Of a stretch of DNA of 64,000 bases, positions 1-64,000 are shown in pieces. The DNA comes from Nocardiopsis sp. N85 (GTDB lineage: Bacteria > Actinomycetota > Actinomycetes > Streptosporangiales > Streptosporangiaceae). A program made the translations under genes and the position numbers. Numbering within the stretch: position 1 is the first letter of the stretch; each line of letters starts with the position of its first letter. The notes beneath the pieces were generated by a model that made no database searches, was not told where the DNA came from, and saw nothing but the letters and a program-made list of their open reading frames with translations. The DNA is taken from NCBI RefSeq assembly GCF_028882275.1, contig NZ_JARBUT010000001.1, positions 186,001-250,000 on the forward strand. Reading direction: 5' to 3'.

Positions 1-489
1 GGCCAGGACGTCCAGGAAGTCCGGCAGCTGGGACTGCACCCGGTCGGCGCGCTCCTGGGCCTGTACGTACAGGTTGAGGTCCGTGAGCCCGGCGAACGCC
101 AGCACGACGAGCCCGATGAGCGGGCTGTCGGCCACGAACATCAGCACGCCCAGCGACCCGTACAGGGAGATCTCGCCGATCTTGCGCCGCAGGTAGCGTT
201 CCAGGGTGAGCCCGTCGGGCCGCCCCGCGACCTCGATCCTTCGGGTGATGGAGCGCCGTCGGACCTCGCTGAGCGAATCCAGCACGAGCCCCGAGAACGG
301 CCGCCCGATCGCCTCGGTGATCCGGTGCAGGACGAACGTGCCCTCCGCCTTCGTCTTGGGCAGGCGTGCGAGGGAGTCGTCCACCCGTACCCGGGTCTGC
401 GACATCATCAGGTACACCCCGTACGCCGCCAGCGGTACGAGCAGGGCGGCGGCCGCCGACAGCGCGATGGGAACCCACGCCAGGTTCAT
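1..489 (-). CDS. tadC: TadC-like type II secretion F-family protein (3' part cut by window edge)
   Basis: Inner-membrane platform protein of a Tad/Flp-type pilus assembly machine. 163 codons are visible from an ATG at 489, and the frame stays open to the left edge, so the C-terminal half is missing. The N-terminus is a hydrophobic helix (about residues 3-27). Near the cut edge the motif QLPDFLDVLA is visible, the usual start of the T2SSF cytoplasmic domain. It is the last visible gene of the operon, 13 bp after the TadB-like gene, and TadB and TadC normally act as a pair at the ATPase. The family assignment is firm; the TadC rather than TadB label rests on gene order. Confidence 0.85.
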   Translation of the reverse strand, partial: MNLAWVPIALSAAAALLVPLAAYGVYLMMSQTRVRVDDSLARLPKTKAEGTFVLHRITEAIGRPFSGLVLDSLSEVRRRSITRRIEVAGRPDGLTLERYLRRKIGEISLYGSLGVLMFVADSPLIGLVVLAFAGLTDLNLYVQAQERADRVQSQLPDFLDVLA

Positions 490-502
490 CACAGGCTCCT
501 CG

Positions 503-1435
503 TCACAGGTCGAACTTGGTGATGCGGGACACCAGCAGGAAACCGATGGAGAACAGCGCCGCCACCACCAGGAGGACGCCGATGCCCGCCGCCGAGGTGG
601 TCATGGTGCGCAGGATCCCCGGTTCGATCGCGTTGATCAGGAACAGCGCGCCCACCGACATGAACCCCAGCGCCCACACCGTGCTGGTGGTCTCGCTCAG
701 GATGGTCCGCACCTCGCGCCGGGTCTCCTTGCGGTTCTCCAAGGTGGCGGAGATGTTGCGCAACGCCGTGACCAGCGAACCGCCCGAGCGCGAGGCCACC
801 AGCAGTGTCGACAGCAGCACCCCCAGCTCGCGGGAGGGCATCCGTTCGCGCAGCTCGGCGACGGCCTCTTCGAAGGACGCGCCGAGCTTCATCGACTCGG
901 TCATCCTCCGCAGCTCCTCCCCGGCCGGCCCGTCGAGCTCCTCGGCGGCGATGGCCACCGCGGTCGGCAGCGCCAACCCCGCGGAGGTGGCGTTGCCCAA
1001 CACCCGGGCCAGGTCCGGCAGCTGTCCGGTGAACTCCTCACGGCGCTTGGCCTCGGCCCGGTTCAGGTACGAGAAGAACAGGAACGCCACCCCCGCCGCG
1101 GCCAGCAGCCCGAAGAACGGGGCCAGCACCTGCCACACCACGATCACCGCCAGCAGCGCCCCGCCGACCAGGCCGAGCACGAACGTCGACACCTTCAGGT
1201 CCGTCCCCGACCGGGCGATCCGGCGGTGCAGGCGGGCGCCCCACTGGGTGCGGTGGAGTGCCCGCTCGAACCGGGCCAGGGGCGTGGACGCCGCGTGCTC
1301 GGCCTGGTCCAGGGCGCTGCGGGCGGCGATGAGCCGCCGCTGTTCGGCGCTGGCGACGAACTGCCACAACGCCCACAGCGCGATCAGCAGCACCATCGCG
1401 AGGCCGGTGAGGATCACCGCCATCTGCCAGTTCAT
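503..1435 (-). CDS. tadB: TadB-like type II secretion F-family platform protein
   Basis: A 310-residue integral membrane protein of the Tad pilus export platform. It has an N-terminal hydrophobic helix (residues 3-27), a second hydrophobic block at about residues 88-125, the T2SSF motif GQLPDLARVLGNA followed by a helical cytoplasmic region, and two further membrane segments in the last 80 residues. It follows the TadA ATPase by 12 bp and precedes TadC, the normal tadA-tadB-tadC order. It is expected to couple TadA ATP hydrolysis to pilin extraction. Confidence 0.88.
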   Translation of the reverse strand: MNWQMAVILTGLAMVLLIALWALWQFVASAEQRRLIAARSALDQAEHAASTPLARFERALHRTQWGARLHRRIARSGTDLKVSTFVLGLVGGALLAVIVVWQVLAPFFGLLAAAGVAFLFFSYLNRAEAKRREEFTGQLPDLARVLGNATSAGLALPTAVAIAAEELDGPAGEELRRMTESMKLGASFEEAVAELRERMPSRELGVLLSTLLVASRSGGSLVTALRNISATLENRKETRREVRTILSETTSTVWALGFMSVGALFLINAIEPGILRTMTTSAAGIGVLLVVAALFSIGFLLVSRITKFDL

Positions 1436-1447
1436 CGTGTCTTCCTC

Positions 1448-2761
1448 TCACCGACCGGCTTCGGGGACCACACCGAACACCGCGGGGACGGTCTCGCCCC
1501 TGTGATGGATCCGCTCGGCGACGTTCCGGGGCAGCGGAAAGTGCAGGAACCGCCCGTCCACCGTCCGGTTCGGGCCGAGCGGCAGCGACTCGAAGCGCAG
1601 CACCGGGTCCAGCCGGAACTCCTCCCGGCGCTTGGACGAGACCACGCTGATCTCGTTGATCCGCCGCGACCCGTCCGGCCACCGCCCCAGGTGCACGATG
1701 GCGTCGACCGCGTTGTTGATCTGGTCGCGGATCGCCTCGTAGGGGATCCGCCCGTCGCCCATCGTCGCCAGCGTCTGGAGCCGGTGGATGGCGTCGTCGG
1801 CCGAGTTGGCGTGCACGGTCACCAGGGACCCGTCATGGCCGGTGTTCATGGCCTGGAGCATGTCGATGGTCTCCTCGCCTCGGACCTCACCGACGATGAT
1901 CCGGTCCGGGCGCATGCGCAGCGCGTTGCGCACCAGATCGCGGATGGCCACCTCGCCCCGGCCCTCGATGTTGGGCGGACGCGACTCCAGCCGCACCACG
2001 TGCTCCTGCATGAGCTGGAGTTCGGCGGAGTCCTCGATGGTGACGATGCGTTCGGTGGGCGGCACGAACGCCGACAGGGCGTTGAGGAACGTCGTCTTAC
2101 CGGTGCCCGTACCGCCGGACACCACCACGTTGAACCGCGCGCGCACCATCGCCGACAGCAGCACCCCGGTGGCCTGGTCCAGGCTGCCCATCCGCACCAG
2201 TTCGTCGATGGGATAGGGCTTGGGGAACCGCCGGATGGTGAGGACCGGACCCGACAGCGACAGCGGCGGGATGATGACGTTGACCCGCTCACCGGTGGGC
2301 AGGCGCGCGTCGACCATCGGCGAGGACTCGTCCACCCGGCGGTTGACCAGCGACACGATGCGGTCGATGGTCTGGTAGAGCTGTTCCTCGCCGTTGAACG
2401 CGGCGTCCACCCGCTGCATGCGCCCACCGCGTTCGATGAACACGTTGTCGGGTCCGTTCACCATGATCTCGGTGATGGTCTCGTCGGCGAGCAGCGGTTC
2501 CAGGACGCCCAGGCCGAGCGCCTCGTCGACCACCCTGCGGATGAGCAGTGACCGTTCCCGGTCCGAGAGCACCGGCCCCTCGCGGGTGAGGATGTGCCCG
2601 ACGACCTTCTCCAACCGCACCCGGCGCTGGGCCAGGGTGAGCCGGGTCAGGTCCTCCAGGTTGATCTCCTCCAGCAGCCGCCGACGCCAGTGCGTCACGC
2701 TGCCGCGATCGGTGCGCGCCTCGACGGCGCGGTCCTCCTCCAACCGGTCCTTCAACCCCAT
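1448..2761 (-). CDS. tadA: TadA/CpaF-family pilus assembly ATPase
   Basis: Cytoplasmic hexameric secretion ATPase of the VirB11/CpaF family that powers Tad pilus assembly; 437 residues. The Walker A motif GGTGTGKTT has its lysine at about residue 222. It is followed by the VTIEDSAEL segment, the [13 protein letters not shown] motif (Walker B/Asp box) and [14 protein letters not shown], all diagnostic of this family. The ATG at 2761 is chosen because a purine-rich GGGGAAGGGG ribosome site lies just upstream; the frame continues upstream to a start at 2791 without a better site. It lies between the TadE-like genes and TadB in one operon. Confidence 0.93.
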
Positions 2762-2800
2762 GACCGTCGACCCCTTCCCCCTGTGGGGCACCGCCCCGTG

Positions 2801-3166
2801 TCACACATTCGGCATGTCCACCCGTCGCGTCACGGTGAGCCCGAATCCCGCCGAGGAGAACACGACCGGCAACGGGTGGGACACCTGTACGTAGAAACCC
2901 TGATGATCGTTGGCGCCGCTGGTGACGGTCGCCTCGTCGAGCCAGGACGGCAGGGACTCCCGGGCCGTGGCCTCGGCGCCCTCCAACCCCTGGGCGCCCG
3001 CGACACGGGCCCCCGACCGGGCCGCCGACTCCAACCGTTCGGTGGCCACGAACGCCAGGAACGCCTCGATGGCGACGACCGCGGTGAGCAGCAGCACCGG
3101 GAAGGCCATGGCGAACTCCAGCAGTGGGCCGCCCCGGTCGTCGCGGCGACGCCGACGGGCGGTCAC
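2801..3166 (-). CDS. TadE-like pseudopilin (second of two)
   Basis: A 121-residue protein with a short basic N-terminus, then DRGGPLLEFAMAFPVLLLTAVVA, the prepilin-like hydrophobic helix of the TadE family in which a Gly-x-x-x-x-Glu-Phe site precedes the membrane helix. The remainder is a small extracytoplasmic domain. GTG at 3166 overlaps the TGA of the preceding gene by 4 bp (GTGA), indicating translational coupling. TadE/TadF proteins are minor pseudopilins thought to prime pilus assembly. The next gene, tadA, follows after about 40 bp. Confidence 0.8.
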   Translation of the reverse strand: MTARRRRRDDRGGPLLEFAMAFPVLLLTAVVAIEAFLAFVATERLESAARSGARVAGAQGLEGAEATARESLPSWLDEATVTSGANDHQGFYVQVSHPLPVVFSSAGFGLTVTRRVDMPNV

Positions 3167-3600
3167 GACACGTCCCCGCGTGGTCGGATCTCGGGGACGA
3201 TCCGGGATTCGGCGGCGATGTCCCACGGCCCGCTCGCCCCCGGCAGGAAGATCGGCATGGCCAGGGTGACCCGCGCGTAGCGGACGCCGTCGCGTTCGAC
3301 GATCTCCACGGTCATGGTGTCCGCCCCGTCCCAGGGGGGACGGACCCGCTTGCGGGCCTCCTCGCCCACGCGCCCCATGTCGTCGGGGGTGACCGCCGCC
3401 TGCCGGGCCGCCTCGGCGGCCCCGTGCGAGGCGTACATGGAGGTGATCCCGAGCAGCAGCACCTGCCACACCAGGGCCAGCGCCAGCATCAGGAACGGCA
3501 CCACCGCGGCGAACTCCACGAGGACCCCGCCCCGGTCCGAGCGCTCACGGTCGGGGCGGCGGGCGCGACGGGCGGCGCCGGTGTCAGCCACCGAAACCAC
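3163..3600 (-). CDS. TadE-like pseudopilin (first of two)
   Basis: A 145-residue TadE-family minor pseudopilin. After an Arg-rich leader comes DRGGVLVEFAAVVPFLMLALALVW, the same class of processing site plus membrane helix seen in its neighbour. GTG at 3600 is chosen because GGGAGG lies 5 nt upstream; GTG at 3591 is an alternative, while an ATG at 3684 has no visible ribosome site. The 5' end overlaps the end of the TadZ gene by a few codons. The two tandem TadE-like genes probably supply TadE and TadF functions. Confidence 0.78.
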   Translation of the reverse strand: MVSVADTGAARRARRPDRERSDRGGVLVEFAAVVPFLMLALALVWQVLLLGITSMYASHGAAEAARQAAVTPDDMGRVGEEARKRVRPPWDGADTMTVEIVERDGVRYARVTLAMPIFLPGASGPWDIAAESRIVPEIRPRGDVS

Positions 3601-4936
3601 CGTGACCTCCCGGATCGCGGCCGCCGCCCGTGCCGATCCGGCCCGGGTCGGACACCGAGGCGTTGAGGAACCCCGACACGTCACGGGTGGACGGGTTGGT
3701 CTCGGCCACGGCGCGCAGACCGGCCAGACCGCTCGGCGGGGTGGGTGCTCCGCCCTTGCCGTTGCCGCCCTGGGCCGGCGGGCTCAGCAGGTCGAGTTCG
3801 GCGGCCAACCGGGAGAACGCCTTGCGCAGGCCCTCATCGGTGACCTTGGTGGGATCGCCGTTGTTCTCACCCGGTTCCAGACCTCGGTAGGAGGCGGGGA
3901 CGGGGGTGCGCAGCACCTTGGTGTCGAGCAGCTGGCGCAGGAAGTCCGGCTGGATCTCGTTCTTCCGACTGTGCCTGGTGACCAGCGTGTACACGTCCTG
4001 GTGGGAGCGGATCTGGAGGCGTTCCCACATCGCCATCAACCGTTGGGCGCCGCGCAGCGCGGGCACGTCGGGGGTGACGGTGACGACGGAGCGATCGGCG
4101 AGCTCCACCGCCATGGCGGTGGCGTCGTTCATGGTGGCGCCGCAGTCCACCACGACCAGTTCGTAGCGCGAGCGCAGCGCGGTCAGCACCCGACGGGCGA
4201 CCCGGGCGGTGACGTCCTCTCCGCGTTCGCCGTGCTCGGGGGCGAGCAGGACGTGCGGTCCGCGCGGGTCCACGTACAGGGTCTCCGACAACATGCCGGG
4301 GGTGATCTCGTCGCCGCTGCCGGCCAGGTCGCCGATGGAGCGGCGGTGCCGCAGGTTGAGGAAGGCGGGCAGATCGCCGGTCTGGAGGTCCAGGTCGACC
4401 AGGCACACCACTCGACCGGCGGCGGCCGCCGTGAACGCCAGGTGTACCGCGCAGGTGGTGGTCCCCACCCCGCCCTTGGCGCCGCTGATCGCCAGGACCC
4501 GGCCGCGCACCCCGGACGCGGGCAGGTCCAGGGAGGCCGATTCCAGGTGGCGGCGCAGGGTGCGCGACCAGTCGGCGGCCCGGACGATCCGGTTCTCCAG
4601 CTCGGCGATGCCCGAGTCGGCCGCCAAGACGCCGCGGGCCCCCGCCTCCATGGCCCCGGTGAAGGTCTCGGGGTCCATGGCGGAGGAAACCAGCAGGATC
4701 GCCAACTGCGGGTGCCGATGGGACAGGTCGCGTATGGCGTCGAACACCGGGGCCGGGCCCAGGTCCTGGTGGATGAGGACGACGTCGAGTTCGGGGAACT
4801 CCCCGGCGGCGTCGATCAGCGCGGCCGTCGTGGACCGGACGGCCACGAGGTCGGCGGAGGTCAACTCGTCGAAGCGCGCGGCCAGCACCATCTCGGTCTC
4901 GGAGGTGGGCATGCCCGCCAGGACACGGAAGTTCAT
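3584..4936 (-). CDS. tadZ: TadZ/CpaE-like pilus localisation ATPase
   Basis: A 450-residue MinD/ParA-superfamily protein that in Tad systems directs assembly to its cellular site. Residues 1-120 form a receiver-like domain without a clear phospho-acceptor context. The deviant Walker A motif KGGVGTTT begins at about residue 154, followed by VCLVDLDLQTGD (switch region) and LVVVDCGATMND (Walker B). The C-terminal 50 residues are glycine-rich. The ATG at 4936 overlaps the stop of the CpaB gene (ATGA) and has GGGAGG 6 nt upstream, which fixes the start. Confidence 0.88.
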   Translation of the reverse strand: MNFRVLAGMPTSETEMVLAARFDELTSADLVAVRSTTAALIDAAGEFPELDVVLIHQDLGPAPVFDAIRDLSHRHPQLAILLVSSAMDPETFTGAMEAGARGVLAADSGIAELENRIVRAADWSRTLRRHLESASLDLPASGVRGRVLAISGAKGGVGTTTCAVHLAFTAAAAGRVVCLVDLDLQTGDLPAFLNLRHRRSIGDLAGSGDEITPGMLSETLYVDPRGPHVLLAPEHGERGEDVTARVARRVLTALRSRYELVVVDCGATMNDATAMAVELADRSVVTVTPDVPALRGAQRLMAMWERLQIRSHQDVYTLVTRHSRKNEIQPDFLRQLLDTKVLRTPVPASYRGLEPGENNGDPTKVTDEGLRKAFSRLAAELDLLSPPAQGGNGKGGAPTPPSGLAGLRAVAETNPSTRDVSGFLNASVSDPGRIGTGGGRDPGGHGGFGG

Positions 4937-5715
4937 CGCTCGCCTCCCCACGGGGCGGTCCGGTCGTCGGTGGTACCGCTGCCCTCGTCGGGTCCGCCCC
5001 CGCCGACGAGATCGTCCATGTCCTCGCTACAGAACTCGGAGTCGCCCGGGCTGCCGCCGCCCGCCGCGCTCACCAGCGCCAATCGCATCTTGGTGGAGAA
5101 GTCCTCGGCGTAGGCCAGGCGCAGAGCGGCCTGGGGCTCCAACCGGAACGTGACCGGGACGACCCCGGCCACACCGCCGGTGTTCGTCTCCTGGGTGCGC
5201 AGCTCGCCGATGTCGAGGACCTCGACCTCGGTCAGGATGCGCACCGCACAGGCCTGACCGTGGTCGCGGGGCTGGAAGGTGGCGTAGATGTCGACGAACG
5301 AACCCCGTTGGACCTTGCCGGCGACCCCGGTCTCGGCGTCGACCATGATCGCGATCTCGCGCTCCCCGGTGGTGAGGGTGGGTTGTGGCTGCACCATGCC
5401 CCGTTGCAGGTACACGCCTGCCTCCAGGTGGGAGGCGGCGACGAGTTGCTGGTCGGAGGGGGTCTCGATCTCGGACAGGTCGCCGAGGAACACCTCGGGG
5501 TCGAAGTACATGCTCGGTACCTGCACGCGTTCGACGGAGTCCGGCCCGAGGGGCTGGTAGGCGTCCACGTCCTCGGCCAGGCGCAGGACCGTCGCGAAGT
5601 CGCCGAGCCGCTCCTCCCTGGCGTCGAGGTAGGTGAAGACGGAGACGAACACGGCGACGGCTCCGAGGGCGGCCACGACCATGAGGAGGACGCCGCGTCG
5701 CTGACGGGGGTTCAT
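4933..5715 (-). CDS. cpaB: CpaB/RcpC-like SAF-domain pilus protein
   Basis: A 260-residue protein with one N-terminal membrane helix (residues 8-29) and an extracytoplasmic SAF/RcpC-type domain. The segment LEAGVYLQRGMVQPQP and the following region GEREIAIMVDAETGVAG..RGSFVDIYATF match the CpaB family, which in Tad systems sits in the envelope and helps assemble or modify the pilus. It is the first recognisable Tad gene in the operon and overlaps tadZ by 4 bp. No pilin (flp) gene or prepilin peptidase is visible; they may lie outside the window. Confidence 0.82.
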   Translation of the reverse strand: MNPRQRRGVLLMVVAALGAVAVFVSVFTYLDAREERLGDFATVLRLAEDVDAYQPLGPDSVERVQVPSMYFDPEVFLGDLSEIETPSDQQLVAASHLEAGVYLQRGMVQPQPTLTTGEREIAIMVDAETGVAGKVQRGSFVDIYATFQPRDHGQACAVRILTEVEVLDIGELRTQETNTGGVAGVVPVTFRLEPQAALRLAYAEDFSTKMRLALVSAAGGGSPGDSEFCSEDMDDLVGGGGPDEGSGTTDDRTAPWGGER

Positions 5716-5772
5716 GGGAGGTGTTTTTCCGTTTCCAGGCTCGTTGCGGGCGACCCGTCCGGGGCCGGGGTC

Positions 5773-7692
5773 CTACCGGGAGTAGGTCCGGGGGGCTTCG
5801 GGGCGCGGGGCGCGTCCCGCGAGAGGCGGGTTCTCGGATCGGTCGGAGGAGGCGGGCTGTGGTCCGGGGGCGTCGGGTGGGCGTGGGCCCGTGGGCGGTC
5901 GGGGTGCGTCGTGGGGACGGCCGTCGACGGTGGAGTGCCAGGCGGCCTCGTCGACGGTGATCGGTGGCAGGGCCTCGGCCTCCAGGGTGAGGTGGTGATC
6001 GCCGTGCCGCTCGTGGTCGTGGGTGCGGGCGGGGTCGGGGCCCCGACCGCCGGTGGGCATCGCGGAGGTCGCCCCCGGGCCCGTCAGGGGTGGTTCGGCG
6101 CCCGGGTCGGAAGGGAGGGCGTCCGGGCGCCGCCCGTTCGCGGCGACGGACACCGGCGCCCATGCCCCGGAGCCGGTGGGAGGGCCTTCGGTGCTCGGGG
6201 CGCCGGGGGCCTCCCTCCGCACGGGGGCCGGCCCCGCACCGTTCCCGTTGGCCGCCGGTGCGCCCGGGACGAAGGTGTGCCCGCCCGTGGTCCGGGGATC
6301 GGGTGTCGGGGCACCGGGGGTGCCCGCGTGCTCGCCCCCGTGCCGACGCTGGGCGCCCAGCGGCGCCGGGACGTCGGGGCGGTGCCCGTTGGCGGCCGGT
6401 GCGCCGGGGACGAAGGTGTGCTCTCCGGTGACACGGGGGTCGCGTGCCGGACGCGCGCCGTCGTGGTGGGCGTCGGCGGGCGCCGGAGCCGACCGATGCC
6501 CCTCCGGGCGGCGGGGATCGGCCCAGGCGGAGGTGCCGCCGGAGAGCCCTCCCGGGGTGACCGCGTACTCACCCGTGGTGCGAGGGTCGGGCATCGGGTT
6601 CGCGGCCCGAGCGGCCACGTCGCCGACACGTGCCGGCGCGCCGGAGGTGGGGGCGTGCTCTCCGGTGGCGCGTGGATCGCGGGGCGGGTCCTCGGCGCGC
6701 GGCCTCGATGGAACGCTCCCACCGCCGAGGGCCGACGACCACGGGCCACTGTCGTGACGGTCGCGCACGGGGGCGTCGGGGCGGCGGGGCCGCTCATCCG
6801 GTGTTCCCCGATCCGGGGTCATACGGGTCCGCAGCGGGCTGCGGGCCGTGCCCGCCGCGCAGAAGGGGCAGGGCGCCCCCGTCATCGGCTCACCGCACCA
6901 GGAACAGGCCGAGGCCCGCACCGCGCCCGCCGCGTAGGCGAGCGCCTGCGGATGGGCGCTGAGCGCCACGAACTCCACGTACTTGGCGGTCCCCCAGTAC
7001 TCGGGGCCCAGGGGCTGGGCGGGCAGCGTCCGGGTGGCGACCGGCTGGATCGCCTGCGGCAGGTTGTCGTCGAAGATCCCCGTGATGGTCGGGTCCGGGG
7101 TGGAGCACAACAGCTGCACCGGCTGCACCGGGCGGAAGGGCAGACGGCGGGCCACCTCGGAGGGGCGCAGCCGCTCCACCCTCGGGGTGGGCGCGCAGTA
7201 GGCCAGGAAGGACACCGCCGGCGCGTAGGACCCCATGTGCTGGCGCATCGAGGTGGGGATGGTCTCCAGGCCCGACACGGTCTTGAGCCACGCCCCCGCC
7301 AGCAGGTGGCGGGGGAGTTCGTTGCACAGCGCGGCGACCATGCCCGGTGGCAGGTAGGGCGCCAGGTAGGTGAGCTGGTCGGCGACCAGGGACAGGGCCA
7401 GCGGGGACAGGTCCAGGGGGATGCCGGCGATGTGGTCGGTGCGCAGGGCGCCACGGGCGAAGTTCACGGCCCGGGCGGCGTCGTCCGCCCGCCAGGCGGG
7501 GTACAGCGCGACGATCTTGCGGCCCGCGGCGGTCTGCTGCCGGGCGAAGGCGACGAACGCGGCGCTGCGTTCGCCGATGCCGTCTCCGTGCATCGCGAAC
7601 CGCTGCGCCCGGACCTCGCCCACATGGCCCGTGCTGGGGATGTCCGCCAACAGGGCGACGGCCGTCGCCGACCGAGGTAGGGCTGTGGACAC
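5773..7692 (-). CDS. Unrecognised protein with zinc ribbon and proline-rich repeats, upstream of the Tad genes
   Basis: A 639-residue protein of unknown function. The first ~270 residues look globular, with alanine/leucine-rich helices. A four-cysteine zinc ribbon, CSWCGEPMTGAPCPFC, follows at about residues 262-277. The remaining ~360 residues are a low-complexity Pro/Gly/Arg/Ala tail containing about five degenerate copies of a motif like DPRxTGEHxxxPGAPA. GTG at 7692 is chosen where compact sequence begins; an ATG at 7824 in the same frame is possible. It ends 57 bp before cpaB, so it is probably the first gene of the Tad operon, but nothing in the sequence itself shows a pilus role. Confidence 0.6.
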   Translation of the reverse strand: MSTALPRSATAVALLADIPSTGHVGEVRAQRFAMHGDGIGERSAAFVAFARQQTAAGRKIVALYPAWRADDAARAVNFARGALRTDHIAGIPLDLSPLALSLVADQLTYLAPYLPPGMVAALCNELPRHLLAGAWLKTVSGLETIPTSMRQHMGSYAPAVSFLAYCAPTPRVERLRPSEVARRLPFRPVQPVQLLCSTPDPTITGIFDDNLPQAIQPVATRTLPAQPLGPEYWGTAKYVEFVALSAHPQALAYAAGAVRASACSWCGEPMTGAPCPFCAAGTARSPLRTRMTPDRGTPDERPRRPDAPVRDRHDSGPWSSALGGGSVPSRPRAEDPPRDPRATGEHAPTSGAPARVGDVAARAANPMPDPRTTGEYAVTPGGLSGGTSAWADPRRPEGHRSAPAPADAHHDGARPARDPRVTGEHTFVPGAPAANGHRPDVPAPLGAQRRHGGEHAGTPGAPTPDPRTTGGHTFVPGAPAANGNGAGPAPVRREAPGAPSTEGPPTGSGAWAPVSVAANGRRPDALPSDPGAEPPLTGPGATSAMPTGGRGPDPARTHDHERHGDHHLTLEAEALPPITVDEAAWHSTVDGRPHDAPRPPTGPRPPDAPGPQPASSDRSENPPLAGRAPRPEAPRTYSR

Positions 7693-8371
7693 TGGGCAAG
7701 CTCCATCGGTTCTGCGCGCTGGGGTGGGATATGCCGGATGGCCTTCCGTGCGGAATGCCCCACTCGGTCGCATCGTAACGAATGTGTGCCAGGACGCGGG
7801 AGGCCTCGCATTTGCCGTGATCATCGTGGGGCCGATGATGACCTCGGGCGGTCGGGGGGCCGGCGGGCCGAATCCGGCTCGGTCGTCGGGTCTCCCGGGC
7901 AGGCCGTGAGGGATGGGTCGTCCGCGCCTCGTGCGCCCTCGTCCACCGTGGGAGAAGGGCGGCGATGGCCGGATGTGGCCAAGGTGTGGACAGCGGACCA
8001 TCACATGGTTTGGTCAGTATTTGCAAAATTTGTCGGTTTTGTTCTGCGACTTCTCGGGTCCCCTCTTCCCCCACCAGTGTGCGCCGGTCCGCCCGTGCAT
8101 GTGCACCGTTCGTGATGACCCCCCTAGAATGCCCTCCTTTTTCTCCCGTCACCAGGGACCGGGGGCCGGTTGTGGACAACCCCACCGGGGTTTCCCCCGC
8201 CTGTGGGGCGCATGTCGCCCGACGTTGCCGCAGGGGTCGCCGTGACCTCGGCGGGGAATCCGGGTGTCACGTTCGTCTCGTCCAGGGTTGACGTGCCCCT
8301 GACCGGGAACCATCTAGACGGGCTTCGCGTCATATCGTGAGAAGCCGAGTGCCCCCCAGAGGAGACGAACC
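7693..8371. other. Intergenic region between divergent genes
   Basis: About 680 bp between the zinc-ribbon gene (minus) and the DUF1232 gene (plus). No convincing gene is seen. The block 8008-8056 is much more AT-rich than its surroundings (runs such as TTTGCAAAATTTG). This fits promoters for the divergent genes. TTGACG at 8288 followed 18 bp later by ATCTAG is a possible promoter for the DUF1232 gene, weakly supported. Confidence 0.4.
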
Positions 8372-8803
8372 ATGCGCAAGGAGAACCGCGCCGCGGCGGG
8401 TGCCGCCGCCTGGCAGGTCATCCAGAACACCGACGGCCGCATCTCGGTGGGGCAGCGAGTGGGAGCCGTCCCGCGCATGCTCGGTGCCAAGATGCGCGGC
8501 CGCTACCCGGAGATGAGCGCCGCCAAGCTGTTCGGAATGTTCGCCCTGGTGCTCTACATCGTCTCTCCGATCGACTTCATCCCGGAACTGTTCGTGCCCC
8601 TGCTCGGCCTGACCGACGACGTCGGCGCCGCCGTGTGGCTCACCACCATGGTCCTGGGCGAGAGCGAGCGGTTCATCGAGAAGGAACGCCGAGACCGGGC
8701 ACAGCAGGCCTTCGACCAGGCCGACCCGGGTCGGTCCGGTGCCGGTCCGCAGGGCCACGACGCTCCGGGGCGGCAGACCCCGGGCACGCGCGCCCAGGGC
8801 TGA
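8372..8803 (+). CDS. DUF1232 (YkvA-type) small membrane-associated protein
   Basis: A 143-residue protein. The central segment LYIVSPIDFIPELF..LGLTDDVGAAV (about residues 58-90) is the hallmark of the DUF1232/YkvA family, small proteins with a hydrophobic hairpin whose biochemical function is unknown. The C-terminal 40 residues are polar and probably disordered. The ATG is preceded by GAGGAGACGAACC, a good ribosome site. It ends in a shared bidirectional terminator with the convergent TetR gene. Confidence 0.85.
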   Translation: MRKENRAAAGAAAWQVIQNTDGRISVGQRVGAVPRMLGAKMRGRYPEMSAAKLFGMFALVLYIVSPIDFIPELFVPLLGLTDDVGAAVWLTTMVLGESERFIEKERRDRAQQAFDQADPGRSGAGPQGHDAPGRQTPGTRAQG

Positions 8804-8814
8804 TCCCACGACGA

Positions 8815-8854
8815 ACACCGAGGGCGGATCCCGGCCGGGATCCGCCCTCGGTGT
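8815..8854. terminator. Bidirectional terminator hairpin
   Basis: A perfect inverted repeat with 20-bp arms (8815-8834 and 8835-8854) lies between the convergent DUF1232 and TetR genes, ending 14 bp from the TetR stop codon. The long GC-rich stem without a T-run is typical of actinomycete terminators and should work in both directions. Confidence 0.85.
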
Positions 8855-8868
8855 GTTCGGGGACGACG

Positions 8869-9447
8869 TCAGCCGGGAGGCACGATCGTGTCGATCATCC
8901 GGTCCACGAGGGCGCGGACGTCGTCGTCGCCGAGCACGTCGGGCAGGGTCAGGTGCTCCACGAACAATCCGGTCATCGCCAGGTAGAGCGTGATCACCGT
9001 GGAGCGGTCCCCGGGGAACCCTCCCTCCAGATGGAGGCGCACGTTGTCCTCCAGGGTGTCGCGGATGGTGCGGGTCAGCTCCTCCCGGATGCCCGGGTGC
9101 CGGTTGGCCTCCAGGCGCAGTTCCAGGAGGGCCAGGTAACCGTTGCGATCGGACCTCACCCGGCGCAGCAGGTCCTGCATGCCCACACGGGTCTGCTCCC
9201 GGCTCGGCTCCCCGCCGATGAAGCCCGCCATGAACTCCTCGGTGGGCGTCAGCCGCACGTGGACGTGCGCGCCGGCCTGCAACAGCAGCTGGGCGCGGTC
9301 GGTGAAGTAGTTGGACGCCGTTCCGACGGGGACGCCCGCGCGGGCGTCCACCGCGCGGAAGGTGAGTCCGCGGGCGCCCTCTTCGGCGAGCACGTCGATG
9401 GCCGCGTCCAGGAGCGCGCGGCGGCGTTCGGGGTTCCTTCGGACCAC
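8869..9447 (-). CDS. TetR-family transcriptional regulator
   Basis: A 192-residue regulator. The N-terminal helix-turn-helix is clear: RRALLDAAIDVLAEEGARG..TFRAVDARAGVPVGTASNYF, with the YF pair ending the recognition helix. The C-terminal helical domain would bind a ligand and dimerise. It starts at GTG 9447 with an upstream GAGGAGG-type ribosome site. It is divergent from the VOC-family gene at 9552, and an imperfect inverted repeat lies in the shared promoter region, so it probably represses that gene and itself. The ligand is not predictable. Confidence 0.92.
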   Translation of the reverse strand: MVRRNPERRRALLDAAIDVLAEEGARGLTFRAVDARAGVPVGTASNYFTDRAQLLLQAGAHVHVRLTPTEEFMAGFIGGEPSREQTRVGMQDLLRRVRSDRNGYLALLELRLEANRHPGIREELTRTIRDTLEDNVRLHLEGGFPGDRSTVITLYLAMTGLFVEHLTLPDVLGDDDVRALVDRMIDTIVPPG

Positions 9448-9511
9448 TTCCTGCCTCCTCTTTCTCCGGGGGAGAGGAAAGGTGTTGCCCTGATAACTTC
9501 AGGCGTAGTAC

Positions 9512-9529
9512 TTTACTTGAAGTGGTAAA
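9512..9529. promoter_or_regulatory. Candidate TetR operator
   Basis: The imperfect inverted repeat TTTACTTGAAGTGGTAAA contains the odd palindrome ACTTGAAGT and lies between the divergent TetR and VOC genes, 23 bp before the VOC start. A further ACTTCA at about 9496 inverts against TGAAGT within it. Position and symmetry fit an autoregulatory operator. Confidence 0.5.
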
Positions 9530-9551
9530 CAGCCTACCCCAAGGAGTCATC

Positions 9552-9974
9552 GTGCACGTGGACCTCATCGGCATGGCCGTCCTGTGCGACGAGCCCCGTC
9601 AGGCCGCCGACTGGTTCGTCGAACACCTCGGTTTCGAACTCGGCGTCGACATCGGCTGGTACGTCAACACCCGGCACCCGCAGCACGAGAACCTCTCGCT
9701 GGACTTCGTCTCCCGTGACCACGGATCCTCCCCGGAGGGGCTGCGCGGACGGACGGTGGCGGGGACCCTCGTGGCCTTCCTCGTCCCCGACGTCGAGGCG
9801 GAGGAGAAGCGCCTGCGCGACGTCGGCCTGGAGATCGTCCTGCCTCTGGTCCGCGAACCCTGGGGGCAGTACCGCTTCCAGATCGCCGGTCCGCAGGGGC
9901 TGTTCGTGGAGATCCTCCAGAGGGTGCGGCCCGACCAGCGCTGGATGGAGGACAACGGGCTGCTCCCGGCGTAG
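9552..9974 (+). CDS. VOC-family (glyoxalase/bleomycin resistance-like) protein
   Basis: A 140-residue single-domain protein of the vicinal oxygen chelate fold. Paired beta-alpha-beta-beta-beta modules are visible: VDLIGMAVLCDEPRQAADWFVEHLGFEL at the start and LVAFLVPDVEAEEKRLRDVGLEI..GQYRFQIAGPQGLFVEILQ at the end. The terminal Glu in the FVEIL context is the usual metal ligand. The start at 9552 (GTG) is chosen for AAGGAG five bases upstream. The divergent TetR gene suggests induction by a small toxic or regulatory compound. Substrate unknown; members include dioxygenases, lyases and drug-binding proteins. Confidence 0.85.
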   Translation: MHVDLIGMAVLCDEPRQAADWFVEHLGFELGVDIGWYVNTRHPQHENLSLDFVSRDHGSSPEGLRGRTVAGTLVAFLVPDVEAEEKRLRDVGLEIVLPLVREPWGQYRFQIAGPQGLFVEILQRVRPDQRWMEDNGLLPA

Positions 9975-9988
9975 CCCGAGGAGATCCT

Positions 9989-10031
9989 CGCGGTCGGCGG
10001 TACGACGGACGACGTCGTACCGCCGACCGCG
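9989..10031 (+). terminator. Terminator hairpin after the VOC gene
   Basis: Perfect 19-bp arms (9989-10007 and 10013-10031) enclose a 5-nt loop, starting 15 bp after the VOC stop codon. This is a typical strong actinomycete terminator. Confidence 0.8.
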
Positions 10032-10410
10032 TCGCGCGGGGAGGGCCGGCGGTGGCACCCGCGTCCTTCACGGCCCCGGCCACCGCGCGAACGCCCTGAC
10101 GACGCGGCCCCTCCCGAAAGACACCGACGTGGTCGCCGAGACGGCCCCCACGTCGCGGGCCCGGGGAGCGGGAGACCCTCGCCGACCTCGGTACCCACCC
10201 GGGCCGAGACGAGGCCCCGGCCGGTGTCGACCTCGGCGAGGTGCTCGTGCGGCGGCCGGTGGAGGTGGCGTACGACGGATCGGCTCGGGCCGCTCACGGT
10301 GCACGGGCACGGGCGGAGAACGCCCCGCTCCACCGGACCCGGTATCCCCCACCCGGGCACGGCGCGATCAGGAGGGGTGAGGGCCGCCCCGATCCGCCAC
10401 CGCCTCCCAG

Positions 10411-10468
10411 GGCGTGTTCCGTGGATGCCGCCCGTCGCGCAGCAGGGTGAGTATCCGCGGAACACGCC
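10411..10468 (-). terminator. Long-loop inverted repeat abutting the YciI gene
   Basis: Arms 10411-10426 and 10453-10468 are 16 bp with a single mismatch, separated by 26 nt, and the right arm touches the TAA of the YciI gene. It probably acts as its terminator. The unusually long loop leaves open a mobile-element end, but no transposase or target duplication is visible. Confidence 0.55.
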
Positions 10469-10765
10469 TTAGAAGTGCTCGGCCAGCGGGCCCAGCACCG
10501 GGATCCACTCACGGACCTGGACGTCGGTGACCAGACCCTCCAGACGGAACGGGTCCTTCTCGGTCAGGGCCAGCACCTCCTCGGCGGAGTCGGCGCGGAA
10601 CAGCAGCAGGGCACCGGGGGCGTCCTGGGCGCCGAACGGTCCCGAGCACAGGTTGATCCCCTGTTCGGTGAGCCCGCCCAGGTACTCGCGGTGCGCGGGA
10701 CGGTGCTCGTCCCGGGCGGCGTCGCTGTTCTCGGCGTAGATGTAGGTGATGGCGTAGACGGCCAT
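10469..10765 (-). CDS. YciI-family protein
   Basis: A 98-residue ferredoxin-like fold protein of the YciI/DGPF-like family. Diagnostic features are the N-terminal YAITYIYAEN strand, the R-x-x-H-R-x-Y-L segment (REHRPAHREYLGGL region), the GPFGAQDAPGALLLF strand with a conserved-type Asp, and the SAEEVLALTEKDPF motif near the end. Some members are dehydrochlorinase-like enzymes; most have unknown roles. ATG 10765 follows GGAAGGACGCC, a good ribosome site. Probably monocistronic, with its own hairpin at the 3' end. Confidence 0.88.
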   Translation of the reverse strand: MAVYAITYIYAENSDAARDEHRPAHREYLGGLTEQGINLCSGPFGAQDAPGALLLFRADSAEEVLALTEKDPFRLEGLVTDVQVREWIPVLGPLAEHF

Positions 10766-10967
10766 GCGGCGTCCTTCCTCGTGGCTGCGGTCCGGTACCG
10801 ACCATGATCGCGGACCCGGTCCCGGCCGGTCGCGCCGGGTGGCCGTGTCATGCCGGGGTGCCGTCCGGCCGGACGCAGGGGGAACGAGGCACCGATGCCG
10901 GTACCGGGCGCGGCGGTGGCGTCGCCTGCGGGCGGGACCCGACCGTCGGACCGGGCCGAAGCCGCGG

Positions 10968-11126
10968 TCAGCGGGCGTGGTGGGCGGCGTGCTCCCAGGT
11001 GTGCTCGACCAGGGTCGAGCCGGCCCAGACCAGGGCGGCCACCGCCATGAGGGTCGCGGCGACCGCCAGCACGTAGACGGTGACGGCGATGAGCCGCCGT
11101 GCGGTCCGGTGCGCCGGCGGGGTCAC
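10968..11126 (-). CDS. Tiny single-pass membrane protein, last gene of the GTPase/chaperone operon
   Basis: A 52-residue protein: a short Arg-rich N-terminus, one strong membrane helix (about residues 13-37), and a His-rich tail ending HTWEHAAHHAR. GTG 11126 overlaps the TGA of the upstream GTPase gene by 4 bp (GTGA), which strongly supports both its reality and its start. No family recognised. It may be a membrane tether or partner for the membrane-anchored GTPase encoded just before it. Confidence 0.65.
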   Translation of the reverse strand: MTPPAHRTARRLIAVTVYVLAVAATLMAVAALVWAGSTLVEHTWEHAAHHAR

Positions 11127-12760
11127 GGGTCCCCTCCCCCCACGTCCGCGGGCACCGGGGCGCTCGTCAGCGCCGCGAACGCCCGCCCCTGCCGCTCCAG
11201 GAGCCAGGCCGACAGGACGTCCAGGCTCGGGTCCGCCCGCCAGTCGGGCCCGGCCACCGAGGACGTCAGGAACACCCGCACCGAACCGAAGTCCGCCCGG
11301 GCCGCCGCCAACAGGTTGCCCAGTCCCAGCCGCCGGCCGGCCCACTCCTCCACCGCCGTCCCCGCCGGATCCACCGACGTGCCCCGGACCAGATCGGCCC
11401 GTGTGATCACCACCGCCAACCGGCTCCCCGTCGGACCGCGCCCCAGGGCCCGCCACTGCCGTTGGATCTCGTCGCGCACCGCCCCGTAGGCCAACTCCGG
11501 GTCGCGGGTGTGCGAACGCTCCCCGGCCAGCCGTCCCTGTTCGCCCGCGGTCAGGCAACGCCACACCGCCGGGATCCCCAGCGGATCCACCACCAGCACG
11601 AACGTCGACGCCTCACCCAGGTAGGTCAACTCCTCGGCGGTCGTCGAACGGTTGAACCGCTCCCCGGCGGCGTCGAACACCTGGAGGACCAGGGTCCTGC
11701 GCCCCGCGCCCAGCCGCACCGTCGCCGCGCGCACCTTGCGCCCCGGCGGGGTGGGCCGGGTCCGGTGCCCGGGGGTCAACGCCCGCGCGCCCTCGCGCGC
11801 GCTCCGCGCCGCCTCCTCGCCGACCGGCTCGACGTAGGCGTTCGGGTCGCGCAGCGCCGCCTGGGACAGGGCCAGGTGCAGGCCCGCCGCCAGCCGGGTC
11901 TTGCCCGCACCGGTGCCGCCGAACAGCGGCAGGGGGAATTCCCGGGACTCGCCCGGCCGGTGCTCCAAGGGCCGATCGCAGTGCGGGCACAGCGTCTCCA
12001 GGTCGGCCGCGCCCAGCAGGATCAGTGTGGGCAGGGTGCGATCGCACCGGCAGCGCCGCCGCACCAGACCGCGCGCGCCCGGACGGACCTTGTCGTGCCG
12101 CCGGCCGCACCGTCCGCACAGGTACGACGGGTAGGGCAGCCGCCGGTAGCACTCCGGGCACACCATCCGGATCCGTCGCACCGTCCGCAATCCCGTGTCC
12201 ACCAGCCGCAGCAGACCGGCAAGGCTCCAGGCCACCGCCAGATAGCCGCCCACCACGAGCGCGTACGCGGTGATGTGGGGGAGCAGCAGCACCCCCCACA
12301 GGGCCGACGCCCGCCAGGTGCGCCCCGCCACCGCGCACAGATCCCACCAGGCCGGACCGCCGTGGTAGCCCCGATGCGCGGGGTCCTCGCGCTCCTCGGA
12401 GGAGGGCTCCCCGGGGTGATCGCCCAGGAACATCACCCGGTGCACCTCGCGCAGGTACACCCCGGTGAGCACGCACAGCCCCACCACGGCGACCACCACC
12501 CCGGCGCCCACCAGCAGGGTCACGGCCGCCGCCAGGATCCACCAGCGGAACACCACCACGACGACGCCGATCCCCACCGGCAGCAGGATCCCCAGCAGGA
12601 CGGCCGCCGGACGCGCGGCCCCGTCGTCCCGCCCGCGCGTACCGGCCGCCGCCCTCCCCGGGGAACGGACGGCCGCCGACGGACCCGCCCGCGGCGGCCG
12701 GCCGCGATCGTCCCTTCGCGCGGTGGGGTACGGCGCGCCCGTCCCTCCCCGCCCGGTCAT
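11123..12760 (-). CDS. Membrane-anchored zinc-ribbon GTPase (DO-GTPase2-like)
   Basis: A 545-residue protein. A polar, Arg/Gly-rich first 50 residues precede two membrane helices (about 52-72 and 75-102) and another hydrophobic region at 153-186. A cysteine cluster follows (CPEC at ~201, CGRC at ~215, CRC at ~237, CPHC at ~258). The P-loop FGGTGAGKT has its lysine at about 287, a switch-like VFDAAGERF lies near 390, and VVITRAD (NKxD-equivalent) further on. This arrangement matches the double-GTPase type 2 family predicted in bacterial conflict systems. ATG 12760 overlaps the stop of the GAP1-like gene (ATGA). GTP hydrolysis is inferred. Confidence 0.75.
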   Translation of the reverse strand: MTGRGGTGAPYPTARRDDRGRPPRAGPSAAVRSPGRAAAGTRGRDDGAARPAAVLLGILLPVGIGVVVVVFRWWILAAAVTLLVGAGVVVAVVGLCVLTGVYLREVHRVMFLGDHPGEPSSEEREDPAHRGYHGGPAWWDLCAVAGRTWRASALWGVLLLPHITAYALVVGGYLAVAWSLAGLLRLVDTGLRTVRRIRMVCPECYRRLPYPSYLCGRCGRRHDKVRPGARGLVRRRCRCDRTLPTLILLGAADLETLCPHCDRPLEHRPGESREFPLPLFGGTGAGKTRLAAGLHLALSQAALRDPNAYVEPVGEEAARSAREGARALTPGHRTRPTPPGRKVRAATVRLGAGRRTLVLQVFDAAGERFNRSTTAEELTYLGEASTFVLVVDPLGIPAVWRCLTAGEQGRLAGERSHTRDPELAYGAVRDEIQRQWRALGRGPTGSRLAVVITRADLVRGTSVDPAGTAVEEWAGRRLGLGNLLAAARADFGSVRVFLTSSVAGPDWRADPSLDVLSAWLLERQGRAFAALTSAPVPADVGGGDP

Positions 12761-15252
12761 CGCCGTCCCTCCCGGGAACCGAACAGGCCGCGGCGGACCC
12801 GGTGCTCCCGTGCCCACCCCTCGAACCCGGCCGCCTCCTCGCGCGGCAGCCTGCGGCGCAGCTGGGTCGTGTGTCGCCGCCTCCAGCCGCTCAGCGCGGG
12901 GAGCAGCACCTCGCGCTCCACGTCCGACGCCCGTGCCCGCCCGAGTTCGGGACGTCCCGCCACCAGGTACACCCGGGCGGCGGTCCCCACGTCCGGGGGG
13001 TCGTCGCGCAGCCGTCGCGCGGCCAGCGCGCGGTAGGCCTCGAAGACCGACTCCGGGCACTCCCGCAACACCGGCGCCACCGTCTCCGGATCCCACCGGT
13101 CGAGCAGGAACGCGGCGGCCGTGCGCCGTGCGACCTCGGCCACCGTCGGGTGCGCCCGGTCCAGCAGCGCCCACGGGTCGGCCGGGCACGCGCGGGCCGC
13201 CGGTCGCCACCCCTCGCGCCAGGGTCCACGCTCCTCCGCCCCGGTCGGCCCCGGGCCGCGCCCGGGTTCCTCCGGCGGGGACCCCCGCTCGGGCGCGCGG
13301 GAGGGGGACCCGAGCGCGTTCGCCCAGGCTGCGAGGGCCACGCCCAGCGCCGACCGGTCCCCGAGCGCCCGTGCCGCCTCGCCGGGGAGCAGATCGCGGA
13401 GCGGATGCCCCGCCAGTTCCTCGGCCAGCGCGTGCCAGGAGGGTTCGGCGTCCACCGGTGGAACGGCGACCACCGCCCCCGCCACCCAGCCGGCGACGTC
13501 CGACGACACCCGGAGCCCCGGGCCCAGCACCCGCAGCGACCCCAGGGCCGCCCGTGGCCCGTGCCCCGGACCCCACACCTCCGTCAGCAGCGCCGCGTCC
13601 ACATCGTGCGCGGCCACCCCCGGGGCGCCCGCCTCCCGGCCCTCGGCGCGGATCGCCGCCACGTCCGCCAACAACCGGGCCGGGTCGGCCCGTCCGTCGG
13701 TGCCCAACCGGCGCAGTTCGCGCAGCAGTGCGCCGCCGCCGTCGGTGAACAACGCGCCCGCCGGCCCGGACGCCAGCGCGCCGAGCCGGGGTCGGGGCAG
13801 GTCGGCCAGCACGGTCGCCGTACCCCGCCGCATCTCAGGGTGCGCGCCGAGCAGGGCGGCGACGGCCGGCGCGGGATCCTCGTCGGGCGGGGCCGCCGCC
13901 AACAGCGGGGCCACCACCCCCCTCCCGTACCGTTCCAAGGCCAGCGCCGACGGCACCAGGCCGCAGGCCCGGGCCCAGCGCAGCACCTCCGCCGCCCGCT
14001 CCGGCGCCGTCCATCCGGTGTCATCGCCTCCGGCGAACGGCGTCGACAACAGATCGGTGATCCGCTCGCGTGCGGCCGCCCGCACCGCTTCGGACCGCAT
14101 CGGACGCGGGGCCGGGACCGGCGTGCCCGTCGCGATCCCGTCCAGGCACCGGTGGACCAGCACCCGCTCCAGTCGCCCGATCGTCGCGACCGACCCCGTT
14201 CGGTGCGCCACCCGTTGCAGGTCGACCAGGCCGTGGTCGTCCGCACCGCCGCCGTCCACGACCAACCCCACCAGGGACGCGGCGTCGGCCGCGGGCAACC
14301 ACTCCACCGCCGCCGACAACCAGGAGCGCACCGCCCGCAGATCCGCCACCGACACGTCGGCCGCCCCGTGGGCGAGCAGGTCGGCGGCGGTCAGCACCGG
14401 GTACCAGTCCGCCAACGACTCCTCCCGGCCGCCGGCGTGCCGTCCGGCCGACCGCCACAGCGCCTCGGCGCCCACGGTGCCCGCCGCCACCGACCGGGCC
14501 GCCACCACCATGGTCCGGGATGACGGTTCCGGCAGCGCGTCCATGGTGCCCAGCACCGGATCCACCACGGTGAACCGGCCCCGCAAGGGCTCCAGGTCGC
14601 TTCCCGGCGGCACCCCCACCACGTGCGCGAACGTCTCCTCCGGGCTGGCGCTGTAGGTCGCGAACGCCAGCCCCCGGGCCCGTTGCGGAGGCAACAGATG
14701 GGCCAGGGCGGCCACCCAGTGCGCGACCGTCGCGCTGTCGGCGACCAGCACCACCGGCCGTTCCCCGCCGACCGCGCCGTCCACCGCCGCGAGCAACCGC
14801 GCCACCAGTTCCGGAGGGCGACGGCGCACCCAGACGTCGGTGCGCGCCCGGTCCAGCGGGCCGCCGCACACCTCCAACACCGGCAGGTAGGGATCGGCCA
14901 CCGGCGACGACACCCAGAAATCGGCGTCCCACAGCTCGGCGGGCAGCGGCCCGCCCGATCCCACCAGGCTGTGCGCGAAGTAGTTGCCCGGACGCCCCGA
15001 CGGGTCCGGGCCGCACGAGACGATCCGGCTCACCACCGGGTACCCGCCCAGGTCGGGGGAGTAGCACAGGTTCACCGGGTGCCCCTCCACCCGGTCGGCC
15101 GGATCCGACCGGGGCGGTTCGTACACCGTGAACCGCTCCACCTCGCGCAGCACCCCCTGGTCGATCCCCGGTGTCGCCGCGTTGAACTGGTAGCCCGCGT
15201 ACCCCGACAGTCCCTGCTCGCACGAGGTGTAGTAGAGCTGCGCGAAACCCAT
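12757..15252 (-). CDS. GAP1-like GTPase-associated protein
   Basis: An 831-residue protein. The N-terminus carries QLYYTSCEQGLSGYAGYQFN and then VNLCYSPDLGGYPVVSRI, GNYFAHSL, which I recognise as the GTPase-associated protein 1 N-terminal domain that accompanies double-GTPase genes. The rest is a long Ala/Leu/Arg-rich helical region with no catalytic motif, ending in a basic stretch. ATG 15252 is chosen because GGAGG lies 9 nt upstream; a GTG at 15285 lacks a good site. It lies between the two GTPase genes. Likely a scaffold or sensor acting with them; the molecular role is unknown. Confidence 0.75.
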   Translation of the reverse strand: MGFAQLYYTSCEQGLSGYAGYQFNAATPGIDQGVLREVERFTVYEPPRSDPADRVEGHPVNLCYSPDLGGYPVVSRIVSCGPDPSGRPGNYFAHSLVGSGGPLPAELWDADFWVSSPVADPYLPVLEVCGGPLDRARTDVWVRRRPPELVARLLAAVDGAVGGERPVVLVADSATVAHWVAALAHLLPPQRARGLAFATYSASPEETFAHVVGVPPGSDLEPLRGRFTVVDPVLGTMDALPEPSSRTMVVAARSVAAGTVGAEALWRSAGRHAGGREESLADWYPVLTAADLLAHGAADVSVADLRAVRSWLSAAVEWLPAADAASLVGLVVDGGGADDHGLVDLQRVAHRTGSVATIGRLERVLVHRCLDGIATGTPVPAPRPMRSEAVRAAARERITDLLSTPFAGGDDTGWTAPERAAEVLRWARACGLVPSALALERYGRGVVAPLLAAAPPDEDPAPAVAALLGAHPEMRRGTATVLADLPRPRLGALASGPAGALFTDGGGALLRELRRLGTDGRADPARLLADVAAIRAEGREAGAPGVAAHDVDAALLTEVWGPGHGPRAALGSLRVLGPGLRVSSDVAGWVAGAVVAVPPVDAEPSWHALAEELAGHPLRDLLPGEAARALGDRSALGVALAAWANALGSPSRAPERGSPPEEPGRGPGPTGAEERGPWREGWRPAARACPADPWALLDRAHPTVAEVARRTAAAFLLDRWDPETVAPVLRECPESVFEAYRALAARRLRDDPPDVGTAARVYLVAGRPELGRARASDVEREVLLPALSGWRRRHTTQLRRRLPREEAAGFEGWAREHRVRRGLFGSREGRR

Positions 15253-15288
15253 CGACCGGGACCTCCGCCCCTCGGTGATCGCCACGGA

Positions 15289-16491
15289 TCAGGACCGCCC
15301 CTCACGGGAGGGGACGACGCCGAACCCCCCGAGCATCCACAGGAACGGGTCGGCCACCCGGTAGGGGCGCACCCCGCCCTGAAGACGCTGTTCGGCGTCG
15401 GGCGCGTGTCCCAGCGCCGACACCCCGAAGTACCTGGCCTCGGCGTAGTGGTTGGTGATGTGCGCGTCGATCCGCCCCCCGTCCCACCGGTGCAGCAAAC
15501 GGCGGATCTGGGCATGCACGTCGCGGCTGTCGGACTCGTCGAAGTAGGGGGAGTCGGGCTGGGGACGGCGTAGCGGCGACCCCGGGTCGAGCGCGTCGTG
15601 GAACACGTCGAGCTTGGTCAGGCACACCGCCATCGGCACCGGGATGAGCCGCGACGGCGACCCGGTCCGGCGCAACAGCAGGTCGGTGACCCTGCTCAGC
15701 ATGTCCAACGGCGGATGGTCGGACCGGTCCCGCGGCGGCGGGGTGCCCGGGGCGGCCTCGGCGTGGGCGCCCCGCATCCGCAGCGGGTCCAGGAGCAGGA
15801 TGATCCCGTCGGCGTTGTCCAGGTAGCGCAGGTTGGTCTCCACGCTCGCCTCGGTGGTGAGGTCCTCGCCCGCCGTGTCGAAGAACGACAACAGCGTGTG
15901 TCGGGGGCGACGGCCGAGCGGACCGCGCCGCCGGGACGTGAACCGGAACACCAGGGGTTCGCGCGCGACCCCGGTGCGGCGGGTGGCGCCGAGCAGCCGG
16001 GCGTCGTCGTAGAGCGGCGACTCGTAGTCGGTGTGGAACCGGTGCCGGGTGTGATCGTCGGACCCGCCCACCGAGGCCTGGAAACGCGCGCCCACCCGGT
16101 GCATCAGCTCGTGGATGAGCACGGTCATGAACACGGTCTTGCCCGCCTCCCTGGCGCCGACCAGCGCGATGAGCCGGCCCGGGATGCGCCCGAAGTTCAC
16201 CGGGAGCCGAGCGTGACAGGTGACGCACACCTGGGCCCCGGTGGACACGCCGCAGTCGGGGCACAGCGCCCGGGCGCGGCGGCCGTCGGCGGCGAACACC
16301 GGCGGCAGGCGTTCGCGTCTGCCCAGATGGAGGCGGATCGCCGTGTCCTCGACGGGGGCGCAGCGGCGGCCGTCCGGTCCGGGGCGGCCGCCGCACCGGA
16401 ACAGGATCAGCCGCTCGGTGAACCGGGTGTAGCAGTAGGGGCACACCAGGCGGTCGCCGCGCGTCGGGCGCAGAAGGTCGAGCGGTGTCAC
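15289..16491 (-). CDS. Zinc-ribbon GTPase (DO-GTPase1-like)
   Basis: A 400-residue soluble protein. Paired cysteines at about 17/20, 33/44, 77/80 and 89/92 suggest zinc-binding ribbons ahead of the GTPase core. The P-loop ALVGAREAGKT has its lysine at ~118, SFFDTAGED is the Walker B/switch II segment, and AVCLTKLDVF is the base-recognition (TKxD) motif. It fits the double-GTPase type 1 family. GTG 16491 overlaps the preceding stop by 4 bp, with AAGGAG 8 nt upstream. Having both GTPase types with GAP1 in one operon suggests they work as a set. Confidence 0.75.
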   Translation of the reverse strand: MTPLDLLRPTRGDRLVCPYCYTRFTERLILFRCGGRPGPDGRRCAPVEDTAIRLHLGRRERLPPVFAADGRRARALCPDCGVSTGAQVCVTCHARLPVNFGRIPGRLIALVGAREAGKTVFMTVLIHELMHRVGARFQASVGGSDDHTRHRFHTDYESPLYDDARLLGATRRTGVAREPLVFRFTSRRRGPLGRRPRHTLLSFFDTAGEDLTTEASVETNLRYLDNADGIILLLDPLRMRGAHAEAAPGTPPPRDRSDHPPLDMLSRVTDLLLRRTGSPSRLIPVPMAVCLTKLDVFHDALDPGSPLRRPQPDSPYFDESDSRDVHAQIRRLLHRWDGGRIDAHITNHYAEARYFGVSALGHAPDAEQRLQGGVRPYRVADPFLWMLGGFGVVPSREGRS

Positions 16492-19400
16492 AGGCGGAGC
16501 TCCTTCACCGAGGGTTGACACAACCGGGCGCCGTCGGCGTCCTCGCCGACGGGCAGGCACACCAGCCAGGCGGGGCCTTCGGCGCGCGGCGGGCGGACCC
16601 GCAAGGACGACCGCTGCCCCGCGCTCAGGTGTCGGGGCGGGAACACGGCCAGCACCCGCCCCTGGTCGACACGGTCCGGGGGGAAGGCGCCCTCGGCGTA
16701 GACGACGGCGATCTCGGGGGTGACGCAGTCCGTGTCGGCGACGAGCACGATCTCGCGCTCCCGGCGCAGCAGCCCGGCGGGGGAGACGTGGTAGTCCAGC
16801 GCCGCCCAGCCCGGGACGGTGAGGGCGGTGGGCGGGCCGACGACGCCGCCGACGACGGACCGCACGGTCACCCGCACCGGACCGGGGCCCATCGGCGCCT
16901 CGAAGCCGCCCTCGGCCTCATACCGCGGGCGGTCGGAGACCGCCTCCCGGGGTCCGTCTGCGGGGACGGTCGGCGACGGGACGAGGGGCGACACCGCCGA
17001 GGCGGCCGGTCGCCAGGCGACCACGGCGGTGGCCGCCTCCTGCGGCCAGACCCAGGCCAGCCGGACCACGTCGCCGAACCGCTGGGCGCGCAATCCCGTC
17101 ACCGCCGGCACGGCCACCACCCGGACCCGGTCACCGACCACGACCTGGTCGCCGCGGGAGGTCACCGCCACCACGTGGTGCGTCCCCGGCTCCAGTCGGA
17201 TGCGCACTCGTGCCCGCTCCTCTCCGACACCGGGTGCCGTCGTCGGAACCGGGGGCGGTTCCCCGCTCTCCTCGACGCCTCCGATCCCCCCGGCCGTGGC
17301 GGTGCCCGGTTCTCCGGTGGTGGTCGTGCCCTGGCCCCCGGCCATGGTCGTGCCCGGTTCTCCGGTGGTGGTCGTGCCCTGGCCCCCGGCCATGGTCGTG
17401 CCCGGTTCTCCGGTGGTGGTCGTGCCCTGGCCCCCGGCCATGGTCGTGCCCGGTTCTCCGGCGGTGTCCGTGCCCGGACCTCCGGCCGTGGTCGCGTCCG
17501 TGTGCGTGTCCCGGATCGGCGGCGCCGAAGGACCACGGGGCCGTCCGGCGGTCGCGTCCGGCACCTCCGCCCCGGTCGTGTCGGCGAGGACCGGCGGTTC
17601 GCTTCCGTGCGCGGCGAGCTCGGCCGGGGGCACGGCCGCGCCCGCCGGCCACGGCGGCGGCTCGGCGTCCACGCGCAACGACACCCGTCCTCGCGGCGGC
17701 GGGGTCCACGAGGCCACGAACCCGCCCTCCCCGTCCGGGACCACGAGCAGATCCGTCACCGGCGACGGAGGCGGACCCGGCACCACGCGCCTGACCAGGC
17801 CCTCCGAGCCGCGCGCCGACCCCCCGGAGGTGAGGTACACCGCCCGCACCCGGTAGTAGTACTCCACGTCCGGGCGCACCTCCGGGTCGGTGAACCCCAT
17901 CCCGTCGGTGGTCACCCGCGTTCCGTCCCCGGCCCGGGGCGGCGCGCCCTCACCGCGCACGACCTCCACCCGCACCGCCTCCCGCGGCACCCGCCACGAC
18001 CCCGAGATCCCGTGCTCCCCGGCGCGCACGCACAGGTCCTCGACCTCGGGGGTGAGCATCACCGGATCCGTCTCCACCGCTTCGGAGAGGCCCCGGTCCT
18101 CCCGCACCGCCCGCACCGTGTAACGGATCTCCGCGCCCACCGGCGGCTCGGGGTCGATGAGCTCCGTCCCGGTCACCTCGCCCATCGGCGTCTCCCGGGC
18201 ACCCGCGCTCCGCCCGATCCGCCGCACCACCCGGTAACCGATCCGCCCCACCAGGCTCGGGCTCGGCCGCCACACCACCACGGCGCCCAGCCCCTCCACC
18301 CGGGCCCGCACCTCGCGGGGCGGCGACGGCGGCACCTCGCCCAGCCGTGCCCGCAGCACCTCGTCGTCGGCCGCGAGGGCGCAGGCCTGTGCCAACGCCC
18401 GGGCCGCCGCCTCGTCACGGCCTTCGCCCAGCGCCCCCTCCGCCTCCCGCGACAACTCCTCCACCCGGGCCGCACGGTCACGGACCTGGGCGATCAGCCC
18501 GTGATCGGGGGGCAACTCCGCCATCGCCGCCTGGGCCTGTCGCAACTGGTCGTCGGCCAACAGGTCGCGCACCTCGCGTTCGGCCCGGGAGATCCGGTCG
18601 GAGCCGGCGGGGCGGCGGCGCACCGCCGCCGCCAACAGGGTCGCCTCCGCCTCGGTCAGCCCCCTCCGTACCCAGGGCCGGGCCAACGCCGCCTCGGACA
18701 ACTCCGCCGGGCGCGCCCGCAGATCCTCCGCGACCTCCCACAACGCCACCGCGTCGCGCTCCTCGCGGGAGGAACAGGAGCGCAGCACCCCCAGCACGCT
18801 CTCCGCCGCCGCCTTGCCCTCCGTCATCGGCTCCACCTGGACGCGGGCGATCGCCGCGCTCAGCGCCGCGTCGTCCAGGACTCCGCCGTCGGCCAACCGG
18901 AACCCGTCCACCACGGTGAACCCGCCCGCCAACCGGCCCGCCCCGAAGACCACCTCCGGGGAGAACACCGCGCCCCGGGTGCGCAGGTTGTCGCGCAGGC
19001 TCCGAAAGGTCCGGATCGGCGGGTGCGCGGGCGGTTCCGGCAGCCGCTCCACCACCCGTACGCCCCGTTCGCGCAGCAGGCGTTCGGCGTCCGCCTCGGG
19101 CAGCCCCACCGAACCCGCCATGGTCCGCAACGCCCACCGGTCCACCAGAGTGGTGGTGAGACCGTCGACGATGTCGGCCCACTCCGCCATCGCCCGTCGA
19201 GTCTGCTCGGCCCGCACCCGACGGAAGTGCTCATGGGTGAGCGCGCCCTCCCGGCCCAACCGCTCGTGCGCCGCGATCAGCTCCACCAGGACCCGCCGCA
19301 GGGTGCGCCGCCGCGTCTGCAACCCCCGCCAGTAGGTGCACACCGCCGTGACGTGCGCGATGAACCCCTCGGGGTCACCGGCCAGCCTCCGCTCCAACGC

Positions 19401-19508
19401 GGGACCGACGCCGTAGCGCGCGAACAGGTCGGCGGGCGGCCCGCAGGTGCGCGCCGCCGCCAGCACCTCGTCCTCGTACCGCCGTCGTTCCCGTACATCC
19501 CAGGGCAT
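16488..19508 (-). CDS. Large multidomain protein with fibronectin type III repeats
   Basis: A 1006-residue protein. Residues 1-~330 are mostly alpha-helical and charged; ~330-400 is a helical TPR-like segment. From ~405 several fibronectin type III-like beta domains follow (for example VVVWRPSPSLVGRIGYRVVRR, YYYRVRAVYLTSGG and FVASWTPPPRG). A Gly/Thr-rich linker at about 680-745 includes a perfect 16-residue tandem repeat. Two further beta domains end the protein. No signal peptide, so it is probably cytoplasmic, unlike most fn3 proteins. It starts 75 bp after the Hsp70 gene and overlaps the next GTPase gene by 4 bp. Probable interaction scaffold; function unknown. Confidence 0.7.
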   Translation of the reverse strand: MPWDVRERRRYEDEVLAAARTCGPPADLFARYGVGPALERRLAGDPEGFIAHVTAVCTYWRGLQTRRRTLRRVLVELIAAHERLGREGALTHEHFRRVRAEQTRRAMAEWADIVDGLTTTLVDRWALRTMAGSVGLPEADAERLLRERGVRVVERLPEPPAHPPIRTFRSLRDNLRTRGAVFSPEVVFGAGRLAGGFTVVDGFRLADGGVLDDAALSAAIARVQVEPMTEGKAAAESVLGVLRSCSSREERDAVALWEVAEDLRARPAELSEAALARPWVRRGLTEAEATLLAAAVRRRPAGSDRISRAEREVRDLLADDQLRQAQAAMAELPPDHGLIAQVRDRAARVEELSREAEGALGEGRDEAAARALAQACALAADDEVLRARLGEVPPSPPREVRARVEGLGAVVVWRPSPSLVGRIGYRVVRRIGRSAGARETPMGEVTGTELIDPEPPVGAEIRYTVRAVREDRGLSEAVETDPVMLTPEVEDLCVRAGEHGISGSWRVPREAVRVEVVRGEGAPPRAGDGTRVTTDGMGFTDPEVRPDVEYYYRVRAVYLTSGGSARGSEGLVRRVVPGPPPSPVTDLLVVPDGEGGFVASWTPPPRGRVSLRVDAEPPPWPAGAAVPPAELAAHGSEPPVLADTTGAEVPDATAGRPRGPSAPPIRDTHTDATTAGGPGTDTAGEPGTTMAGGQGTTTTGEPGTTMAGGQGTTTTGEPGTTMAGGQGTTTTGEPGTATAGGIGGVEESGEPPPVPTTAPGVGEERARVRIRLEPGTHHVVAVTSRGDQVVVGDRVRVVAVPAVTGLRAQRFGDVVRLAWVWPQEAATAVVAWRPAASAVSPLVPSPTVPADGPREAVSDRPRYEAEGGFEAPMGPGPVRVTVRSVVGGVVGPPTALTVPGWAALDYHVSPAGLLRREREIVLVADTDCVTPEIAVVYAEGAFPPDRVDQGRVLAVFPPRHLSAGQRSSLRVRPPRAEGPAWLVCLPVGEDADGARLCQPSVKELRL
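17303..17466. repeat. 48-bp minisatellite inside the fn3-protein gene
   Basis: Three consecutive units of exactly 48 bp plus a partial fourth (landmark TTCTCCGG at 17310, 17358, 17406 and 17454). Each unit is 16 codons and encodes a Gly/Thr-rich linker (reading like GTTMAGGQGTTTTGEP), so copy-number change would lengthen or shorten the linker without shifting frame. Confidence 0.95.
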
Positions 19509-19583
19509 CGCCGTGTCGCCCCCTCGGAGAGTCCGCCCTCACAACGCTTCCGCGCCCGCGCCCGCGTGGACGCGGGCCATCGC

Positions 19584-21215
19584 TCACCCGGAGGTGCGGA
19601 TCGACGCGATGGCGTCCCGGGCCCGGCGCACCTCTTCCTCGCCCATGCCGCCGATCCGGATGTCGAACCGGATCTCGTTGCCGTTGCCGGGATCCCAGCC
19701 GCGCACGGTGAGCATCCCGGTCTCGCCCAGGCGGAACTCGATCCGGAACGGCGTCCCGGCCGGCCCCTTGGGCAACCCGGTGAGCAGGGCGTCCCCGATC
19801 CGGACGTTGTGCTCCAACTCCTCGGAGGCCACCGATCCGGCCTGCTCCCACACGTCGATCTCGACCTGTTCCTGGTTGGGCCACACCGTCGCGAAGCCGT
19901 CCTCCACCGTCACCGGCAGCGGGGTGTTGGCCCGGATGAGGTGACTGACGTACTGGCGGGCCCGGCCGGGGTCGTGGGCGAACACGGGGTCGGAGGCGTC
20001 GGTGGCCTTCACCCCGAACGCGCGCGGGGCCACGCCCGTGACGGTCTTGTTCGCCAACCGCTCCACCTCCTCCCGGGTGATGCCCAGGGCCGCGCCGACC
20101 TCCTCGGCCTTGCGGGCGCGTTCGACGGGGTCGAGGCCCGGCTCCTCCATGACCTTCTCGACCTGTCGCACCAGGGCGAACAGGGCCGCGCCCTTGGCCA
20201 CCGCCAGGTCGGGTTCGTGCAGGTGGGGGGTGAACCCGAAGCGTTCGCGCAGGGACCGGGCCACCACCGGCATGCGGGTCATCCCGCCGACGAGCAGGAC
20301 GTCGTCGAAGGACTCCACACCGCGTTCGCGCGCCGCGACCAGGGTCCGCTCGGTGATGGTCAGGGTGCGTTCCAACAGATCGGAGGTGAGCGCCTCCAGA
20401 TCGCCGCGCGTCAGCTCCACGCGCACCGTCGCGCCGGCGAAGCGCAGGTTGTGCCGGGCGCGCTCGCGGGTGCTCAGGGAGCACTTGATCCGTTCGGACG
20501 CGGCGGCCACGTCCTGGAGGAACTGTTCGTCCCCGGCCGGATCGGGTCGGGGATGGCGCTCGGTGAACAGCTCCAACAGCAGGTCGGCGAGCTTCTCGTC
20601 CCAGTCGGCCCCGCCCAGGCGGTGGTCGCCGTCGGTGCACACCACGCGCACGTCGTCGTCCTCCACCCGGATCACCGTGGTGTCGAAGGTGCCCCCGCCC
20701 AGGTCGTACACCAGCAGGTGACGGGTCCCGGAGACGGCGTCCAGGCTCTGGTAGTGCAGGGCGGCCGCCACCGGTTCGGGCACCACGTCCAGCACGTTGA
20801 GCCCGGCGATGAGGCCGGCCCGTCGGGTCGCCTCCTTCTCGTGCACGCCGAAGTAGGCGGGCACGGTGATGACCACGTCCTCGACCTTGTCCCGGGTGTG
20901 CTCACCGGCGGCGCGGACCAGTTCGCGCAGGATCAGCGCGGAGATCGACTCGGGGCCGTGGGACCCGCCGTGGAACTCGTAGCGGGCTTCGGTGCCCATC
21001 TGCCGTTTGACCAGGGAGACGACCATGTCGGGAAAGAGGAGGGCGGTGTTCTTGGCCTCTTCGCCGACCACGACGTTGTGGGCGGACTCGAAGTACACGA
21101 CGGAGGGGGTGGTGTCGTTTCCCATGGCGTTCTTGGTGACGGTGGCCCGGCCGGTGCCGTCGACGAAGGCCGTGCAGGAGTAGGTGGTGCCCAGGTCGAT
21201 TCCGTAGGTGGTCAT
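19584..21215 (-). CDS. Hsp70-family (DnaK-like) protein lacking the C-terminal lid
   Basis: A 543-residue ATP-dependent chaperone homologue. Clear nucleotide-binding motifs: GIDLGTTYS (phosphate 1, residues 5-13), VVITVPAYFG, VPEPVAAAL, LLVYDLGGGTFD (phosphate 2) and VLLVGGMTRMP (adenosine). A short linker leads into a beta-type substrate-binding domain (about 390-530), but the sequence ends without the ~80-residue helical lid of DnaK (~610-640 residues). ATG 21215 overlaps the GrpE-like stop (ATGA). Being fixed in an operon with GTPases and a dedicated GrpE, it is a specialised chaperone, not the housekeeping DnaK. Confidence 0.9.
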   Translation of the reverse strand: MTTYGIDLGTTYSCTAFVDGTGRATVTKNAMGNDTTPSVVYFESAHNVVVGEEAKNTALLFPDMVVSLVKRQMGTEARYEFHGGSHGPESISALILRELVRAAGEHTRDKVEDVVITVPAYFGVHEKEATRRAGLIAGLNVLDVVPEPVAAALHYQSLDAVSGTRHLLVYDLGGGTFDTTVIRVEDDDVRVVCTDGDHRLGGADWDEKLADLLLELFTERHPRPDPAGDEQFLQDVAAASERIKCSLSTRERARHNLRFAGATVRVELTRGDLEALTSDLLERTLTITERTLVAARERGVESFDDVLLVGGMTRMPVVARSLRERFGFTPHLHEPDLAVAKGAALFALVRQVEKVMEEPGLDPVERARKAEEVGAALGITREEVERLANKTVTGVAPRAFGVKATDASDPVFAHDPGRARQYVSHLIRANTPLPVTVEDGFATVWPNQEQVEIDVWEQAGSVASEELEHNVRIGDALLTGLPKGPAGTPFRIEFRLGETGMLTVRGWDPGNGNEIRFDIRIGGMGEEEVRRARDAIASIRTSG

Positions 21216-21769
21216 GTGCCTTTCCCTGTTGCGGCGTCCTCTTCGGGGCGCGCCGGCCCGACATGGCGGAAGAAACGGGCCTGGACCCTGCGGCGGATCC
21301 GGCCGGTGACGGTGTCGCGGAATCCGGGGGCGGTGACCTCGGCGACCGTGTTCGCCCGCGCCGGGTCGGGATCGTCGATGGTCGACAGGGGGCGGTGCAG
21401 GTCGGCCCGGAAGGGGTCGCCGATCTCGGCCTCGATCGGTTCGACACCGATCCGCTCCAGGGCCAGGAGGGTGTCGTCGGCGAAGCCGACCATCAGGTCG
21501 GCCAACCGTCCCTCGCCGCGTTCACGCAGGCCCCGGGCCTCACGGTCGAGCTGATCGTGCAGGTGGACGAGGTCGGTGACGACGGGGTCGAAGAGGGCGC
21601 GGGTCTGCTCGGAGCGCAGTTCCCGGTTCTCGGCGTGCAGGCGGTCGATCACCGCCTCCCGGTGCCGGGCGCGCTCGTCGAGAGAGCCCAACCGGTCGTC
21701 GAGGGAGGCGAGGATCCGTTCCAGGGGGAGGGGGGAGTCGGGGGGTGCCGTGTCGTCGGACGCCGCCAT
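21212..21769 (-). CDS. GrpE-like nucleotide exchange factor
   Basis: A 185-residue protein with an N-terminal coiled coil (about residues 15-65), then a central segment ALFDPVVTDLVHLHDQLDREARG and FADDTLLALERIGVEPIEAEIGDPFRADLHRP, which matches the GrpE head where a conserved DLL..LD/L-x-x-x-G-hydrophobic pattern contacts Hsp70. ATG 21769 has AAAGGCGG just upstream; a GTG at 21784 is less likely. It is the first gene of the operon and overlaps the Hsp70 gene, so it probably serves that Hsp70 only. No J-domain protein is encoded nearby. Confidence 0.8.
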   Translation of the reverse strand: MAASDDTAPPDSPLPLERILASLDDRLGSLDERARHREAVIDRLHAENRELRSEQTRALFDPVVTDLVHLHDQLDREARGLRERGEGRLADLMVGFADDTLLALERIGVEPIEAEIGDPFRADLHRPLSTIDDPDPARANTVAEVTAPGFRDTVTGRIRRRVQARFFRHVGPARPEEDAATGKGT

Positions 21770-21824
21770 CGGGCCGCCTTTCACCGCCGATTTCCTCGTG
21801 GCGTTACCGGTTGCGTTTTCCGAG

Positions 21825-21937
21825 CATACTCCGAATCGACCCGAGGAAAAAAGAGGAACGCGTTATTCGGCAAAGGGTGTCGAAACCCTGTTCACATTAG
21901 CCTCCTTTTGTTCTCTGAAGAACTTTTTCGGAGTATG
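21825..21937. promoter_or_regulatory. Spaced inverted repeat in the operon leader
   Basis: CATACTCCGAA (21825-21835) and its exact reverse complement TTCGGAGTATG (21927-21937) bracket the leader region. Similarity extends a few bases beyond each arm. They could be two operator sites for one regulator in opposite orientation. The GTTCTCTGAAGAAC palindrome (GTTCT arms) at 21910-21923 lies just inside the right arm. Confidence 0.5.
21863..21895 (-). CDS. Possible 10-residue leader peptide
   Basis: GTG at 21895 is preceded at ideal spacing by AAAAGGAGG, one of the strongest ribosome sites in the window, and opens a frame of ten codons (MNRVSTPFAE) ending in TAA. It lies upstream of the GrpE-like gene inside the AT-rich leader. 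It may be a translated leader (attenuation) or a chance frame; there is no cluster of regulatory codons. Confidence 0.35.
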   Translation of the reverse strand: MNRVSTPFAE

Positions 21938-22049
21938 GCCGAAATATGGGAAGAAGTGATCCGAGGGTTTCCGGATGAGTTTCGACGGACCGATGAGGCG
22001 TCCGATACCCGCAGGGGAGCGAAGGGCGGAGCGAGGGCGGGACGCCGGG

Positions 22050-23051
22050 TCACAGACCCAGGACGGAGAGCGCGACGACCAGGGCCAGGGCGGCCAGGAC
22101 CGCGAACAGGAGCAGCGCGCCGCGGGCGTGTTCGCGGCGGGACGGGTGATGGGCCAGACGCAGCGGCTCGGGCAGGGGGCTCCAGTGGGCGGCCAGCGCC
22201 GTGCGCACCGCCGCGCGGGGATGGGCGGCGCCGGTGAGACGGGAGAGCAGTTCCGCGGCGGTCGGCCGCTCGCGGGGATCGCGGCGCAGTGCCTCCTCGA
22301 CCGGGCCGCGCAGGTCCTCGGGCAGGCCGGAGAGGTCGACGCCCTCACGCCACAGGCGTTCGCGATCCTCGTCGGACTCCACCGCGCTGCGCCCGGTGGC
22401 GGCGTACAGCACGAGGGCGCCCCAGGAGAACACGTCGTGGGCGGGCGCCACCGGCCGCCCCGGTCCACCGGCGTTCGGGTCCACGACGAGCGGCAGCGCC
22501 GGGTCCACGGTCTCGTGGTACTCGCGGTAGTCGCCCGGCCCCGGTCCCGCGTCGCAGACCAACGGCCCGTCCGGGCCCAACAGGACGTTGAACACCGACA
22601 GGTTGCCGTGGGTCAGGTCGGCCGCGTGCAGGTCCGCCAGGGCCTCGGCCAGCACGGCGGCCACCAGGCGCACCCGCACCTCCGGCAACGGTCCCGTCGC
22701 GTGCACCAGGGTGCCCAGGTCCGGGCCGGGGACGTAGGAGGTCGCGTACCACAGGCGTTCGCCACCCGTCCCGCTCGGCAGGGAACCGGTCGCCACCAGC
22801 GGCGGCAGCCGGGGGCACCCGACCCGCCCGACGAGCTCCAGCCCGCGCCGGATCCGCGCCGCCTCCCTCGGATCCTCGGTCAGCACCCGGGAGAGCACCT
22901 TGACCGCGTACCACCGGCCGGCCTCGTCGGTGGCGGCGTAGGTGTAACCGAGGTTCATGCCCCCGATCAGACCGCGGCATCGATATCCGTCCACCCGTTC
23001 CGGATCGGTGGCGGTCAGCGGGCGCAGGGGACGGCGGGGGAGTGAGGTCAT
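22050..23051 (-). CDS. Membrane-anchored protein kinase-like protein, probable pseudokinase
   Basis: A 333-residue Ser/Thr kinase fold with a C-terminal membrane helix (about 311-333). The VAIK-type lysine is present (YAVKVLS, K51), as is an aC-like region. The catalytic loop reads HGNLSVFNVLL at 148-158, so the HRD/HGD aspartate is replaced by Asn, while the metal-binding Asn155 is kept. The DFG motif is DAG (167-169). Loss of the catalytic Asp suggests little or no phosphotransfer. ATG 23051. It is followed 280 bp later by the GrpE-Hsp70-GTPase operon in the same direction, so it may belong to that system as a sensor. Confidence 0.75.
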   Translation of the reverse strand: MTSLPRRPLRPLTATDPERVDGYRCRGLIGGMNLGYTYAATDEAGRWYAVKVLSRVLTEDPREAARIRRGLELVGRVGCPRLPPLVATGSLPSGTGGERLWYATSYVPGPDLGTLVHATGPLPEVRVRLVAAVLAEALADLHAADLTHGNLSVFNVLLGPDGPLVCDAGPGPGDYREYHETVDPALPLVVDPNAGGPGRPVAPAHDVFSWGALVLYAATGRSAVESDEDRERLWREGVDLSGLPEDLRGPVEEALRRDPRERPTAAELLSRLTGAAHPRAAVRTALAAHWSPLPEPLRLAHHPSRREHARGALLLFAVLAALALVVALSVLGL

Positions 23052-23136
23052 GACCGCATTGTTCCGTCGAAAGCGGGGCGATGGGTGTGGATCGTCCTGA
23101 TGTGGACGCGGTGGACTTCCTGGCCTCCGCCCGGCC

Positions 23137-25161
23137 TCAGATCCGGGCGAGCGCCTCGTCGAGACGTTCGCCCAGGTGATCGGCGAGCAGCGACATGTAG
23201 GTGTTGGTGATGTGCCCCGAGTCCCGGTAGACGATGACGTTCCCGATCACGGCCGGGCACTCCTCACCCGTGCAGAACAGATCGCTCATGTCCACCAGCA
23301 CGGCCCGCCCGGCGAGGTCGTCGACCGCCTCCTCCTGGGGGTCGTCCCGTTCGAAGGCCTCCTCCTCCGGGATCGCGCACCCCCGCGGATCCTCGTCGTT
23401 GCGCGCCACGCACTCCACCACGTCCCGGCGCTGGCGCGGGGTGTCGCGCACCGCCACGATCGGCGTCGACGACTCGGCCACCTCGTCCCACAACCGCGTC
23501 ATCCCCTCCGCCATCAGCTCCGTCCTCGCGTCGGGGTCGTCGGAGTCCGCCGGGACGGCCGCGGTGGAGGAACTGGTCACCACCAGGTCGGGCCGCAGTT
23601 CGTCCAATTCCTCGACCACCGCCCGGTTCCACGTCCGGCACTCCAGGTAGGGGAGCCCCTCCGGGCCCTTCGTCAGGGTGTCCGTGAACGCGCACGACGA
23701 CTTGGTGAACAGCACCAGCCGCCACCCCCGCTCCTCGGCCAGCCCCAAGAGCGCGGGCACCCACTGGGCGCTGTGCGAGTCGCCGATCACCGCCACGGTC
23801 CGATCGGCGCCCTCGGGGCCGTACACGCACGGGTCCTCGGGCGCGGTCGCCGTGTGCGGGGCCTGGCAGTCGTCGTCGTACAGCACCGGGGCGTCGTCCT
23901 CGGCCTCCACCGGGGAGGGGTACAACGGTGCGAAGGCGAAGTCCTCCCCGAGCGCTCGCGGACCCACGTGCACGTTCGGGTCGAAGTCCACCGATCCCAC
24001 CCGGTCCACCCGCACGTACAGGGTCGCCCCGACCGCGGCCACCACCAGGACCCCCGAGACCGCCGCCGCCAACGCGCCCCGGCCGCTGCGGACCAGCCGG
24101 TGGTCGCGCGCCGGGTCCTCCACCCACACCTTGGTCGCCCACGACAACAGCAGCGCCGCGCCCGCCACGACGACCGCCGTGCCCGCGCCCAGCTCGTCGC
24201 GGCCGGTCACGGCCAGGGTCAGCACGATCAACGGCCAGTGCCACAGGTACAGCGCGTACGACAGGTCGCCCACCCACCGGGCGGGCGCGGTGCTCAACGG
24301 GGCCGACACCGACAACGGCCCCGGAACGTGCTCGGCGGCGATCACCGCGGCGCACCCCAGGACCGGGAGCAGCGCCGCCCACCCCGGGAACGGGGTGGCC
24401 GCGTCGTAGAGGACGGCCGACGCGACGATCGCGGCCAACCCCGCCCACCCCAACGGCAACCGCACCCGCTCGGGCAACCGCCCGTGGGCCAGCCCCACGG
24501 CCAGGAGTCCGCCCACCGCCAGTTCCCAGGCGCGCGTCGTCGGCAGGAAGTACGCGGACGGCTCCCCGCCGGTCGTCAGCACCGACCAGGCCAGCGACGC
24601 CGCCAGCAGCGACCCCAGCAACAGCACCAGCGTCGCGGTGCCCGCCCCCCGGCGGCGCAGCAGGGCCCACAGCACGAACAGCAGCGGCCACACCAGGTAG
24701 AACTGCTCCTCCACCGACAGCGACCAGAAGTGCTGGACCGGGGACGGCGCGACCTCCGCCGCCAGGTAGTCCACCGACTGTCGTGCCAGGTACAGGTTCT
24801 CCACGTACGCCGCCGAGGCGACCAGCTGCCACATCGTGTCGGTCAACCGGGTCACCGGCAGCAGGAAGAAGGACGCCGTCCCCGTCGCCACCAGGACGAC
24901 CGTCGCCGCCGGCAACAGCCGGCGCACCCGGCGCGCGTAGAACCGGGCCACCGAGATGCGGCCCTGGCCCATGGCCTCCCGGTACAGCAGCGACGTGATG
25001 AGGAAACCGGAGATCACGAAGAAGACGTCGACGCCGACGTAACCGCCCGGGAGCAGATCCGGGTCCAGGTGGTAGACGAGGACGAGCAGGACGGCGACGG
25101 CGCGCAGGCCCTGGACCTCCGGGCGGAAACGGCGCTCTGCGCCGGCAGGGGCGGAGGACAT
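23137..25161 (-). CDS. Acyltransferase-3/SGNH fusion membrane protein (OafA/YrhL type)
   Basis: A 674-residue O-acetyltransferase. Residues ~12-360 are the multi-pass acyltransferase 3 domain, opening with FRPEVQGLRAVAVLLVLVYH and GYVGVDVFFVISGFLIT, followed by RFYARRVRRLLPA. About ten membrane helices are apparent. After one more helix, the C-terminal SGNH domain carries VIGDSHSAQWVPAL (Ser nucleophile at ~460) and ends with DSGHITNTYMS (catalytic Asp/His). Such fusions acetylate cell-surface or secreted glycans. ATG 25161 has GGAG at 9 nt. It appears to be a single-gene unit. Confidence 0.92.
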   Translation of the reverse strand: MSSAPAGAERRFRPEVQGLRAVAVLLVLVYHLDPDLLPGGYVGVDVFFVISGFLITSLLYREAMGQGRISVARFYARRVRRLLPAATVVLVATGTASFFLLPVTRLTDTMWQLVASAAYVENLYLARQSVDYLAAEVAPSPVQHFWSLSVEEQFYLVWPLLFVLWALLRRRGAGTATLVLLLGSLLAASLAWSVLTTGGEPSAYFLPTTRAWELAVGGLLAVGLAHGRLPERVRLPLGWAGLAAIVASAVLYDAATPFPGWAALLPVLGCAAVIAAEHVPGPLSVSAPLSTAPARWVGDLSYALYLWHWPLIVLTLAVTGRDELGAGTAVVVAGAALLLSWATKVWVEDPARDHRLVRSGRGALAAAVSGVLVVAAVGATLYVRVDRVGSVDFDPNVHVGPRALGEDFAFAPLYPSPVEAEDDAPVLYDDDCQAPHTATAPEDPCVYGPEGADRTVAVIGDSHSAQWVPALLGLAEERGWRLVLFTKSSCAFTDTLTKGPEGLPYLECRTWNRAVVEELDELRPDLVVTSSSTAAVPADSDDPDARTELMAEGMTRLWDEVAESSTPIVAVRDTPRQRRDVVECVARNDEDPRGCAIPEEEAFERDDPQEEAVDDLAGRAVLVDMSDLFCTGEECPAVIGNVIVYRDSGHITNTYMSLLADHLGERLDEALARI

Positions 25162-25575
25162 CGTGGTGACTCCCCGAAGACGGTGACAAGGGCGGTCGGG
25201 GGACGAGGGTGGAGGGCGTGGACGGGGGCGGCGGGGGAAGCCGTGTCCGCATTCTGTTATGTCATGAAGGGGGTGATCGCCCCGAGAGCCGACACACGCC
25301 CCCTTGTTCTCTCGATATCGATCGACTCGACACCCTCTCGTGGCCGGATGTTCGCCACACCCCCGTCCGGAACGGTCGTCGACGGCACGCGCGCTCCGGA
25401 TCTCGGGCAGACTGTTCGGACACGGAAAGCGGCCCGGTCGACGGTGTGCGCCACCCCGGACGTCCTTCCGCGTTCCCCCGTCCCCCGGGCCCGCGTCCCG
25501 TCCTCGCGGCCGTGATGCGAGAGGAGGCACACCGTCACCCCCGTCATCCGCACCCGTCTCGCCGCGACCGCCGCC
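25162..25575. other. Divergent promoter region
   Basis: About 410 bp between the acyltransferase gene (minus) and a membrane-protein gene (plus). It includes a moderately AT-rich block around 25240-25340 suited to promoters. No additional gene is supported. Confidence 0.4.
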
Positions 25576-26538
25576 GTGGCGGTCATCGTTCCGGTGGTGC
25601 TGTACCCCCTGATCGGCGCCTGGGCCCTGCTGTGGCCCCTCCTGGTCCTGGCGGCCACCGGGGTCCTCCTCGTACGCGCCCGCCCCCGCCTCCTCGACAT
25701 CGGGGGGAGAGCGGTGGGGGAGATCGCGCGGGCGGACACCGGTCCCGACGCCGCCCCGGCCCCGCCCGCCCGTCCCCGGAACGGCGGCCGCATCCGAACG
25801 ATCGCGCTGCCCAGCGCCCTGGACGACTACGACCTGCACTTCTCCGCCGTGGTCCACTGGCGCTGGTCGAGCACCGTGGACCTGCGCCTGCGCGACCCCA
25901 TGGGTCCGGCCGTCCTGGCCGTCGTCACGCGTGCCGCCGAACTGGTCCGTGAGACCGACCCCTCCGACGAGGGCATGGCCGAATGCGAACTGGCCGCCCG
26001 GCTCGCGTTCGAGCACGCGGTCCTCGGCAGCGGGATCGTGGTGTGGGCCGACGCGGTGGAGCTGCGGCTGTCGGACGCCGACGCCGGCCGTCTGCGCCGT
26101 ACGGCCGACCTGCGCAAGGACCGGGCGCTACGGGAGGCGACCCGGGTCGCCGAGGACGACCTGGTGGAGATCCCCGTGCCGGTCGCGCGGCCCCGACGGG
26201 ACACCGGCCTCCACGACGACCCGCTGCCCGACGACCCGCTCGACCTCGACATCGTGGACGACCCCGATCCGGCGCTCGTCGGCCCGGGCAGCGATGTCGA
26301 CGGCGAAGGGTACGAGAGTTACTGGTGGCCCGCCGAGGACGAGGACGACCACGACCGTGCCGAGCGGGACGTCCAGGTGGCCATCCTGCGCGGGATGATC
26401 GACTCCTTGGCGGAGGGCCCCGAACGCGACTCGTTCGTCCGGGACCAGGTGCGGGTCCTGGAACGGGGCGGGTTCGACGAGGTGGCCCGCAGGATCCGCG
26501 CCGGCCACCCCGAACCGGCGGACACCGACGACCCCTGA
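25576..26538 (+). CDS. Unrecognised membrane-anchored protein, possibly SPFH-like
   Basis: At least 320 residues, with a hydrophobic N-terminus (residues 1-35, one hairpin or two helices), then a soluble domain. The segment LHFSAVVHWRWSS, an acidic helical middle and GIVVWADAVELRLSDAD vaguely resemble SPFH/band-7 proteins; this is a weak inference. A long acidic linker and a helical C-terminus follow. GTG 25576 is the first standard start after an in-frame stop, but no ribosome site precedes it. GAGGAGG at 25521-25527 instead sits 6 nt before an in-frame GTC at 25534, so the true start may be that non-standard codon. Confidence 0.65.
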   Translation: MAVIVPVVLYPLIGAWALLWPLLVLAATGVLLVRARPRLLDIGGRAVGEIARADTGPDAAPAPPARPRNGGRIRTIALPSALDDYDLHFSAVVHWRWSSTVDLRLRDPMGPAVLAVVTRAAELVRETDPSDEGMAECELAARLAFEHAVLGSGIVVWADAVELRLSDADAGRLRRTADLRKDRALREATRVAEDDLVEIPVPVARPRRDTGLHDDPLPDDPLDLDIVDDPDPALVGPGSDVDGEGYESYWWPAEDEDDHDRAERDVQVAILRGMIDSLAEGPERDSFVRDQVRVLERGGFDEVARRIRAGHPEPADTDDP

Positions 26539-26847
26539 CCCCGGGCCTCCGCGCGTCGTTCCCGGGAGGACGGGAGGGCCACCGGGGCCGTCCGGCGGGC
26601 CTCGACCCCGCCCCGGAGGCGGTCGTGACGGTCGACCCCCGGGTACGCGGACCGGCGTGCGAGGAGATCGAGCAGCGCCAGGGGCGCCCTCGACCGGGCC
26701 GGTGCCGCGCCTCGGAGCGCGAGGCGACCGCGGGGTGTCCTCCACCTCGTGATCCCGGGCCGGTGGGCCCCGGGCTCCGAACGCGGGAGGGCCCCGGCGC
26801 GAGCGGTGGTCGTGCCGGGGCCCGGAGCGCTTCCCGCGCCGGTCTCC
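26539..26847. other. Intergenic region between convergent genes
   Basis: About 310 bp, extremely GC-rich, between two convergent genes. Several short GC inverted repeats are possible terminators but none is clearly better than background. Nothing else is seen. Confidence 0.4.
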
Positions 26848-27063
26848 TCAGTGGATGAGCCGCTGGAAGAACACGTACGCGGCCGCGACGGTGCCCAGGC
26901 CCACGAGGACGGCGTTGGCGATGTTGTCGTGGGCCAGCCAGGTCAGGGACCCGGCCACCGTCCCGGACAGGACGCTCAGGGTGGCGATCACGGCGACGCG
27001 GAGGCTGATCCGGCCGTCGGGATCGGGCTGGACGGGGGTGTTGGTCGGCGGCGATGCGGTCAT
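26848..27063 (-). CDS. Small two-helix membrane protein
   Basis: A 71-residue protein with a Pro/Thr-rich N-terminus (MTASPPTNTP) and two membrane helices (about 24-43 and 49-66), ending FFQRLIH. ATG 27063 has GAGAGGGGCG just upstream on its strand. No family is recognised. It stands alone, convergent with the SPFH-like gene. Confidence 0.6.
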   Translation of the reverse strand: MTASPPTNTPVQPDPDGRISLRVAVIATLSVLSGTVAGSLTWLAHDNIANAVLVGLGTVAAAYVFFQRLIH

Positions 27064-27705
27064 GGTCGCCCCTCTCGGACTCCTCGGGCTGACAGGGATG
27101 CGTTCCCTGGGCGGTTCGGGACGGGTAACGGTCCTCGATTCCGCTGGGAACGGAAGGGCCGATGGGGCGCGAAAGGTCTCCTGAGGCACATGAATGCACG
27201 GGGGTGCCTCCAATGGTCGGCCTACTCGCCCGTTAGGGCCGGTCCTCACCCTTGTCAGACGGTCCGTGACCGGGGAACCTGTGAGAACCCGGACCCTCAC
27301 CGGTCCGGTGGGGCCGCTTCGGTGCGGGTCGCCGCGACACCCTTCGCTGGCAGGCAGAGGTTCGCGGGGCCCGCCGGGGCGGCCCTCCTGCGTGCGCGGA
27401 CCGTGGACGCGGTCCGCGGCTCTCCTCCTTTCCGATTTTCACTTCCGGTGATGTTTACTGACAAATTGATACCCCGCGGACAGCGTGCAATCACTCCATG
27501 TGATGCCGATATGTCAGGAAGTGTTATTCAAGGTGGCGGACGGCAAGGTGGCATGGGAGAACCTTGTCCGGTAATGTCTCTGGAGAAGGTGGTATGTGCA
27601 AAAACAGACATCAGCCACTTTCTGCTTTCCGGTAACAATGGCGACGGGATGGGGACTCCGTTCCGGTGAGGGTGTCGGTCTTTTCTCGGGAGTGGGTTCC
27701 ACCGG
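27064..27705. other. Long regulatory-type intergenic region
   Basis: About 640 bp between the small membrane protein gene (minus) and the XRE regulator (plus). The segment 27430-27650 is much lower in GC than its surroundings and contains many A/T-rich words (for example TTTACTGACAAATTGATA at 27449), a common feature of actinomycete promoters or acquired DNA. No coding sequence is supported. Confidence 0.4.
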
Positions 27706-28602
27706 GTGACGGAGGCGGAGCAAGGCGCGGATCAGGGGCCGGTCGTGCAGCGGGCGCTCCTGGTCGACGCACTCGTGCGTTTGCGGCGCGAGAGCGGTCG
27801 GACGCAGAAACAGGTGTCCGAAAGCCTGGACTGGTCGCAGGCCAAGATCATCCGCATCGAGGGCGGTAAGCAGTCCATCAGCCGGACCGACCTGGAGGCG
27901 ATGCTCCGGCTCTACGGGGCCGGCGAGGGTGAGACCGCGCGCCGACTCGTGGAACTCAACCGGTACGCGGGCCGGGAGGGCTGGTGGGGCCGGTACCGCG
28001 CGGAGGGCGTCCCCGCCGATGATCTGCGCATGGTCGGCTACGAGGCGGGCGCGTCGCTCATTCGCCAGGCGCAGAACGCCTTCGTGCCCGCGCTCCTCCA
28101 GACCCCCGAGTACACCGAGGCCGTCATCGGACTCTTCCGGCGCGGGACCGACGGCGCCGACGGAGCCGACGCGGCCGTCGCCCTGTGCCGCGAACGCCAG
28201 GACCGTCTGGGCGAAGGGGGGCGGGCTCCGCGCCGGATCCACGTCCTGGACGAGGCGGTGATCCGCCGCCGGGTCGGTGCGAACGAGGACCCCGGGATCA
28301 TGCCGGCGCAGCTGCGCCGGCTGGTGGCCGAGGCGGCCCGGGACGAGGTCGACATCCGGGTGGTCCCCTTCGGCCGGGGCTCCCATCCGGGGATGCGGGG
28401 GCCGATGACGCTGCTGTCGTTCGAGGGTCCCCTCGACGACGTCCTCTACCTGGAGGGCGCGGGAGGGGCCGACCTCGTCGAGGGCGGAGAGACGATCGCC
28501 GAGTACGACCGGGCCTTCGACGAACTCCTCACCGAACACGCCGTGGGGGAGCGGGAATCGGTCGCCCTCATCGAGGAGGCGGCCGCCCGCATGGAGGGAT
28601 AG
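27706..28602 (+). CDS. XRE-family regulator with DUF5753 domain
   Basis: A 298-residue protein of the class abundant in filamentous actinomycetes. An N-terminal helix-turn-helix (about residues 22-70: LRRESGRTQKQVSESLDWSQ..IIRIEGGKQSISRTDL) is followed by the DUF5753 domain. That domain carries its recognisable blocks YEAGASLIRQAQNAFVPALLQTPEY, IHVLDEAVIRRRVG, VDIRVVPFGRGSHPGM and VLYLE. Such proteins usually precede a small DUF397 gene; none is found here. Start GTG 27706 has only a weak ribosome site (GGGAGTGGG). Target unknown. Confidence 0.9.
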   Translation: MTEAEQGADQGPVVQRALLVDALVRLRRESGRTQKQVSESLDWSQAKIIRIEGGKQSISRTDLEAMLRLYGAGEGETARRLVELNRYAGREGWWGRYRAEGVPADDLRMVGYEAGASLIRQAQNAFVPALLQTPEYTEAVIGLFRRGTDGADGADAAVALCRERQDRLGEGGRAPRRIHVLDEAVIRRRVGANEDPGIMPAQLRRLVAEAARDEVDIRVVPFGRGSHPGMRGPMTLLSFEGPLDDVLYLEGAGGADLVEGGETIAEYDRAFDELLTEHAVGERESVALIEEAAARMEG

Positions 28603-28804
28603 GGTCGCGCGGCTCTCGGCCTCGTCCCTCCGTCCTCCGCAGCCGCCCGCCCGGTGGGACGGACGATCGCGAGCGGGCACGGCCGGTCCTCGGTGAGCGC
28701 CGCCGTCCACACGGCCGCCCGGACGGTATCCGGGGGTGCCGGGGAGCCGGGCGGAGGGGTGCCGCACACTGGAGGCGGTGTTCCGGTACCGGGCGGGAGG
28801 GGCG

Positions 28805-29578
28805 ATGCGCGGACGTGACGGTCGGGGAGTGAAGCGGGCGGGGGACGGGGAGCGGGCGCACGCGGTGCCCCGGCTGCCCCCGGCCTCCTCCCCGGCGCCA
28901 CGGGAACCGGCCCTCATCCGACAGCGTTGGAGCGACGTCGTCTTCCTGCACTGGCCGGTGGCCCCGGACGCGGTGGCACCGCTCCTGCCCCCGGGAACCC
29001 GTCCCGACCTCCTGGACGGGGTCGCCCACGTGGGGCTGGTCGCCTTCCGGATGCCCGTCAACGACGTGGCCGGCCGGGTGCCCGCCGGCGGGTTCGACGA
29101 GGTGAACGTACGGGTGTACACGATCGACGACCACGGTCGGCGCGGTGTCGTGTTCCTGACCATGGACGCCGACGCGGCGCACGCGGTGGTGGCGGCCCGG
29201 CTGCTCACCGGACTCCCGTACGTGTGGTCCGACGTCTCCCTGAAACGGGGGAGGGGCGGACTGCGCGCGGGCGCGGTACGGCGGCGCGCCCCCGGCGGGG
29301 CCCGGGGCCGCTGGGCGATCCGGATCGGGGAGCCGGTGCGGCGCCCCTCGGACCCGGACCTCTTCCTCACCGCCCGCTGGGGACTGCACACCCGTCATCT
29401 GGGCCGCACGTGGTGGCTGCGCGCCGACCACGCGCCGTGGCCGCTGTACCGGGCGGAGTTCCTGCACTACGAGGGCGACCTGCTGGCCGCGGCCGGGCTC
29501 GTCCCCCTCACCGAACGGCCGATCTCGGCGCTGTGGTCGCCGGGCACGGACACCGGGTTCACCGTGTCGTTCGTCTGA
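28805..29578 (+). CDS. DUF2071 (YqjF-type) protein
   Basis: A 257-residue protein. The opening QRWSDVVFLHWPVAPDAVAPLLPPGTRPDLLDGVAHVGLVAFRM is diagnostic of the DUF2071/YqjF family, which shares a fold with acetoacetate decarboxylase. Later blocks NVRVYTIDDHGRRGVVFLTMDAD and FLTARWGLHTRHLGRTWWLRADH also fit. The catalytic role of the family is not established. ATG 28805 follows GGGAGGGGCG. The first ~30 residues are polar and may be disordered. It lies 200 bp after the XRE regulator. Confidence 0.88.
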   Translation: MRGRDGRGVKRAGDGERAHAVPRLPPASSPAPREPALIRQRWSDVVFLHWPVAPDAVAPLLPPGTRPDLLDGVAHVGLVAFRMPVNDVAGRVPAGGFDEVNVRVYTIDDHGRRGVVFLTMDADAAHAVVAARLLTGLPYVWSDVSLKRGRGGLRAGAVRRRAPGGARGRWAIRIGEPVRRPSDPDLFLTARWGLHTRHLGRTWWLRADHAPWPLYRAEFLHYEGDLLAAAGLVPLTERPISALWSPGTDTGFTVSFV

Positions 29579-29626
29579 GCCCGCCGCTCCGTACCCGGGA
29601 GGCGCCGGTCGGGCGCGGAGAGGGGG

Positions 29627-32600
29627 TCAGGCCGGGACCGGTGCGTGCGGGTCGTCGCCCTCGCCCGGCTCCTCCACCGGGTCGTCGGCCTCCGGGTCGG
29701 TGCGACGGAACGCGGTGACGTTCAGCGCCGAACCGGAACCGTGCTCCATGACGCGCAGGACGTCCCGGACCTCCCGGAGCAGGCCCTCCGGCACCGTGCC
29801 GAGCCGGACGCCCTCCCGCGCGAGGTACTCGGCCTGCGTCATGATCCGCCAGGCGGCCAAGGGGTCGTCGGGGAACGTGATCTGGGCCAGTGTCTTCATC
29901 GCCCGCAACTGCCCCGAGCGGTGCCGCAGCCCCCGGTAACCCTCGACCGCCACGCGGGCCGACGCCTCGGCCTCCGCGGTCCGTTCGACCCGCCGCAGTG
30001 ACTCCGCCGCCATGCGGTGCGCTCGGGCGTGCCACCACTTGTCGCCCGAGGCCCGGAAACCCTCGGCGGCCTGGAGCATCTCCTCCTTGCCGCGACCTCG
30101 GTCCAGGTCCATCAAGGCCTGGCCCAGCACCAGGCGGGTGCGCATGATCCCCCACGTGTCGCCGAGCTCGGTGAACATCCGCTCCGCCCGCCTCAATCGA
30201 TCGATCTGGTCGTGCACCTGCCAGGTGTCCCGCAGCCACTCGCGTCGGCGGCGCCCGAGGAAGGGGAGGGGGCGGGAGGGGAGACGAGGGTGGTCGGGGT
30301 CCTCCTCGACGCCGAGCCACTTCTCCAGGACCCCCCGATCCGGCATGCCGTCGGCGAACAGGCCGGCCACCTCGGCCTCCTGCTTCTCCCGCCAACGCCG
30401 ATTCCACGCGATCAGCCGGCGGCGTTCCCGTTCCCGGGCGGGATCGAGCAGCTGCTCGCACATGCGGACCTGCTTGTTGAGCAGATGGGTCGGCAACTGT
30501 CCCAGGGAACGCAGGTAACGGGCGTGGTACCAGTCTCCGTTGGGCGTCTCGGAGACCTGACGGCGTCCCTCCTCAAGAACGAACCAGGCGTTGAGCGCGA
30601 ACCCGCGCAGCCGCAGCACCTCGCCCAGCCGCAACCACACCCGGGGCCACTGGTCCGGGGCCTGCCCCGATCGTTCGAGTTCCTCCCGGGCGAGGGAGAG
30701 CTGCCGGTGCGCCTCCTCCTGGTGCCCCTGGAAGCGGTAGACCTCCGCCAGGTTGCACAGCGAGCGCACCAGCCACCAGATGTCCCGGTGGTCCGTGAAG
30801 ATCCGCACGGCCTCGTCGATCTCGGCCCGGCCGTCGTCCAGGTCGCCGCGCCGGTACAGGTTCACCCCGACCGCCCGGTGCGCTCGGGCCCGCCAACGCG
30901 GATCGACCGACCCCGGGTCGTCCAGGGATTCCAGAACGGTCGAGGCGGTCACCGCCAGTTCGTGGCCGGTGTCGTGGTCACCGTGCCCGCCGGCCACCTC
31001 GGCCCGGTCGAGTAGGGCGATCGCGCAGGCCACGGGGTCATCGGTCGCCAGCGCCAGTGCGGTGGCCTCACCTGCGGCCTCCCGCATCGCCTCCCAGCGG
31101 ACCCGTCCGGTCCGGCAGAGCAGGGAGAAGGCCCGACGCAACCGCCACCCGTACCCCGCGACCTCACGGCGTTCGACGTCACGGGCGGGGAGCGTCTCCG
31201 GGCGGGTCCACCGAAAGCAGGTCTCGAAGCCGCGTTGTTCGCTCTCCAGCCAGGCCAGCGGGTCGACCGCGGGGAACCGGGGGAGCGGGCCCGCGTTCGC
31301 GGCCGGACCGTCGGCGCCCGTCGGCCGCACCGGGACCCCCGGTGGGTTCCGGGCCTCCGGGGACCCCGGTGCGCCCGGCCGGAGGGGCTCCGGACCGAAA
31401 CCCCACTCGTGCGGGGCGGCCCGCCGTGCCGCCTCCTCGGCGATCAGCGTGTACGCCCGCAACAGCCGCCGCACCGCGTGCTCCAGCCCGTCCCGGGACC
31501 AGTCCGGCAGCTCCGCCTCCGGAACGCCGAGCATGCGGGGGCCGGCCGTCACCAGGGTCTCGCGCACGTGCTCGTGCAGCTGGAAGCGCTCGAACCCCCC
31601 GGCCCTGTACATGAAGGTCACCAGGTAGCGGTGGCCCAGGCGTTCCAGCATGAGGGCCGCCCTCTCCTCGGACACGTTCATGAGCGCCGCGGCCGCCCAG
31701 GCGGTGAAGGTCGTCGCCCCCACCCCGGCCAAGCGGCTCAGCAGCAGTCGTTCCTCCCCCGTGCACTGGCGCAGTCCGAACGCCAGGGACCGGACGACGG
31801 CCTGAAGGCCGGACACGGCGGGGAACCCCTCCCGGTCGCCCATACGCCGCAGCAGATCGGCGGCGCCCGGTCCGTTGTCCTGCGCGATCTGCGCGCCCAC
31901 CAGGCACAGCGCCAACGGGAACCCGTGGCAGGCGGCGACCAGTCCCGGCAACGCCTCCCGGTCCGCCGCGGACGGCGTGCGGGGGCGTCCGGCCGTCAAC
32001 CGGTTCAGGAGCAGCAGTCCTTCCTCGGGGGACAGCGGACCCATCCGGCGCAGCGTCATGTGCCCCGGGGTCCCGTGCAGATCGGTGCGGCTCGTGATGA
32101 GCACCGCGCACCCCGGGCCCACGGGCAGCAGCGGCTCCACCTGTTCGTAGTCCTTGGCGTTGTCGAGGACGAGGAGCAGCCTGCGCCGTTCGGTCGCGGT
32201 CTTCCACGATCCCGAGAGTTCGTCCAGGGAGGCCCCGTCGGGGACCCGCACCCCGATCGCGGTGAGCATCTGGGCGAGGATCTCCGAGGAGCGCCGGGGC
32301 ACGCGGTGCACCGACGGGGCGTCGTCGGAATCGCCCCGGCGCGCGTGCCGGGAGACGGAACCGTAGAGCTCGAACTCCAGTTCGCCGTCGGGGAAACGGT
32401 CACCGACCTCGGCGACGACCTGGGAGACGAACTGGCTCTTGCCGGTGCCGCCCTCGCCGGTGACGGCGATGATCAACGGACCCGCGCCGCGTCGCCGGGA
32501 CAGACGGCGGGTGCGGCGCCGGGGGAATCGGGAGAACGCGGCCCGCACCTCGGCCATGAGGTCGGTGTGCCCGATGAAGTGTTCGACGGTCGCGGGCAGA

Positions 32601-32866
32601 CGGCGACGCACCGCACGCTCCTCGGCGCCCTCGAAGGCGCGCGGGTGCCGGTCGAGCAGGACCTGCGCGGAGGCGGTCAGCCCGCTGCCGAGCATGGAAA
32701 GCGCCACGACCCACCACGCGCCGCCGTCGGGGAACAGGTCGGGGAAGGCCTGGAGCATCGTGCCCAGGCCGACCGTCAGGACCAGGGCGGTGCCCAGCCC
32801 GGTGCGGACCGGCCGCCACCGGGGCGGAAGGCCGTTCCCGCCCCTGCCGAAGGATTCCTCGTCCAC
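29627..32866 (-). CDS. STAND (NB-ARC-type) ATPase with N-terminal membrane helices and C-terminal TPR-like repeats
   Basis: A 1079-residue signalling ATPase. Two membrane helices lie at about 24-40 and 51-68. The NB-ARC core has Walker A VTGEGGTGKS (Lys ~143), LLLVLDNAKD (Walker B), CAVLITSRTDL (sensor 1) and the GLPLAL-equivalent GFPLALCLVGAQ. A winged-helix region follows, then a helical array of TPR-like repeats (roughly 600-1040). GTG 32866 is chosen for GGAAGGGCGG at 7 nt; an ATG at 33001 would add 45 Pro/Gly-rich residues. Unlike SARP-type relatives it has no DNA-binding domain; the N-terminal slot holds a membrane anchor. Ligand unknown. Confidence 0.85.
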   Translation of the reverse strand: MDEESFGRGGNGLPPRWRPVRTGLGTALVLTVGLGTMLQAFPDLFPDGGAWWVVALSMLGSGLTASAQVLLDRHPRAFEGAEERAVRRRLPATVEHFIGHTDLMAEVRAAFSRFPRRRTRRLSRRRGAGPLIIAVTGEGGTGKSQFVSQVVAEVGDRFPDGELEFELYGSVSRHARRGDSDDAPSVHRVPRRSSEILAQMLTAIGVRVPDGASLDELSGSWKTATERRRLLLVLDNAKDYEQVEPLLPVGPGCAVLITSRTDLHGTPGHMTLRRMGPLSPEEGLLLLNRLTAGRPRTPSAADREALPGLVAACHGFPLALCLVGAQIAQDNGPGAADLLRRMGDREGFPAVSGLQAVVRSLAFGLRQCTGEERLLLSRLAGVGATTFTAWAAAALMNVSEERAALMLERLGHRYLVTFMYRAGGFERFQLHEHVRETLVTAGPRMLGVPEAELPDWSRDGLEHAVRRLLRAYTLIAEEAARRAAPHEWGFGPEPLRPGAPGSPEARNPPGVPVRPTGADGPAANAGPLPRFPAVDPLAWLESEQRGFETCFRWTRPETLPARDVERREVAGYGWRLRRAFSLLCRTGRVRWEAMREAAGEATALALATDDPVACAIALLDRAEVAGGHGDHDTGHELAVTASTVLESLDDPGSVDPRWRARAHRAVGVNLYRRGDLDDGRAEIDEAVRIFTDHRDIWWLVRSLCNLAEVYRFQGHQEEAHRQLSLAREELERSGQAPDQWPRVWLRLGEVLRLRGFALNAWFVLEEGRRQVSETPNGDWYHARYLRSLGQLPTHLLNKQVRMCEQLLDPARERERRRLIAWNRRWREKQEAEVAGLFADGMPDRGVLEKWLGVEEDPDHPRLPSRPLPFLGRRRREWLRDTWQVHDQIDRLRRAERMFTELGDTWGIMRTRLVLGQALMDLDRGRGKEEMLQAAEGFRASGDKWWHARAHRMAAESLRRVERTAEAEASARVAVEGYRGLRHRSGQLRAMKTLAQITFPDDPLAAWRIMTQAEYLAREGVRLGTVPEGLLREVRDVLRVMEHGSGSALNVTAFRRTDPEADDPVEEPGEGDDPHAPVPA

Positions 32867-33077
32867 GTCCCGCCCTTCCCGGAGGCGCCGCAGGCCCTTG
32901 TGCGTCGGGCTTGCGGGGCCGGGCAGCCGATGGGGAACCGATCCTGCCGAGAGCGGGAATCCGGTGTCCAGGGTGCCGGGGAGGCCGGGGCCGGTGTTCA
33001 TCCGCTCGCCCCGGTCCGGTCACCGGGCGGTCACCGCGCGCGGTTCCGTGGAGGCTCCGGGGACCGGGCGCCCGGTC

Positions 33078-34037
33078 TCAGGCCGCCCGGTCGCTGCGGG
33101 GGCACGGGCACGCGGGAACGGACGACATCGCCCCCATGCGCAGGATCCGCTCCAGTTCCCACTCGGCCCGGATGATGCGCGCCGCGAGGACCTCCGAGGG
33201 GGGAACGCACCGGGCCTCCTCGATCGCGTGGTCGCGCTCCCGGGCCTTGGCGGCGACCGTCCGGTCCGCCTCGGTGAGGCGGACGACGGCGTCGTGCCAC
33301 TCCCCCAGGGCGGCGTCCCGGACCGACCGCAGCTCCCGTGCCCGCTCCCCGAGGGCACGGACCCGCGCGGTGAACGGTGCGGGAGAACGGTCGAGCAGCC
33401 ACAGGGCCGCCTCCACCCGCTCCAGCGCCCTCCGCGCCCGGTTCGCCTCCGCCTCATGGAGGGCGACCTCATCGACGATCCGCTCCGCCGCGGCCCGCGC
33501 CCTGTTCACCCGGGCCCGGGCCCGGGCCGTCCGGTCGCGGACGGCCGTCTGCCTCCGCGCCGCCGCGAGGATCCGCACCAACTCCTCGGCGCGTGCGCGC
33601 AACCCCGCCCCGAGCCGCTCACCGATGATCTCCGGATCGAGCTCCCTCGGGTGGGGAGCGGACCCGGACCCGCTCGGCTCGGGCACGAGGACCCGGTCCT
33701 CGCGCAGGAGGACATCGCCGGGGAAGGACCCCAGGTCGGCCTCGGTGACCACGTGCACCCTCCCGGTCGAGGTCAGGGCGGCCTCCGCCGGATGCCACGG
33801 CCCGCAGGAACCGGGACGGCGGACGAGGAATCCGGTCGGCCCGAACGGCGCCCGCCGGCGCTCACAGGAGAACACGTACTCGTGGGGGGAGTCGCCCCCG
33901 GGGCGCAGCCGCCGTCCGTCCGTCAAGGAGAGTTTTCCACCGTGCGACAGGGAGTCTCCGAGGACGGTCCGGATCTCTTGGTCGAGGGCGATGATGAACT
34001 CGTCTGCGGATTCGGGGAGGGCGCTCGGGGAAGTCAC
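33078..34037 (-). CDS. Unrecognised coiled-coil protein
   Basis: A 319-residue protein. The first ~120 residues are mixed, with a possible beta segment (FLVRRPGSCGPWHPAEAALTSTGRVHVV). Residues ~135-300 are a continuous Ala/Arg/Glu-rich helix, very likely a coiled coil. The end is cysteine-containing (VPACPCPRSD). No domain is recognised. ATG 34037 has GGGTCACGT context and an AAAGGGTCAC site upstream. It precedes the STAND ATPase gene in the same direction (about 210 bp apart), so a functional link is possible but unproven. Confidence 0.6.
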   Translation of the reverse strand: MTSPSALPESADEFIIALDQEIRTVLGDSLSHGGKLSLTDGRRLRPGGDSPHEYVFSCERRRAPFGPTGFLVRRPGSCGPWHPAEAALTSTGRVHVVTEADLGSFPGDVLLREDRVLVPEPSGSGSAPHPRELDPEIIGERLGAGLRARAEELVRILAAARRQTAVRDRTARARARVNRARAAAERIVDEVALHEAEANRARRALERVEAALWLLDRSPAPFTARVRALGERARELRSVRDAALGEWHDAVVRLTEADRTVAAKARERDHAIEEARCVPPSEVLAARIIRAEWELERILRMGAMSSVPACPCPRSDRAA

Positions 34038-35239
34038 GTGACCCTTTCAAGGGGGAGAGAGCCGTCGGTGAGGGGTCCGACGGTAGGGAGTATGCACGAG
34101 TGGTACGACATTCTGTAAGGGTGTGGGCACACAAAGTTCGCCTGTGTCGCCGTGTGAACACCGCGCGATGGGGGAGCCTGGGCGTCCACGGCTCACGTGC
34201 CCCGTCGTTATCGCAGGTCACAAGGCCGACAGTGGGACGCACCCGGTGCCAGGGGGCGGCTACCGCGCATTTCGCGTGGGGGGAACCGGGGGCGCTCATC
34301 GAGGTGAACCTGGTGGCCAGGTTCGTTTCGGTGGGTCTGGAACGGCTCTTCCGTATGACCGGCCTCCAGGTGGCGGGCCCCGGACCCCGGCCCCGGCGCC
34401 GGGTTCCGGAGCAGCCGGTCGGGGAGGGCCTGCTCACCGGACTCACCCTCACCGACGCCCCGGGGGCCGCGATCGAGGCGCACCCGATCGGGTGCAGCGC
34501 GCGACCGCGCCGTTCCGTCCTCGCCCACCCGGAACCGGCCGACCACCTCCAGGCGGTCTTCCCCGCGGCACCTCCGGGGCGGCCCCGCCCATGGCGGAGG
34601 GAGGCACCGGAACGTCGCGGCCACGACACCGTGACCGCGCCGGTGCCGGCCAACGCCACGGCCCCCTCGCGATCGGCCTCGCCGCCGCCGAGGACCCTCG
34701 TTCCGCCGGCGAGGACCCGAGGGAACGGCCCCGCCGGGCGACGACCGCGGAGCGGATCGTCGCCGAACACCCCTCCTCGGAGCCGCCTACGCGGGGCTCC
34801 CGCGTGTGCCGGACGAGATCCTCGGCCACCTCCTCCTCGCCGCGGCCATCGGCGGTCTCGTCACCGACGCCCCCGTGGGTCGGCCGATCGGCGAGGTCAT
34901 CGCGGCCCCGGCACGTCGCGGCGGCCCCGTGCCCACGGAGCGGCGCTGACGGCGTGCCCGGGCTCCCAGGGCGCCGCCGCGCGGGGCCCGGCTCCCGAGA
35001 ACACGACCCGACCGGTTCCGTGCGCGCGGAGCCGCCGGACGCGCGTGGGCGCGCCGGCGTCCTTCGCCGACGCGCCCACCGGACCGACCGCGCCGTCGCG
35101 CCTGCGGCTCTGCGACCCGGCGGGTCCGAGCGTCGGGCACCGGCCCGACCGCACGATCATCGACGCCGACGCCGACGCCGACGCCTCCTCCGAGGGTCGT
35201 GTCACCACCCCCGCCCCGGTGCGCGACCCCTCCCGCCCC
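34038..35239. other. Gene-poor region with possible decayed coding sequence
   Basis: About 1.2 kb without an intact gene. 34050-34140 is relatively AT-rich and suits the promoter of the coiled-coil gene. 34280-34950 contains protein-like stretches in different plus-strand frames (listed separately). 35163-35186 is a short GACGCC tandem repeat. The rest is GC-rich without signals. Confidence 0.45.
34280..34949 (+). pseudogene. Possible frameshifted gene remnant
   Basis: One frame reads ALIEVNLVARFVSVGLERLF and later TLTDAPGAAIEAHPIG. About 300 bp on, a different frame reads TTAERIVAEHP, and a third continues LLGAAYAGLPRVPDEILGHL then TDAPVGRPIGEVIAAP to a TGA at 34947. The sequences look like natural protein but no frame is intact and no family is recognised. 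Could be chance in GC-rich DNA. Confidence 0.2.
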
Positions 35240-35635
35240 TCACTCGACGGCTCGCAGCGACAGGAAGAGGCCGAGCAGTTCGCGGTCCTGAGGGTGACTG
35301 AGCAGTGATTCCGCCTCCGAGGCCGGGACCCAGCGCACGGCGTCGACCTCCTCCGACGGCTCGAACACGTCGGCCTCCTCGACGGTCATGGACCAGTAGT
35401 GCACGACCTTGCCGGGGTAGCTCATGGAGCCGAGCCGCCGGCCGAGCCGGCAGCGCAGCGCCGTCTCCTCCCACACTTCGCGCAGGGCGGTCTGTTCCAG
35501 GGTCTCGCCGGGATCGACCTTGCCCTTGGGGAACGACCAGTCGTCGTACCGGGGGCGGTGGATGACGACGAACTCCGGTCCGGAGTCCCCCGGTCGGCTG
35601 ATGAGACCACCCGCGGCGGTCAGGGATGCGTTCAC
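35240..35635 (-). CDS. NUDIX hydrolase (MutT1-like)
   Basis: A 131-residue single-domain pyrophosphohydrolase. The Nudix box is complete: G38-x5-E44-x7-R52-E53-V-W-E56-E57. The preceding HRPRYDDWSFPKGKVDPGE is typical of actinobacterial MutT1/diadenosine-polyphosphate-type enzymes, which in longer relatives carry a C-terminal histidine phosphatase domain missing here. Probable substrates are damaged nucleotides or dinucleoside polyphosphates. ATG 35635 has a weak ribosome site. Confidence 0.9.
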   Translation of the reverse strand: MNASLTAAGGLISRPGDSGPEFVVIHRPRYDDWSFPKGKVDPGETLEQTALREVWEETALRCRLGRRLGSMSYPGKVVHYWSMTVEEADVFEPSEEVDAVRWVPASEAESLLSHPQDRELLGLFLSLRAVE

Positions 35636-35714
35636 GGTGTCCTCGTGGCATGGTCGGCAGGGCCGCGGCGGTTCCGGGCCCTGGGGTTTCGGGTGAAGTG
35701 GGGGAGGGGCCCCG

Positions 35715-36236
35715 TCAGGGGTCGAGGATGCCCTTCTTGGACTCGTGCTTGACGAGTGTGAAACCGGTGATGGTGTCGGCCACCGCGCACAGCGGTTCGG
35801 GGGCCTCGCGTCCGGTGAGGATGACGCTCGTGAGGGGGTGCCGGCCGCGGATCTCCTCGGCGACCGTGGCGGCCTCCAACCATCCGTGCTCGACGGCGTG
35901 GGTGATCTCGTCGAGGACGACGAGCCCCGGCGGATCGGAGCGCAGGGATTCCACGGCCGCCGCCCACGCCCGGTCGCAGAGCGCGCGCGGGTCCTCCGCC
36001 CCCCAGGTGAGACCGGGGGCGAAGACGGGCCAGCGGATACCGGCGGTGGCGCTCACGGCGGCCTCCGCGGCGTTCCAGGCGCCGCCCTTGACGAACTGGA
36101 CGAACGTGGTCGGCCAGCCGTGGCCGGCGGATCTCACCGCGTACCCCAGGGCGGCCGAGCTCTTGCCCCACCCCTCACCGTTGAAGAGCATCACGATGCC
36201 GCTCCTCGGGGCCGCCGACCTGGTTCTGTGTCGCAC
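35715..36236 (-). CDS. CobO/BtuR-like ATP:corrinoid adenosyltransferase
   Basis: A 173-residue P-loop protein. The family pattern is clear: VMLFNGEGWGKSSAALGYAVRSAGHG, then VQFVKGGAWNAAE, LVVLDEITHAVEHG (Walker B) and VILTGREAPE near the end. BtuR/CobO enzymes adenosylate cob(I)alamin or its precursor. The phosphate loop reads GEGWGKSS where family members usually have GNGKGKTT. GTG 36236 would give a 62-bp overlap with the ABC ATPase gene; GTG 36194 and ATG 36191 are alternatives. No other cobalamin genes are near, so it may be a salvage enzyme or a relative with another role. Confidence 0.8.
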   Translation of the reverse strand: MRHRTRSAAPRSGIVMLFNGEGWGKSSAALGYAVRSAGHGWPTTFVQFVKGGAWNAAEAAVSATAGIRWPVFAPGLTWGAEDPRALCDRAWAAAVESLRSDPPGLVVLDEITHAVEHGWLEAATVAEEIRGRHPLTSVILTGREAPEPLCAVADTITGFTLVKHESKKGILDP

Positions 36237-37347
36237 GCGCCGATCCTAACGGGTGAGGCTCCGCCGCCCCGCCGAAGATGACCGCCCCATCGGGTTCGAT
36301 CTCCAGACCCACCCGGTCACCGGGCCGCTGTGGGGAGACGGAGTGGAGCAGGACGGTCCCCGCCGAGCCGACCCGCACCCGCACCCGGTGGTGGCGGCCC
36401 TCGAAGACGCTCGACACGACCACGGCGGGCAGGGCGTCCGGCCCTTCGCCGAGCCGCACCGCCTCCGGATGCAGGTACGCCGCGGGTCCGCCGCCCCCCA
36501 CGTCCTCGCCGCAGTCACGGCCGACGAACCGCGATCCCCCCACCGTCGCCACCGCGCGGCCGTCCTCGACGGTGACGGCGTCGGGCTCGATCCGTGAGGA
36601 GAAACCGGCCAGGTCGGCCACCCAGCCACTCGCCGGGCGTCCGAAGACCTCCTCGGGGGAGGCGTCCTGGACCGTGCGGCCCTCGTGCAGGACCAGGACC
36701 CGGTCGGCCAGGGCGAGGGCCTCGCTCACGTCGTGCGTGACGTACAGGGCCGTGGTGCCCAGGCGGCGCAGCAGGAGGGCGAGTTCCTCGCGCATCTCCC
36801 CGCGCAGCTGGGAGTCGAGATTGGACAGCGGCTCGTCGAAGAGCAGCAGCCGGGGACGGGTGGCCAGGGCGCGGGCGATCGCCACCCGCTGTCGCTGGCC
36901 ACCGGAGAGCTCGGCGGGCCGGCGGTCCTCCAGACCGTCCAGGCGCAGGAACTCCACGAGTTCCGCCACCCGGGAACCGCGCTCTCCCGCCGAGGTCCGG
37001 TGCACCCCGTGGCGCAACCCGTAGCCGATGATGTCGCGCACCCGCAGATGCGGCCACAGCGCGTAGTCCTGGAAGACCATCCCCATGTCACGGAACTCGG
37101 GGGACACGGTAGAACCGGGTGCCGAGAGGACGCGGTCACCGAGCAGCACCTCCCCCTCCCCGGGCGTCTCCAGCCCGGCGACCAGCCGCAACAGGGTCGA
37201 CTTGCCGCAACCCGAGGGACCGAGCACGGCGAGGGTCCGGCCCGCCGGGACCGTCGTGTCGACACCGCGCAGCGCCCACGCCCCGGTCCCGTACCGCATA
37301 CCGAGCCCGCGCAGCCTCAGCGGCGCCGTATGCCGTTGGTCGATCAT
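36175..37347 (-). CDS. ABC transporter ATPase of a metal/phosphonate-type importer
   Basis: A 390-residue nucleotide-binding subunit. Walker A GPSGCGKST at 43-51, Q-loop around VFQDYALWPH, signature LSGGQRQR at 147, Walker B LLLFDEP at 167-173 and the switch VTHD are all present. A C-terminal TOBE-like beta domain (about 260-375) is typical of the FbpC/PotA class. ATG 37347 overlaps the permease stop (ATGA). Its 3' end overlaps the CobO-like gene. With the adjacent permease and lipoprotein it forms a complete importer; iron(III) is the likeliest substrate class. Confidence 0.92.
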   Translation of the reverse strand: MIDQRHTAPLRLRGLGMRYGTGAWALRGVDTTVPAGRTLAVLGPSGCGKSTLLRLVAGLETPGEGEVLLGDRVLSAPGSTVSPEFRDMGMVFQDYALWPHLRVRDIIGYGLRHGVHRTSAGERGSRVAELVEFLRLDGLEDRRPAELSGGQRQRVAIARALATRPRLLLFDEPLSNLDSQLRGEMREELALLLRRLGTTALYVTHDVSEALALADRVLVLHEGRTVQDASPEEVFGRPASGWVADLAGFSSRIEPDAVTVEDGRAVATVGGSRFVGRDCGEDVGGGGPAAYLHPEAVRLGEGPDALPAVVVSSVFEGRHHRVRVRVGSAGTVLLHSVSPQRPGDRVGLEIEPDGAVIFGGAAEPHPLGSARATQNQVGGPEERHRDALQR

Positions 37348-39089
37348 GCTCCACTCCCGTGGGTAGGGCCGCCGAGGAGCCGGCGGCCGATGACGGATGA
37401 CACGGCGGCGAGCACCATCACGAGCACCGCGCTGACGACGGCGCCCGCCGTCGCGTAGCCGTACCGGCCACGGTCGTACTCCGCCAGGATCTCGACCGGC
37501 AGCGTCGTGAAGGAGGGCGGCGCGAGCATCGTGGTCGCCGCCAGATCGAAGATCCCGGAGGCGAGCACGGCCGCGAAGGCCGAGACGAGCGCCGGTGCGA
37601 TCAGGGGCGCCAGCACGGTGCGCAGCCGGGTGGGGAAGCGTGCCCCGCTCAGCGCCGCCGCGTTCAGCAGGCTCGCCGGTACCTGCGCGAGGGCTCCCAG
37701 TTGCAGGCGCACGGCGATGGGCAGCGCGGTGGCCGTCCCCGCCAGGACGAGCAGTTCCGCCCGTCCGTACAGGCCCAGGCCCACACCCGCGAGGAACGGC
37801 TGGTTCCACAGGAAGATGTAGCCGACGGCCAGGACGATGCCCGGGATCGCGAGGGTCACGGTGCCCGCGACATCGATGAGGAAGCGGGCGCGAAAGCCCG
37901 TGAAGGTGAGCACCACGCCGATGAGGAACGCCAGGACCGTGGTGACGGAGGCCGCGGCCAGCGCGATCGTCAGCGAGTTGACGATGCCCTCGGACATCCT
38001 CGAACCCGCCGAGAAGATGTCCGCGTAGTGCTCCAGCGTGAGGTTGTCCGGCACGGGGCCGCCGTGCAGGGTCCGACTGAAGGAGACCTGGAGGGAGGTG
38101 CCCAGGGGCACCCCGAACGTGATCGCCAGGACGAGGGCGGTGAGGCCGGACCAGAGCCACGGGTACCGCGCGGGCGGCGGCGGGACCCGGGTGGCCGCTC
38201 CGGTGAGGAAGTCATAGCGCGAGCCGCGCAGGATCCGGATGTAGAGCAGGATCGCCGCGCCGATGATGGCCACCAGGTAGAACGACAGGACCCCGCCGAG
38301 CTCGAAGCTGACCGGGCTCTGGCGCACCGAGGCGTAGATCGAGTACGGCAGCGTCGGGTAGGAGTAGGCCGCGGAGAGCGCGGCGGGCAGTCCGAAGTCA
38401 CCGAGCACGTCGACGAAGACCAGGATGGCCCCGGAGGCCACGGCCGGGGTCAGCAGCGGGATCCGCACCGTGCGCAGGACCGTCCACGGGCGCGCCCCCG
38501 CCAGGGCGGCGGCCTGCCGGTAGGAGCCGTCGTCCCAGTGCAGGGCCGCCGACGTGGCCAGGTAGGCGAACGGGTACTTGATGAGGCTCGTGATGACCAC
38601 GAGTCCGGCCGGCGAGAAGACGAGGGACGACGGATCCACCCCCAGGGTGCCCACCGCCACCCCGCTCGGCGACGCGAAGAGCACCCAGCCCTGGGCCAGC
38701 ACGAAGGACGGGCTCACCAGGAGGGCCCAGGCGGCCACGTCGAGCAGCCGCGCCCCGGGGAAGGCGACCGTGTGGCGCAGCAGGGCCAGCCCCGTCCCGA
38801 GCGCGCCGCCGAGCAGCATCGCGCCGGTGGCCAGGGTCAGCGAGTTCACCAGGCTCGTCTGCCACAGCGGTCGCCGCGCGATCTCGCCCAGGAGTTCCGG
38901 CCGCACGCTCCAGTCACGGGCCAGACCCAGGCCGGGGGCCACCCCCTGGGCGAGGACGAACAGCAGGGGCGCCCCGACGAGGACGAACAGGACGGCGAGG
39001 ATGAACCAGCCCAGGGCGTTCTCCGGGGAGACGCGCCGCGTCGGTCGGGGACCGGCCTTCGCCCGCCGACGCTCCAGGAGGGGCGTCAC
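37344..39089 (-). CDS. ABC transporter permease, fused two-module type
   Basis: A 581-residue integral membrane protein with about 12 membrane helices in two homologous halves, each with an EAA-type loop (AAALAGARPWTVLRTVRIPLL in the first, AALSGARFPTRLRTVLAPLI in the second). This tandem architecture is that of FbpB/SfuB-like permeases for iron(III) and related phosphonate transporters. GTG 39089 overlaps the stop of the binding-protein gene by 4 bp. Confidence 0.92.
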   Translation of the reverse strand: MTPLLERRRAKAGPRPTRRVSPENALGWFILAVLFVLVGAPLLFVLAQGVAPGLGLARDWSVRPELLGEIARRPLWQTSLVNSLTLATGAMLLGGALGTGLALLRHTVAFPGARLLDVAAWALLVSPSFVLAQGWVLFASPSGVAVGTLGVDPSSLVFSPAGLVVITSLIKYPFAYLATSAALHWDDGSYRQAAALAGARPWTVLRTVRIPLLTPAVASGAILVFVDVLGDFGLPAALSAAYSYPTLPYSIYASVRQSPVSFELGGVLSFYLVAIIGAAILLYIRILRGSRYDFLTGAATRVPPPPARYPWLWSGLTALVLAITFGVPLGTSLQVSFSRTLHGGPVPDNLTLEHYADIFSAGSRMSEGIVNSLTIALAAASVTTVLAFLIGVVLTFTGFRARFLIDVAGTVTLAIPGIVLAVGYIFLWNQPFLAGVGLGLYGRAELLVLAGTATALPIAVRLQLGALAQVPASLLNAAALSGARFPTRLRTVLAPLIAPALVSAFAAVLASGIFDLAATTMLAPPSFTTLPVEILAEYDRGRYGYATAGAVVSAVLVMVLAAVSSVIGRRLLGGPTHGSGA

Positions 39090-40168
39090 CGGCCCTGGAC
39101 CGACCGCTCGGCGAACCAGTTCTTGACGTCCGCCTCGTTCTCGGCGGCGAAGACCGCGTCGGTGATGAGCAGCTCCCCGTCCTCGGGACGGGTCTCCGGC
39201 AGGCTCGACGTGTCCGTCCCCGACACGAGCGGGCTGATGATCCCGTCGTCACCGCCCTCGGCCATGAGGTGGCCCATGGCCTCCGGGGTGAGCAGCCAGT
39301 CCACGAGTTTCTGCGCCGCGCAGGGGCGCGGGGTCCGCTCGCTGATGGCCGCCGCCCGGACCACACCCGGGGCGCCCTCCTCCGGCCACACGAAGTCGAC
39401 GGGTTCGCCGGAGTCGATGAGGCCGTACACGTTCTGCTCCTGGAGCGCGGCCACCGGGACCTCGCCGGAGGCCAGGGCCTGTCCCACCGGGCCGTTCTTC
39501 TCGTAGGTGTTGAGACCGTTGTCGATCAGCGTCCCGAAGTAGTCCTCCGCCTCATCGCGGCCGAGGTCCTGGAAGAACCAGGAGACGATCGGGTAGGCCG
39601 GCGCCGCGACGGCGGGATCGGCCATGCCGATCGGCGCGTAGGCGGGATCCGCCAGGTCGGACCAGCGGCCCGGCGCCTCGTCCGGGTCGATCCGGTCGGT
39701 GTTGTAGGCGATGACGGCGGCCGCGTGTCGGCTGATCGGCACCCAGGACCCGTCCTCCGGGGCCAGGGCCGCGCCGTCCTCGTCGAGGTTGCCCAGGTTC
39801 TCCAGCGGGTGACCGCTCAGCAGGGCGCCCTGTTCACGCAGCGACTCCAGGCTGCCGTGGCCGTCGAGGACGACCACGTCCCACTGCGGGTTGTTGGCCT
39901 CCGCCGCGATCCGGGCGAGGATCTCGCCACCGCCCAGGTCGGCGATCTCGGTGGTGACACCGGTGTCCGCCGTGAAACGGTCGCTGAGGGTGGAGCCCCA
40001 GGGGTTGAGGTAGACGCGCAGGGCTCCGTCCTCCACGGCGCACTCGGAGGAGGGGAGCAGGTCGGCGCCGTTCGTCTCGGCGGCCTGCCCGCCCGGGGCG
40101 CAGGCGCTCAGGCCGAGCGCGAGGAGGCCGGCCAGGGTGGCGGCGGCGGTGCGTTCGGTGTGGGACAT
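39086..40168 (-). CDS. ABC transporter substrate-binding lipoprotein
   Basis: A 360-residue extracytoplasmic binding protein. A lipoprotein signal peptide ends in the lipobox LSAC (Cys about residue 23). The mature protein has the two-lobe type II binding-protein pattern: ALRVYLNPWG, a GGGEILARI region, VVVLDGHGSLESL and YPIVSWFFQD. This suits the Fe3+/2-aminoethylphosphonate/thiamine group. ATG 40168 has GAGAGGAAC upstream. First gene of a three-gene operon with the permease and ATPase. Confidence 0.88.
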   Translation of the reverse strand: MSHTERTAAATLAGLLALGLSACAPGGQAAETNGADLLPSSECAVEDGALRVYLNPWGSTLSDRFTADTGVTTEIADLGGGEILARIAAEANNPQWDVVVLDGHGSLESLREQGALLSGHPLENLGNLDEDGAALAPEDGSWVPISRHAAAVIAYNTDRIDPDEAPGRWSDLADPAYAPIGMADPAVAAPAYPIVSWFFQDLGRDEAEDYFGTLIDNGLNTYEKNGPVGQALASGEVPVAALQEQNVYGLIDSGEPVDFVWPEEGAPGVVRAAAISERTPRPCAAQKLVDWLLTPEAMGHLMAEGGDDGIISPLVSGTDTSSLPETRPEDGELLITDAVFAAENEADVKNWFAERSVQGR

Positions 40169-40453
40169 GGTGGTGGTTCCTCTCGGGGGATGACCGTCCG
40201 GCACGCCTCACCTTGGCCGACGGTCCTGAACGGAACGCCCGCGCCGACCGTCCCCCGTACGAGTCCGAGGCGACGATCCGACGACGTCCCGTGCCTGCGA
40301 GGAGGATCCGGCGGCCCGTGGTTCACCCGTTGTTCATCCTCGTGCGCGGCCTCCGGCGGGAAGGGGCCCACTGCTCCCGGCCCGGGGACCGGCCGGGGCG
40401 CGGCCAGGGAGCGGGAGAGGGTGGCGAGGGCGCGCCGGTCGCGACGGGACGGC

Positions 40454-41500
40454 TCAGGCGGGGGGACGCCGAGCGGCCGACGCCGCACCCGCCACGCCCT
40501 CCCGGAACCGTCCGGGCGGCTGCCCCGTCCAGCGCCGGAACGTCCGCGAGAAGGAGGCGGCGTCCGAGAACCCCACGAGGTAGGCGACCTCGCCCACGGA
40601 GGTCCGGCCCGCCCGCAGGTAGGCGATCGCGAGGTCGCGGCGCACGTCGTCGACGACCTGACGAAAACCGGTCCCCTCCGCGCGCAGCCGGCGGGACAAC
40701 GTCGAGCGGCTGCAATGAAGCCGGGCCGCCACCGCGTCCGCGCCGAGATCCCCCTCGTGCACCACCGTGCGCACGACCTCCTCGACCCGCTCACGGAAGC
40801 TCTCCGGCGGCGGACGCCGGGCCAGCAGCGCGTCCCCCTTCTCCCGCAGGACGCCGAAGACGTAGCGGGGGTGCCGCGCCACCGGCCAGGAACCCACCTC
40901 GGGGTGGAGTTCGATCTCGGTCCGCCGGGCACCGAACCGGACCGGACACCCCAGCACGCGCTCGTACTCGGCCGCGCACTCCGGCGTCCCACGGGTGAGG
41001 CGCACGCGCAGTACGTGGGGACGGTCCAGGAACCGCCGTGGACCGCAGACCAGACGTGCGACCGCTTCCTCGGACAGCTCGGTGCCGGGTCCCACGGGCC
41101 GGTGCTCGACCAGCAGCAGACGGTCCCCGAGGCGTTCGAGCTCGAATCGCGGACCGCCGTCACCCGCGTCGATCTCAAGCGCGAGACGTCCGTACCGCTG
41201 GAGCTGCCGCAGGGCGGCGGCCATATCGGGGGCGGCCTCCATGACCAGACCCACGATCGACACGTCGGCCATCGCGACCTCGGCCCCGTAGTGGAGCGCC
41301 AGGGCGTCGTCGTCGAGGGCGACGCGTGCGGCGCGCACGAGTTCCAGGTAGCGCGGCAACGGGACGCGCGCGTCCGGGTCGCGCAGCCGCTCACGGGACA
41401 GACCCGAGGCCGTGGCGAGCGCGTCCGCGTCGGCACCGTGCCGCTCGGCGTAGGTGAACAGCCCGGCGACGAGACCGGCCGCGATCGTGGCCCGCTGCAC
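40454..41500 (-). CDS. AraC-family transcriptional regulator
   Basis: A 348-residue regulator of the OruR/ArgR-like class. A long N-terminal sensor domain (about 1-210) with QRATIAAGLVAGLFTYAERHG at the start and PLPRYLELVRAA precedes the C-terminal double helix-turn-helix, with GADAVAARLHCSRSTLSRRL then TSVGEVAYLVGFSDAASFSRTFRRWTG. GTG 41500 is chosen for GAGGAGG at good spacing; a start at 41563 is possible. It is divergent from the membrane protein gene at 41608, its likely target. Confidence 0.9.
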   Translation of the reverse strand: MQRATIAAGLVAGLFTYAERHGADADALATASGLSRERLRDPDARVPLPRYLELVRAARVALDDDALALHYGAEVAMADVSIVGLVMEAAPDMAAALRQLQRYGRLALEIDAGDGGPRFELERLGDRLLLVEHRPVGPGTELSEEAVARLVCGPRRFLDRPHVLRVRLTRGTPECAAEYERVLGCPVRFGARRTEIELHPEVGSWPVARHPRYVFGVLREKGDALLARRPPPESFRERVEEVVRTVVHEGDLGADAVAARLHCSRSTLSRRLRAEGTGFRQVVDDVRRDLAIAYLRAGRTSVGEVAYLVGFSDAASFSRTFRRWTGQPPGRFREGVAGAASAARRPPA

Positions 41501-41542
41501 CTCGCTCCTCCTCGCGACGGGGCCCGGGAGAACCCTGACCCG

Positions 41543-41559
41543 CAGGATCAGGGATCCTG
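41543..41559. promoter_or_regulatory. Candidate operator between the divergent AraC and membrane-protein genes
   Basis: CAGGATC-AGG-GATCCTG is a perfect inverted repeat with 7-bp arms in the 107-bp shared promoter region, 49 bp from the membrane-protein start. Its position fits control of one or both genes, although AraC proteins often bind direct repeats. Confidence 0.45.
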
Positions 41560-41607
41560 ACACCGCAGATCATTCCGGCCCCGGAGCGCGGTGACAAGAC
41601 TGGCCGC

Positions 41608-42093
41608 ATGAACGCTTCCACCACGTCGGCGACGGCCGACACGATCACGCCCCTGCGCCGCAACCTGCTGCGCGCCTGTCACCTGCTCCTGGTGGTCGGG
41701 CTCGGACTCACCGCCTGGCCGCGCCTGCTGACGTCCGGGCTCGACCGTCCCGTCATCGACGGGGCCTTCGACGCCGTGCTGTGCGCCCTGCAACTCCTCG
41801 CGATCGCCGGGCTCTTCGCACCGGTGCGGATGGTCGCCCTGCTCGTGTTCGAGGTGCTGTGGAAGGCGATCTGGGTGCTCGTGGTCGCGGTGCCGCTGTG
41901 GTCGCGTGACGCCCTGACCCCGGAGGTCACCGAGACGCTGTTCGCCTGCGCCTTCGCGGTCCCGTTCGTCGTCATCATCCCCTGGCGCGCCCTGGTCGGC
42001 GACCTGATCCGACGCCGCGAGCCCTGGCGCGGGGCACCGGCCGAGACCGGCGTACCGGGCGAGCGGTGGATCCCACGTCGGAGGAGAGGGTGA
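41608..42093 (+). CDS. Four-helix membrane protein
   Basis: A 161-residue protein with four predicted membrane helices (about 20-38, 50-68, 76-98 and 106-128), a polar start and a basic C-terminus. No domain recognised; the size and layout recall DoxX-type small membrane proteins, which is only an analogy. It is divergent from an AraC regulator and probably under its control. ATG 41608. Confidence 0.65.
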   Translation: MNASTTSATADTITPLRRNLLRACHLLLVVGLGLTAWPRLLTSGLDRPVIDGAFDAVLCALQLLAIAGLFAPVRMVALLVFEVLWKAIWVLVVAVPLWSRDALTPEVTETLFACAFAVPFVVIIPWRALVGDLIRRREPWRGAPAETGVPGERWIPRRRRG

Positions 42094-42293
42094 CCCGGCC
42101 GAAGGATCGGTGACACGTCGTCCGGGCGGCGGGACGGGTCGGTGATCCCCACCGAGGCCGCGGTGCCGCTCGGTGCCCCGCGCCGCCCCGGCCTCGGCCC
42201 GGCGTCCTCGGACCTTTTCCGCCGACCAGAGCGGGCGCGGTAGCGATCGGAGGCGCGGTCGGTGCACGCCCGCGTGCATCCCCCCTCGGGGCA

Positions 42294-42330
42294 TGAGTGA
42301 CGGGATGGGCGGTGTGCGCCCACCGGGTGG
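42294..42330. repeat. Dispersed repeat, copy A (tRNA-His 3'-end core)
   Basis: Begins TGAGTGACGGGATGGGCGG, the first 12 bases matching the reverse complement of the tRNA-His acceptor/T-arm 3' end, and continues with about 25 bp shared with the copies at 51753 and 62580. Probably an old attachment site. Confidence 0.6.
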
Positions 42331-42571
42331 TTCCGCTGGTGGCGGCCGGAAGCCGGGACGTGCCCGGCGAGGTCGCCGCCGTCCTGAACGGCCTGGGGCG
42401 GCGGGTCGGGGACGGCCGTCTTCCGATGGACCCCTCGACCGCCTGGGACGCCATGCACGAGGCGTGGGTGGTGTTCACGGCCGGTCCAGGGCCTCTCCCG
42501 GCCGGGGCACCGTGCCGACCGCGCGGGGCAGGGCGTTCGCCCGCGCGACACTGCGGCACGGGCGCTGAAGC

Positions 42572-42605
42572 GCCCCCGAACGGCGAGAACGCGCCGCTCG
42601 GGGGC
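42572..42605 (-). terminator. Terminator after the yhaN-like gene
   Basis: 14-bp arms (42572-42585 and 42592-42605) with one mismatch and a 6-nt loop, starting about 10 bp beyond the stop codon at 42615. Suits the end of the yhaO-yhaN operon. Confidence 0.75.
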
Positions 42606-42614
42606 CGGGCACCG

Positions 42615-45600
42615 TCACCCCCGGCAGTCCGGGCAGCGGACGGGGGGACGTCCTCGCCCGGTGTGGGTGAACGGCTCTTCGCAGCTCTTGCAGATCCGTT
42701 CCCCCGACCCCCCGGGAGCACGGCGTCCGGACACCTCCTCGGAGGCCGCCTCCGGAAGGGCGGCCCCGTCCGCCCCGCCGCGCGCCGCAGGCGTGTACCG
42801 GAGCAGTTCGTGCACGTGGGCCCGGCCCGACGGCAGGGACCGCTCGGCCAGGTCGGCGAGGTGGGCGTGGTGGGTGAACACCACCACCTGAAAGCGGTCG
42901 GACATCCCGTCCAGGACCTGTAGCGCCGCCGCACCGCGCTCGTCGTCGAAGGTCATGAACACGTCGTCCACGATGAACGGCATGGTCTGCCCGGCCTCGG
43001 CGTAGTGGTCCAGGGAGGCCAGCCGCAGCGCCAGGTACAGCTGGTCGGCGGTGCCCTCGCTCAGCCCCCCGATGTTCACGGTGTCCCCGTTGCGGCGCTC
43101 CACCCGCAGGACGTTGACGCCGTTCTCGTCCAGGTCCGGCCGCAGGCGGGGGAACTCCCCCAGGGTCAGGAACGCGAACAACTCCTCGGCCCTGCGCAGG
43201 ACCGGGTCCTGGCTGTGCTTGCGGTACTCCTCCATCCGGTCCAGCAGCATCCGCCGGGCGAGCGTCACCTTGACGTACTCCTCGGCCTGGTCGGCGATCC
43301 GCTCCGTGAGGGCGGCCTCCTCCTCGGCCAGTCGGGCCGCTTCGGCGGTGCCGTCGATCCGGGCCAGGGCGTTGCGCGCGTCGGCGTGCCGGACGGTGGC
43401 CCGGTCGCGCCGCCCCCGCACCTCCGCCAGGTCCCGCGTGGCCTGTTCGACACGGCCCGCGATCTCGGCGTCGGTGAGGTGCCGCGCCCGCTCCTCCAGG
43501 GCCTCGACCTCGCCGTGCTCGGCGAGCTGTTCCTCGGCCTGGCGGACGCGGTCGCGCGCCTTCTCCGCCTCGCGGGCCCGGGAGACCGCCTCGCGCAGCC
43601 CGGCCGGGGCGTCGACACCGTTCTCGGCCAGCAGGGCGTCCAACCTCTCCCGTGCCGCGTCCCGTGCCGCGCGAGACCGGACGAGTGCGGCCTCATCCGC
43701 CGCGACGGTGTCCGCCAGCTCCTCGCGCTTCTTGGCGGTGGCGGCGTTCGCCTCCGCCTCGCGGTGAAGCTCCTCCAGAGCCAGGACGCGCTCGGTGCGC
43801 TCCGGCGACGGCACACGGCCGCACGTGTCGAAGACCGCGGCCAGGCGCAGGTCGAACTCCGCGATCCGCTGCCTCGCCCGGTCGGCCTCGTGTTCCTCCG
43901 TGAGGGCCTGGTCCCACACCGCGGCGGCGTCCTTCAGCAGGTCCAGGCCGGCGCGCACCTCCTCGGGGTCCGCGCCGGGGGCGAACCCCGCGGCGGTGGC
44001 GGCCCCGTCCCACTCCCGGGACCACGCGGCCTCCTCTTCCTCCGCCCGTTCCCGCTCGCCGAGCGCCTTCTCCAGATCCTTCTCCGCTGCCCCGACCAGG
44101 GCCTGCGCGGTCGCATTCTTCTGCGCGACCTGTTGGCGGCGGTCGATCTCCTCCTGGGCCAGGGCCTTCAACTGCGGAAGGACCACGACGGCGGCGGCCC
44201 CGGTCCGCGGCCGCACGTCCAGGGGCTCCACCGGGGCGTCCGCGTCGGTGAGCAGGTCGACGAGCTGCCCCGTCAGGGTCAGGGCCGACTCTTCCAGCAC
44301 CGCCAGCGACCGCCGCCGCTCGTCGCGCTCGCCGTGCAGCGCGCGAAACTCGTCCAGGCGGTCCAAGACGGCCCCGGCCTCGTTCGGGGCGGGCGCGGGG
44401 ACTCCGACGGCGGGCCACATCGCCTCCCATTCCCGCTCCAGCTCCGTTCCCCGGGTGGTGAGGGCGTCGAGGTCCTCACCGCGCTCGCACAGGTCCTGCT
44501 CCAGTTCGCGGACCTTGTTCTCCAGGGTCAGGCGGTCGGCGACCGCCTTCGCGGAGTCGCGGAGCCGGTCCGCGAGCCGGTCCGCCTTCACCAAAGCGCT
44601 CTGGAAGTCCAGGGCGAGCCCGTTCTCGGCGTCCCCCTCCCGGATCCGCCGCCACAGCCCGTCCCGCTCCTGCCGGGCGCGCTGGAGTTCACCGACGGTG
44701 GGAGGGTCCTCCTGGGCGCGCAGCGATTCCAGTTTCCCCCGGGCACGGCTCAGCTCCCGGCTCGCCTTGGTGAGTGCCGACTCGGCGTTCTCCACCTCGG
44801 CGGTGTGCCGGGTCGACCGGTCCCGGTGGGCGGAGACCCCCGCCTTGTCTGGCACGGCGGCGGACAGCAGGTCCCCCACCGCGGCTTCGGCCTCCCGGCC
44901 GAATTCCGCCACCAGGGCGTCGAACCGCGCCGCCGCCTTCGCCTCCTCGGCGTACGCCCGTTCCAGGTCCGCGACGAGGGCGGAGGGGAACTCCGCGACC
45001 ACGCTCGCCAGCGCGTCCCCCTCCACACCCTCGGGGAGGTCCGCGAGGTCGGCACGGGCACGGTCCAGCGCCCGCGCCTGGTCGTGGGCCTGGCGGCGAG
45101 CGTCGTCGACCCGGGTTCGCAGGCCGGGGTGGGCCCTGGCCAGTTCGACGAGGCGTTCGGCGGTCGGTTCGGCCACCCGCGGGACACCGGAGTCGTCAAG
45201 GTCCGCGCCGGGGCGGACACTCCGCAGCAGCCGCTCGGCCCGGGCCCGATGCTCCCCGGCCCGCCGGGTGCGCTCGGTCAGCTCCAGTGCCGCTTCCTCG
45301 ACCGCCTCCACGGACCGGACCAGGGCGTCGGCGTCCTCCCGCACCCTCGACAGCCGTTCGTCGACGTGCAGTTCCGCCAGCTCGCGGAGGTGCGCCGCCA
45401 GCGACTCCTCCTCCCGCTCGCGCTGCTGTTCACCCAGGTCGAGGTCTTTCTCCAACCCGTCCAGAAGCTCCCCGGCGTGCGCGTCGGCCAACGGGCCCCG
45501 GGAGGTGATCTCCGCAAGGTCGTCCAAGGCCCGGCGCCGGGTGCGCAGGGAGGGCAGCGCCGACTTCAGGGACTTCCAGTGGTGATACGCGGCCTCTTTC

Positions 45601-46277
45601 TCCTTGAGCCGGTCGTCCTCCTCCCAGAAGACCTTCTCCTCGTTTCGCACGGCGTCCTGGAGGCGCAGGAACTCCTCGGTCGCCGTCGACGCCCGGGTGC
45701 GCTCGGCGGCGATCCTCTTGTACTCGCTCAGCGCGGTGTTCAGCAGTCGAACGGAGCCGGTGCGCAGGTACAGCTCCCGCTGACGCTCCTCCAGGGCCTT
45801 GAGGACGGCCGCCGTGTCCTGTCCGGACCGGGCCGAGTACAGGGCCTGGCCGATGTCCCCCTCACCCCGGATCAGGTTCTTTCCGCCCCGTTGGAGTTCG
45901 GCGAGGGTCAGCGCGAAGACGGTGGTGAAGACCTCCTCGGTGACGCCGTTGAGGAACCCCAGCAGCTCCCCCTCGGAGACGGGGGTCCCGTCGGGTGCGG
46001 TCAGCGGGTTCCTGTTCCGCTTGTGCCGGACGACCTCCAGGGTCTCGCCGGAACCGTTGCCCAGCGCCGCGCCCAGTCTCAGCTTGGACATACCGTGCAG
46101 GAAACCGAACGGCGTCCTGTGCGGTATGCCGTAGAGCAGCGACCGCAGGGCGGCCAGCGCGGACGTCTTCCCGGCCTCGTTGGGCCCGTAGACCAGGTGG
46201 ACTCCGGGGCCCGACAGGTTCAGGGACAGGTCGGTGAACGGGCCGAAGGCGGTCAGGTCCAGGTGTTCGATCCTCAT
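42615..46277 (-). CDS. YhaN-like SMC-type AAA ATPase with C-terminal zinc ribbon
   Basis: A 1220-residue SbcC/Rad50-like protein. The N-terminal ATPase half has LVYGPNEAGKTSAL (Walker A, Lys37) and YSARSGQD. A very long coiled coil spans about 180-1030. The C-terminal half has NIGGLSEGTADQLYLALRLA (ABC-type signature) and PFIVDDVFMTFDDER (Walker B), then VVVFTHHAHL. It ends in RICKSCEEPFTHTGRGRPPVRCPDC, a four-cysteine ribbon not usual in SbcC. It overlaps the nuclease gene upstream (ATGA). Expected to process DNA ends or recombination intermediates with that partner. Confidence 0.88.
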   Translation of the reverse strand: MRIEHLDLTAFGPFTDLSLNLSGPGVHLVYGPNEAGKTSALAALRSLLYGIPHRTPFGFLHGMSKLRLGAALGNGSGETLEVVRHKRNRNPLTAPDGTPVSEGELLGFLNGVTEEVFTTVFALTLAELQRGGKNLIRGEGDIGQALYSARSGQDTAAVLKALEERQRELYLRTGSVRLLNTALSEYKRIAAERTRASTATEEFLRLQDAVRNEEKVFWEEDDRLKEKEAAYHHWKSLKSALPSLRTRRRALDDLAEITSRGPLADAHAGELLDGLEKDLDLGEQQREREEESLAAHLRELAELHVDERLSRVREDADALVRSVEAVEEAALELTERTRRAGEHRARAERLLRSVRPGADLDDSGVPRVAEPTAERLVELARAHPGLRTRVDDARRQAHDQARALDRARADLADLPEGVEGDALASVVAEFPSALVADLERAYAEEAKAAARFDALVAEFGREAEAAVGDLLSAAVPDKAGVSAHRDRSTRHTAEVENAESALTKASRELSRARGKLESLRAQEDPPTVGELQRARQERDGLWRRIREGDAENGLALDFQSALVKADRLADRLRDSAKAVADRLTLENKVRELEQDLCERGEDLDALTTRGTELEREWEAMWPAVGVPAPAPNEAGAVLDRLDEFRALHGERDERRRSLAVLEESALTLTGQLVDLLTDADAPVEPLDVRPRTGAAAVVVLPQLKALAQEEIDRRQQVAQKNATAQALVGAAEKDLEKALGERERAEEEEAAWSREWDGAATAAGFAPGADPEEVRAGLDLLKDAAAVWDQALTEEHEADRARQRIAEFDLRLAAVFDTCGRVPSPERTERVLALEELHREAEANAATAKKREELADTVAADEAALVRSRAARDAARERLDALLAENGVDAPAGLREAVSRAREAEKARDRVRQAEEQLAEHGEVEALEERARHLTDAEIAGRVEQATRDLAEVRGRRDRATVRHADARNALARIDGTAEAARLAEEEAALTERIADQAEEYVKVTLARRMLLDRMEEYRKHSQDPVLRRAEELFAFLTLGEFPRLRPDLDENGVNVLRVERRNGDTVNIGGLSEGTADQLYLALRLASLDHYAEAGQTMPFIVDDVFMTFDDERGAAALQVLDGMSDRFQVVVFTHHAHLADLAERSLPSGRAHVHELLRYTPAARGGADGAALPEAASEEVSGRRAPGGSGERICKSCEEPFTHTGRGRPPVRCPDCRG

Positions 46278-47518
46278 CGGGACTCCTCCAGCATCGCCAC
46301 CAGCAGGTCCGCCGCGCCGCCGGCCATGCGCTCGGCCCACCCGTCCTCCTCGAAGGACGTGCGGACCTCGGCCGGGAGCCTTCCCCGGAGGCCGGCGCCG
46401 GCGAGGACCTCCCGCACCCGCTCGGGGTCGTCGGCCAGCCGCGCGGCCTCCTCGCGCACGTCCGCGACGAGCCCGGCGAACTGCTCGGAGGCGACCCGCT
46501 CGCGCGGGCGCGAGGTGTCGACGCGGACCTTCTCGATCCACACCGACGGGTAGTCCTGACTGAGCCCCCGGACCTCGGCGGTGAACTCCTCCCGCCGGGT
46601 GAGCAGGGCCGAGTGCGCCTCGCCGGCGCCGACGGCGACCACCCGCACCGCGTCCACGCGGCCGTCCACGGCGTGGTCGGTCACTCGGCGCTGCAAATCC
46701 CGCTCGACCAGGTGGCAGGCGTCGTCCAGGTCGAGTGCGCCGGTCATGTCCACCCGCACCTCGTGCCAGCGCGCGGCGGTGTCCAGGTCGCGGTGCTCCA
46801 GACCCTCGACCGCCCCCGCGCCGTCCACCGTGATCAGGGTGCAGCCCTTGTCGCCGGTCTCACCGGCGTGCCGCCCCTGGGTGTTGCCGGGGAAGACCAC
46901 GTGCACGCCGTCCCCGTGCACGACCTCGCGCTTGTGGATGTGGCCCAGCGCCCAGTAGTCGTAGCCGTGGTCGACGAGCTGTTCCAGGTTGCACGGGGCG
47001 TAGCGGTCGTGTCCGGGACGGCCGTTCAGCGAGGTGTGCAGCAGACCCACGTTGAACAACCCCGGAGCCGCCGGACGGTACCCCGCGGCCAGGTCGTCGG
47101 TCACCTTCGCCTGGGCGAAGCTCTGCCCGTGCACCGCCAGCCCCAGGTCCTCGTGGACGGAGCTACCGGCCTTCTCGGACGGGAAGAGGTGCACGTTGTC
47201 GGGAAGCGTCAGCTTCATGGTCATCTTGTTCTCGGCGTCGTGGTTGCCGGAGATCATGAAGACCCGGATGTCGGCCTCGCGCAGTCGGCGCATCTGCTTC
47301 GTGAAGTACAGGCCGGTGTTGACGTCCCGCCACGACCCGTCGTAGATGTCCCCGGCCAGCAGGACCGCGGTGACCCCTTCCTCCAGGGCCAGGTCGACGA
47401 GGTTGTCCACGGCGGTGCGGGTGGCGTTGCGCAGGTGCTCGGCGGGGGCGCCGGGGTAGCGGTCCAGGCCGCGCAGGGGGCTGTCGATGTGCAGGTCCGC
47501 GGCGTGCAGGAGTTTCAC
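46274..47518 (-). CDS. YhaO/SbcD-like metallophosphoesterase
   Basis: A 414-residue nuclease subunit of the Mre11/SbcD family. Metal-binding motifs in order: LLHAADLHID (Asp8, His10), AGDIYDG (Asp57), ISGNHD (91-94), WALGHIHKREV and GNTQGR. The C-terminal ~150 residues form the ATPase-contact domain. GTG 47518 has GAGGAGACC upstream. It pairs with the YhaN-like ATPase encoded 4 bp into its stop. Located in the accessory region next to a tRNA, so it may act in DNA repair or in defence. Confidence 0.9.
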   Translation of the reverse strand: MKLLHAADLHIDSPLRGLDRYPGAPAEHLRNATRTAVDNLVDLALEEGVTAVLLAGDIYDGSWRDVNTGLYFTKQMRRLREADIRVFMISGNHDAENKMTMKLTLPDNVHLFPSEKAGSSVHEDLGLAVHGQSFAQAKVTDDLAAGYRPAAPGLFNVGLLHTSLNGRPGHDRYAPCNLEQLVDHGYDYWALGHIHKREVVHGDGVHVVFPGNTQGRHAGETGDKGCTLITVDGAGAVEGLEHRDLDTAARWHEVRVDMTGALDLDDACHLVERDLQRRVTDHAVDGRVDAVRVVAVGAGEAHSALLTRREEFTAEVRGLSQDYPSVWIEKVRVDTSRPRERVASEQFAGLVADVREEAARLADDPERVREVLAGAGLRGRLPAEVRTSFEEDGWAERMAGGAADLLVAMLEESR

Positions 47519-47654
47519 GAGGGGTCTCCTCCTCAGGGGGCGGATTACAGGGTTTCACAGGGGCCACTGCGTCCACTCCGTTTTCCCCGAATCGCAGGTG
47601 CCTTCGGGTGGTGTTCCGGCCCCGCCGAGGAGGCGGGTCCGGAACGGTTCCGTG

Positions 47655-48099
47655 TCAGGCGACGTCGCCGACGGAGTGGACGGTCTCGCGCACGTGGTCG
47701 TCCGACTCCTCCCGGTCGCTGAGCGTCAGTTCGACCTGGAGGTGGGAGTCCTCCTCGGGCGGGGCGCAGCCATGGCCGGCGGTGGCGGTGCGGCCCTTCT
47801 CGCCGACCTGGCGGTGGACGGAGAGGTGGGTGAGGTCGACGGGGCTGCCGGTGGCGTTGCCGAACCGGACGTCGAAGTACACGTACGGGGAGTTCTCCGG
47901 CAGGTCCCACTCGCCGGTGACGCGGCGCTCGACACCGACGGCCCGGACGGTGAGCCCGTCGAGGAGAGAGATCGCTTCCAGGACCCCGGCTACCTGCTCA
48001 CTCCAGCGGGCGAACCCGAGGGGATCGGTCTCGGCGGGCCCGACAGGACTTCATCGCTCGGAGGTGGCGCAGGGCGCACTTGAGGGCCGGAGCGATCAT
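47655..48099 (-). pseudogene. Frameshifted gene, paralogue of the one at 58387
   Basis: ATG 48099 opens MIAPALKCALRHLRAMKS, matching the start of the gene at 58387. After about 20 codons the matching frame shifts by one base and continues AETDPLGFARWSEQVAGVLEAISLLDG then YVYFDVRFGNATGSPVDLTHL to a stop at 47655. The two copies also share the upstream ribosome-site region (CGCTCGGAAGAGG). No family is recognised; the C-terminal part looks like a beta-sandwich. Broken by one indel unless there is a sequence error. Confidence 0.7.
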
Positions 48100-48248
48100 G
48101 GTGCCTCTTCCGAGCGGTACGAGATCCCTCCCCTCAGCCCGTGCGTCTCCAGGGTCGGCGGCGAGCGTGGGCGTTCCTCACGAAGGGCGTCCCCACGAGT
48201 CGGCCGAACGCCCCGCACGGCCCGCACCCGGCCGGTAACGTCACGGCC

Positions 48249-49682
48249 ATGTACGCTTCCACCACACCGACCCTGTTCCCCCAGCGCGGCGAGCCCGTCC
48301 TCTACACGGTCCGGGCCGAACTCGTCCACACCTCGCCCCCGCTGTGGCGGCGCGTGGAACTCGCCTCCGACCTGTACCTGGACGATGTGCACGACGTCCT
48401 CCAGACCGTGTTCGGCTGGGACGACGGCCACCTGCACAAGTTCGGCAGGGGAGGCAAGCGCTTCTACGACCGGAACACGGCGCACTTCCTGTCCCCCTAC
48501 GACGTGGACGAGGGCCAGCGAGGACTCGCCGAGCAGCAGGTCAGGCTCGACGAGGTCCTGGAACACGAGGGCGACCGGCTCCTCTACCTGTACGACTTCG
48601 GCGACGACTGGGAACTGTCCCTCACCCTCCGGGGCATCGCTCCGCTGACGGCGGACACACCCAGGGCGCGGTGTGTGGACGGGCGACGCCCGTCACCCGT
48701 GGACGACTCCGGCGGTCCGTTCCAGTACGAGTTCTGGGAGGCGGTCAACGACCCCGGGCACCCGGAGCACGCCGAGGCGGTGGCCGAATACCGCGCCGAG
48801 TTCGGGGAGGACGACGACCCCTCTTATCGGGCGCCGAAGCCGTTCGACAGGGACAAGGTGAACGAGGGGCTGCGACGGCTGTTCCCCGAGCCCGGCCCGG
48901 CCGGGGAGGAGCGGCGGTCTTCCGGGGAGAACGCGGGAGCGCGCCTTCCGGGCCCGGTCGCCGATCTCCTCATCGACGCCGCCTACGCCGGACCGGAGGC
49001 CGAGAGGCTGCTGTCCGCCCTGGTCGACCGTGCCGGGCTGGACACGTCGGCGGAGGTCGACGAGGACACCGCCCGCCGTATGGTCGCGCCCTACGCCTGG
49101 CTGCTCGACCGCGCGGGTACCGAAGGACTGCCGCTCACCCAGGCGGGATACCTCAAGCCCGCTGACGTGGAGGCCGCCGCCGACGTGCTCGGCCTGCGCG
49201 GCGACTGGATCGGCAAGCTCAACCGCGAGGACCAGACCGCGCCCGTCCGCGTGTTCCGTGAGACGGCCCAGCGGATGAAGCTGCTGCGCCGCTACCGGGG
49301 GAGACTCATGCGGACCCCGGCCGGGCGGAAGACGGGCGGGGACCCGGTCGCCCTGTGGACTCACCTTGCGGAGAGGATGCCCGCGGACGAGGGCAGGGCC
49401 GCCTACAGTCACGGCGGACTGTTGTCACTGCTCGCATTGGCCGGGGGAGACGGCGACGTCCTCGCGACCACGGGCCGGGCCCTGACCGCACTGGGGTGGC
49501 GGGACCACTCCGCCACGGACAGGGCCCTGTCTCCCGGGGCGGTGTTCGGCCTGTGCGGTGACTCCCACTCCGTGCTCACCTTCCTCGGGGCGTTGACGGG
49601 GCGGGGCATGGATGCTCGTCCGACGCCTGAGGGGAGGCTGTTCGCCCGCGCCGCGCTCCGGAACTGGCCCCGAGAGGGGTGA
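48249..49682 (+). CDS. Plasmid pRiA4b ORF-3-like family protein
   Basis: A 477-residue protein. The N-terminal ~190 residues match the pRiA4b ORF-3/IS1096 TnpR-like family: VLYTVRAELVHTSPPLWRRVELA, LDDVHDVLQTVFGWDDGHLHKF and LLYLYDFGDDWELSLTL, then CVDGRR..PVDDSGG. The remaining ~270 residues are helical and unrecognised. The family is common on plasmids and mobile elements, with no firm biochemical role. ATG 48249 is chosen because the family domain starts there; a GTG at 48141 is less likely. GTGA overlap with the next gene. Confidence 0.82.
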   Translation: MYASTTPTLFPQRGEPVLYTVRAELVHTSPPLWRRVELASDLYLDDVHDVLQTVFGWDDGHLHKFGRGGKRFYDRNTAHFLSPYDVDEGQRGLAEQQVRLDEVLEHEGDRLLYLYDFGDDWELSLTLRGIAPLTADTPRARCVDGRRPSPVDDSGGPFQYEFWEAVNDPGHPEHAEAVAEYRAEFGEDDDPSYRAPKPFDRDKVNEGLRRLFPEPGPAGEERRSSGENAGARLPGPVADLLIDAAYAGPEAERLLSALVDRAGLDTSAEVDEDTARRMVAPYAWLLDRAGTEGLPLTQAGYLKPADVEAAADVLGLRGDWIGKLNREDQTAPVRVFRETAQRMKLLRRYRGRLMRTPAGRKTGGDPVALWTHLAERMPADEGRAAYSHGGLLSLLALAGGDGDVLATTGRALTALGWRDHSATDRALSPGAVFGLCGDSHSVLTFLGALTGRGMDARPTPEGRLFARAALRNWPREG

Positions 49683-50293
49683 GTACCATCGGCGGGGTCC
49701 GAAGCCGGTGCATGCCGAAGCCTTCGATGAACAGTGAAGACGGTGAAGACGAGGACGAGAAGCCCGCTGCCCGGACGGAGCCCTCGGACATGGCACGTCG
49801 AAACCGAGAACCGGTGGTCATGAAGGACATCGTCAAACGGAGTGCCCGCGCGCTCCTCTTCGACGGCGAAGGGCGACTGGTGCTCATCAAACGCACCAGG
49901 CCCGGCCAGGAGCCGTATTGGACCACTGCCGGAGGAGGAATCGAACCGGAGGACGAAAGCGTCGAGGCGGCTCTGCGGCGTGAGGTGTCCGAAGAGCTCG
50001 GCGGCCGGATCGAACGGGTCCGACAGGTCCTCCTCCTCACCGAGGAGGTGCCCGGCGGTGTCAGGCTCCAGTACGTCTTCGTCGCCCGGCTGGTCTCGAT
50101 GGACCTCTCCGCCCGCACGGGACCGGAGTTCGACGACCCCGGGCGGGGAACCTACGACGTGGTCCGCGTTCCCGCCACGCGCGATGCCCTGGCCACCGTC
50201 CGGCTCCTGCCGCCGTCGCTCGCGGAATTCGTCCGGGACGATCTCCACGGCCTGGTCGCCCTTCTGGAACACGAGGACGGAAGGACGTCATGA
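49679..50293 (+). CDS. NUDIX hydrolase
   Basis: A 204-residue protein with a complete Nudix box: G87-x5-E93-x7-R101-E102-V-S-E105-E106-x-G108. Preceded by the typical LLFDGEGRLVLIKRTRPGQEPYWTTAGGG. The first ~45 residues are acidic and low-complexity and may not belong: GTG 49679 couples to the upstream stop (GTGA), but ATG 49790 or 49820 would give the compact domain. Substrate not predictable; some relatives act on ADP-ribose or nucleoside diphosphate derivatives. Confidence 0.85.
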   Translation: MSTIGGVRSRCMPKPSMNSEDGEDEDEKPAARTEPSDMARRNREPVVMKDIVKRSARALLFDGEGRLVLIKRTRPGQEPYWTTAGGGIEPEDESVEAALRREVSEELGGRIERVRQVLLLTEEVPGGVRLQYVFVARLVSMDLSARTGPEFDDPGRGTYDVVRVPATRDALATVRLLPPSLAEFVRDDLHGLVALLEHEDGRTS

Positions 50294-50478
50294 GGCCGGT
50301 ACTCCAGGGCCGACGCATCCTCGGGGCAGCCCGGGGCACCATGGCGGTTGCGATTCGTGCGCTGCGGTGAGGAGCGGCAGGTGAGGACGGAGACGGTGAT
50401 CCGCATGTGCTGGAGTCCCGTTTTCCCTGGAAGTCGTGATGTCTCGATTTCGCAGGTCGGTTCCTGGAGAATGACGCT

Positions 50479-51648
50479 ATGAGCCCTGCGCGCTCGCCCC
50501 GTGCCGACCATCTCAGCGCGATGGTGCGACGCCTGCCGCCGACGGGTGCGCCGGTCGTTGAGGGGGGTACGTCGGTGGTCTCCTTCGGGGACGCGCAGCG
50601 CGCCGTGGTTGCGACACTGGGCATCAACCCCGGTAAAAGGGAGTTCCTCAACGCGGGGGGCGCTGTTGCGTGGGGAGCAGCGCCGGCTGGCCACACTGGA
50701 GTCGATCCAAGCCCAGCGGCTCGATCGCCTCGATGACGACCAGGTGGCCGCGTGCTCGCCGATTGTGCCGGCTACTTTCACCGCAATCCGTACAACACCT
50801 GGTTCGAGCCTTTGAACGAGCTTCTGCAAAGCGCAGTGGGTGACGGCTACGGGAACGGGACGGCCTGCCACCTCGACCTCGTCCAGTGGGCCACTGACCC
50901 GGTCTGGGGCGGCATTTCCGACCCGAAAGCGCGTCGAGCCCTGTTGATCGAGGGTGTCCGGTACCTGCACGCCCAGTTGGAGCACAGCCGGGTGCGGCTC
51001 GTCCTTCTCAACGGTCGAGGCGTCATCGACCAGCTCAGCGACCAACCCTTCGGGTCATTGTCCCTGACGGAGGTGGGCCTCATCCCCATGGGTCGCACAA
51101 CCTGCGCCCTTGTGCGCGGTACCGACGCCGGTATCACCTTTCTCGGCTGGTCGACGAACCTGCGGAGTAGCTTCGGTGTCCCCAAGACCTTCAAGGCGGA
51201 ACTCGCCGACTGGCTCCGTAACCATCTCGCGGATACCGACTTCGAACCGCTGGCCAACCAGCGGCGGTCGGCGGTCGACCTCACCTCGGACGGGTTTCTG
51301 TCATCGGGCTTGGTCCTGGACGCGGGACACGAGCTCTTCCAGACCCTCTCAGGCCGGCTGGCCCAATCTGAGCAGGCGACGATCGGCGATGTTGATTCCT
51401 ACGGCGGACGGCCACACGTACGGATCCGTCTCAAAGGCCTGGATGCCGTCCTCAACGCGGACACCACTCGATCCGCTGTGCGAGATCACCTCAGTCTTGT
51501 CGACCGCCATGGCTCCGAGATGTCCTGGCGGGTCGTGGCTAACAAGCGTGGTCGGATCAACAAAGTTCTTCCCGCGCCCGCTGGCGAGACGATCCGCGGC
51601 TGGTACTGCTATCCGGTGACCTCGCTCGATGCCCCCCGGAGGCTGTGA
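50479..51648 (+). pseudogene. Gene resembling uracil-DNA glycosylases, broken by two compensating frameshifts
   Basis: ATG 50479 has GGAG upstream. Frame 1 encodes VVSFGDAQRAVVATLGINPG..EFLNAGG, then in the run of six G near 50658 coding shifts to ALLRGEQRRLATLESIQAQR until about 50748, where frame 1 resumes with VLADCAGYFHRNPYNTWFEP and CHLDLVQWATDPVW, ending at 51648. Left uncorrected, frame 1 stops at 50734. With both shifts repaired the product would be about 390 residues. The GINP..EF and late LLNGR motifs recall the UDG superfamily. Either a decaying gene or two sequence errors. Confidence 0.65.
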
Positions 51649-52635
51649 GTACGCGGAGACGTCAGCGTATGCCGGCGCACCTGCGGGAACTGGATCCAGG
51701 GGGCGGTGCATGTCGGGGCGGGGGTGCACAGGCGTGCACCCCCGCCGCATCGGTGAGTGACGGGATGGGCGGTGCGCACTCAACCGGTGGAAAATCGGGG
51801 CCGTGCACCCGCCGGTGCACCCCCGGACACGCGAAAGCCCCTGACCTCTGCGCGTTCGCGCTGTTCAGGGGCTCAAGCCTCTGGGGTGAGTGACGGGAAT
51901 CGGATCACCCAGCGTCAGCCCGCCGACCTGCCCGAACCCGAGAACCCACAGGCCCTGACGCTGCCCGTCACCCCGTTGCCCCCGGCTCCCGGTTCTCCCG
52001 CGTTGCACCAGCCCCCGTCCACCCTCCGGGTGCATCACCTCCGCCGCCCTGGTGCACCCTCACGGGTGCGTCAGAGCCCCGAAATTCTCACGTTCCGGCT
52101 GAGAACGCACACCCCCGGCCCCGGCTGGTCGGCCAGGTCATGACCGGATAGGGCACATGGATCCGGACAAGGCAACCGAGTTCCATGGCATCACGACAGG
52201 ACCGCCGTGCGCACGGCCCCGGTCACCCTCTGTCCCCACCGTTCGGCATAATACGCCTGAAGAGGCAACAGGAATCACTTATCGCGGTGAAATGCGCAGA
52301 AGGGGTGAACGGGTGAGATCCGGCCTGATGGAACGGGGTTCCGGTGACGAAGAGAAGCTCGTCCCGAAGCCCTTGCGCCGACAGGGGGCCGCTCTCCGCA
52401 CGACCCGGCCGCGTGGTCCGGCCGTTTGTCGGACCGAGCGGCCCCGAGGTGGCGCAAACCCCCTGAAAAGTAACCTGACCAGGCCCTTCGGTCCACTTCG
52501 CCCGTTGCCGTTCCGTGCGGTGACGGCTCCCGTTCCTGCACAACGGGAAATGGCCGGAATCGGTCACGTCGATGGTCCACGAACGTTCGGAGGATTTCAC
52601 ACCGAGCGGTTCTCGGGAGTAAGGAAGGGAGTCCG
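51649..52635. other. Junction region between two accessory segments
   Basis: About 990 bp. It holds the ~146-bp repeat block 51753-51898 (two tRNA-His 3'-end cores with a terminator hairpin between them), GTGCAC-rich short repeats (51700-51830) and a promoter-type region before the WXG-like gene. Other open frames here lack ribosome sites and protein-like composition. Confidence 0.5.
51753..51898. repeat. Direct repeat block, copy B (tRNA-His attachment-type sequence)
   Basis: A ~146-bp imperfect direct repeat of 62580-62726. It begins GTGAGTGACGGGATGGG (core of the tRNA-His 3' end), contains the same hairpin (arms at about 51836-51846 and 51863-51873) and ends with a 24-bp sequence (51875-51898) identical to 62703-62726, which includes the CCA end and acceptor 3' strand of tRNA-His. 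The tRNA itself is not complete here. Confidence 0.85.
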
Positions 52636-53016
52636 ATGAGTTCGTGGGATATCGATCCCGCGCGGGTCGGCGGTGTGTTGGAGGCGACCTTGGGCCATCT
52701 GGGCGATGAGGAGGGCACCGGCGGGCTGACCCGGGAGCTGTCCCAGCTGGAGACCCATCTGGGCAACGCCGTGGAGGAATGCGGTAGCGGCATCGTCTCC
52801 GATGCCCTGGGACGGTTCGCCGAGCACTACTTCGGCGTGCTCGGCGACATGGCCGGTACCACCCTGCGGGCGGTCGAGGGAGCCTATGAGGCCACCACCC
52901 ACTACATGGAGGGGAACCTGGAGATGGCCGCCGAGGCCCAGGCCAACGCCGCCAAGGAACCGGCCACCGAGGCCACCCCGAGCGCGGGTTCGGGCCACCA
53001 ACCCCTCTACCACTGA
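52636..53016 (+). CDS. WXG100-like/DUF6507-type small helical protein
   Basis: A 126-residue helical protein. The start SSWDIDPARVGGVLEATLGHL and the following two amphipathic helices fit the small ESAT-6-like partners (DUF6507 type) that accompany T7SS-exported toxins in actinomycetes. The C-terminus is polar (EAAEAQANAAKEPATEA). AAGGAAGGGAG lies just before the ATG. It precedes the toxin gene by about 75 bp, so the pair is probably co-exported. Confidence 0.75.
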   Translation: MSSWDIDPARVGGVLEATLGHLGDEEGTGGLTRELSQLETHLGNAVEECGSGIVSDALGRFAEHYFGVLGDMAGTTLRAVEGAYEATTHYMEGNLEMAAEAQANAAKEPATEATPSAGSGHQPLYH

Positions 53017-53090
53017 CCCCGCCGGCCCCCGCCCCGCTCCCGGACCCCGAGCACCCGACCCCACCCCCACACCCCCTGGAGCGGTGACCT

Positions 53091-56000
53091 GTGGGCACAG
53101 CACCCTTCGACCCGAGCACGTTCTTCGTCCCCGCCACCGACCCGGACCGCCTGGAGTACACCGCCGGCGATCTCAAGGGCGATGGCGCCGACATCGTCGA
53201 GGGCGCGGCCGACATCCACACCGCCTGGGCGGGACTGTCCTCCTGCTACAGCGCCCCCGAGGCCGAGCTCCTGTTCTCGGCGGTGGACGCGGTCCCCGAG
53301 GACGCCGGGGAGGTGGACGGCGCCCTGGGCACGGCGGCCACCGCGTTGACCACCTTCGCCGAACGCGCCCGCGAGCTCCGTCGTCAGGCGTGGGCGTTGC
53401 AAGGGGACGCGCGCCGCTTCAACGCGCGGGTCGCCGACGACGAGGACTGGGCCAAGGGCACCCTGCTGGGGCAGGAGAGCGAGGAGTACACCGAGTACTC
53501 GCGGATCAACTCCGAGAAGATCCGCATCCAGAACGACTTCATGGCCGCCGAGGCCGAGTGCGCCAACGCCATCGTCGCGCTGTTCAGCGCACGCCGGTAC
53601 ACGGCCGTGAACCCGGACGGGTCCACCCGGCTGCGCGGGGGTGAGATCGCCTACGGGTTCACCGAGATCACCGAGGAGCTGGAGAACGCCTGGGGCGAAC
53701 CCGAGGTCGGTGTCGACCACTACTGGTTCTGGGACGTCCAGCACGCGGCCTGGGACTTCGGCGGCGGGATCCTGGAGAACGCCGGCGGCATGGTCGGGAT
53801 GCACGGGGCCGGGGGGTGGGACTTCGAGTGGGGGACCAACGTCGAGGCCCACTGGTGGGGTGTGGTCCAGGGCGCGGGCGCCGCGGTGGGGTTGTACGAC
53901 GCCGAGATCGACCACTGGGGGTTCCAGAGCTGGGAGCGCAGCCGCGAGATCGCGTGGGACACGGCGGTGGAGGCGGCGCACGCCATCGTGCCGTGGCAGG
54001 AGTGGGAGGAGCGGCCCGCGTACGTGATCACGACCGCGCTGCTCAACGTGGGCACGATCGCGGCGGGTGTGGCGCTGTCCTCGACCGGTGTGGGGGCGGT
54101 GGTGGGGGTGCCGCTGCTGGCCTACAAGGGGTTGAAGATCCTGGACGGGCTCGGCGGTGGTCACAACGGTCTCACCGGCGCCGTGCGGGAACTGATCGAC
54201 AACGCGGCCTCCGGACGCCACGGGGGCTCGGGGGGTTCGGGTGGTGGTTCCGGCCAGGCCACCCCGGTGATCTCCGTGGACGAGGACACGCTGCGGGCGT
54301 TCGGGTTCGACCCGGAGAAGCTGCGGGCGCTGATCACCGGGTTGGAGGCCCTGCGCGATCAGGACCCCCGGTCCCCCTCGGGTGACGGCGCGGCCGATGC
54401 GGAGCGGCCCGCTGATCCGACCGCCGCCGAGTTGGCCGCGGGCCAGGGGTTCCTCGACGGTATCGATCCGCGCTCCCGTAGCGGTCTGGAGGAAGGGCTG
54501 CGCGAGGAACAGGGCCTCTGGGTCACCGGGCAGGTACCCGATGACGTGTCCTCGGTCAACGACACCCCGGTGCAGCGCTACGAGACCGACCCGCCCCGCA
54601 TCGAGGCCCAGGACGGCCGGCGGGTCGAGGTCGACAGCGCGGGCAACGAGATCACCGCCCACCACGACACAACCATCACCAACAGCATCGGTAGTGGCGG
54701 CGGCTCCCCGGACACCCCCAACGGCGGCACCATTACCGTGGACCCCGACTCCGGCCCCGGCTCCAGGCCCGGACATGGTCGCACCAGTATCAGTACAGGC
54801 GGAGATGGAGGCGGACTGCCGAACGGTCCGGGCACTCCGGAGCAGCAACCACCGGAGTACGTCCAGAGATCCGGCGGAATCGCCGATGTGGGTAACCCCC
54901 GGGCCAACATGGAAGCCGGGGATGGGTTCTATGACTCCGATAACCACCGCGTCGATTTGGGATATCGGGACGAGACCGGTACCTATTTCGATGGTGAGGG
55001 TAACCGCTATGTCGACGTCCCACAGAACGCCTGGGCACTGAAGCAGTACGGTGAAATCCGCGCTAACGACGGCGACGTCGACCATATCTCCGAGAACACC
55101 GGCTTGAACCGGGACGTGATCTACGAGGTCAAGCAGCACCTGTTCCTCCGCGAGCATGTCGATGTTCCCTCTCCGCCGGACGGGCGTCAGCGAACGGGTC
55201 GCTTCGCGCCGGTGGAACAAGTCGCCGAGCTGTGGCGCAAGGCGGAGACGGGCACTTTGAACGCCTCCGAGAGCGCTGCCTTCCGCAACCTGGTCGCACA
55301 CGAGTACGTCAAGGCCCGTCTGATGGAAGAGGGTGTGCCGTACCGCTCTCGCGATCCTCAACTGTGGAACAACGATCAGTACGAAGGGACCTCCGAGAGG
55401 AACGGCGCGGACGACATCTCGCCTTGGGGGGACCCTGAAGCCGATGGCGGATTCGAGCTGTGGGAGAACTGGGGGATCCCCGAGCCCGAGTCAGGTTTTA
55501 GAACGGGTGACGACCTGTCCGGTCTGGACAGGGTCGCTGAGAGCGCATTGAACTGGTGGCGAGAACGCAATCCCTATAACGGTGCTGCGCACCGTCCTTC
55601 GTACGAGCACACGCAGACGATCGATGTGGGAGACTCCCGTTATCCTGGAGAAAGACAGCGGTTCGGGACAGGCGAGGATGGGGAGGAGGTCAAGCTCGAC
55701 CCACACACCCTGTACCGGGTGGAGGGGAGAGGCGTTTTCATCACAGACGCCGATGGCCGCATCGTCCATGTTGAAACGCGGTCCTCATCGAGTGCCGATG
55801 GAAATCCCGAGCTCGTCTACCCCAGGCCGAACGCGATGTACTACGTTGACCATCCGAAGACGGGTGGGCAGTTCGTCTATGGGACGGATGACAAGTCCAG
55901 GACGATCTCCATCGAGGGCGAGCTCAGGACGGGAAGGGAGTCGAGGAACAACGAACAGACACCCATCGGCCATGAGGGCAGGAACTACTTCAGCGAGTAC

Positions 56001-56549
56001 AACAAGCGCGATGACACGGAATATAAATATGATGAAGCCAGTTGGCAGGGCGGACACCTGGTCGCGAGCAACATGTTCGGTGGTCCCGGTGAGAGGATCA
56101 ACATCATCCCGATGCTCAAGTCCTTGAACCACCCTGGCCAGAGTCGGGATTTCTACGAGAACTGGGGTCGTCTTGAATATCTTTGGAACGGGATCCTCAA
56201 GAAAGACGAAGGGACTCTCGGTAGGGCTTATAACACAGCTTACGCGGAGCGGCAGCCGGGAGGGAAGCCAGCCCTCACAGCTCCTTGGTTGAGTCTCGCC
56301 GGGGAAGACCCCCGAATCACATTTCGCATGGAAGTTGAATATGACGACAGCCTTCCAGAATATGAAAGGCACGAATATCAGCACCGCTCAGATCTAACCA
56401 GCCACGCCAGAAATTACGAGAGAAATCGCCCCGCAGGGATGAATTACTTTGGGGCTCCGCCTGCGAGAATTGTGATAGACTGGCGCCTTAATGGAATTGA
56501 CCAAGCGAAGCTGCGGTACGATAATCACCCTAGTCGGACCTTAAGATAA
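53091..56549 (+). CDS. T7SS-type polymorphic toxin with C-terminal DNA/RNA non-specific nuclease
   Basis: 1152 residues. N-terminus (1-~175): WXG-like export domain, with FDPSTFFVPATDPDRLEYTA and TAWAGLSSCY. Residues ~200-340: Trp/Gly-rich region; ~320-345 a hydrophobic stretch; ~370-600 a Gly/Pro/Asp-rich linker. About 640-740: a helical pre-toxin module (GEIRANDGDVDHISENTGL, NLVAHEYVKARLMEEG). The end (~930-1152) is the nuclease: WQGGHLVASNMFGG with His989, then ERINIIPM with Asn1004, the Endonuclease_NS_2 pattern. The last kilobase is lower in GC. GTG 53091. An immunity gene follows 14 bp later. Confidence 0.85.
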   Translation: MGTAPFDPSTFFVPATDPDRLEYTAGDLKGDGADIVEGAADIHTAWAGLSSCYSAPEAELLFSAVDAVPEDAGEVDGALGTAATALTTFAERARELRRQAWALQGDARRFNARVADDEDWAKGTLLGQESEEYTEYSRINSEKIRIQNDFMAAEAECANAIVALFSARRYTAVNPDGSTRLRGGEIAYGFTEITEELENAWGEPEVGVDHYWFWDVQHAAWDFGGGILENAGGMVGMHGAGGWDFEWGTNVEAHWWGVVQGAGAAVGLYDAEIDHWGFQSWERSREIAWDTAVEAAHAIVPWQEWEERPAYVITTALLNVGTIAAGVALSSTGVGAVVGVPLLAYKGLKILDGLGGGHNGLTGAVRELIDNAASGRHGGSGGSGGGSGQATPVISVDEDTLRAFGFDPEKLRALITGLEALRDQDPRSPSGDGAADAERPADPTAAELAAGQGFLDGIDPRSRSGLEEGLREEQGLWVTGQVPDDVSSVNDTPVQRYETDPPRIEAQDGRRVEVDSAGNEITAHHDTTITNSIGSGGGSPDTPNGGTITVDPDSGPGSRPGHGRTSISTGGDGGGLPNGPGTPEQQPPEYVQRSGGIADVGNPRANMEAGDGFYDSDNHRVDLGYRDETGTYFDGEGNRYVDVPQNAWALKQYGEIRANDGDVDHISENTGLNRDVIYEVKQHLFLREHVDVPSPPDGRQRTGRFAPVEQVAELWRKAETGTLNASESAAFRNLVAHEYVKARLMEEGVPYRSRDPQLWNNDQYEGTSERNGADDISPWGDPEADGGFELWENWGIPEPESGFRTGDDLSGLDRVAESALNWWRERNPYNGAAHRPSYEHTQTIDVGDSRYPGERQRFGTGEDGEEVKLDPHTLYRVEGRGVFITDADGRIVHVETRSSSSADGNPELVYPRPNAMYYVDHPKTGGQFVYGTDDKSRTISIEGELRTGRESRNNEQTPIGHEGRNYFSEYNKRDDTEYKYDEASWQGGHLVASNMFGGPGERINIIPMLKSLNHPGQSRDFYENWGRLEYLWNGILKKDEGTLGRAYNTAYAERQPGGKPALTAPWLSLAGEDPRITFRMEVEYDDSLPEYERHEYQHRSDLTSHARNYERNRPAGMNYFGAPPARIVIDWRLNGIDQAKLRYDNHPSRTLR

Positions 56550-56563
56550 AAGAAAGAGAGCCG

Positions 56564-56995
56564 ATGGATCCAATTCGACAGCAGGAGCTCGTGCGCGAGA
56601 TCGCCCATGATCTTGTTCAGGCTGCCCCACGCGGCTGGAGTTCGATGAGCTACAGGTTTGAGTACATCGGGCGCGTTTCGGCAAGTGAGAACCTCGTGAC
56701 CTTTGAAAGTGGAGAGACGGTGAGGAAGCGGCATCCAAATTCTCTAGACAATAAAGCTGAAAATCTCAAGGTTGACATGTACCAGGAGGGCAAGGGGACG
56801 TGGCTTGCCATGTCGGTCAATGTAACGAAGCCTGGTAAGTTCAAGGTCGATTTCTACTACGATAAAGAATTGGGGGTTCACCCGCTCCCCGCATCTCCGG
56901 GTAGTTATGCTTTCGAGCTGGAGAAGTTTCCCCGGGATCCCGACGCCATTTCTGATTGGATTCGAGAGCGGATTGGTCAAGTGCGGGAGGAGTAG
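56564..56995 (+). CDS. YezG/DUF600-type immunity protein
   Basis: A 143-residue acidic protein starting 14 bp after the toxin gene with AAGAAAGAGAG upstream. The pattern QQELVREIAHDLVQAAPRGWSSMSYRFEYIG and, later, KPGKFKVDFYYDKELGVHP fits the YezG/DUF600 immunity family that neutralises nuclease-type toxins in Bacillus and others. It shares the lower GC of the toxin tip. It presumably protects the producing cell and kin from the adjacent nuclease. Confidence 0.8.
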   Translation: MDPIRQQELVREIAHDLVQAAPRGWSSMSYRFEYIGRVSASENLVTFESGETVRKRHPNSLDNKAENLKVDMYQEGKGTWLAMSVNVTKPGKFKVDFYYDKELGVHPLPASPGSYAFELEKFPRDPDAISDWIRERIGQVREE

Positions 56996-57218
56996 AGTTC
57001 CAGGGTGCATTCCAGAGGTGATCGTGCATGGGTTTCCTGGCCCTTTTTTGGGCTTTTCGGGCTAACCAGCGGTCGACCTTTAACTGGTAGAGTTTTGAGC
57101 CCTTATTCTGCTTTGGTGCTACTGATATTTGATGTGTGGGTTGACGTCCGAGTGAGCTGGGAAAACCCTCCTCATTGAGCTTCCCCTCTCCTCTCCCCGC
57201 ACCCCCGCCGAGTACGAG

Positions 57219-57464
57219 AAACGACGCCTGGTCCACCGTGCACAACCGGTTCCGTCAGTGGCGGGACGCCGGGGTCTTCGAAACCCTTTTGGAGGGGCCG
57301 ATCGCGACGGCGGCCGAGCGGGGCCGGGTGGACCTGTCGCTGGTCAGCGTGGACTCCACCACCGTGCGGACCCATCACGACGCGGCCGGGATGCACCTGG
57401 ACGCCACCACGCTCGCCGCCTTGACCAAGGCCTCCGCCCAAGAGGAGAAGACCCGTTCAAAGGC
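57219..57464 (+). pseudogene. IS5-family transposase N-terminal fragment
   Basis: The frame reads TRNDAWSTVHNRFRQWRDAG, VDLSLVSVDSTTVRTHHDAAG and TKASAQEEKTRSKA, typical of the N-terminal half of actinomycete IS5-family DDE transposases (the SVDSTT Asp is the first catalytic residue). It lacks its 5' end and is cut at 57465 by another insertion element. The remainder is not found on the other side. Confidence 0.75.
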
Positions 57465-58125
57465 AGGGCTGTTTCAAAGTCGGGATCGTGACTCATCAGT
57501 GCTGATCACAGCCCCATAGCGATCCGGTCGAAGCTCCCACCAACGAGCAACGGAGCCCGCTAGAAGATCAGGGACTCTCACATCTCTGACTTCCATTCGA
57601 GCAGGTAGCGACGTTGCCTTGGGTTCAGGCCCCCACGCTGGGCACCACCCGGGCCCGCGGCCACGGGCGGGCCGAGACCCGTACCGTCAAGGTCATCGAC
57701 CTGGCCGGGGCCACCGGTTTTCCGCACGTGGTCCAGGCGGTGCGCGTGCGCCGCTACGTCAGGGAGCTGCGTACCGGGGAAGTGTCGTGGACCGTGGCGT
57801 ATGCGGTGACCTCGCTAGAGGTCGGGCAGGCCGACGCGGCCCGGATCGGAGCTCTGGTGCGGGGGCACTGGAACATCGAGGCCTGGCACCACGTCAAGGA
57901 CGTGTCGTTGGGCGAGGACGCCTGCAAGGTCCGCTGCGGGCACGGCCTCGACAACCTGGCCGCGCTACGCGCTCTCGCCTTGGTGTTCTTGGGCCGGTTG
58001 GGTCAGGACACGGTGCCCGACGCCATCCGGTGGGTGTCGTATGAGGCGTTCACCCGCCCGCTGGACGTGATCGGGTTGCCGTGACCAGCGCGAACGTTAC
58101 TGCATGCCGAGAATGAAACAGCCCT
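57465..58125. mobile_element. Internally deleted ISAs1-like element
   Basis: A 661-bp element bounded by inverted ends: AGGGCTGTTTCA at 57465 and its exact complement TGAAACAGCCCT ending at 58125, with weaker similarity extending inward. It contains only the C-terminal part of an ISAs1-type transposase. It interrupts an IS5 fragment on the left and truncates a gene on the right. No target duplication is evident, suggesting deletion after insertion. Confidence 0.75.
57614..58084 (+). pseudogene. ISAs1-family transposase C-terminal fragment
   Basis: About 156 residues matching the second half of ISAs1/H-repeat transposases: RARGHGRAETRTVKVID, VSWTVAYAVTSLEVGQADAA and LVRGHWNIEAWHHVKDVSLGEDA, whose final Glu/Asp context contains catalytic residues, then NLAALRALALVFLGRLG. 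The N-terminal half is missing, so it is not functional. Confidence 0.82.
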
Positions 58126-58387
58126 GGGGGAGATCGGGTGGGGGCGTCTGTTCCGGTCCGGGCGGCGTGGTGCCGGCGGATCGCGGCGGCCCGGCCCTGG
58201 GGGTCTCCTCCTCGGCTCCGGCCCTGAGTCGGTCCGCGTCGAAGAGGAGGAGGGGAGCGATCGCTTCCAAGGCCCGGGCGATCTGCTCGGACCAGTGGGC
58301 GAACTCGAGGGAATCGGTCTCCGCGGGTCGGCGGGCCTTCACAGCGCAGAGGTGCCGCGGGACGCGCTTGAGCGCCGGGTCGATCAT
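58097..58387 (-). pseudogene. Gene truncated by the ISAs1-like element, paralogue of the one at 48099
   Basis: ATG 58387 opens MIDPALKRVPRHLCAVKARRP and ETDSLEFAHWSEQIARALEAI, closely similar to the frameshifted gene at 48099, with the same upstream ribosome-site region. The natural sequence ends near 58126; the last eight residues (GCFILGMQ) are read from the inverted end of the insertion element. The protein is thus a 96-residue fragment of a product expected to be near 150 residues. Family unknown. Confidence 0.7.
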
Positions 58388-58418
58388 GGTGCTTCTTCCG
58401 AGCGGTACGTGATCGGCC

Positions 58419-58871
58419 CTATCCTGCGCCGTTTCCGCAGGAGTGCTGTATCCAAGGGGTGGCTTCGGCGGCGTTCTTGAGATCCTCGGCCTGCCGGTCC
58501 AGGTGGGTCCGGGTGGTCTTCTTGGGGAGCACGCTGATGACCGCCACCATCAGCCCGCGCATCTCCAGGTTCAGCATCAGGTGTGAGCGGTCCCCGCCCA
58601 GGGCGTCGACACGGTGGCAGACGACGGTCGTGGCGCCATCGGCCTTCTGGGCGAACTCGAAGTAGGCGGGGGTGTCCCAGACGGTGATGTCCCACAGGCC
58701 CTCGGGCAGCTCGCGCAGGCGCACGGTCCCGCCGACCTCGAGCGGCGGGGATGCAACGACCTCGACCACCTCGACCAGCCGGATGACGCGGGGCCAGGCC
58801 TCGATGTCGGTCAGCACGTGCCAGACGCGCTGCCGGGGCGCCTCGATGTGGATGGACTTCTCGAACCGCAT
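58419..58871 (-). CDS. SRPBCC (START-like) family protein
   Basis: A 150-residue protein with the helix-grip opening MRFEKSIHIEAPRQRVWHVLTDIEAWPRV, then LEVGGTVRLRELPEGLWDITVWD and LMLNLEMRGLMVAVISVL. SRPBCC domains bind hydrophobic ligands in a deep pocket; this group often functions as polyketide cyclase-like or uncharacterised proteins. ATG 58871 has only a weak ribosome site. Monocistronic within the second accessory segment. Confidence 0.85.
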   Translation of the reverse strand: MRFEKSIHIEAPRQRVWHVLTDIEAWPRVIRLVEVVEVVASPPLEVGGTVRLRELPEGLWDITVWDTPAYFEFAQKADGATTVVCHRVDALGGDRSHLMLNLEMRGLMVAVISVLPKKTTRTHLDRQAEDLKNAAEATPWIQHSCGNGAG

Positions 58872-59191
58872 GCCGGGGCCGCCTCGGCCGGGACGCGTGT
58901 CCCCCAGACCCTGTGCACACCGACCCTACGTCGATCCGGGGAACGGAGGAGGCCGCGACCCGGGATCTGGGCCCTCGGACTGCGGAGTGGTGGGCGGAGG
59001 GGACGTGAGCCGCACCGGGGAATGCGTTGACCAGGGGGAACGCGGGAATTCACAGGTGCCGTTCCAATGAGTCGGCGGTGCTCGATATCGTCGTCGACGC
59101 CGATGGCCGGTGTGTGGGATGGTCGGGGGATCCTGATTTCGGTCCGGGTCGGTTCAATGCGTTTCCTGTGAATGCTTCGGGGAGTCCTTTC
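58872..59191. other. Intergenic region upstream of an unknown gene
   Basis: About 320 bp between the divergent SRPBCC and unknown genes. The right part (59078-59191) is in frame with the downstream gene and could belong to it if translation starts at GTG 59078, but its codon third positions are less GC-rich and a better ribosome site lies at 59192. Confidence 0.4.
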
Positions 59192-60298
59192 ATGTCGGTT
59201 GGCGGAGAAGTGGTAGCGGAGTACGAGCGAGTTTATTCCGCTGCCGCGCGGATGCTGTGGCTGGAGCCTGATTGGCACAAGCGGAGCGCTTGGCCGGAGG
59301 GGCGCAAGGCGGCGTGGCGGGCACTGGAGGAGGTTCTGGCCTCCGACGCGCAGGTCCCGGCCGGGGCCCCAGGTGAGCCCTCGGACCCCACGCGGCATCT
59401 GTTGACACGCCGTGGCCCTGATGACCGGCCGGTTCCTCTGGCCGAGGCCGCCCAGGACTGGTGGACCCGGTTCGAGGAGGGGCGCCAGTTCAGACACCCC
59501 GGATTCGTGCTGTTGGACCATCCGGAAATGTACGGGGATGTTGTCTTCGAGCCGGGGTCGTGTGTCATCGTCACCAGCGACTGGGTGCTGGCGGCGGCAA
59601 CAGCCCTCACCGACCTGGAGCGCCGTCTCGCTCCGGGGCGGCCCGCGTGTGTGATCGACGAGGAGGCGGCGGGGTTGTCGGTGACCCTGCACGAGATCGC
59701 CGATCACCTGCGTGGCGCGTTGACGGGTCAGGGCCCTACCCCGCACCCCGGTGATGTTCCCTGGGCCGCCGCGACGCCTGAACCGTTCACCACGCGGGTC
59801 GGCGCCGATCGGCTGGAGCGGTTGCGTCGGGTGGCCCAGGGCGCCGCCGACCACATCCCGTCCCGAGAGCAGGTCATCGCCACAGACGAGTTCATAGGTA
59901 TGGACACGGTTGTGGCGGTGGAGAACCTGCGGCGGGTCCTGGCCGGAGAAGAGATCCCGCTCTGGTGGGAGCGCGGCTCCAATGACTCCCGACATGAGTT
60001 GTTGTCCGGAGGTTCCGACTCCTCCTTCACGAGTAAGAACGCAAAGATCCGCAAGAAGGTGTTCGAGGACTCCCCGCTGCCGAGGGTGCCGCGCGAGCGG
60101 GAGATCGTCGAGCCCTACCGGGACGGTGAGCCCTACTGGAAGGCCTTGGTCCCGAGCACCGTGTTCGTCGTGGCAGAAATCCTCGACGAGGCTGCGGCCC
60201 GGTTCGTGCCCGGTCGGGCCACGGCCATGATCGGCTACGACGCCCAGTCCTTCTCCTCCCGGGTCAGCGACATCAACACCCGCCTGTTCAGCCTGTGA
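59192..60298 (+). CDS. Unrecognised protein linked to a glycosyltransferase gene
   Basis: A 368-residue soluble protein with no recognised domain. Features: EYERVYSAAARMLWLEPDWH near the start, DWWTRFEEGRQFRHPGF, a beta-rich middle (VVFEPGSCVIVTSDWVLAAATAL) and a charged helical end. ATG 59192 is chosen because GGGGAG lies 7-8 nt upstream; the frame continues to a TTG at 59027 and a GTG at 59078. It ends 64 bp before the glycosyltransferase gene and is probably cotranscribed with it. Confidence 0.55.
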   Translation: MSVGGEVVAEYERVYSAAARMLWLEPDWHKRSAWPEGRKAAWRALEEVLASDAQVPAGAPGEPSDPTRHLLTRRGPDDRPVPLAEAAQDWWTRFEEGRQFRHPGFVLLDHPEMYGDVVFEPGSCVIVTSDWVLAAATALTDLERRLAPGRPACVIDEEAAGLSVTLHEIADHLRGALTGQGPTPHPGDVPWAAATPEPFTTRVGADRLERLRRVAQGAADHIPSREQVIATDEFIGMDTVVAVENLRRVLAGEEIPLWWERGSNDSRHELLSGGSDSSFTSKNAKIRKKVFEDSPLPRVPREREIVEPYRDGEPYWKALVPSTVFVVAEILDEAAARFVPGRATAMIGYDAQSFSSRVSDINTRLFSL

Positions 60299-60362
60299 TG
60301 GTCCGCCCCATCGCGCAACAGATTCTCTTTTCCGGAACGACCGCACGTGAGGCCGCTGGAGC

Positions 60363-62465
60363 ATGACGCGCTATCTCTTCCTGGCCAGTTCCGGGAGGCT
60401 CGATGACGGGGGTGCGGTTCTCAACCGCCAGTTGTCGGAGGCACTGGCCCGTGGCAACGATGTCCACCTGGTCACGATCGGCCGTTGTGAGCAGCAGCGG
60501 GAGGGGGTGACCGTCGTCGAGCTGGACGAGGCCCTCCTGTCCCCGCAGACCATCGCCGACATCAAGCAGACCCGCCACTTCGTGGACCGGTTCTCCAAGA
60601 TCATCCGGGCCGCCCTGGACGAACAGGGCCCGGAGCGGGTGGGGTTGCCGACCGACCCGGGCGCGTTCGACATGATCGTCGGATACGGCGATGTCACCGG
60701 TCCAGCGGCCCTGCACCTGAAAGACGCCTACTATCCGGACGCGAAGGTGTCCACGGTCATCACCTTGGACCCCAAGGGGTTCTTCAGGACCCTCGATCTG
60801 CCCGAACTCGAAAAGCACCGGATCGAGAACCACCGCAGGGTCCTGGCCGGCTCCGATCTCATCCTGGCGCACGGCCCCAAGTCCGCCGTGGACGCCCGGC
60901 AACTGGCGGCGGAGTGGTCCCAGGCGCGGTCGCTACCGCCCAGCCACGAGTTCCTGCCCGGTGTTGAGATCTCCCGGGGCACCCCCGCGCGCTGGCAGCC
61001 GGGAGAGCCCTTCAACGTCCTGATGCTCGGGCGCATGCACGACGTCAACAAGGGCGCGGCCGACGTCACACTCGCCGTGGCCCACATGCGCACACAGGGG
61101 TTCGAAGACATGCACCTCACCCTGCGCGGTATCGACCCGAAGATGAAGGATGCATTCGTCGATCTGCTGGATCGCCAACTCGGCGAAGGCCGGTGGAATT
61201 CGTTCGTGACGGTGGAGGAGTTCACCAGTGACGAGGCGGCGAAGGAGCGGTCCATCCGGGAGTCCCATGTCATGGTCATGGCCACGGAGAGCGAGGCCTA
61301 CGGTCTGGCGGCCAGCGAGTACGCCGCCCAGGGAAAACCGCTGATCGTGGCCGAGGGGTACGGGAACGGGTTCGCCACCCTCCTGCGGGATGAGAACCGG
61401 ATTCCGCGTGACATCGCGGACCGCTTCGTGCTGGACGACAGCGGGTCACGCAGTGCCAACGGGTCCCTCATGGGTGAGGGAGCCGCAGATACGGGTGTAC
61501 CGCGGCACCATCTGATCGCGGCACGGCTGAAACACGTCTACAACGACTACGACGGCTACGCCGAGGTGGCTCTACGCCTGCGCGGACACCTGAGCGAGTA
61601 CACCCTCGACCACACCGCCGCCAGTATCGGCCAGGCGGTCGACGATGTGCTCGTGGGGAACATCCGCCACACCAAGCAGCTCGCCCGGGGGGTCAACGCG
61701 GTCCCCTCGGAGGAGGAACTGCTCCGGGGGATCCCCGAGGACAAGCGGGACCTGATCCTTGATCCCCGGGTGACGCCGCGGTGGTCCCCGGCCGTCGACG
61801 GAACGTCGGTTCCGGGGGCCGATCCCGCGCTGGCCCGACGGGTGATCCTGAACGATCTGTCGGCGCAGCGCGGCCACCGCGAGGCCTCCCCGTTCGAAAT
61901 GGTGAGGTCGGGCATGAGCGGCGAGGAGACCAGCGCCGCGATCTCCGCGTGGGAGGCGCTGGGCAGACCGGAGACGGTACGGGAGCGCGAGGCCCGCCTC
62001 CGGGACGGTCAGTCCGCCCCGGAGCCCGCCGAGAGGGCGACTCGGGTTGCCGAGGCCTCGGCAACCACCCCCGAACCCGCTGCGGAGCCTACTCCCGAGC
62101 CCACCGCGAGCGCATCGCGCACGGCTGAGGATCCCGAACCCGCCCGGGAGTCCGGGACGCCGACCGCCACCCCCGACAAGACCCCGGAACGCCATCAGGG
62201 CATAGAGGCCCAGACACCGAAGAGGACTTCCAGCAGGATCTGGGAGACGCCGAAGCCGCCGATAGCGTCGATGGCCGAGCACCGGACCCAGTGGGCGCTC
62301 TACGACGACCTGCACGGTTACGGCCGGCGTACGCCACTGATCTCGGTGAGGACGCCGACCAAGGCGCCCGGCGCCTACCGCGAGCTGCTGCACCCGGACA
62401 CGGGCGCGGCCTACGAGCGCGACCAGCGCCAGGTCGAGTCGGGAAGCCGAGGGTACGGCGGGTAG
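60363..62465 (+). CDS. GT-B fold glycosyltransferase (GT4-like) with disordered C-terminal tail
   Basis: A 700-residue protein. Residues 1-~480 form two Rossmann-like domains: RYLFLASSGRLDDGGAVLNRQLSEALA at the start; FNVLMLGRMHDVNKGAADV (donor-binding lysine region, ~230); and ESEAYGLAASEYAAQGKPLIVAE with the EX7E motif near residue 310. The last ~200 residues are Pro/Glu/Thr-rich and disordered, ending in a basic stretch. No membrane segment. It probably transfers sugar from a nucleotide donor to an unknown acceptor; the upstream unknown gene may be involved. Confidence 0.75.
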   Translation: MTRYLFLASSGRLDDGGAVLNRQLSEALARGNDVHLVTIGRCEQQREGVTVVELDEALLSPQTIADIKQTRHFVDRFSKIIRAALDEQGPERVGLPTDPGAFDMIVGYGDVTGPAALHLKDAYYPDAKVSTVITLDPKGFFRTLDLPELEKHRIENHRRVLAGSDLILAHGPKSAVDARQLAAEWSQARSLPPSHEFLPGVEISRGTPARWQPGEPFNVLMLGRMHDVNKGAADVTLAVAHMRTQGFEDMHLTLRGIDPKMKDAFVDLLDRQLGEGRWNSFVTVEEFTSDEAAKERSIRESHVMVMATESEAYGLAASEYAAQGKPLIVAEGYGNGFATLLRDENRIPRDIADRFVLDDSGSRSANGSLMGEGAADTGVPRHHLIAARLKHVYNDYDGYAEVALRLRGHLSEYTLDHTAASIGQAVDDVLVGNIRHTKQLARGVNAVPSEEELLRGIPEDKRDLILDPRVTPRWSPAVDGTSVPGADPALARRVILNDLSAQRGHREASPFEMVRSGMSGEETSAAISAWEALGRPETVREREARLRDGQSAPEPAERATRVAEASATTPEPAAEPTPEPTASASRTAEDPEPARESGTPTATPDKTPERHQGIEAQTPKRTSSRIWETPKPPIASMAEHRTQWALYDDLHGYGRRTPLISVRTPTKAPGAYRELLHPDTGAAYERDQRQVESGSRGYGG

Positions 62466-62579
62466 CGGTCGAACGTGTGGCCGGTGGGATCCCAGTGCAC
62501 CCGGGACCCCCTGCCCCTGGGGACCTGTCCCGGGGAACCCCCACATCTCCGGGAACGGCGAAGGCCCCGTCCCTTCTCG

Positions 62580-62726
62580 GTGAGTGACGGGATGGGTGGT
62601 GCGCACTCACCGGGCGGATCTTTTGCCCCCGTGCACCCGCTGGTGCATCCCCGGGAACGCGAAAGCCCCTGACCACATTGCGTTTCCGCTGGTCAGGGGC
62701 TTAAGCCTCTGGGGTGAGTGACGGGA
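62580..62726. repeat. Direct repeat block, copy C, overlapping the tRNA-His 3' end
   Basis: The partner of 51753-51898. The left core GTGAGTGACGGGATGGG is at 62580; the hairpin is at 62663-62702; the right core (62703-62726) is the genuine 3' end of tRNA-His. The two blocks flank about 10.7 kb of accessory DNA in direct orientation, as expected for attachment sites. Confidence 0.85.
62663..62702 (-). terminator. Terminator of the tRNA-His gene
   Basis: Perfect 12-bp arms AAGCCCCTGACC (62663-62674) and GGTCAGGGGCTT (62691-62702), starting just downstream of the tRNA 3' end on the minus strand. A diverged copy is present in the repeat block at 51.84 kb. Confidence 0.8.
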
Positions 62727-62786
62727 CTTGAACCCGCGACTTCTTGGACCACAACCAAGTGCTCTACCGGCTGAGCTACACCCACC
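62710..62786 (-). tRNA. tRNA-His (anticodon GTG)
   Basis: A full cloverleaf reads on the minus strand: extra G at position -1 (62786) opposite C73, acceptor GTGGGTG/CACTCAC, D arm GCTC/GAGC, anticodon arm CTTGG-TTGTGGT-CCAAG with anticodon GTG, T arm GCGGG-TTCAAGT-CCCGT, and an encoded CCA (62712-62710). The extra 5' G and C73 are identity elements of histidine tRNA. Its 3' end is the apparent integration target of the neighbouring accessory DNA. Confidence 0.97.
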
Positions 62787-62852
62787 ACGTCCGCCGGACC
62801 TCGCGGCCCTGCGTACGTATGAAAGCTTAGCGGACTCGGGAGAGTGCTTCGA

Positions 62853-63491
62853 TCAGTTTTCCGGGGAGTCGTCGCGTGGCGCCACGCGACCGGTGCCGCC
62901 GGCGACCACGTCGGCGGCGATGGCGCGGGCCGTGGCCGAGTTCGGGCCGGGTTCGGGGACGAACGCGGCGGCGCGGTAGTAACGCATCTCACGGATGCTC
63001 TCGGTGATGTCGGCGAGGGCGCGGTGGCCGCCGTTCTTCTCCGGGCTCGCGTAGTAGACGCGCGGGTACCAGCGGCGCAGGAGCTCCTTGATGGAGGACA
63101 CGTCCACCATCCGGTAGTGGAGGAAGTCGTCGATGCGCTTCATGTCCCGGGCGAGGAAGGTGCGGTCGGTGGCGATGGAGTTGCCGCACAGCGGGGCCTT
63201 GCGGGGTTCGGACACGTAGCGGCGGATGTGCTCCAGGACGGCGTCCTCGGCCTCGTGCAGGGTCACGCCCTTGTCGAGTTCTCCGAGAAGGCCGGAGGTG
63301 GTGTGCATGTCGCGAACGAAGTCGCCCATGGCGTCCAGTGCGGCCTGCGGGGGTTTGATCACGACGTCGATGCCCTCGTCGAGGATGTTGAGTTCCCCGT
63401 CGGTGATCAGACAGGCCACCTCGATCAACGCGTCGTTCTCGAAGTCGAGGCCCGTCATCTCGCAGTCGATCCACACCAAACAGTCGTTCAT
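62853..63491 (-). CDS. orn: Oligoribonuclease
   Basis: A 212-residue 3'-5' exoribonuclease of the DEDDh family that degrades two- to five-nucleotide RNAs to mononucleotides, including pGpG from cyclic di-GMP turnover. Motifs: LVWIDCEMTGLD (Asp9, Glu11), LCGNSIATDRTFL (Asp), HRALADITESI (His/Asp) and YYRAAAF. Length is near the family norm (~180-205) with a short polar tail. ATG 63491. It lies upstream of tRNA-His, an arrangement I associate with actinomycete core genomes. Confidence 0.95.
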   Translation of the reverse strand: MNDCLVWIDCEMTGLDFENDALIEVACLITDGELNILDEGIDVVIKPPQAALDAMGDFVRDMHTTSGLLGELDKGVTLHEAEDAVLEHIRRYVSEPRKAPLCGNSIATDRTFLARDMKRIDDFLHYRMVDVSSIKELLRRWYPRVYYASPEKNGGHRALADITESIREMRYYRAAAFVPEPGPNSATARAIAADVVAGGTGRVAPRDDSPEN

Positions 63492-63534
63492 AACGGTCAG
63501 CTTAGGGGTTCTCGCGTGAGGGCCCGGACACGCG

Positions 63535-63565
63535 GCGGGGGCGCCCCGGTGAGGGGCGCCCCCGC
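63535..63565 (-). terminator. Terminator hairpin between the proline-rich protein gene and orn
   Basis: Perfect 13-bp GC-only arms (63535-63547 and 63553-63565) with a 5-nt loop, starting 6 bp after the stop codon of the proline-rich gene (minus). Confidence 0.8.
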
Positions 63566-63570
63566 GGACG

Positions 63571-64000
63571 TCAGTCCCAGATGAAGGGGTCGGAACCGCC
63601 GGGAGGCGCCCCGACGTTGAAGATCGCCCACATCCAGTCCCAGATGTCCCAGAACTGGAGGTAGGCCAGGAACCCGAGGATGAGGAAGATCAGCAGGAAG
63701 GTGAAGCAGCCGCAACCGCAGCCGCCCTTTTTCTTCTTCCTCTGCTGCGGGGGTTGCTGCGGGTAGGGCCGGTGCGGCGGGTGCGCCGGCGGCGGGCCCC
63801 ACGGGGGTTGCTGGGGGCCGCCCGGCATGGGCGGGCCGCCCGGGGCCGAGGCGCGGGGGCCGGTCGGCGGGTAGCCGGGCGGGGGACCCTGCGGCGGGCG
63901 GTTCATCGGGTGCGGCGGCGGCATGGGGGGACCCTGCCGCGGGTACGCCGGGGGCCGGTTCATCTGCTGCGGGGGCGGGAACGGCGGGGCGTAGCCACCC
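63571..64000 (-). CDS. Proline-rich single-pass membrane protein (5' end beyond window)
   Basis: The visible part is a Pro/Gly/Gln-rich stretch of about 85 residues, then KKKKGGCGCGCFTFLLIFLILGF (a basic, cysteine-rich juxtamembrane motif and one membrane helix) and a short Trp-rich tail ending SDPFIWD. The frame is open to the right edge. An internal ATG at 63963 could be the start but the upstream sequence is equally proline-rich and likely coding. Similar proline-rich one-helix proteins are common in actinomycetes; function unknown. Confidence 0.65.
   Translation of the reverse strand, partial: GGYAPPFPPPQQMNRPPAYPRQGPPMPPPHPMNRPPQGPPPGYPPTGPRASAPGGPPMPGGPQQPPWGPPPAHPPHRPYPQQPPQQRKKKKGGCGCGCFTFLLIFLILGFLAYLQFWDIWDWMWAIFNVGAPPGGSDPFIWD

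Follow-up and report, generated by a model that had tools for sequence, protein, structure and literature searches.

What does a GrpE-Hsp70 chaperone pair do in an operon that otherwise encodes two GTPases, a GTPase-associated protein, an FN3 protein and a tiny membrane protein? The question is raised by a locus in a stretch of 64,000 nucleotides from Nocardiopsis sp. N85 (contig NZ_JARBUT010000001.1, positions 186,001 to 250,000), hereafter the window. ORF and HMM analysis confirms the operon at 10968-21769, with seven genes on the minus strand, where a previous sequence-only reading had placed them. It is headed by grpE (21212-21769, 185 aa; PF01025, E 1.1e-8), which is followed by hsp70 (19584-21215, 543 aa; PF00012, E 1e-88) and by the gene of the FN3 protein (16488-19508, 1006 aa). 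Further downstream lie a soluble GTPase, GTPase 1 (15289-16491, 400 aa), the GTPase-associated protein 1, GAP1 (12757-15285), a membrane GTPase, GTPase 2 (11123-12760, up to 545 aa), and, as the last gene, a one-helix membrane protein (10968-11126, 52 aa). Four junctions overlap by 4 bp (grpE/hsp70 at 21212-21215, then 16488-16491, 12757-12760 and 11123-11126), and GTPase 1 and GAP1 are separated by 3 bp; the five overlaps counted previously are hence four plus this short gap, while the single 75-bp gap is correct. The Pfam check returns the families proposed for the operon proteins, DO-GTPase1 excepted, and the GrpE-like, Hsp70, GAP1-like and DO-GTPase2-like calls all have matches (E 1.1e-8 to 1e-88). 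No effector was found in the operon, as the sequence-only reading had also stated. A Ser/Thr kinase gene at 22050-23051 was considered as an eighth member and rejected: the interval between an upstream acyltransferase gene and grpE contains no gene call in the loci L036, L038, L039 and L040. These are the nearest orthologous loci, and GrpE is retained in all four.

HMMs, gene order and trees show that the operon belongs to the Hsp70/GrpE theme of GAP1-N2-type DO-GTPase systems, of which it is a divergent representative from the Nocardiopsis clade. The combination of GAP1-N2 with Hsp70/GrpE is already described as one theme in the relevant section of Kaur, Burroughs, Iyer and Aravind 2020 (PMC7159879) and thus is not a new joining. 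What looks new is an Hsp70 devoid of the contacts to its DnaJ helper, the inclusion of a tiny membrane protein in the set, and a GAP1 that is perhaps folded like eukaryotic GTPase regulators. The open-licence PMC literature on DO-GTPases, GAP1, DENN with TagF and prokaryotic DENN yielded no experimental study of the system. Other actinobacteria, as well as loci of Firmicutes, Chloroflexota and Acidobacteriota, keep the chaperone pair next to the GTPase genes; the adjacency on which the sequence-only reading had made its interpretation as a system depend thus recurs in other taxa, and that interpretation is supported in part. Outside the window's clade, 15 of 33 loci have GrpE, Hsp70, FN3 and GTPase in uninterrupted order, and some of these loci are cut by contig ends. 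The 58-locus sample stems from a pattern-limited scan that favors relatives of the window's GTPase 1, and the counts therefore describe that sample.

Both GTPases match DO-GTPase2 (PF19993) above the Pfam cut-off, GTPase 1 with E 9.1e-9 and GTPase 2 with E 2.8e-13. The assignment of GTPase 1 to DO-GTPase1 had to be given up (PF19975, E 0.074). Its alignment shows conserved G[AV]RxxGKT, DxAGED and [TS]KxD motifs and CxxC pairs. The zinc ribbons of both GTPases are recognized by eye from such CxxC pairs, whereas the Pfam DZR matches do not reach the threshold (E 0.019 and 0.036). All helices of the membrane GTPase precede the P-loop and none follows it. Its ATG at 12760 overlaps gap1, and later GTG starts are possible.

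The window's Hsp70 comprises the nucleotide-binding domain and the β substrate domain and, judged by Pfam and by alignment to DnaK, misses the C-terminal lid, which agrees with its earlier description as lidless. It is 39% identical to the genome's own DnaK. The equivalents of K70, E171 and T199, which we take to be the catalytic ATPase residues of Hsp70, are kept in 33/33 operon Hsp70s. The R167 equivalent is an arginine in 27/27 DnaK rows versus 0/33 operon Hsp70s, and the linker aspartate (D393) is kept in one of the 33; the window's Hsp70 has an aspartate at the R167 position and also misses the linker aspartate. For these counts, eight duplicate loci were dropped and three DnaK rows with misread frames were excluded from the recount. 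In the Hsp70 tree, which took in 14 of the 27 DnaK rows, the operon Hsp70s branch apart from the DnaK outgroup. R167 and linker D393 are both named in the relevant part of PMC7289447, according to which the aspartate of the J-domain HPD motif acts at R167, and alteration of R167 leads to a somewhat higher basal activity and to ineffective stimulation by J.

The AlphaFold2 model of the FN3 protein (mean pLDDT 83) consists of an almost all-helical head (residues 1-391) and FN3 domains from approximately residue 400, with a low-confidence insert at 644-762. Its best Foldseek match in the PDB is fibronectin FN3 (3t1w, E 1.1e-14). The protein itself has no Pfam fn3 match, and the homologue at locus L046 passes this model (E 1.3e-6); the proposed fn3 scaffold is hence borne out by fold and by homology. 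Pfam DnaJ and TPR are absent from the window's FN3 protein at E up to 0.1. Its head gave no sign of a J-domain, with no Pfam signal, an hhalign probability of 0.2 against J-domains and no HPD found by eye; the hairpins at 305-391 could be TPR-like, as judged from the model. A weak collinear J-domain match (hhalign probability 38.6) came only from one group of heads, those of Firmicutes, Chloroflexota, Acidobacteriota, Thiohalocapsa and unclassified loci, and Pfam DnaJ has no match in six of these eight. Such heads may be degenerate J-domains, and some relatives may therefore keep a J-like contact.

Within the clade, the chaperone has been lost, and Hsp70 remnants remain in three genomes. Among the 23 window-clade rows of the GTPase tree that could be scored, 16 have the core without Hsp70; L077, L078 and L080 had no Hsp70 state assigned. 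Conversely, two genomes (L043 and L044) keep Hsp70 and the FN3 protein without adjacent GTPases, and their Hsp70 is under purifying selection (raw pN/pS 0.09). Both observations disfavor the previous suggestion that the Hsp70-GrpE pair keeps the GTPases inactive, and the FN3 protein is the likelier direct partner of the chaperone. Of the 14 scorable loci that lack Hsp70, 7 have an eroded FN3 head and the other half an intact one, and erosion is seen in none of the eight scored Hsp70-bearing loci of the window's clade; L068 and L071 are scored by eye and the other five by profile coverage. This erosion maps to two changes only, and the pair test against Hsp70 loss has a single independent pair and no power, so that it is weak evidence for a coupling of Hsp70 and FN3. 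A 334-344-aa ORF, lipoprotein-like by eye, occupies the position of the chaperone in L051 and L052; it was considered as a replacement gene, which is not supported. The genus hence offers a series for comparison, comprising the full set, loci without GrpE, loci with an Hsp70 remnant, loci without chaperone and loci with chaperone and FN3 only.

The smallest member of the set is found behind the membrane GTPase as a one-helix ORF of 45-74 aa in 35 of 39 actinobacterial loci. As a control, such an ORF follows 0 of 211 stops of other set genes or neighbors and 11 of 708 other long ORFs. Hence, the 52-residue protein is supported as a set member in actinobacteria. The scan covers 39 of the 47 loci, leaving out L103, L105, L106, L108 and L110-L113, none of which is actinobacterial; no such ORF was found in these eight loci. 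It is missed at L077, L078, L086 and L102, and L078 and L102 contain shorter hydrophobic ORFs of 37 and 35 aa. The codon-position test gives a clear position-3 excess in L082/L085, L088/L084 and L092/L097, shows little or no difference among the codon positions in the window's trio (35, 40, 42) and in three further groups, and has position 3 lowest in L069/L070/L072. With this mixed result, the coding status of the tiny gene rests on its position and conserved pattern.

GAP1 of the window exceeds the Pfam cut-offs in all three domains (GAP1-N2, 1.8e-36; GAP1-M, 9.8e-21; GAP1-C, 4.2e-44). Among 34 GAP1 proteins scanned at E up to 10, N2 and M occur in 34 and C in 18, and DENN is not among the families matched. 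An alternative start, 33 bp further in, is a methionine at which relatives such as L038 begin. The GAP1 model (mean pLDDT 89.7) has a predicted DENN-like N-terminal part followed by an α-solenoid. With VIA-align, residues 7-330 of this single predicted model match DENN entries with Z values of 9.6, 9.2 and 8.3 over 248-256 residues at an rmsd of 5.5-5.6, against a stated background of best Z 7 to 8 without a clear match and of approximately 14 for mostly helical models. Foldseek returned nothing at E 0.001 for the model, a genome-wide search with Pfam DENN (PF02141) was negative at E up to 10, and sequence profiles of the PDB gave no DENN match to GAP1. The order of motifs in GAP1-M resembles, by eye, what we take to be the DENN consensus and is not counted as evidence. 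GAP1 may thus resemble DENN-family GTPase regulators by fold only.

How could these parts work together? The best explanation of the whole, which we hold with somewhat less than even confidence, is a clade member of the Hsp70/GrpE theme in which a J-independent Hsp70 clamp on an FN3 adaptor feeds a membrane GTPase pair controlled by GAP1. Herein, the fast-evolving FN3 protein would be the sensor or adaptor, with its helical head as the site at which the operon Hsp70 docks or as its private client. The latter would be a lidless, ATP-driven clamp that is reset by GrpE. Because it lacks the arginine and the linker residues that J-domains use to trigger DnaK, DnaJ is proposed not to be needed; the Hsp70 would either cycle alone or be triggered by FN3. 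The FN3 protein would pass its state to GAP1, the longin/DENN-like N-terminal part of which would set the nucleotide state of both GTPases, one soluble and one membrane-bound. A role of GAP1 as GTPase regulator is suggested by the DENN matches of its model and by its adjacency to two GTPase genes. The membrane GTPase and its tiny one-helix partner would form the output, and the helices of GTPase 2 and the tiny protein argue for the membrane as its probable site. A purely predicted system thereby becomes testable biochemistry, and an Hsp70 family with ATPase activity and without J-domain contact would show a cycle rewired for one private client.

Other functions have to be weighed against this clamp-and-switch arrangement. 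A housekeeping regulator of the membrane or envelope in filamentous actinomycetes, acting in polarity, sporulation or cell-wall assembly rather than in defense, with Hsp70 assembling the FN3-GTPase complex, is a serious if doubtful candidate. It would fit the membrane GTPase with its tiny helix, a predicted DENN-like GAP1 fold that brings trafficking regulators to mind, and the presence of GAP1-N2 in most genomes of the genus (28 of 37). The chromosomal neighborhood is the same for the majority of clade loci: of 25 named loci, 17 have the acyltransferase upstream, and several others are cut by contig ends. However, GAP1-N2 is unmatched in 9 of the 37 genomes, three of them incomplete or fragmented (G013, G017 and G027), and in 23 relatives outside the genus; therefore, it is probably not essential. 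The fast evolution of FN3 and GAP1 (raw pN/pS 0.47 and 0.50, window versus L038), compared with Hsp70 and GTPase 1 (0.21 and 0.19), also speaks against housekeeping and for a conflict with invaders.

In such an anti-phage system, FN3 would sense the invader, GTPases and GAP1 would set the threshold, and Hsp70 itself would act as the effector, by assembling on the proteins of the invader or trapping them. Kaur et al. suggest conflict functions for these systems and regard tubulins and HSP70 as effectors that form multimers (PMC7159879); protection against invaders is a prediction of that paper. This function appears somewhat unlikely: most of the clade retains the core but no Hsp70, which would be unexpected for an effector, the majority of its loci have a common neighborhood, and PADLOC has no match among the six large operon proteins. 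An ordinary duplicate DnaK-GrpE pair that lies beside GTPase genes by accident could claim the clear HMM matches of both chaperones, but is highly improbable: the gene order is conserved across other taxa, which we count as already refuting, the operon Hsp70s form a separate lineage with common loss of the J-contact residues, and neither of the genome's two DnaJ-domain matches falls within the window.

Compared with known systems, the operon shares with the GAP1-N2 DO-GTPase system, as presented in the section on this theme (PMC7159879), GAP1-N2/M/C, soluble and membrane zinc-ribbon GTPases, the FN3 protein, Hsp70 and GrpE. FN3 proteins of that theme typically carry a fused DnaJ domain or TPR, whereas in the window's FN3 head neither a DnaJ domain nor, with Pfam, a TPR could be detected; as the published fusion is only typical, its absence does not exclude the operon from the theme. 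Where two GTPases occur, one is described there with four helices at the N-terminus and one at the C-terminus, a pattern that GTPase 2 departs from by having no C-terminal helix and being followed by a separate one-helix gene. Here, a single Hsp70 is present, and the core of the clade often has no chaperone. The section on the theme contains neither J-contact loss, the tiny gene, the DENN-like match nor chaperone loss in the clade. With the DnaK-GrpE-DnaJ machine, the operon has in common the ATPase residues, the β substrate domain and the GrpE partner. It differs by the absent lid, an altered linker with approximately 30 extra residues, an aspartate in place of the J-contact arginine and the lack of a detected J-domain partner in the operon.

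For TagF, a type VI secretion regulator, two chains match the GAP1 model (VIA-align Z 7.3 and 5.4), and in the best stretch of the hhalign comparison GRPGNYF (GAP1) is aligned to DRVGRYF (TagF); the profile comparison as a whole is not significant (probability 0.4). Unlike the DENN modules of DENND1A/1B, DENND10 and the folliculin complex, GAP1 has no sequence-level match, continues into a long α-solenoid and would presumably act on DO-GTPases rather than Rab or Rag. In a DENN module, longin, DENN and d-DENN parts follow one another in this order; GAP1 may share with these modules the predicted order of longin-like, α/β and helical parts, and its gene adjoins GTPase genes. That GAP1 is a bacterial DENN-type exchange factor for a membrane DO-GTPase heterodimer, gated by a J-independent lidless Hsp70 clamp on an FN3 sensor, is unlikely; if true, it would parallel, in prokaryotes, the logic of folliculin-FNIP and Rag GTPases, with a chaperone ATPase cycle setting the GTPase switch. 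The complete DENN module, placed in the eukaryotic stem lineage by a published paper, would then have bacterial relatives, and a bacterial DENN-like GTPase regulator would matter for how the membrane-trafficking regulators of eukaryotes arose.

The operon runs on the minus strand from 21769 to 10968 and, according to ORFs, composition-based gene calls and translations, consists of seven genes in the order GrpE, Hsp70, FN3 protein, soluble GTPase, GAP1, membrane GTPase, and a 52-aa one-helix protein. Four of the six junctions between these genes are 4-bp overlaps, and the other two are gaps of 3 and 75 bp. Hence, the seven-gene, one-strand operon with a single 75-bp gap proposed by the sequence-only reading is retained, and its fifth 4-bp overlap is replaced by the 3-bp gap. 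Pfam matches were obtained for GrpE, HSP70, and GAP1-N2/M/C, as that reading had expected, and for DO-GTPase2 in both GTPases; the first GTPase, which had been taken for a DO-GTPase1, matches that family with an E-value of 0.074 only. An AfsK-like Ser/Thr kinase upstream of grpE (22050–23051, minus strand) was considered as a further member; it is missing at the equivalent site in the nearest orthologous loci (L036, L038, L039, and L040) and is probably a later insertion outside the operon. Elsewhere, the window contains another predicted conflict-type protein, an NB-ARC/STAND NTPase with TPR repeats (29627–33001, minus strand), and a lower-GC stretch (53091–62465, plus strand) encoding a 'GT4-conflict' glycosyltransferase (PF20706) and a 1152-aa protein with a domain of the non-specific endonuclease type (PF13930) close to the C-terminus. 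An AAA_27/SMC-like ATPase and a calcineurin-like phosphoesterase (42615–47518, minus strand) form what we take to be an SbcCD-like pair, and a type II/IV secretion ATPase with a T2SSF membrane protein (503–2791, minus strand) presumably resembles a Tad-type pilus cluster.

The operon fits the HSP70/GrpE theme of the GAP1-N2-type systems described by Kaur et al. 2020 (PMC7159879). In the passages of that article on the theme, HSP70, GrpE, and an FN3 protein occur together in ∼14% of surveyed neighbourhoods, predominantly in actinobacteria and firmicutes, and the FN3 protein is typically a DnaJ or TPR fusion.

The Hsp70 of the window shares 39% identity over 487 columns with the genome's own DnaK, is devoid of the C-terminal lid, and carries ∼30 additional residues ahead of the β substrate domain. 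The alignment comprises 30 DnaK rows and 33 operon Hsp70s together with 11 second Hsp70s, which are additional genes within loci L083, L086, L087, L090, L091, L093–L096, L107, and L108; three misread DnaK rows were excluded from the recount. The equivalent of R167 (Escherichia coli DnaK numbering) is an arginine in 27/27 DnaKs and in none of the 33 operon Hsp70s or the 11 second Hsp70s. Herein, the operon proteins show 14 Gly, 13 Asp (including the window), 3 Ser, 2 Asn, and 1 Tyr. The linker aspartate D393 is kept in 1/33 operon Hsp70s and 2/11 second Hsp70s; K70, E171, and T199 are retained in all 33. According to the parts of PMC7289447 consulted, the HPD aspartate of the J-domain acts on R167, the partner of the linker and substrate-domain aspartates, and changing the arginine or aspartate residues somewhat raises basal activity and renders J stimulation ineffective; an R167D variant of DnaK was modelled there. 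Section 29 of PMC7159879, which covers these systems, does not mention an altered J-contact. In a tree of nucleotide-binding domains, rooted on relatives' DnaK rows as the only other Hsp70 family, the operon Hsp70s separate from DnaK (support 100), the window's clade forms a single branch (100), and the second Hsp70s nest among the operon Hsp70s.

A pattern-limited scan of named genomes with a GTPase-1 profile yielded 58 loci. The window's clade (25 loci, L056–L080) is mostly Nocardiopsis, with one record each from Streptomonospora, Streptomyces, Actinomadura, and 'Glycomyces'. These loci, some of which end at contig ends, contain FN3 protein (24), soluble GTPase (25), GAP1 (24), membrane GTPase (22), Hsp70 (4), and GrpE (2); for L056, Hsp70 and GrpE lie on a different contig of the same genome (L036). 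The remaining 33 loci contain GrpE (21), Hsp70 (22), FN3 protein (27), soluble GTPase (28), GAP1 (25), and membrane GTPase (24). GrpE, Hsp70, FN3 protein, and GTPase are contiguous in 15 of these 33, bearing out the predicted conservation of the chaperone pair beside the GTPase genes, and all six genes are consecutive in 12. Within the genus, GAP1-N2 is present in 28/37 genomes, the window-type Hsp70 in 10/37 (73–100% identity), and a second type (42–44% identity) in 4/37, with both types in two (E-values up to 1e-90). Nine genus genomes gave no GAP1-N2 match, among them G027, in which GrpE, Hsp70, and only the beginning of the FN3 gene lie where a contig ends (L041), as well as G013 and G017, which are only 84–85% complete; nor did the 23 relatives outside the genus. 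The record named Glycomyces fuscus (L062) may be misnamed because its operon and flanks show Nocardiopsis-level identity. Nocardiopsis sinuspersici carries two near-identical copies on two contigs (L060 and L066), possibly an assembly duplicate. The second system of Nocardiopsis salina (L085/L047) may be decaying or misassembled since its FN3 frame is divided into two overlapping ORFs and its GAP1 frame is short.

Most of the clade loci share a chromosomal neighbourhood, with an acyltransferase gene upstream in 17/25 and a YCII-family gene downstream in 10/25; most loci without these flanks are interrupted by contig ends, and L074 has different neighbours. Along this series the chaperones are lost. 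The full set is found in the window, L038, L039, and L040; L042 and L045 have Hsp70 without detectable GrpE (tblastn to E 0.05). C-terminal Hsp70 remnants lie directly upstream of the FN3 gene in L064 (60% over 76 residues, E 4.5e-20) and L068 (E 2e-14), with a weak match in L073 (E 1.4e-4; E-values computed for a 23-locus set), and L051–L053, L058, and others have no Hsp70. The relatives L043 and L044 contain Hsp70 and FN3 genes with no GTPase or GAP1 match within 19 and 18 kb, the L043 sequence reaching only 1.4 kb upstream. Their position in the same chromosomal place is not established because no acyltransferase was matched in these 19 and 18 kb. Both genes are stop-free, with raw pN/pS of 0.09 (Hsp70) and 0.37 (FN3), and both genomes harbour a second system elsewhere (L046 and L047).

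The FN3 protein model (31 sequences, mean pLDDT 83) shows an almost all-helical head (1–391) followed by FN3 domains from ∼400, with fibronectin as the best Foldseek match. Among the window-clade loci scored, the head is intact in all eight that bear Hsp70 (window, L038, L040–L043, L045, and L057), eroded in L064 and L068–L073, and intact despite no Hsp70 in seven (L058, L061–L063, L065, L066, and L079); L037, L067, and L076, at contig ends, were left out. On the GTPase-1 tree, Hsp70 presence is one change (support 54) and head loss two, leaving the paired test with one pair and hence powerless. The heads of eight non-actinobacterial or unclassified relatives are collinear with J-domains (hhalign probability 38.6), their HPD is degenerate by eye, and Pfam DnaJ has no match in the six of them scanned; the window's head gave no alignment to J-domains (hhalign 0.2).

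The GAP1 model (34 sequences, mean pLDDT 89.7) consists of a β-β-α-β-β-β domain (14–108), an α/β part (146–241), helices (256–330), and an α-solenoid up to 832. Among 899 re-aligned chains, the top three matches, which cover model residues 7–330, all come from DENN entries: 8p0v chain M (Z 9.6), 3tw8 chain C (DENND1B with Rab35, Z 9.2), and 6ekk chain A (DENND1A, Z 8.3). The title of each entry and the length of each chain mark the chain as the DENN protein itself. TagF comes next (Z 7.3), and a folliculin-complex chain reaches Z 6.0, against the tool's stated background of typically 7 to 8 for models without a clear match and ∼14 for mostly helical ones. Foldseek found nothing at E 0.001; the folliculin-complex chain ranked fourth (E 0.013) after HEAT-type solenoids, with the top probability (0.90) among the best 50 matches listed. 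As outlined in the sections of PMC3521125 consulted, the DENN module combines longin, α/β DENN, and helical d-DENN, acts as a GEF for Rabs, and is assigned in its fused form to the eukaryotic stem, the longin deriving from prokaryotic MglB-like domains. DENN, longin, and TagF were not found in the passages of PMC7159879 examined. Because sequence-level tests did not support the match, the DENN likeness is kept as a fold-level lead.

The analysis establishes membership of the theme, gene order, the residue losses, the loss series, and the tiny gene. In the proposed mechanism, the Hsp70 would cycle without DnaJ, with the FN3 protein as its putative client, GAP1 would set the state of the GTPases, and the output would lie at the membrane. 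A defence role is the published prediction. Given that PADLOC gave no match to the six large operon proteins and that most clade loci have a common neighbourhood, an envelope role is as open as defence.

A tiny ORF (40–100 aa, one hydrophobic helix, start −25 to +35 bases from the stop) was found at 35/39 membrane-GTPase stops scanned (45–74 aa; 27/35 via a 4-bp overlap), at 0/211 stops of other set or neighbour genes, and at 11/708 other long ORFs. Eight further loci outside actinobacteria have none. In the window's trio, the tiny gene has a flat profile of codon-position counts, which carries no weight on its own. The helices of the membrane GTPases lie exclusively before the P-loop in 20 of the 23 listed; L091 and L106 have one helix after it, and no P-loop was found in L089. 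Hence, in actinobacteria the tiny protein may take the place of the C-terminal helix described by Kaur et al. Section 29 of PMC7159879 does not mention a separate tiny membrane gene. In its two-GTPase GAP1-N2 systems, one GTPase carries four helices at the N-terminus and a single one at the C-terminus.
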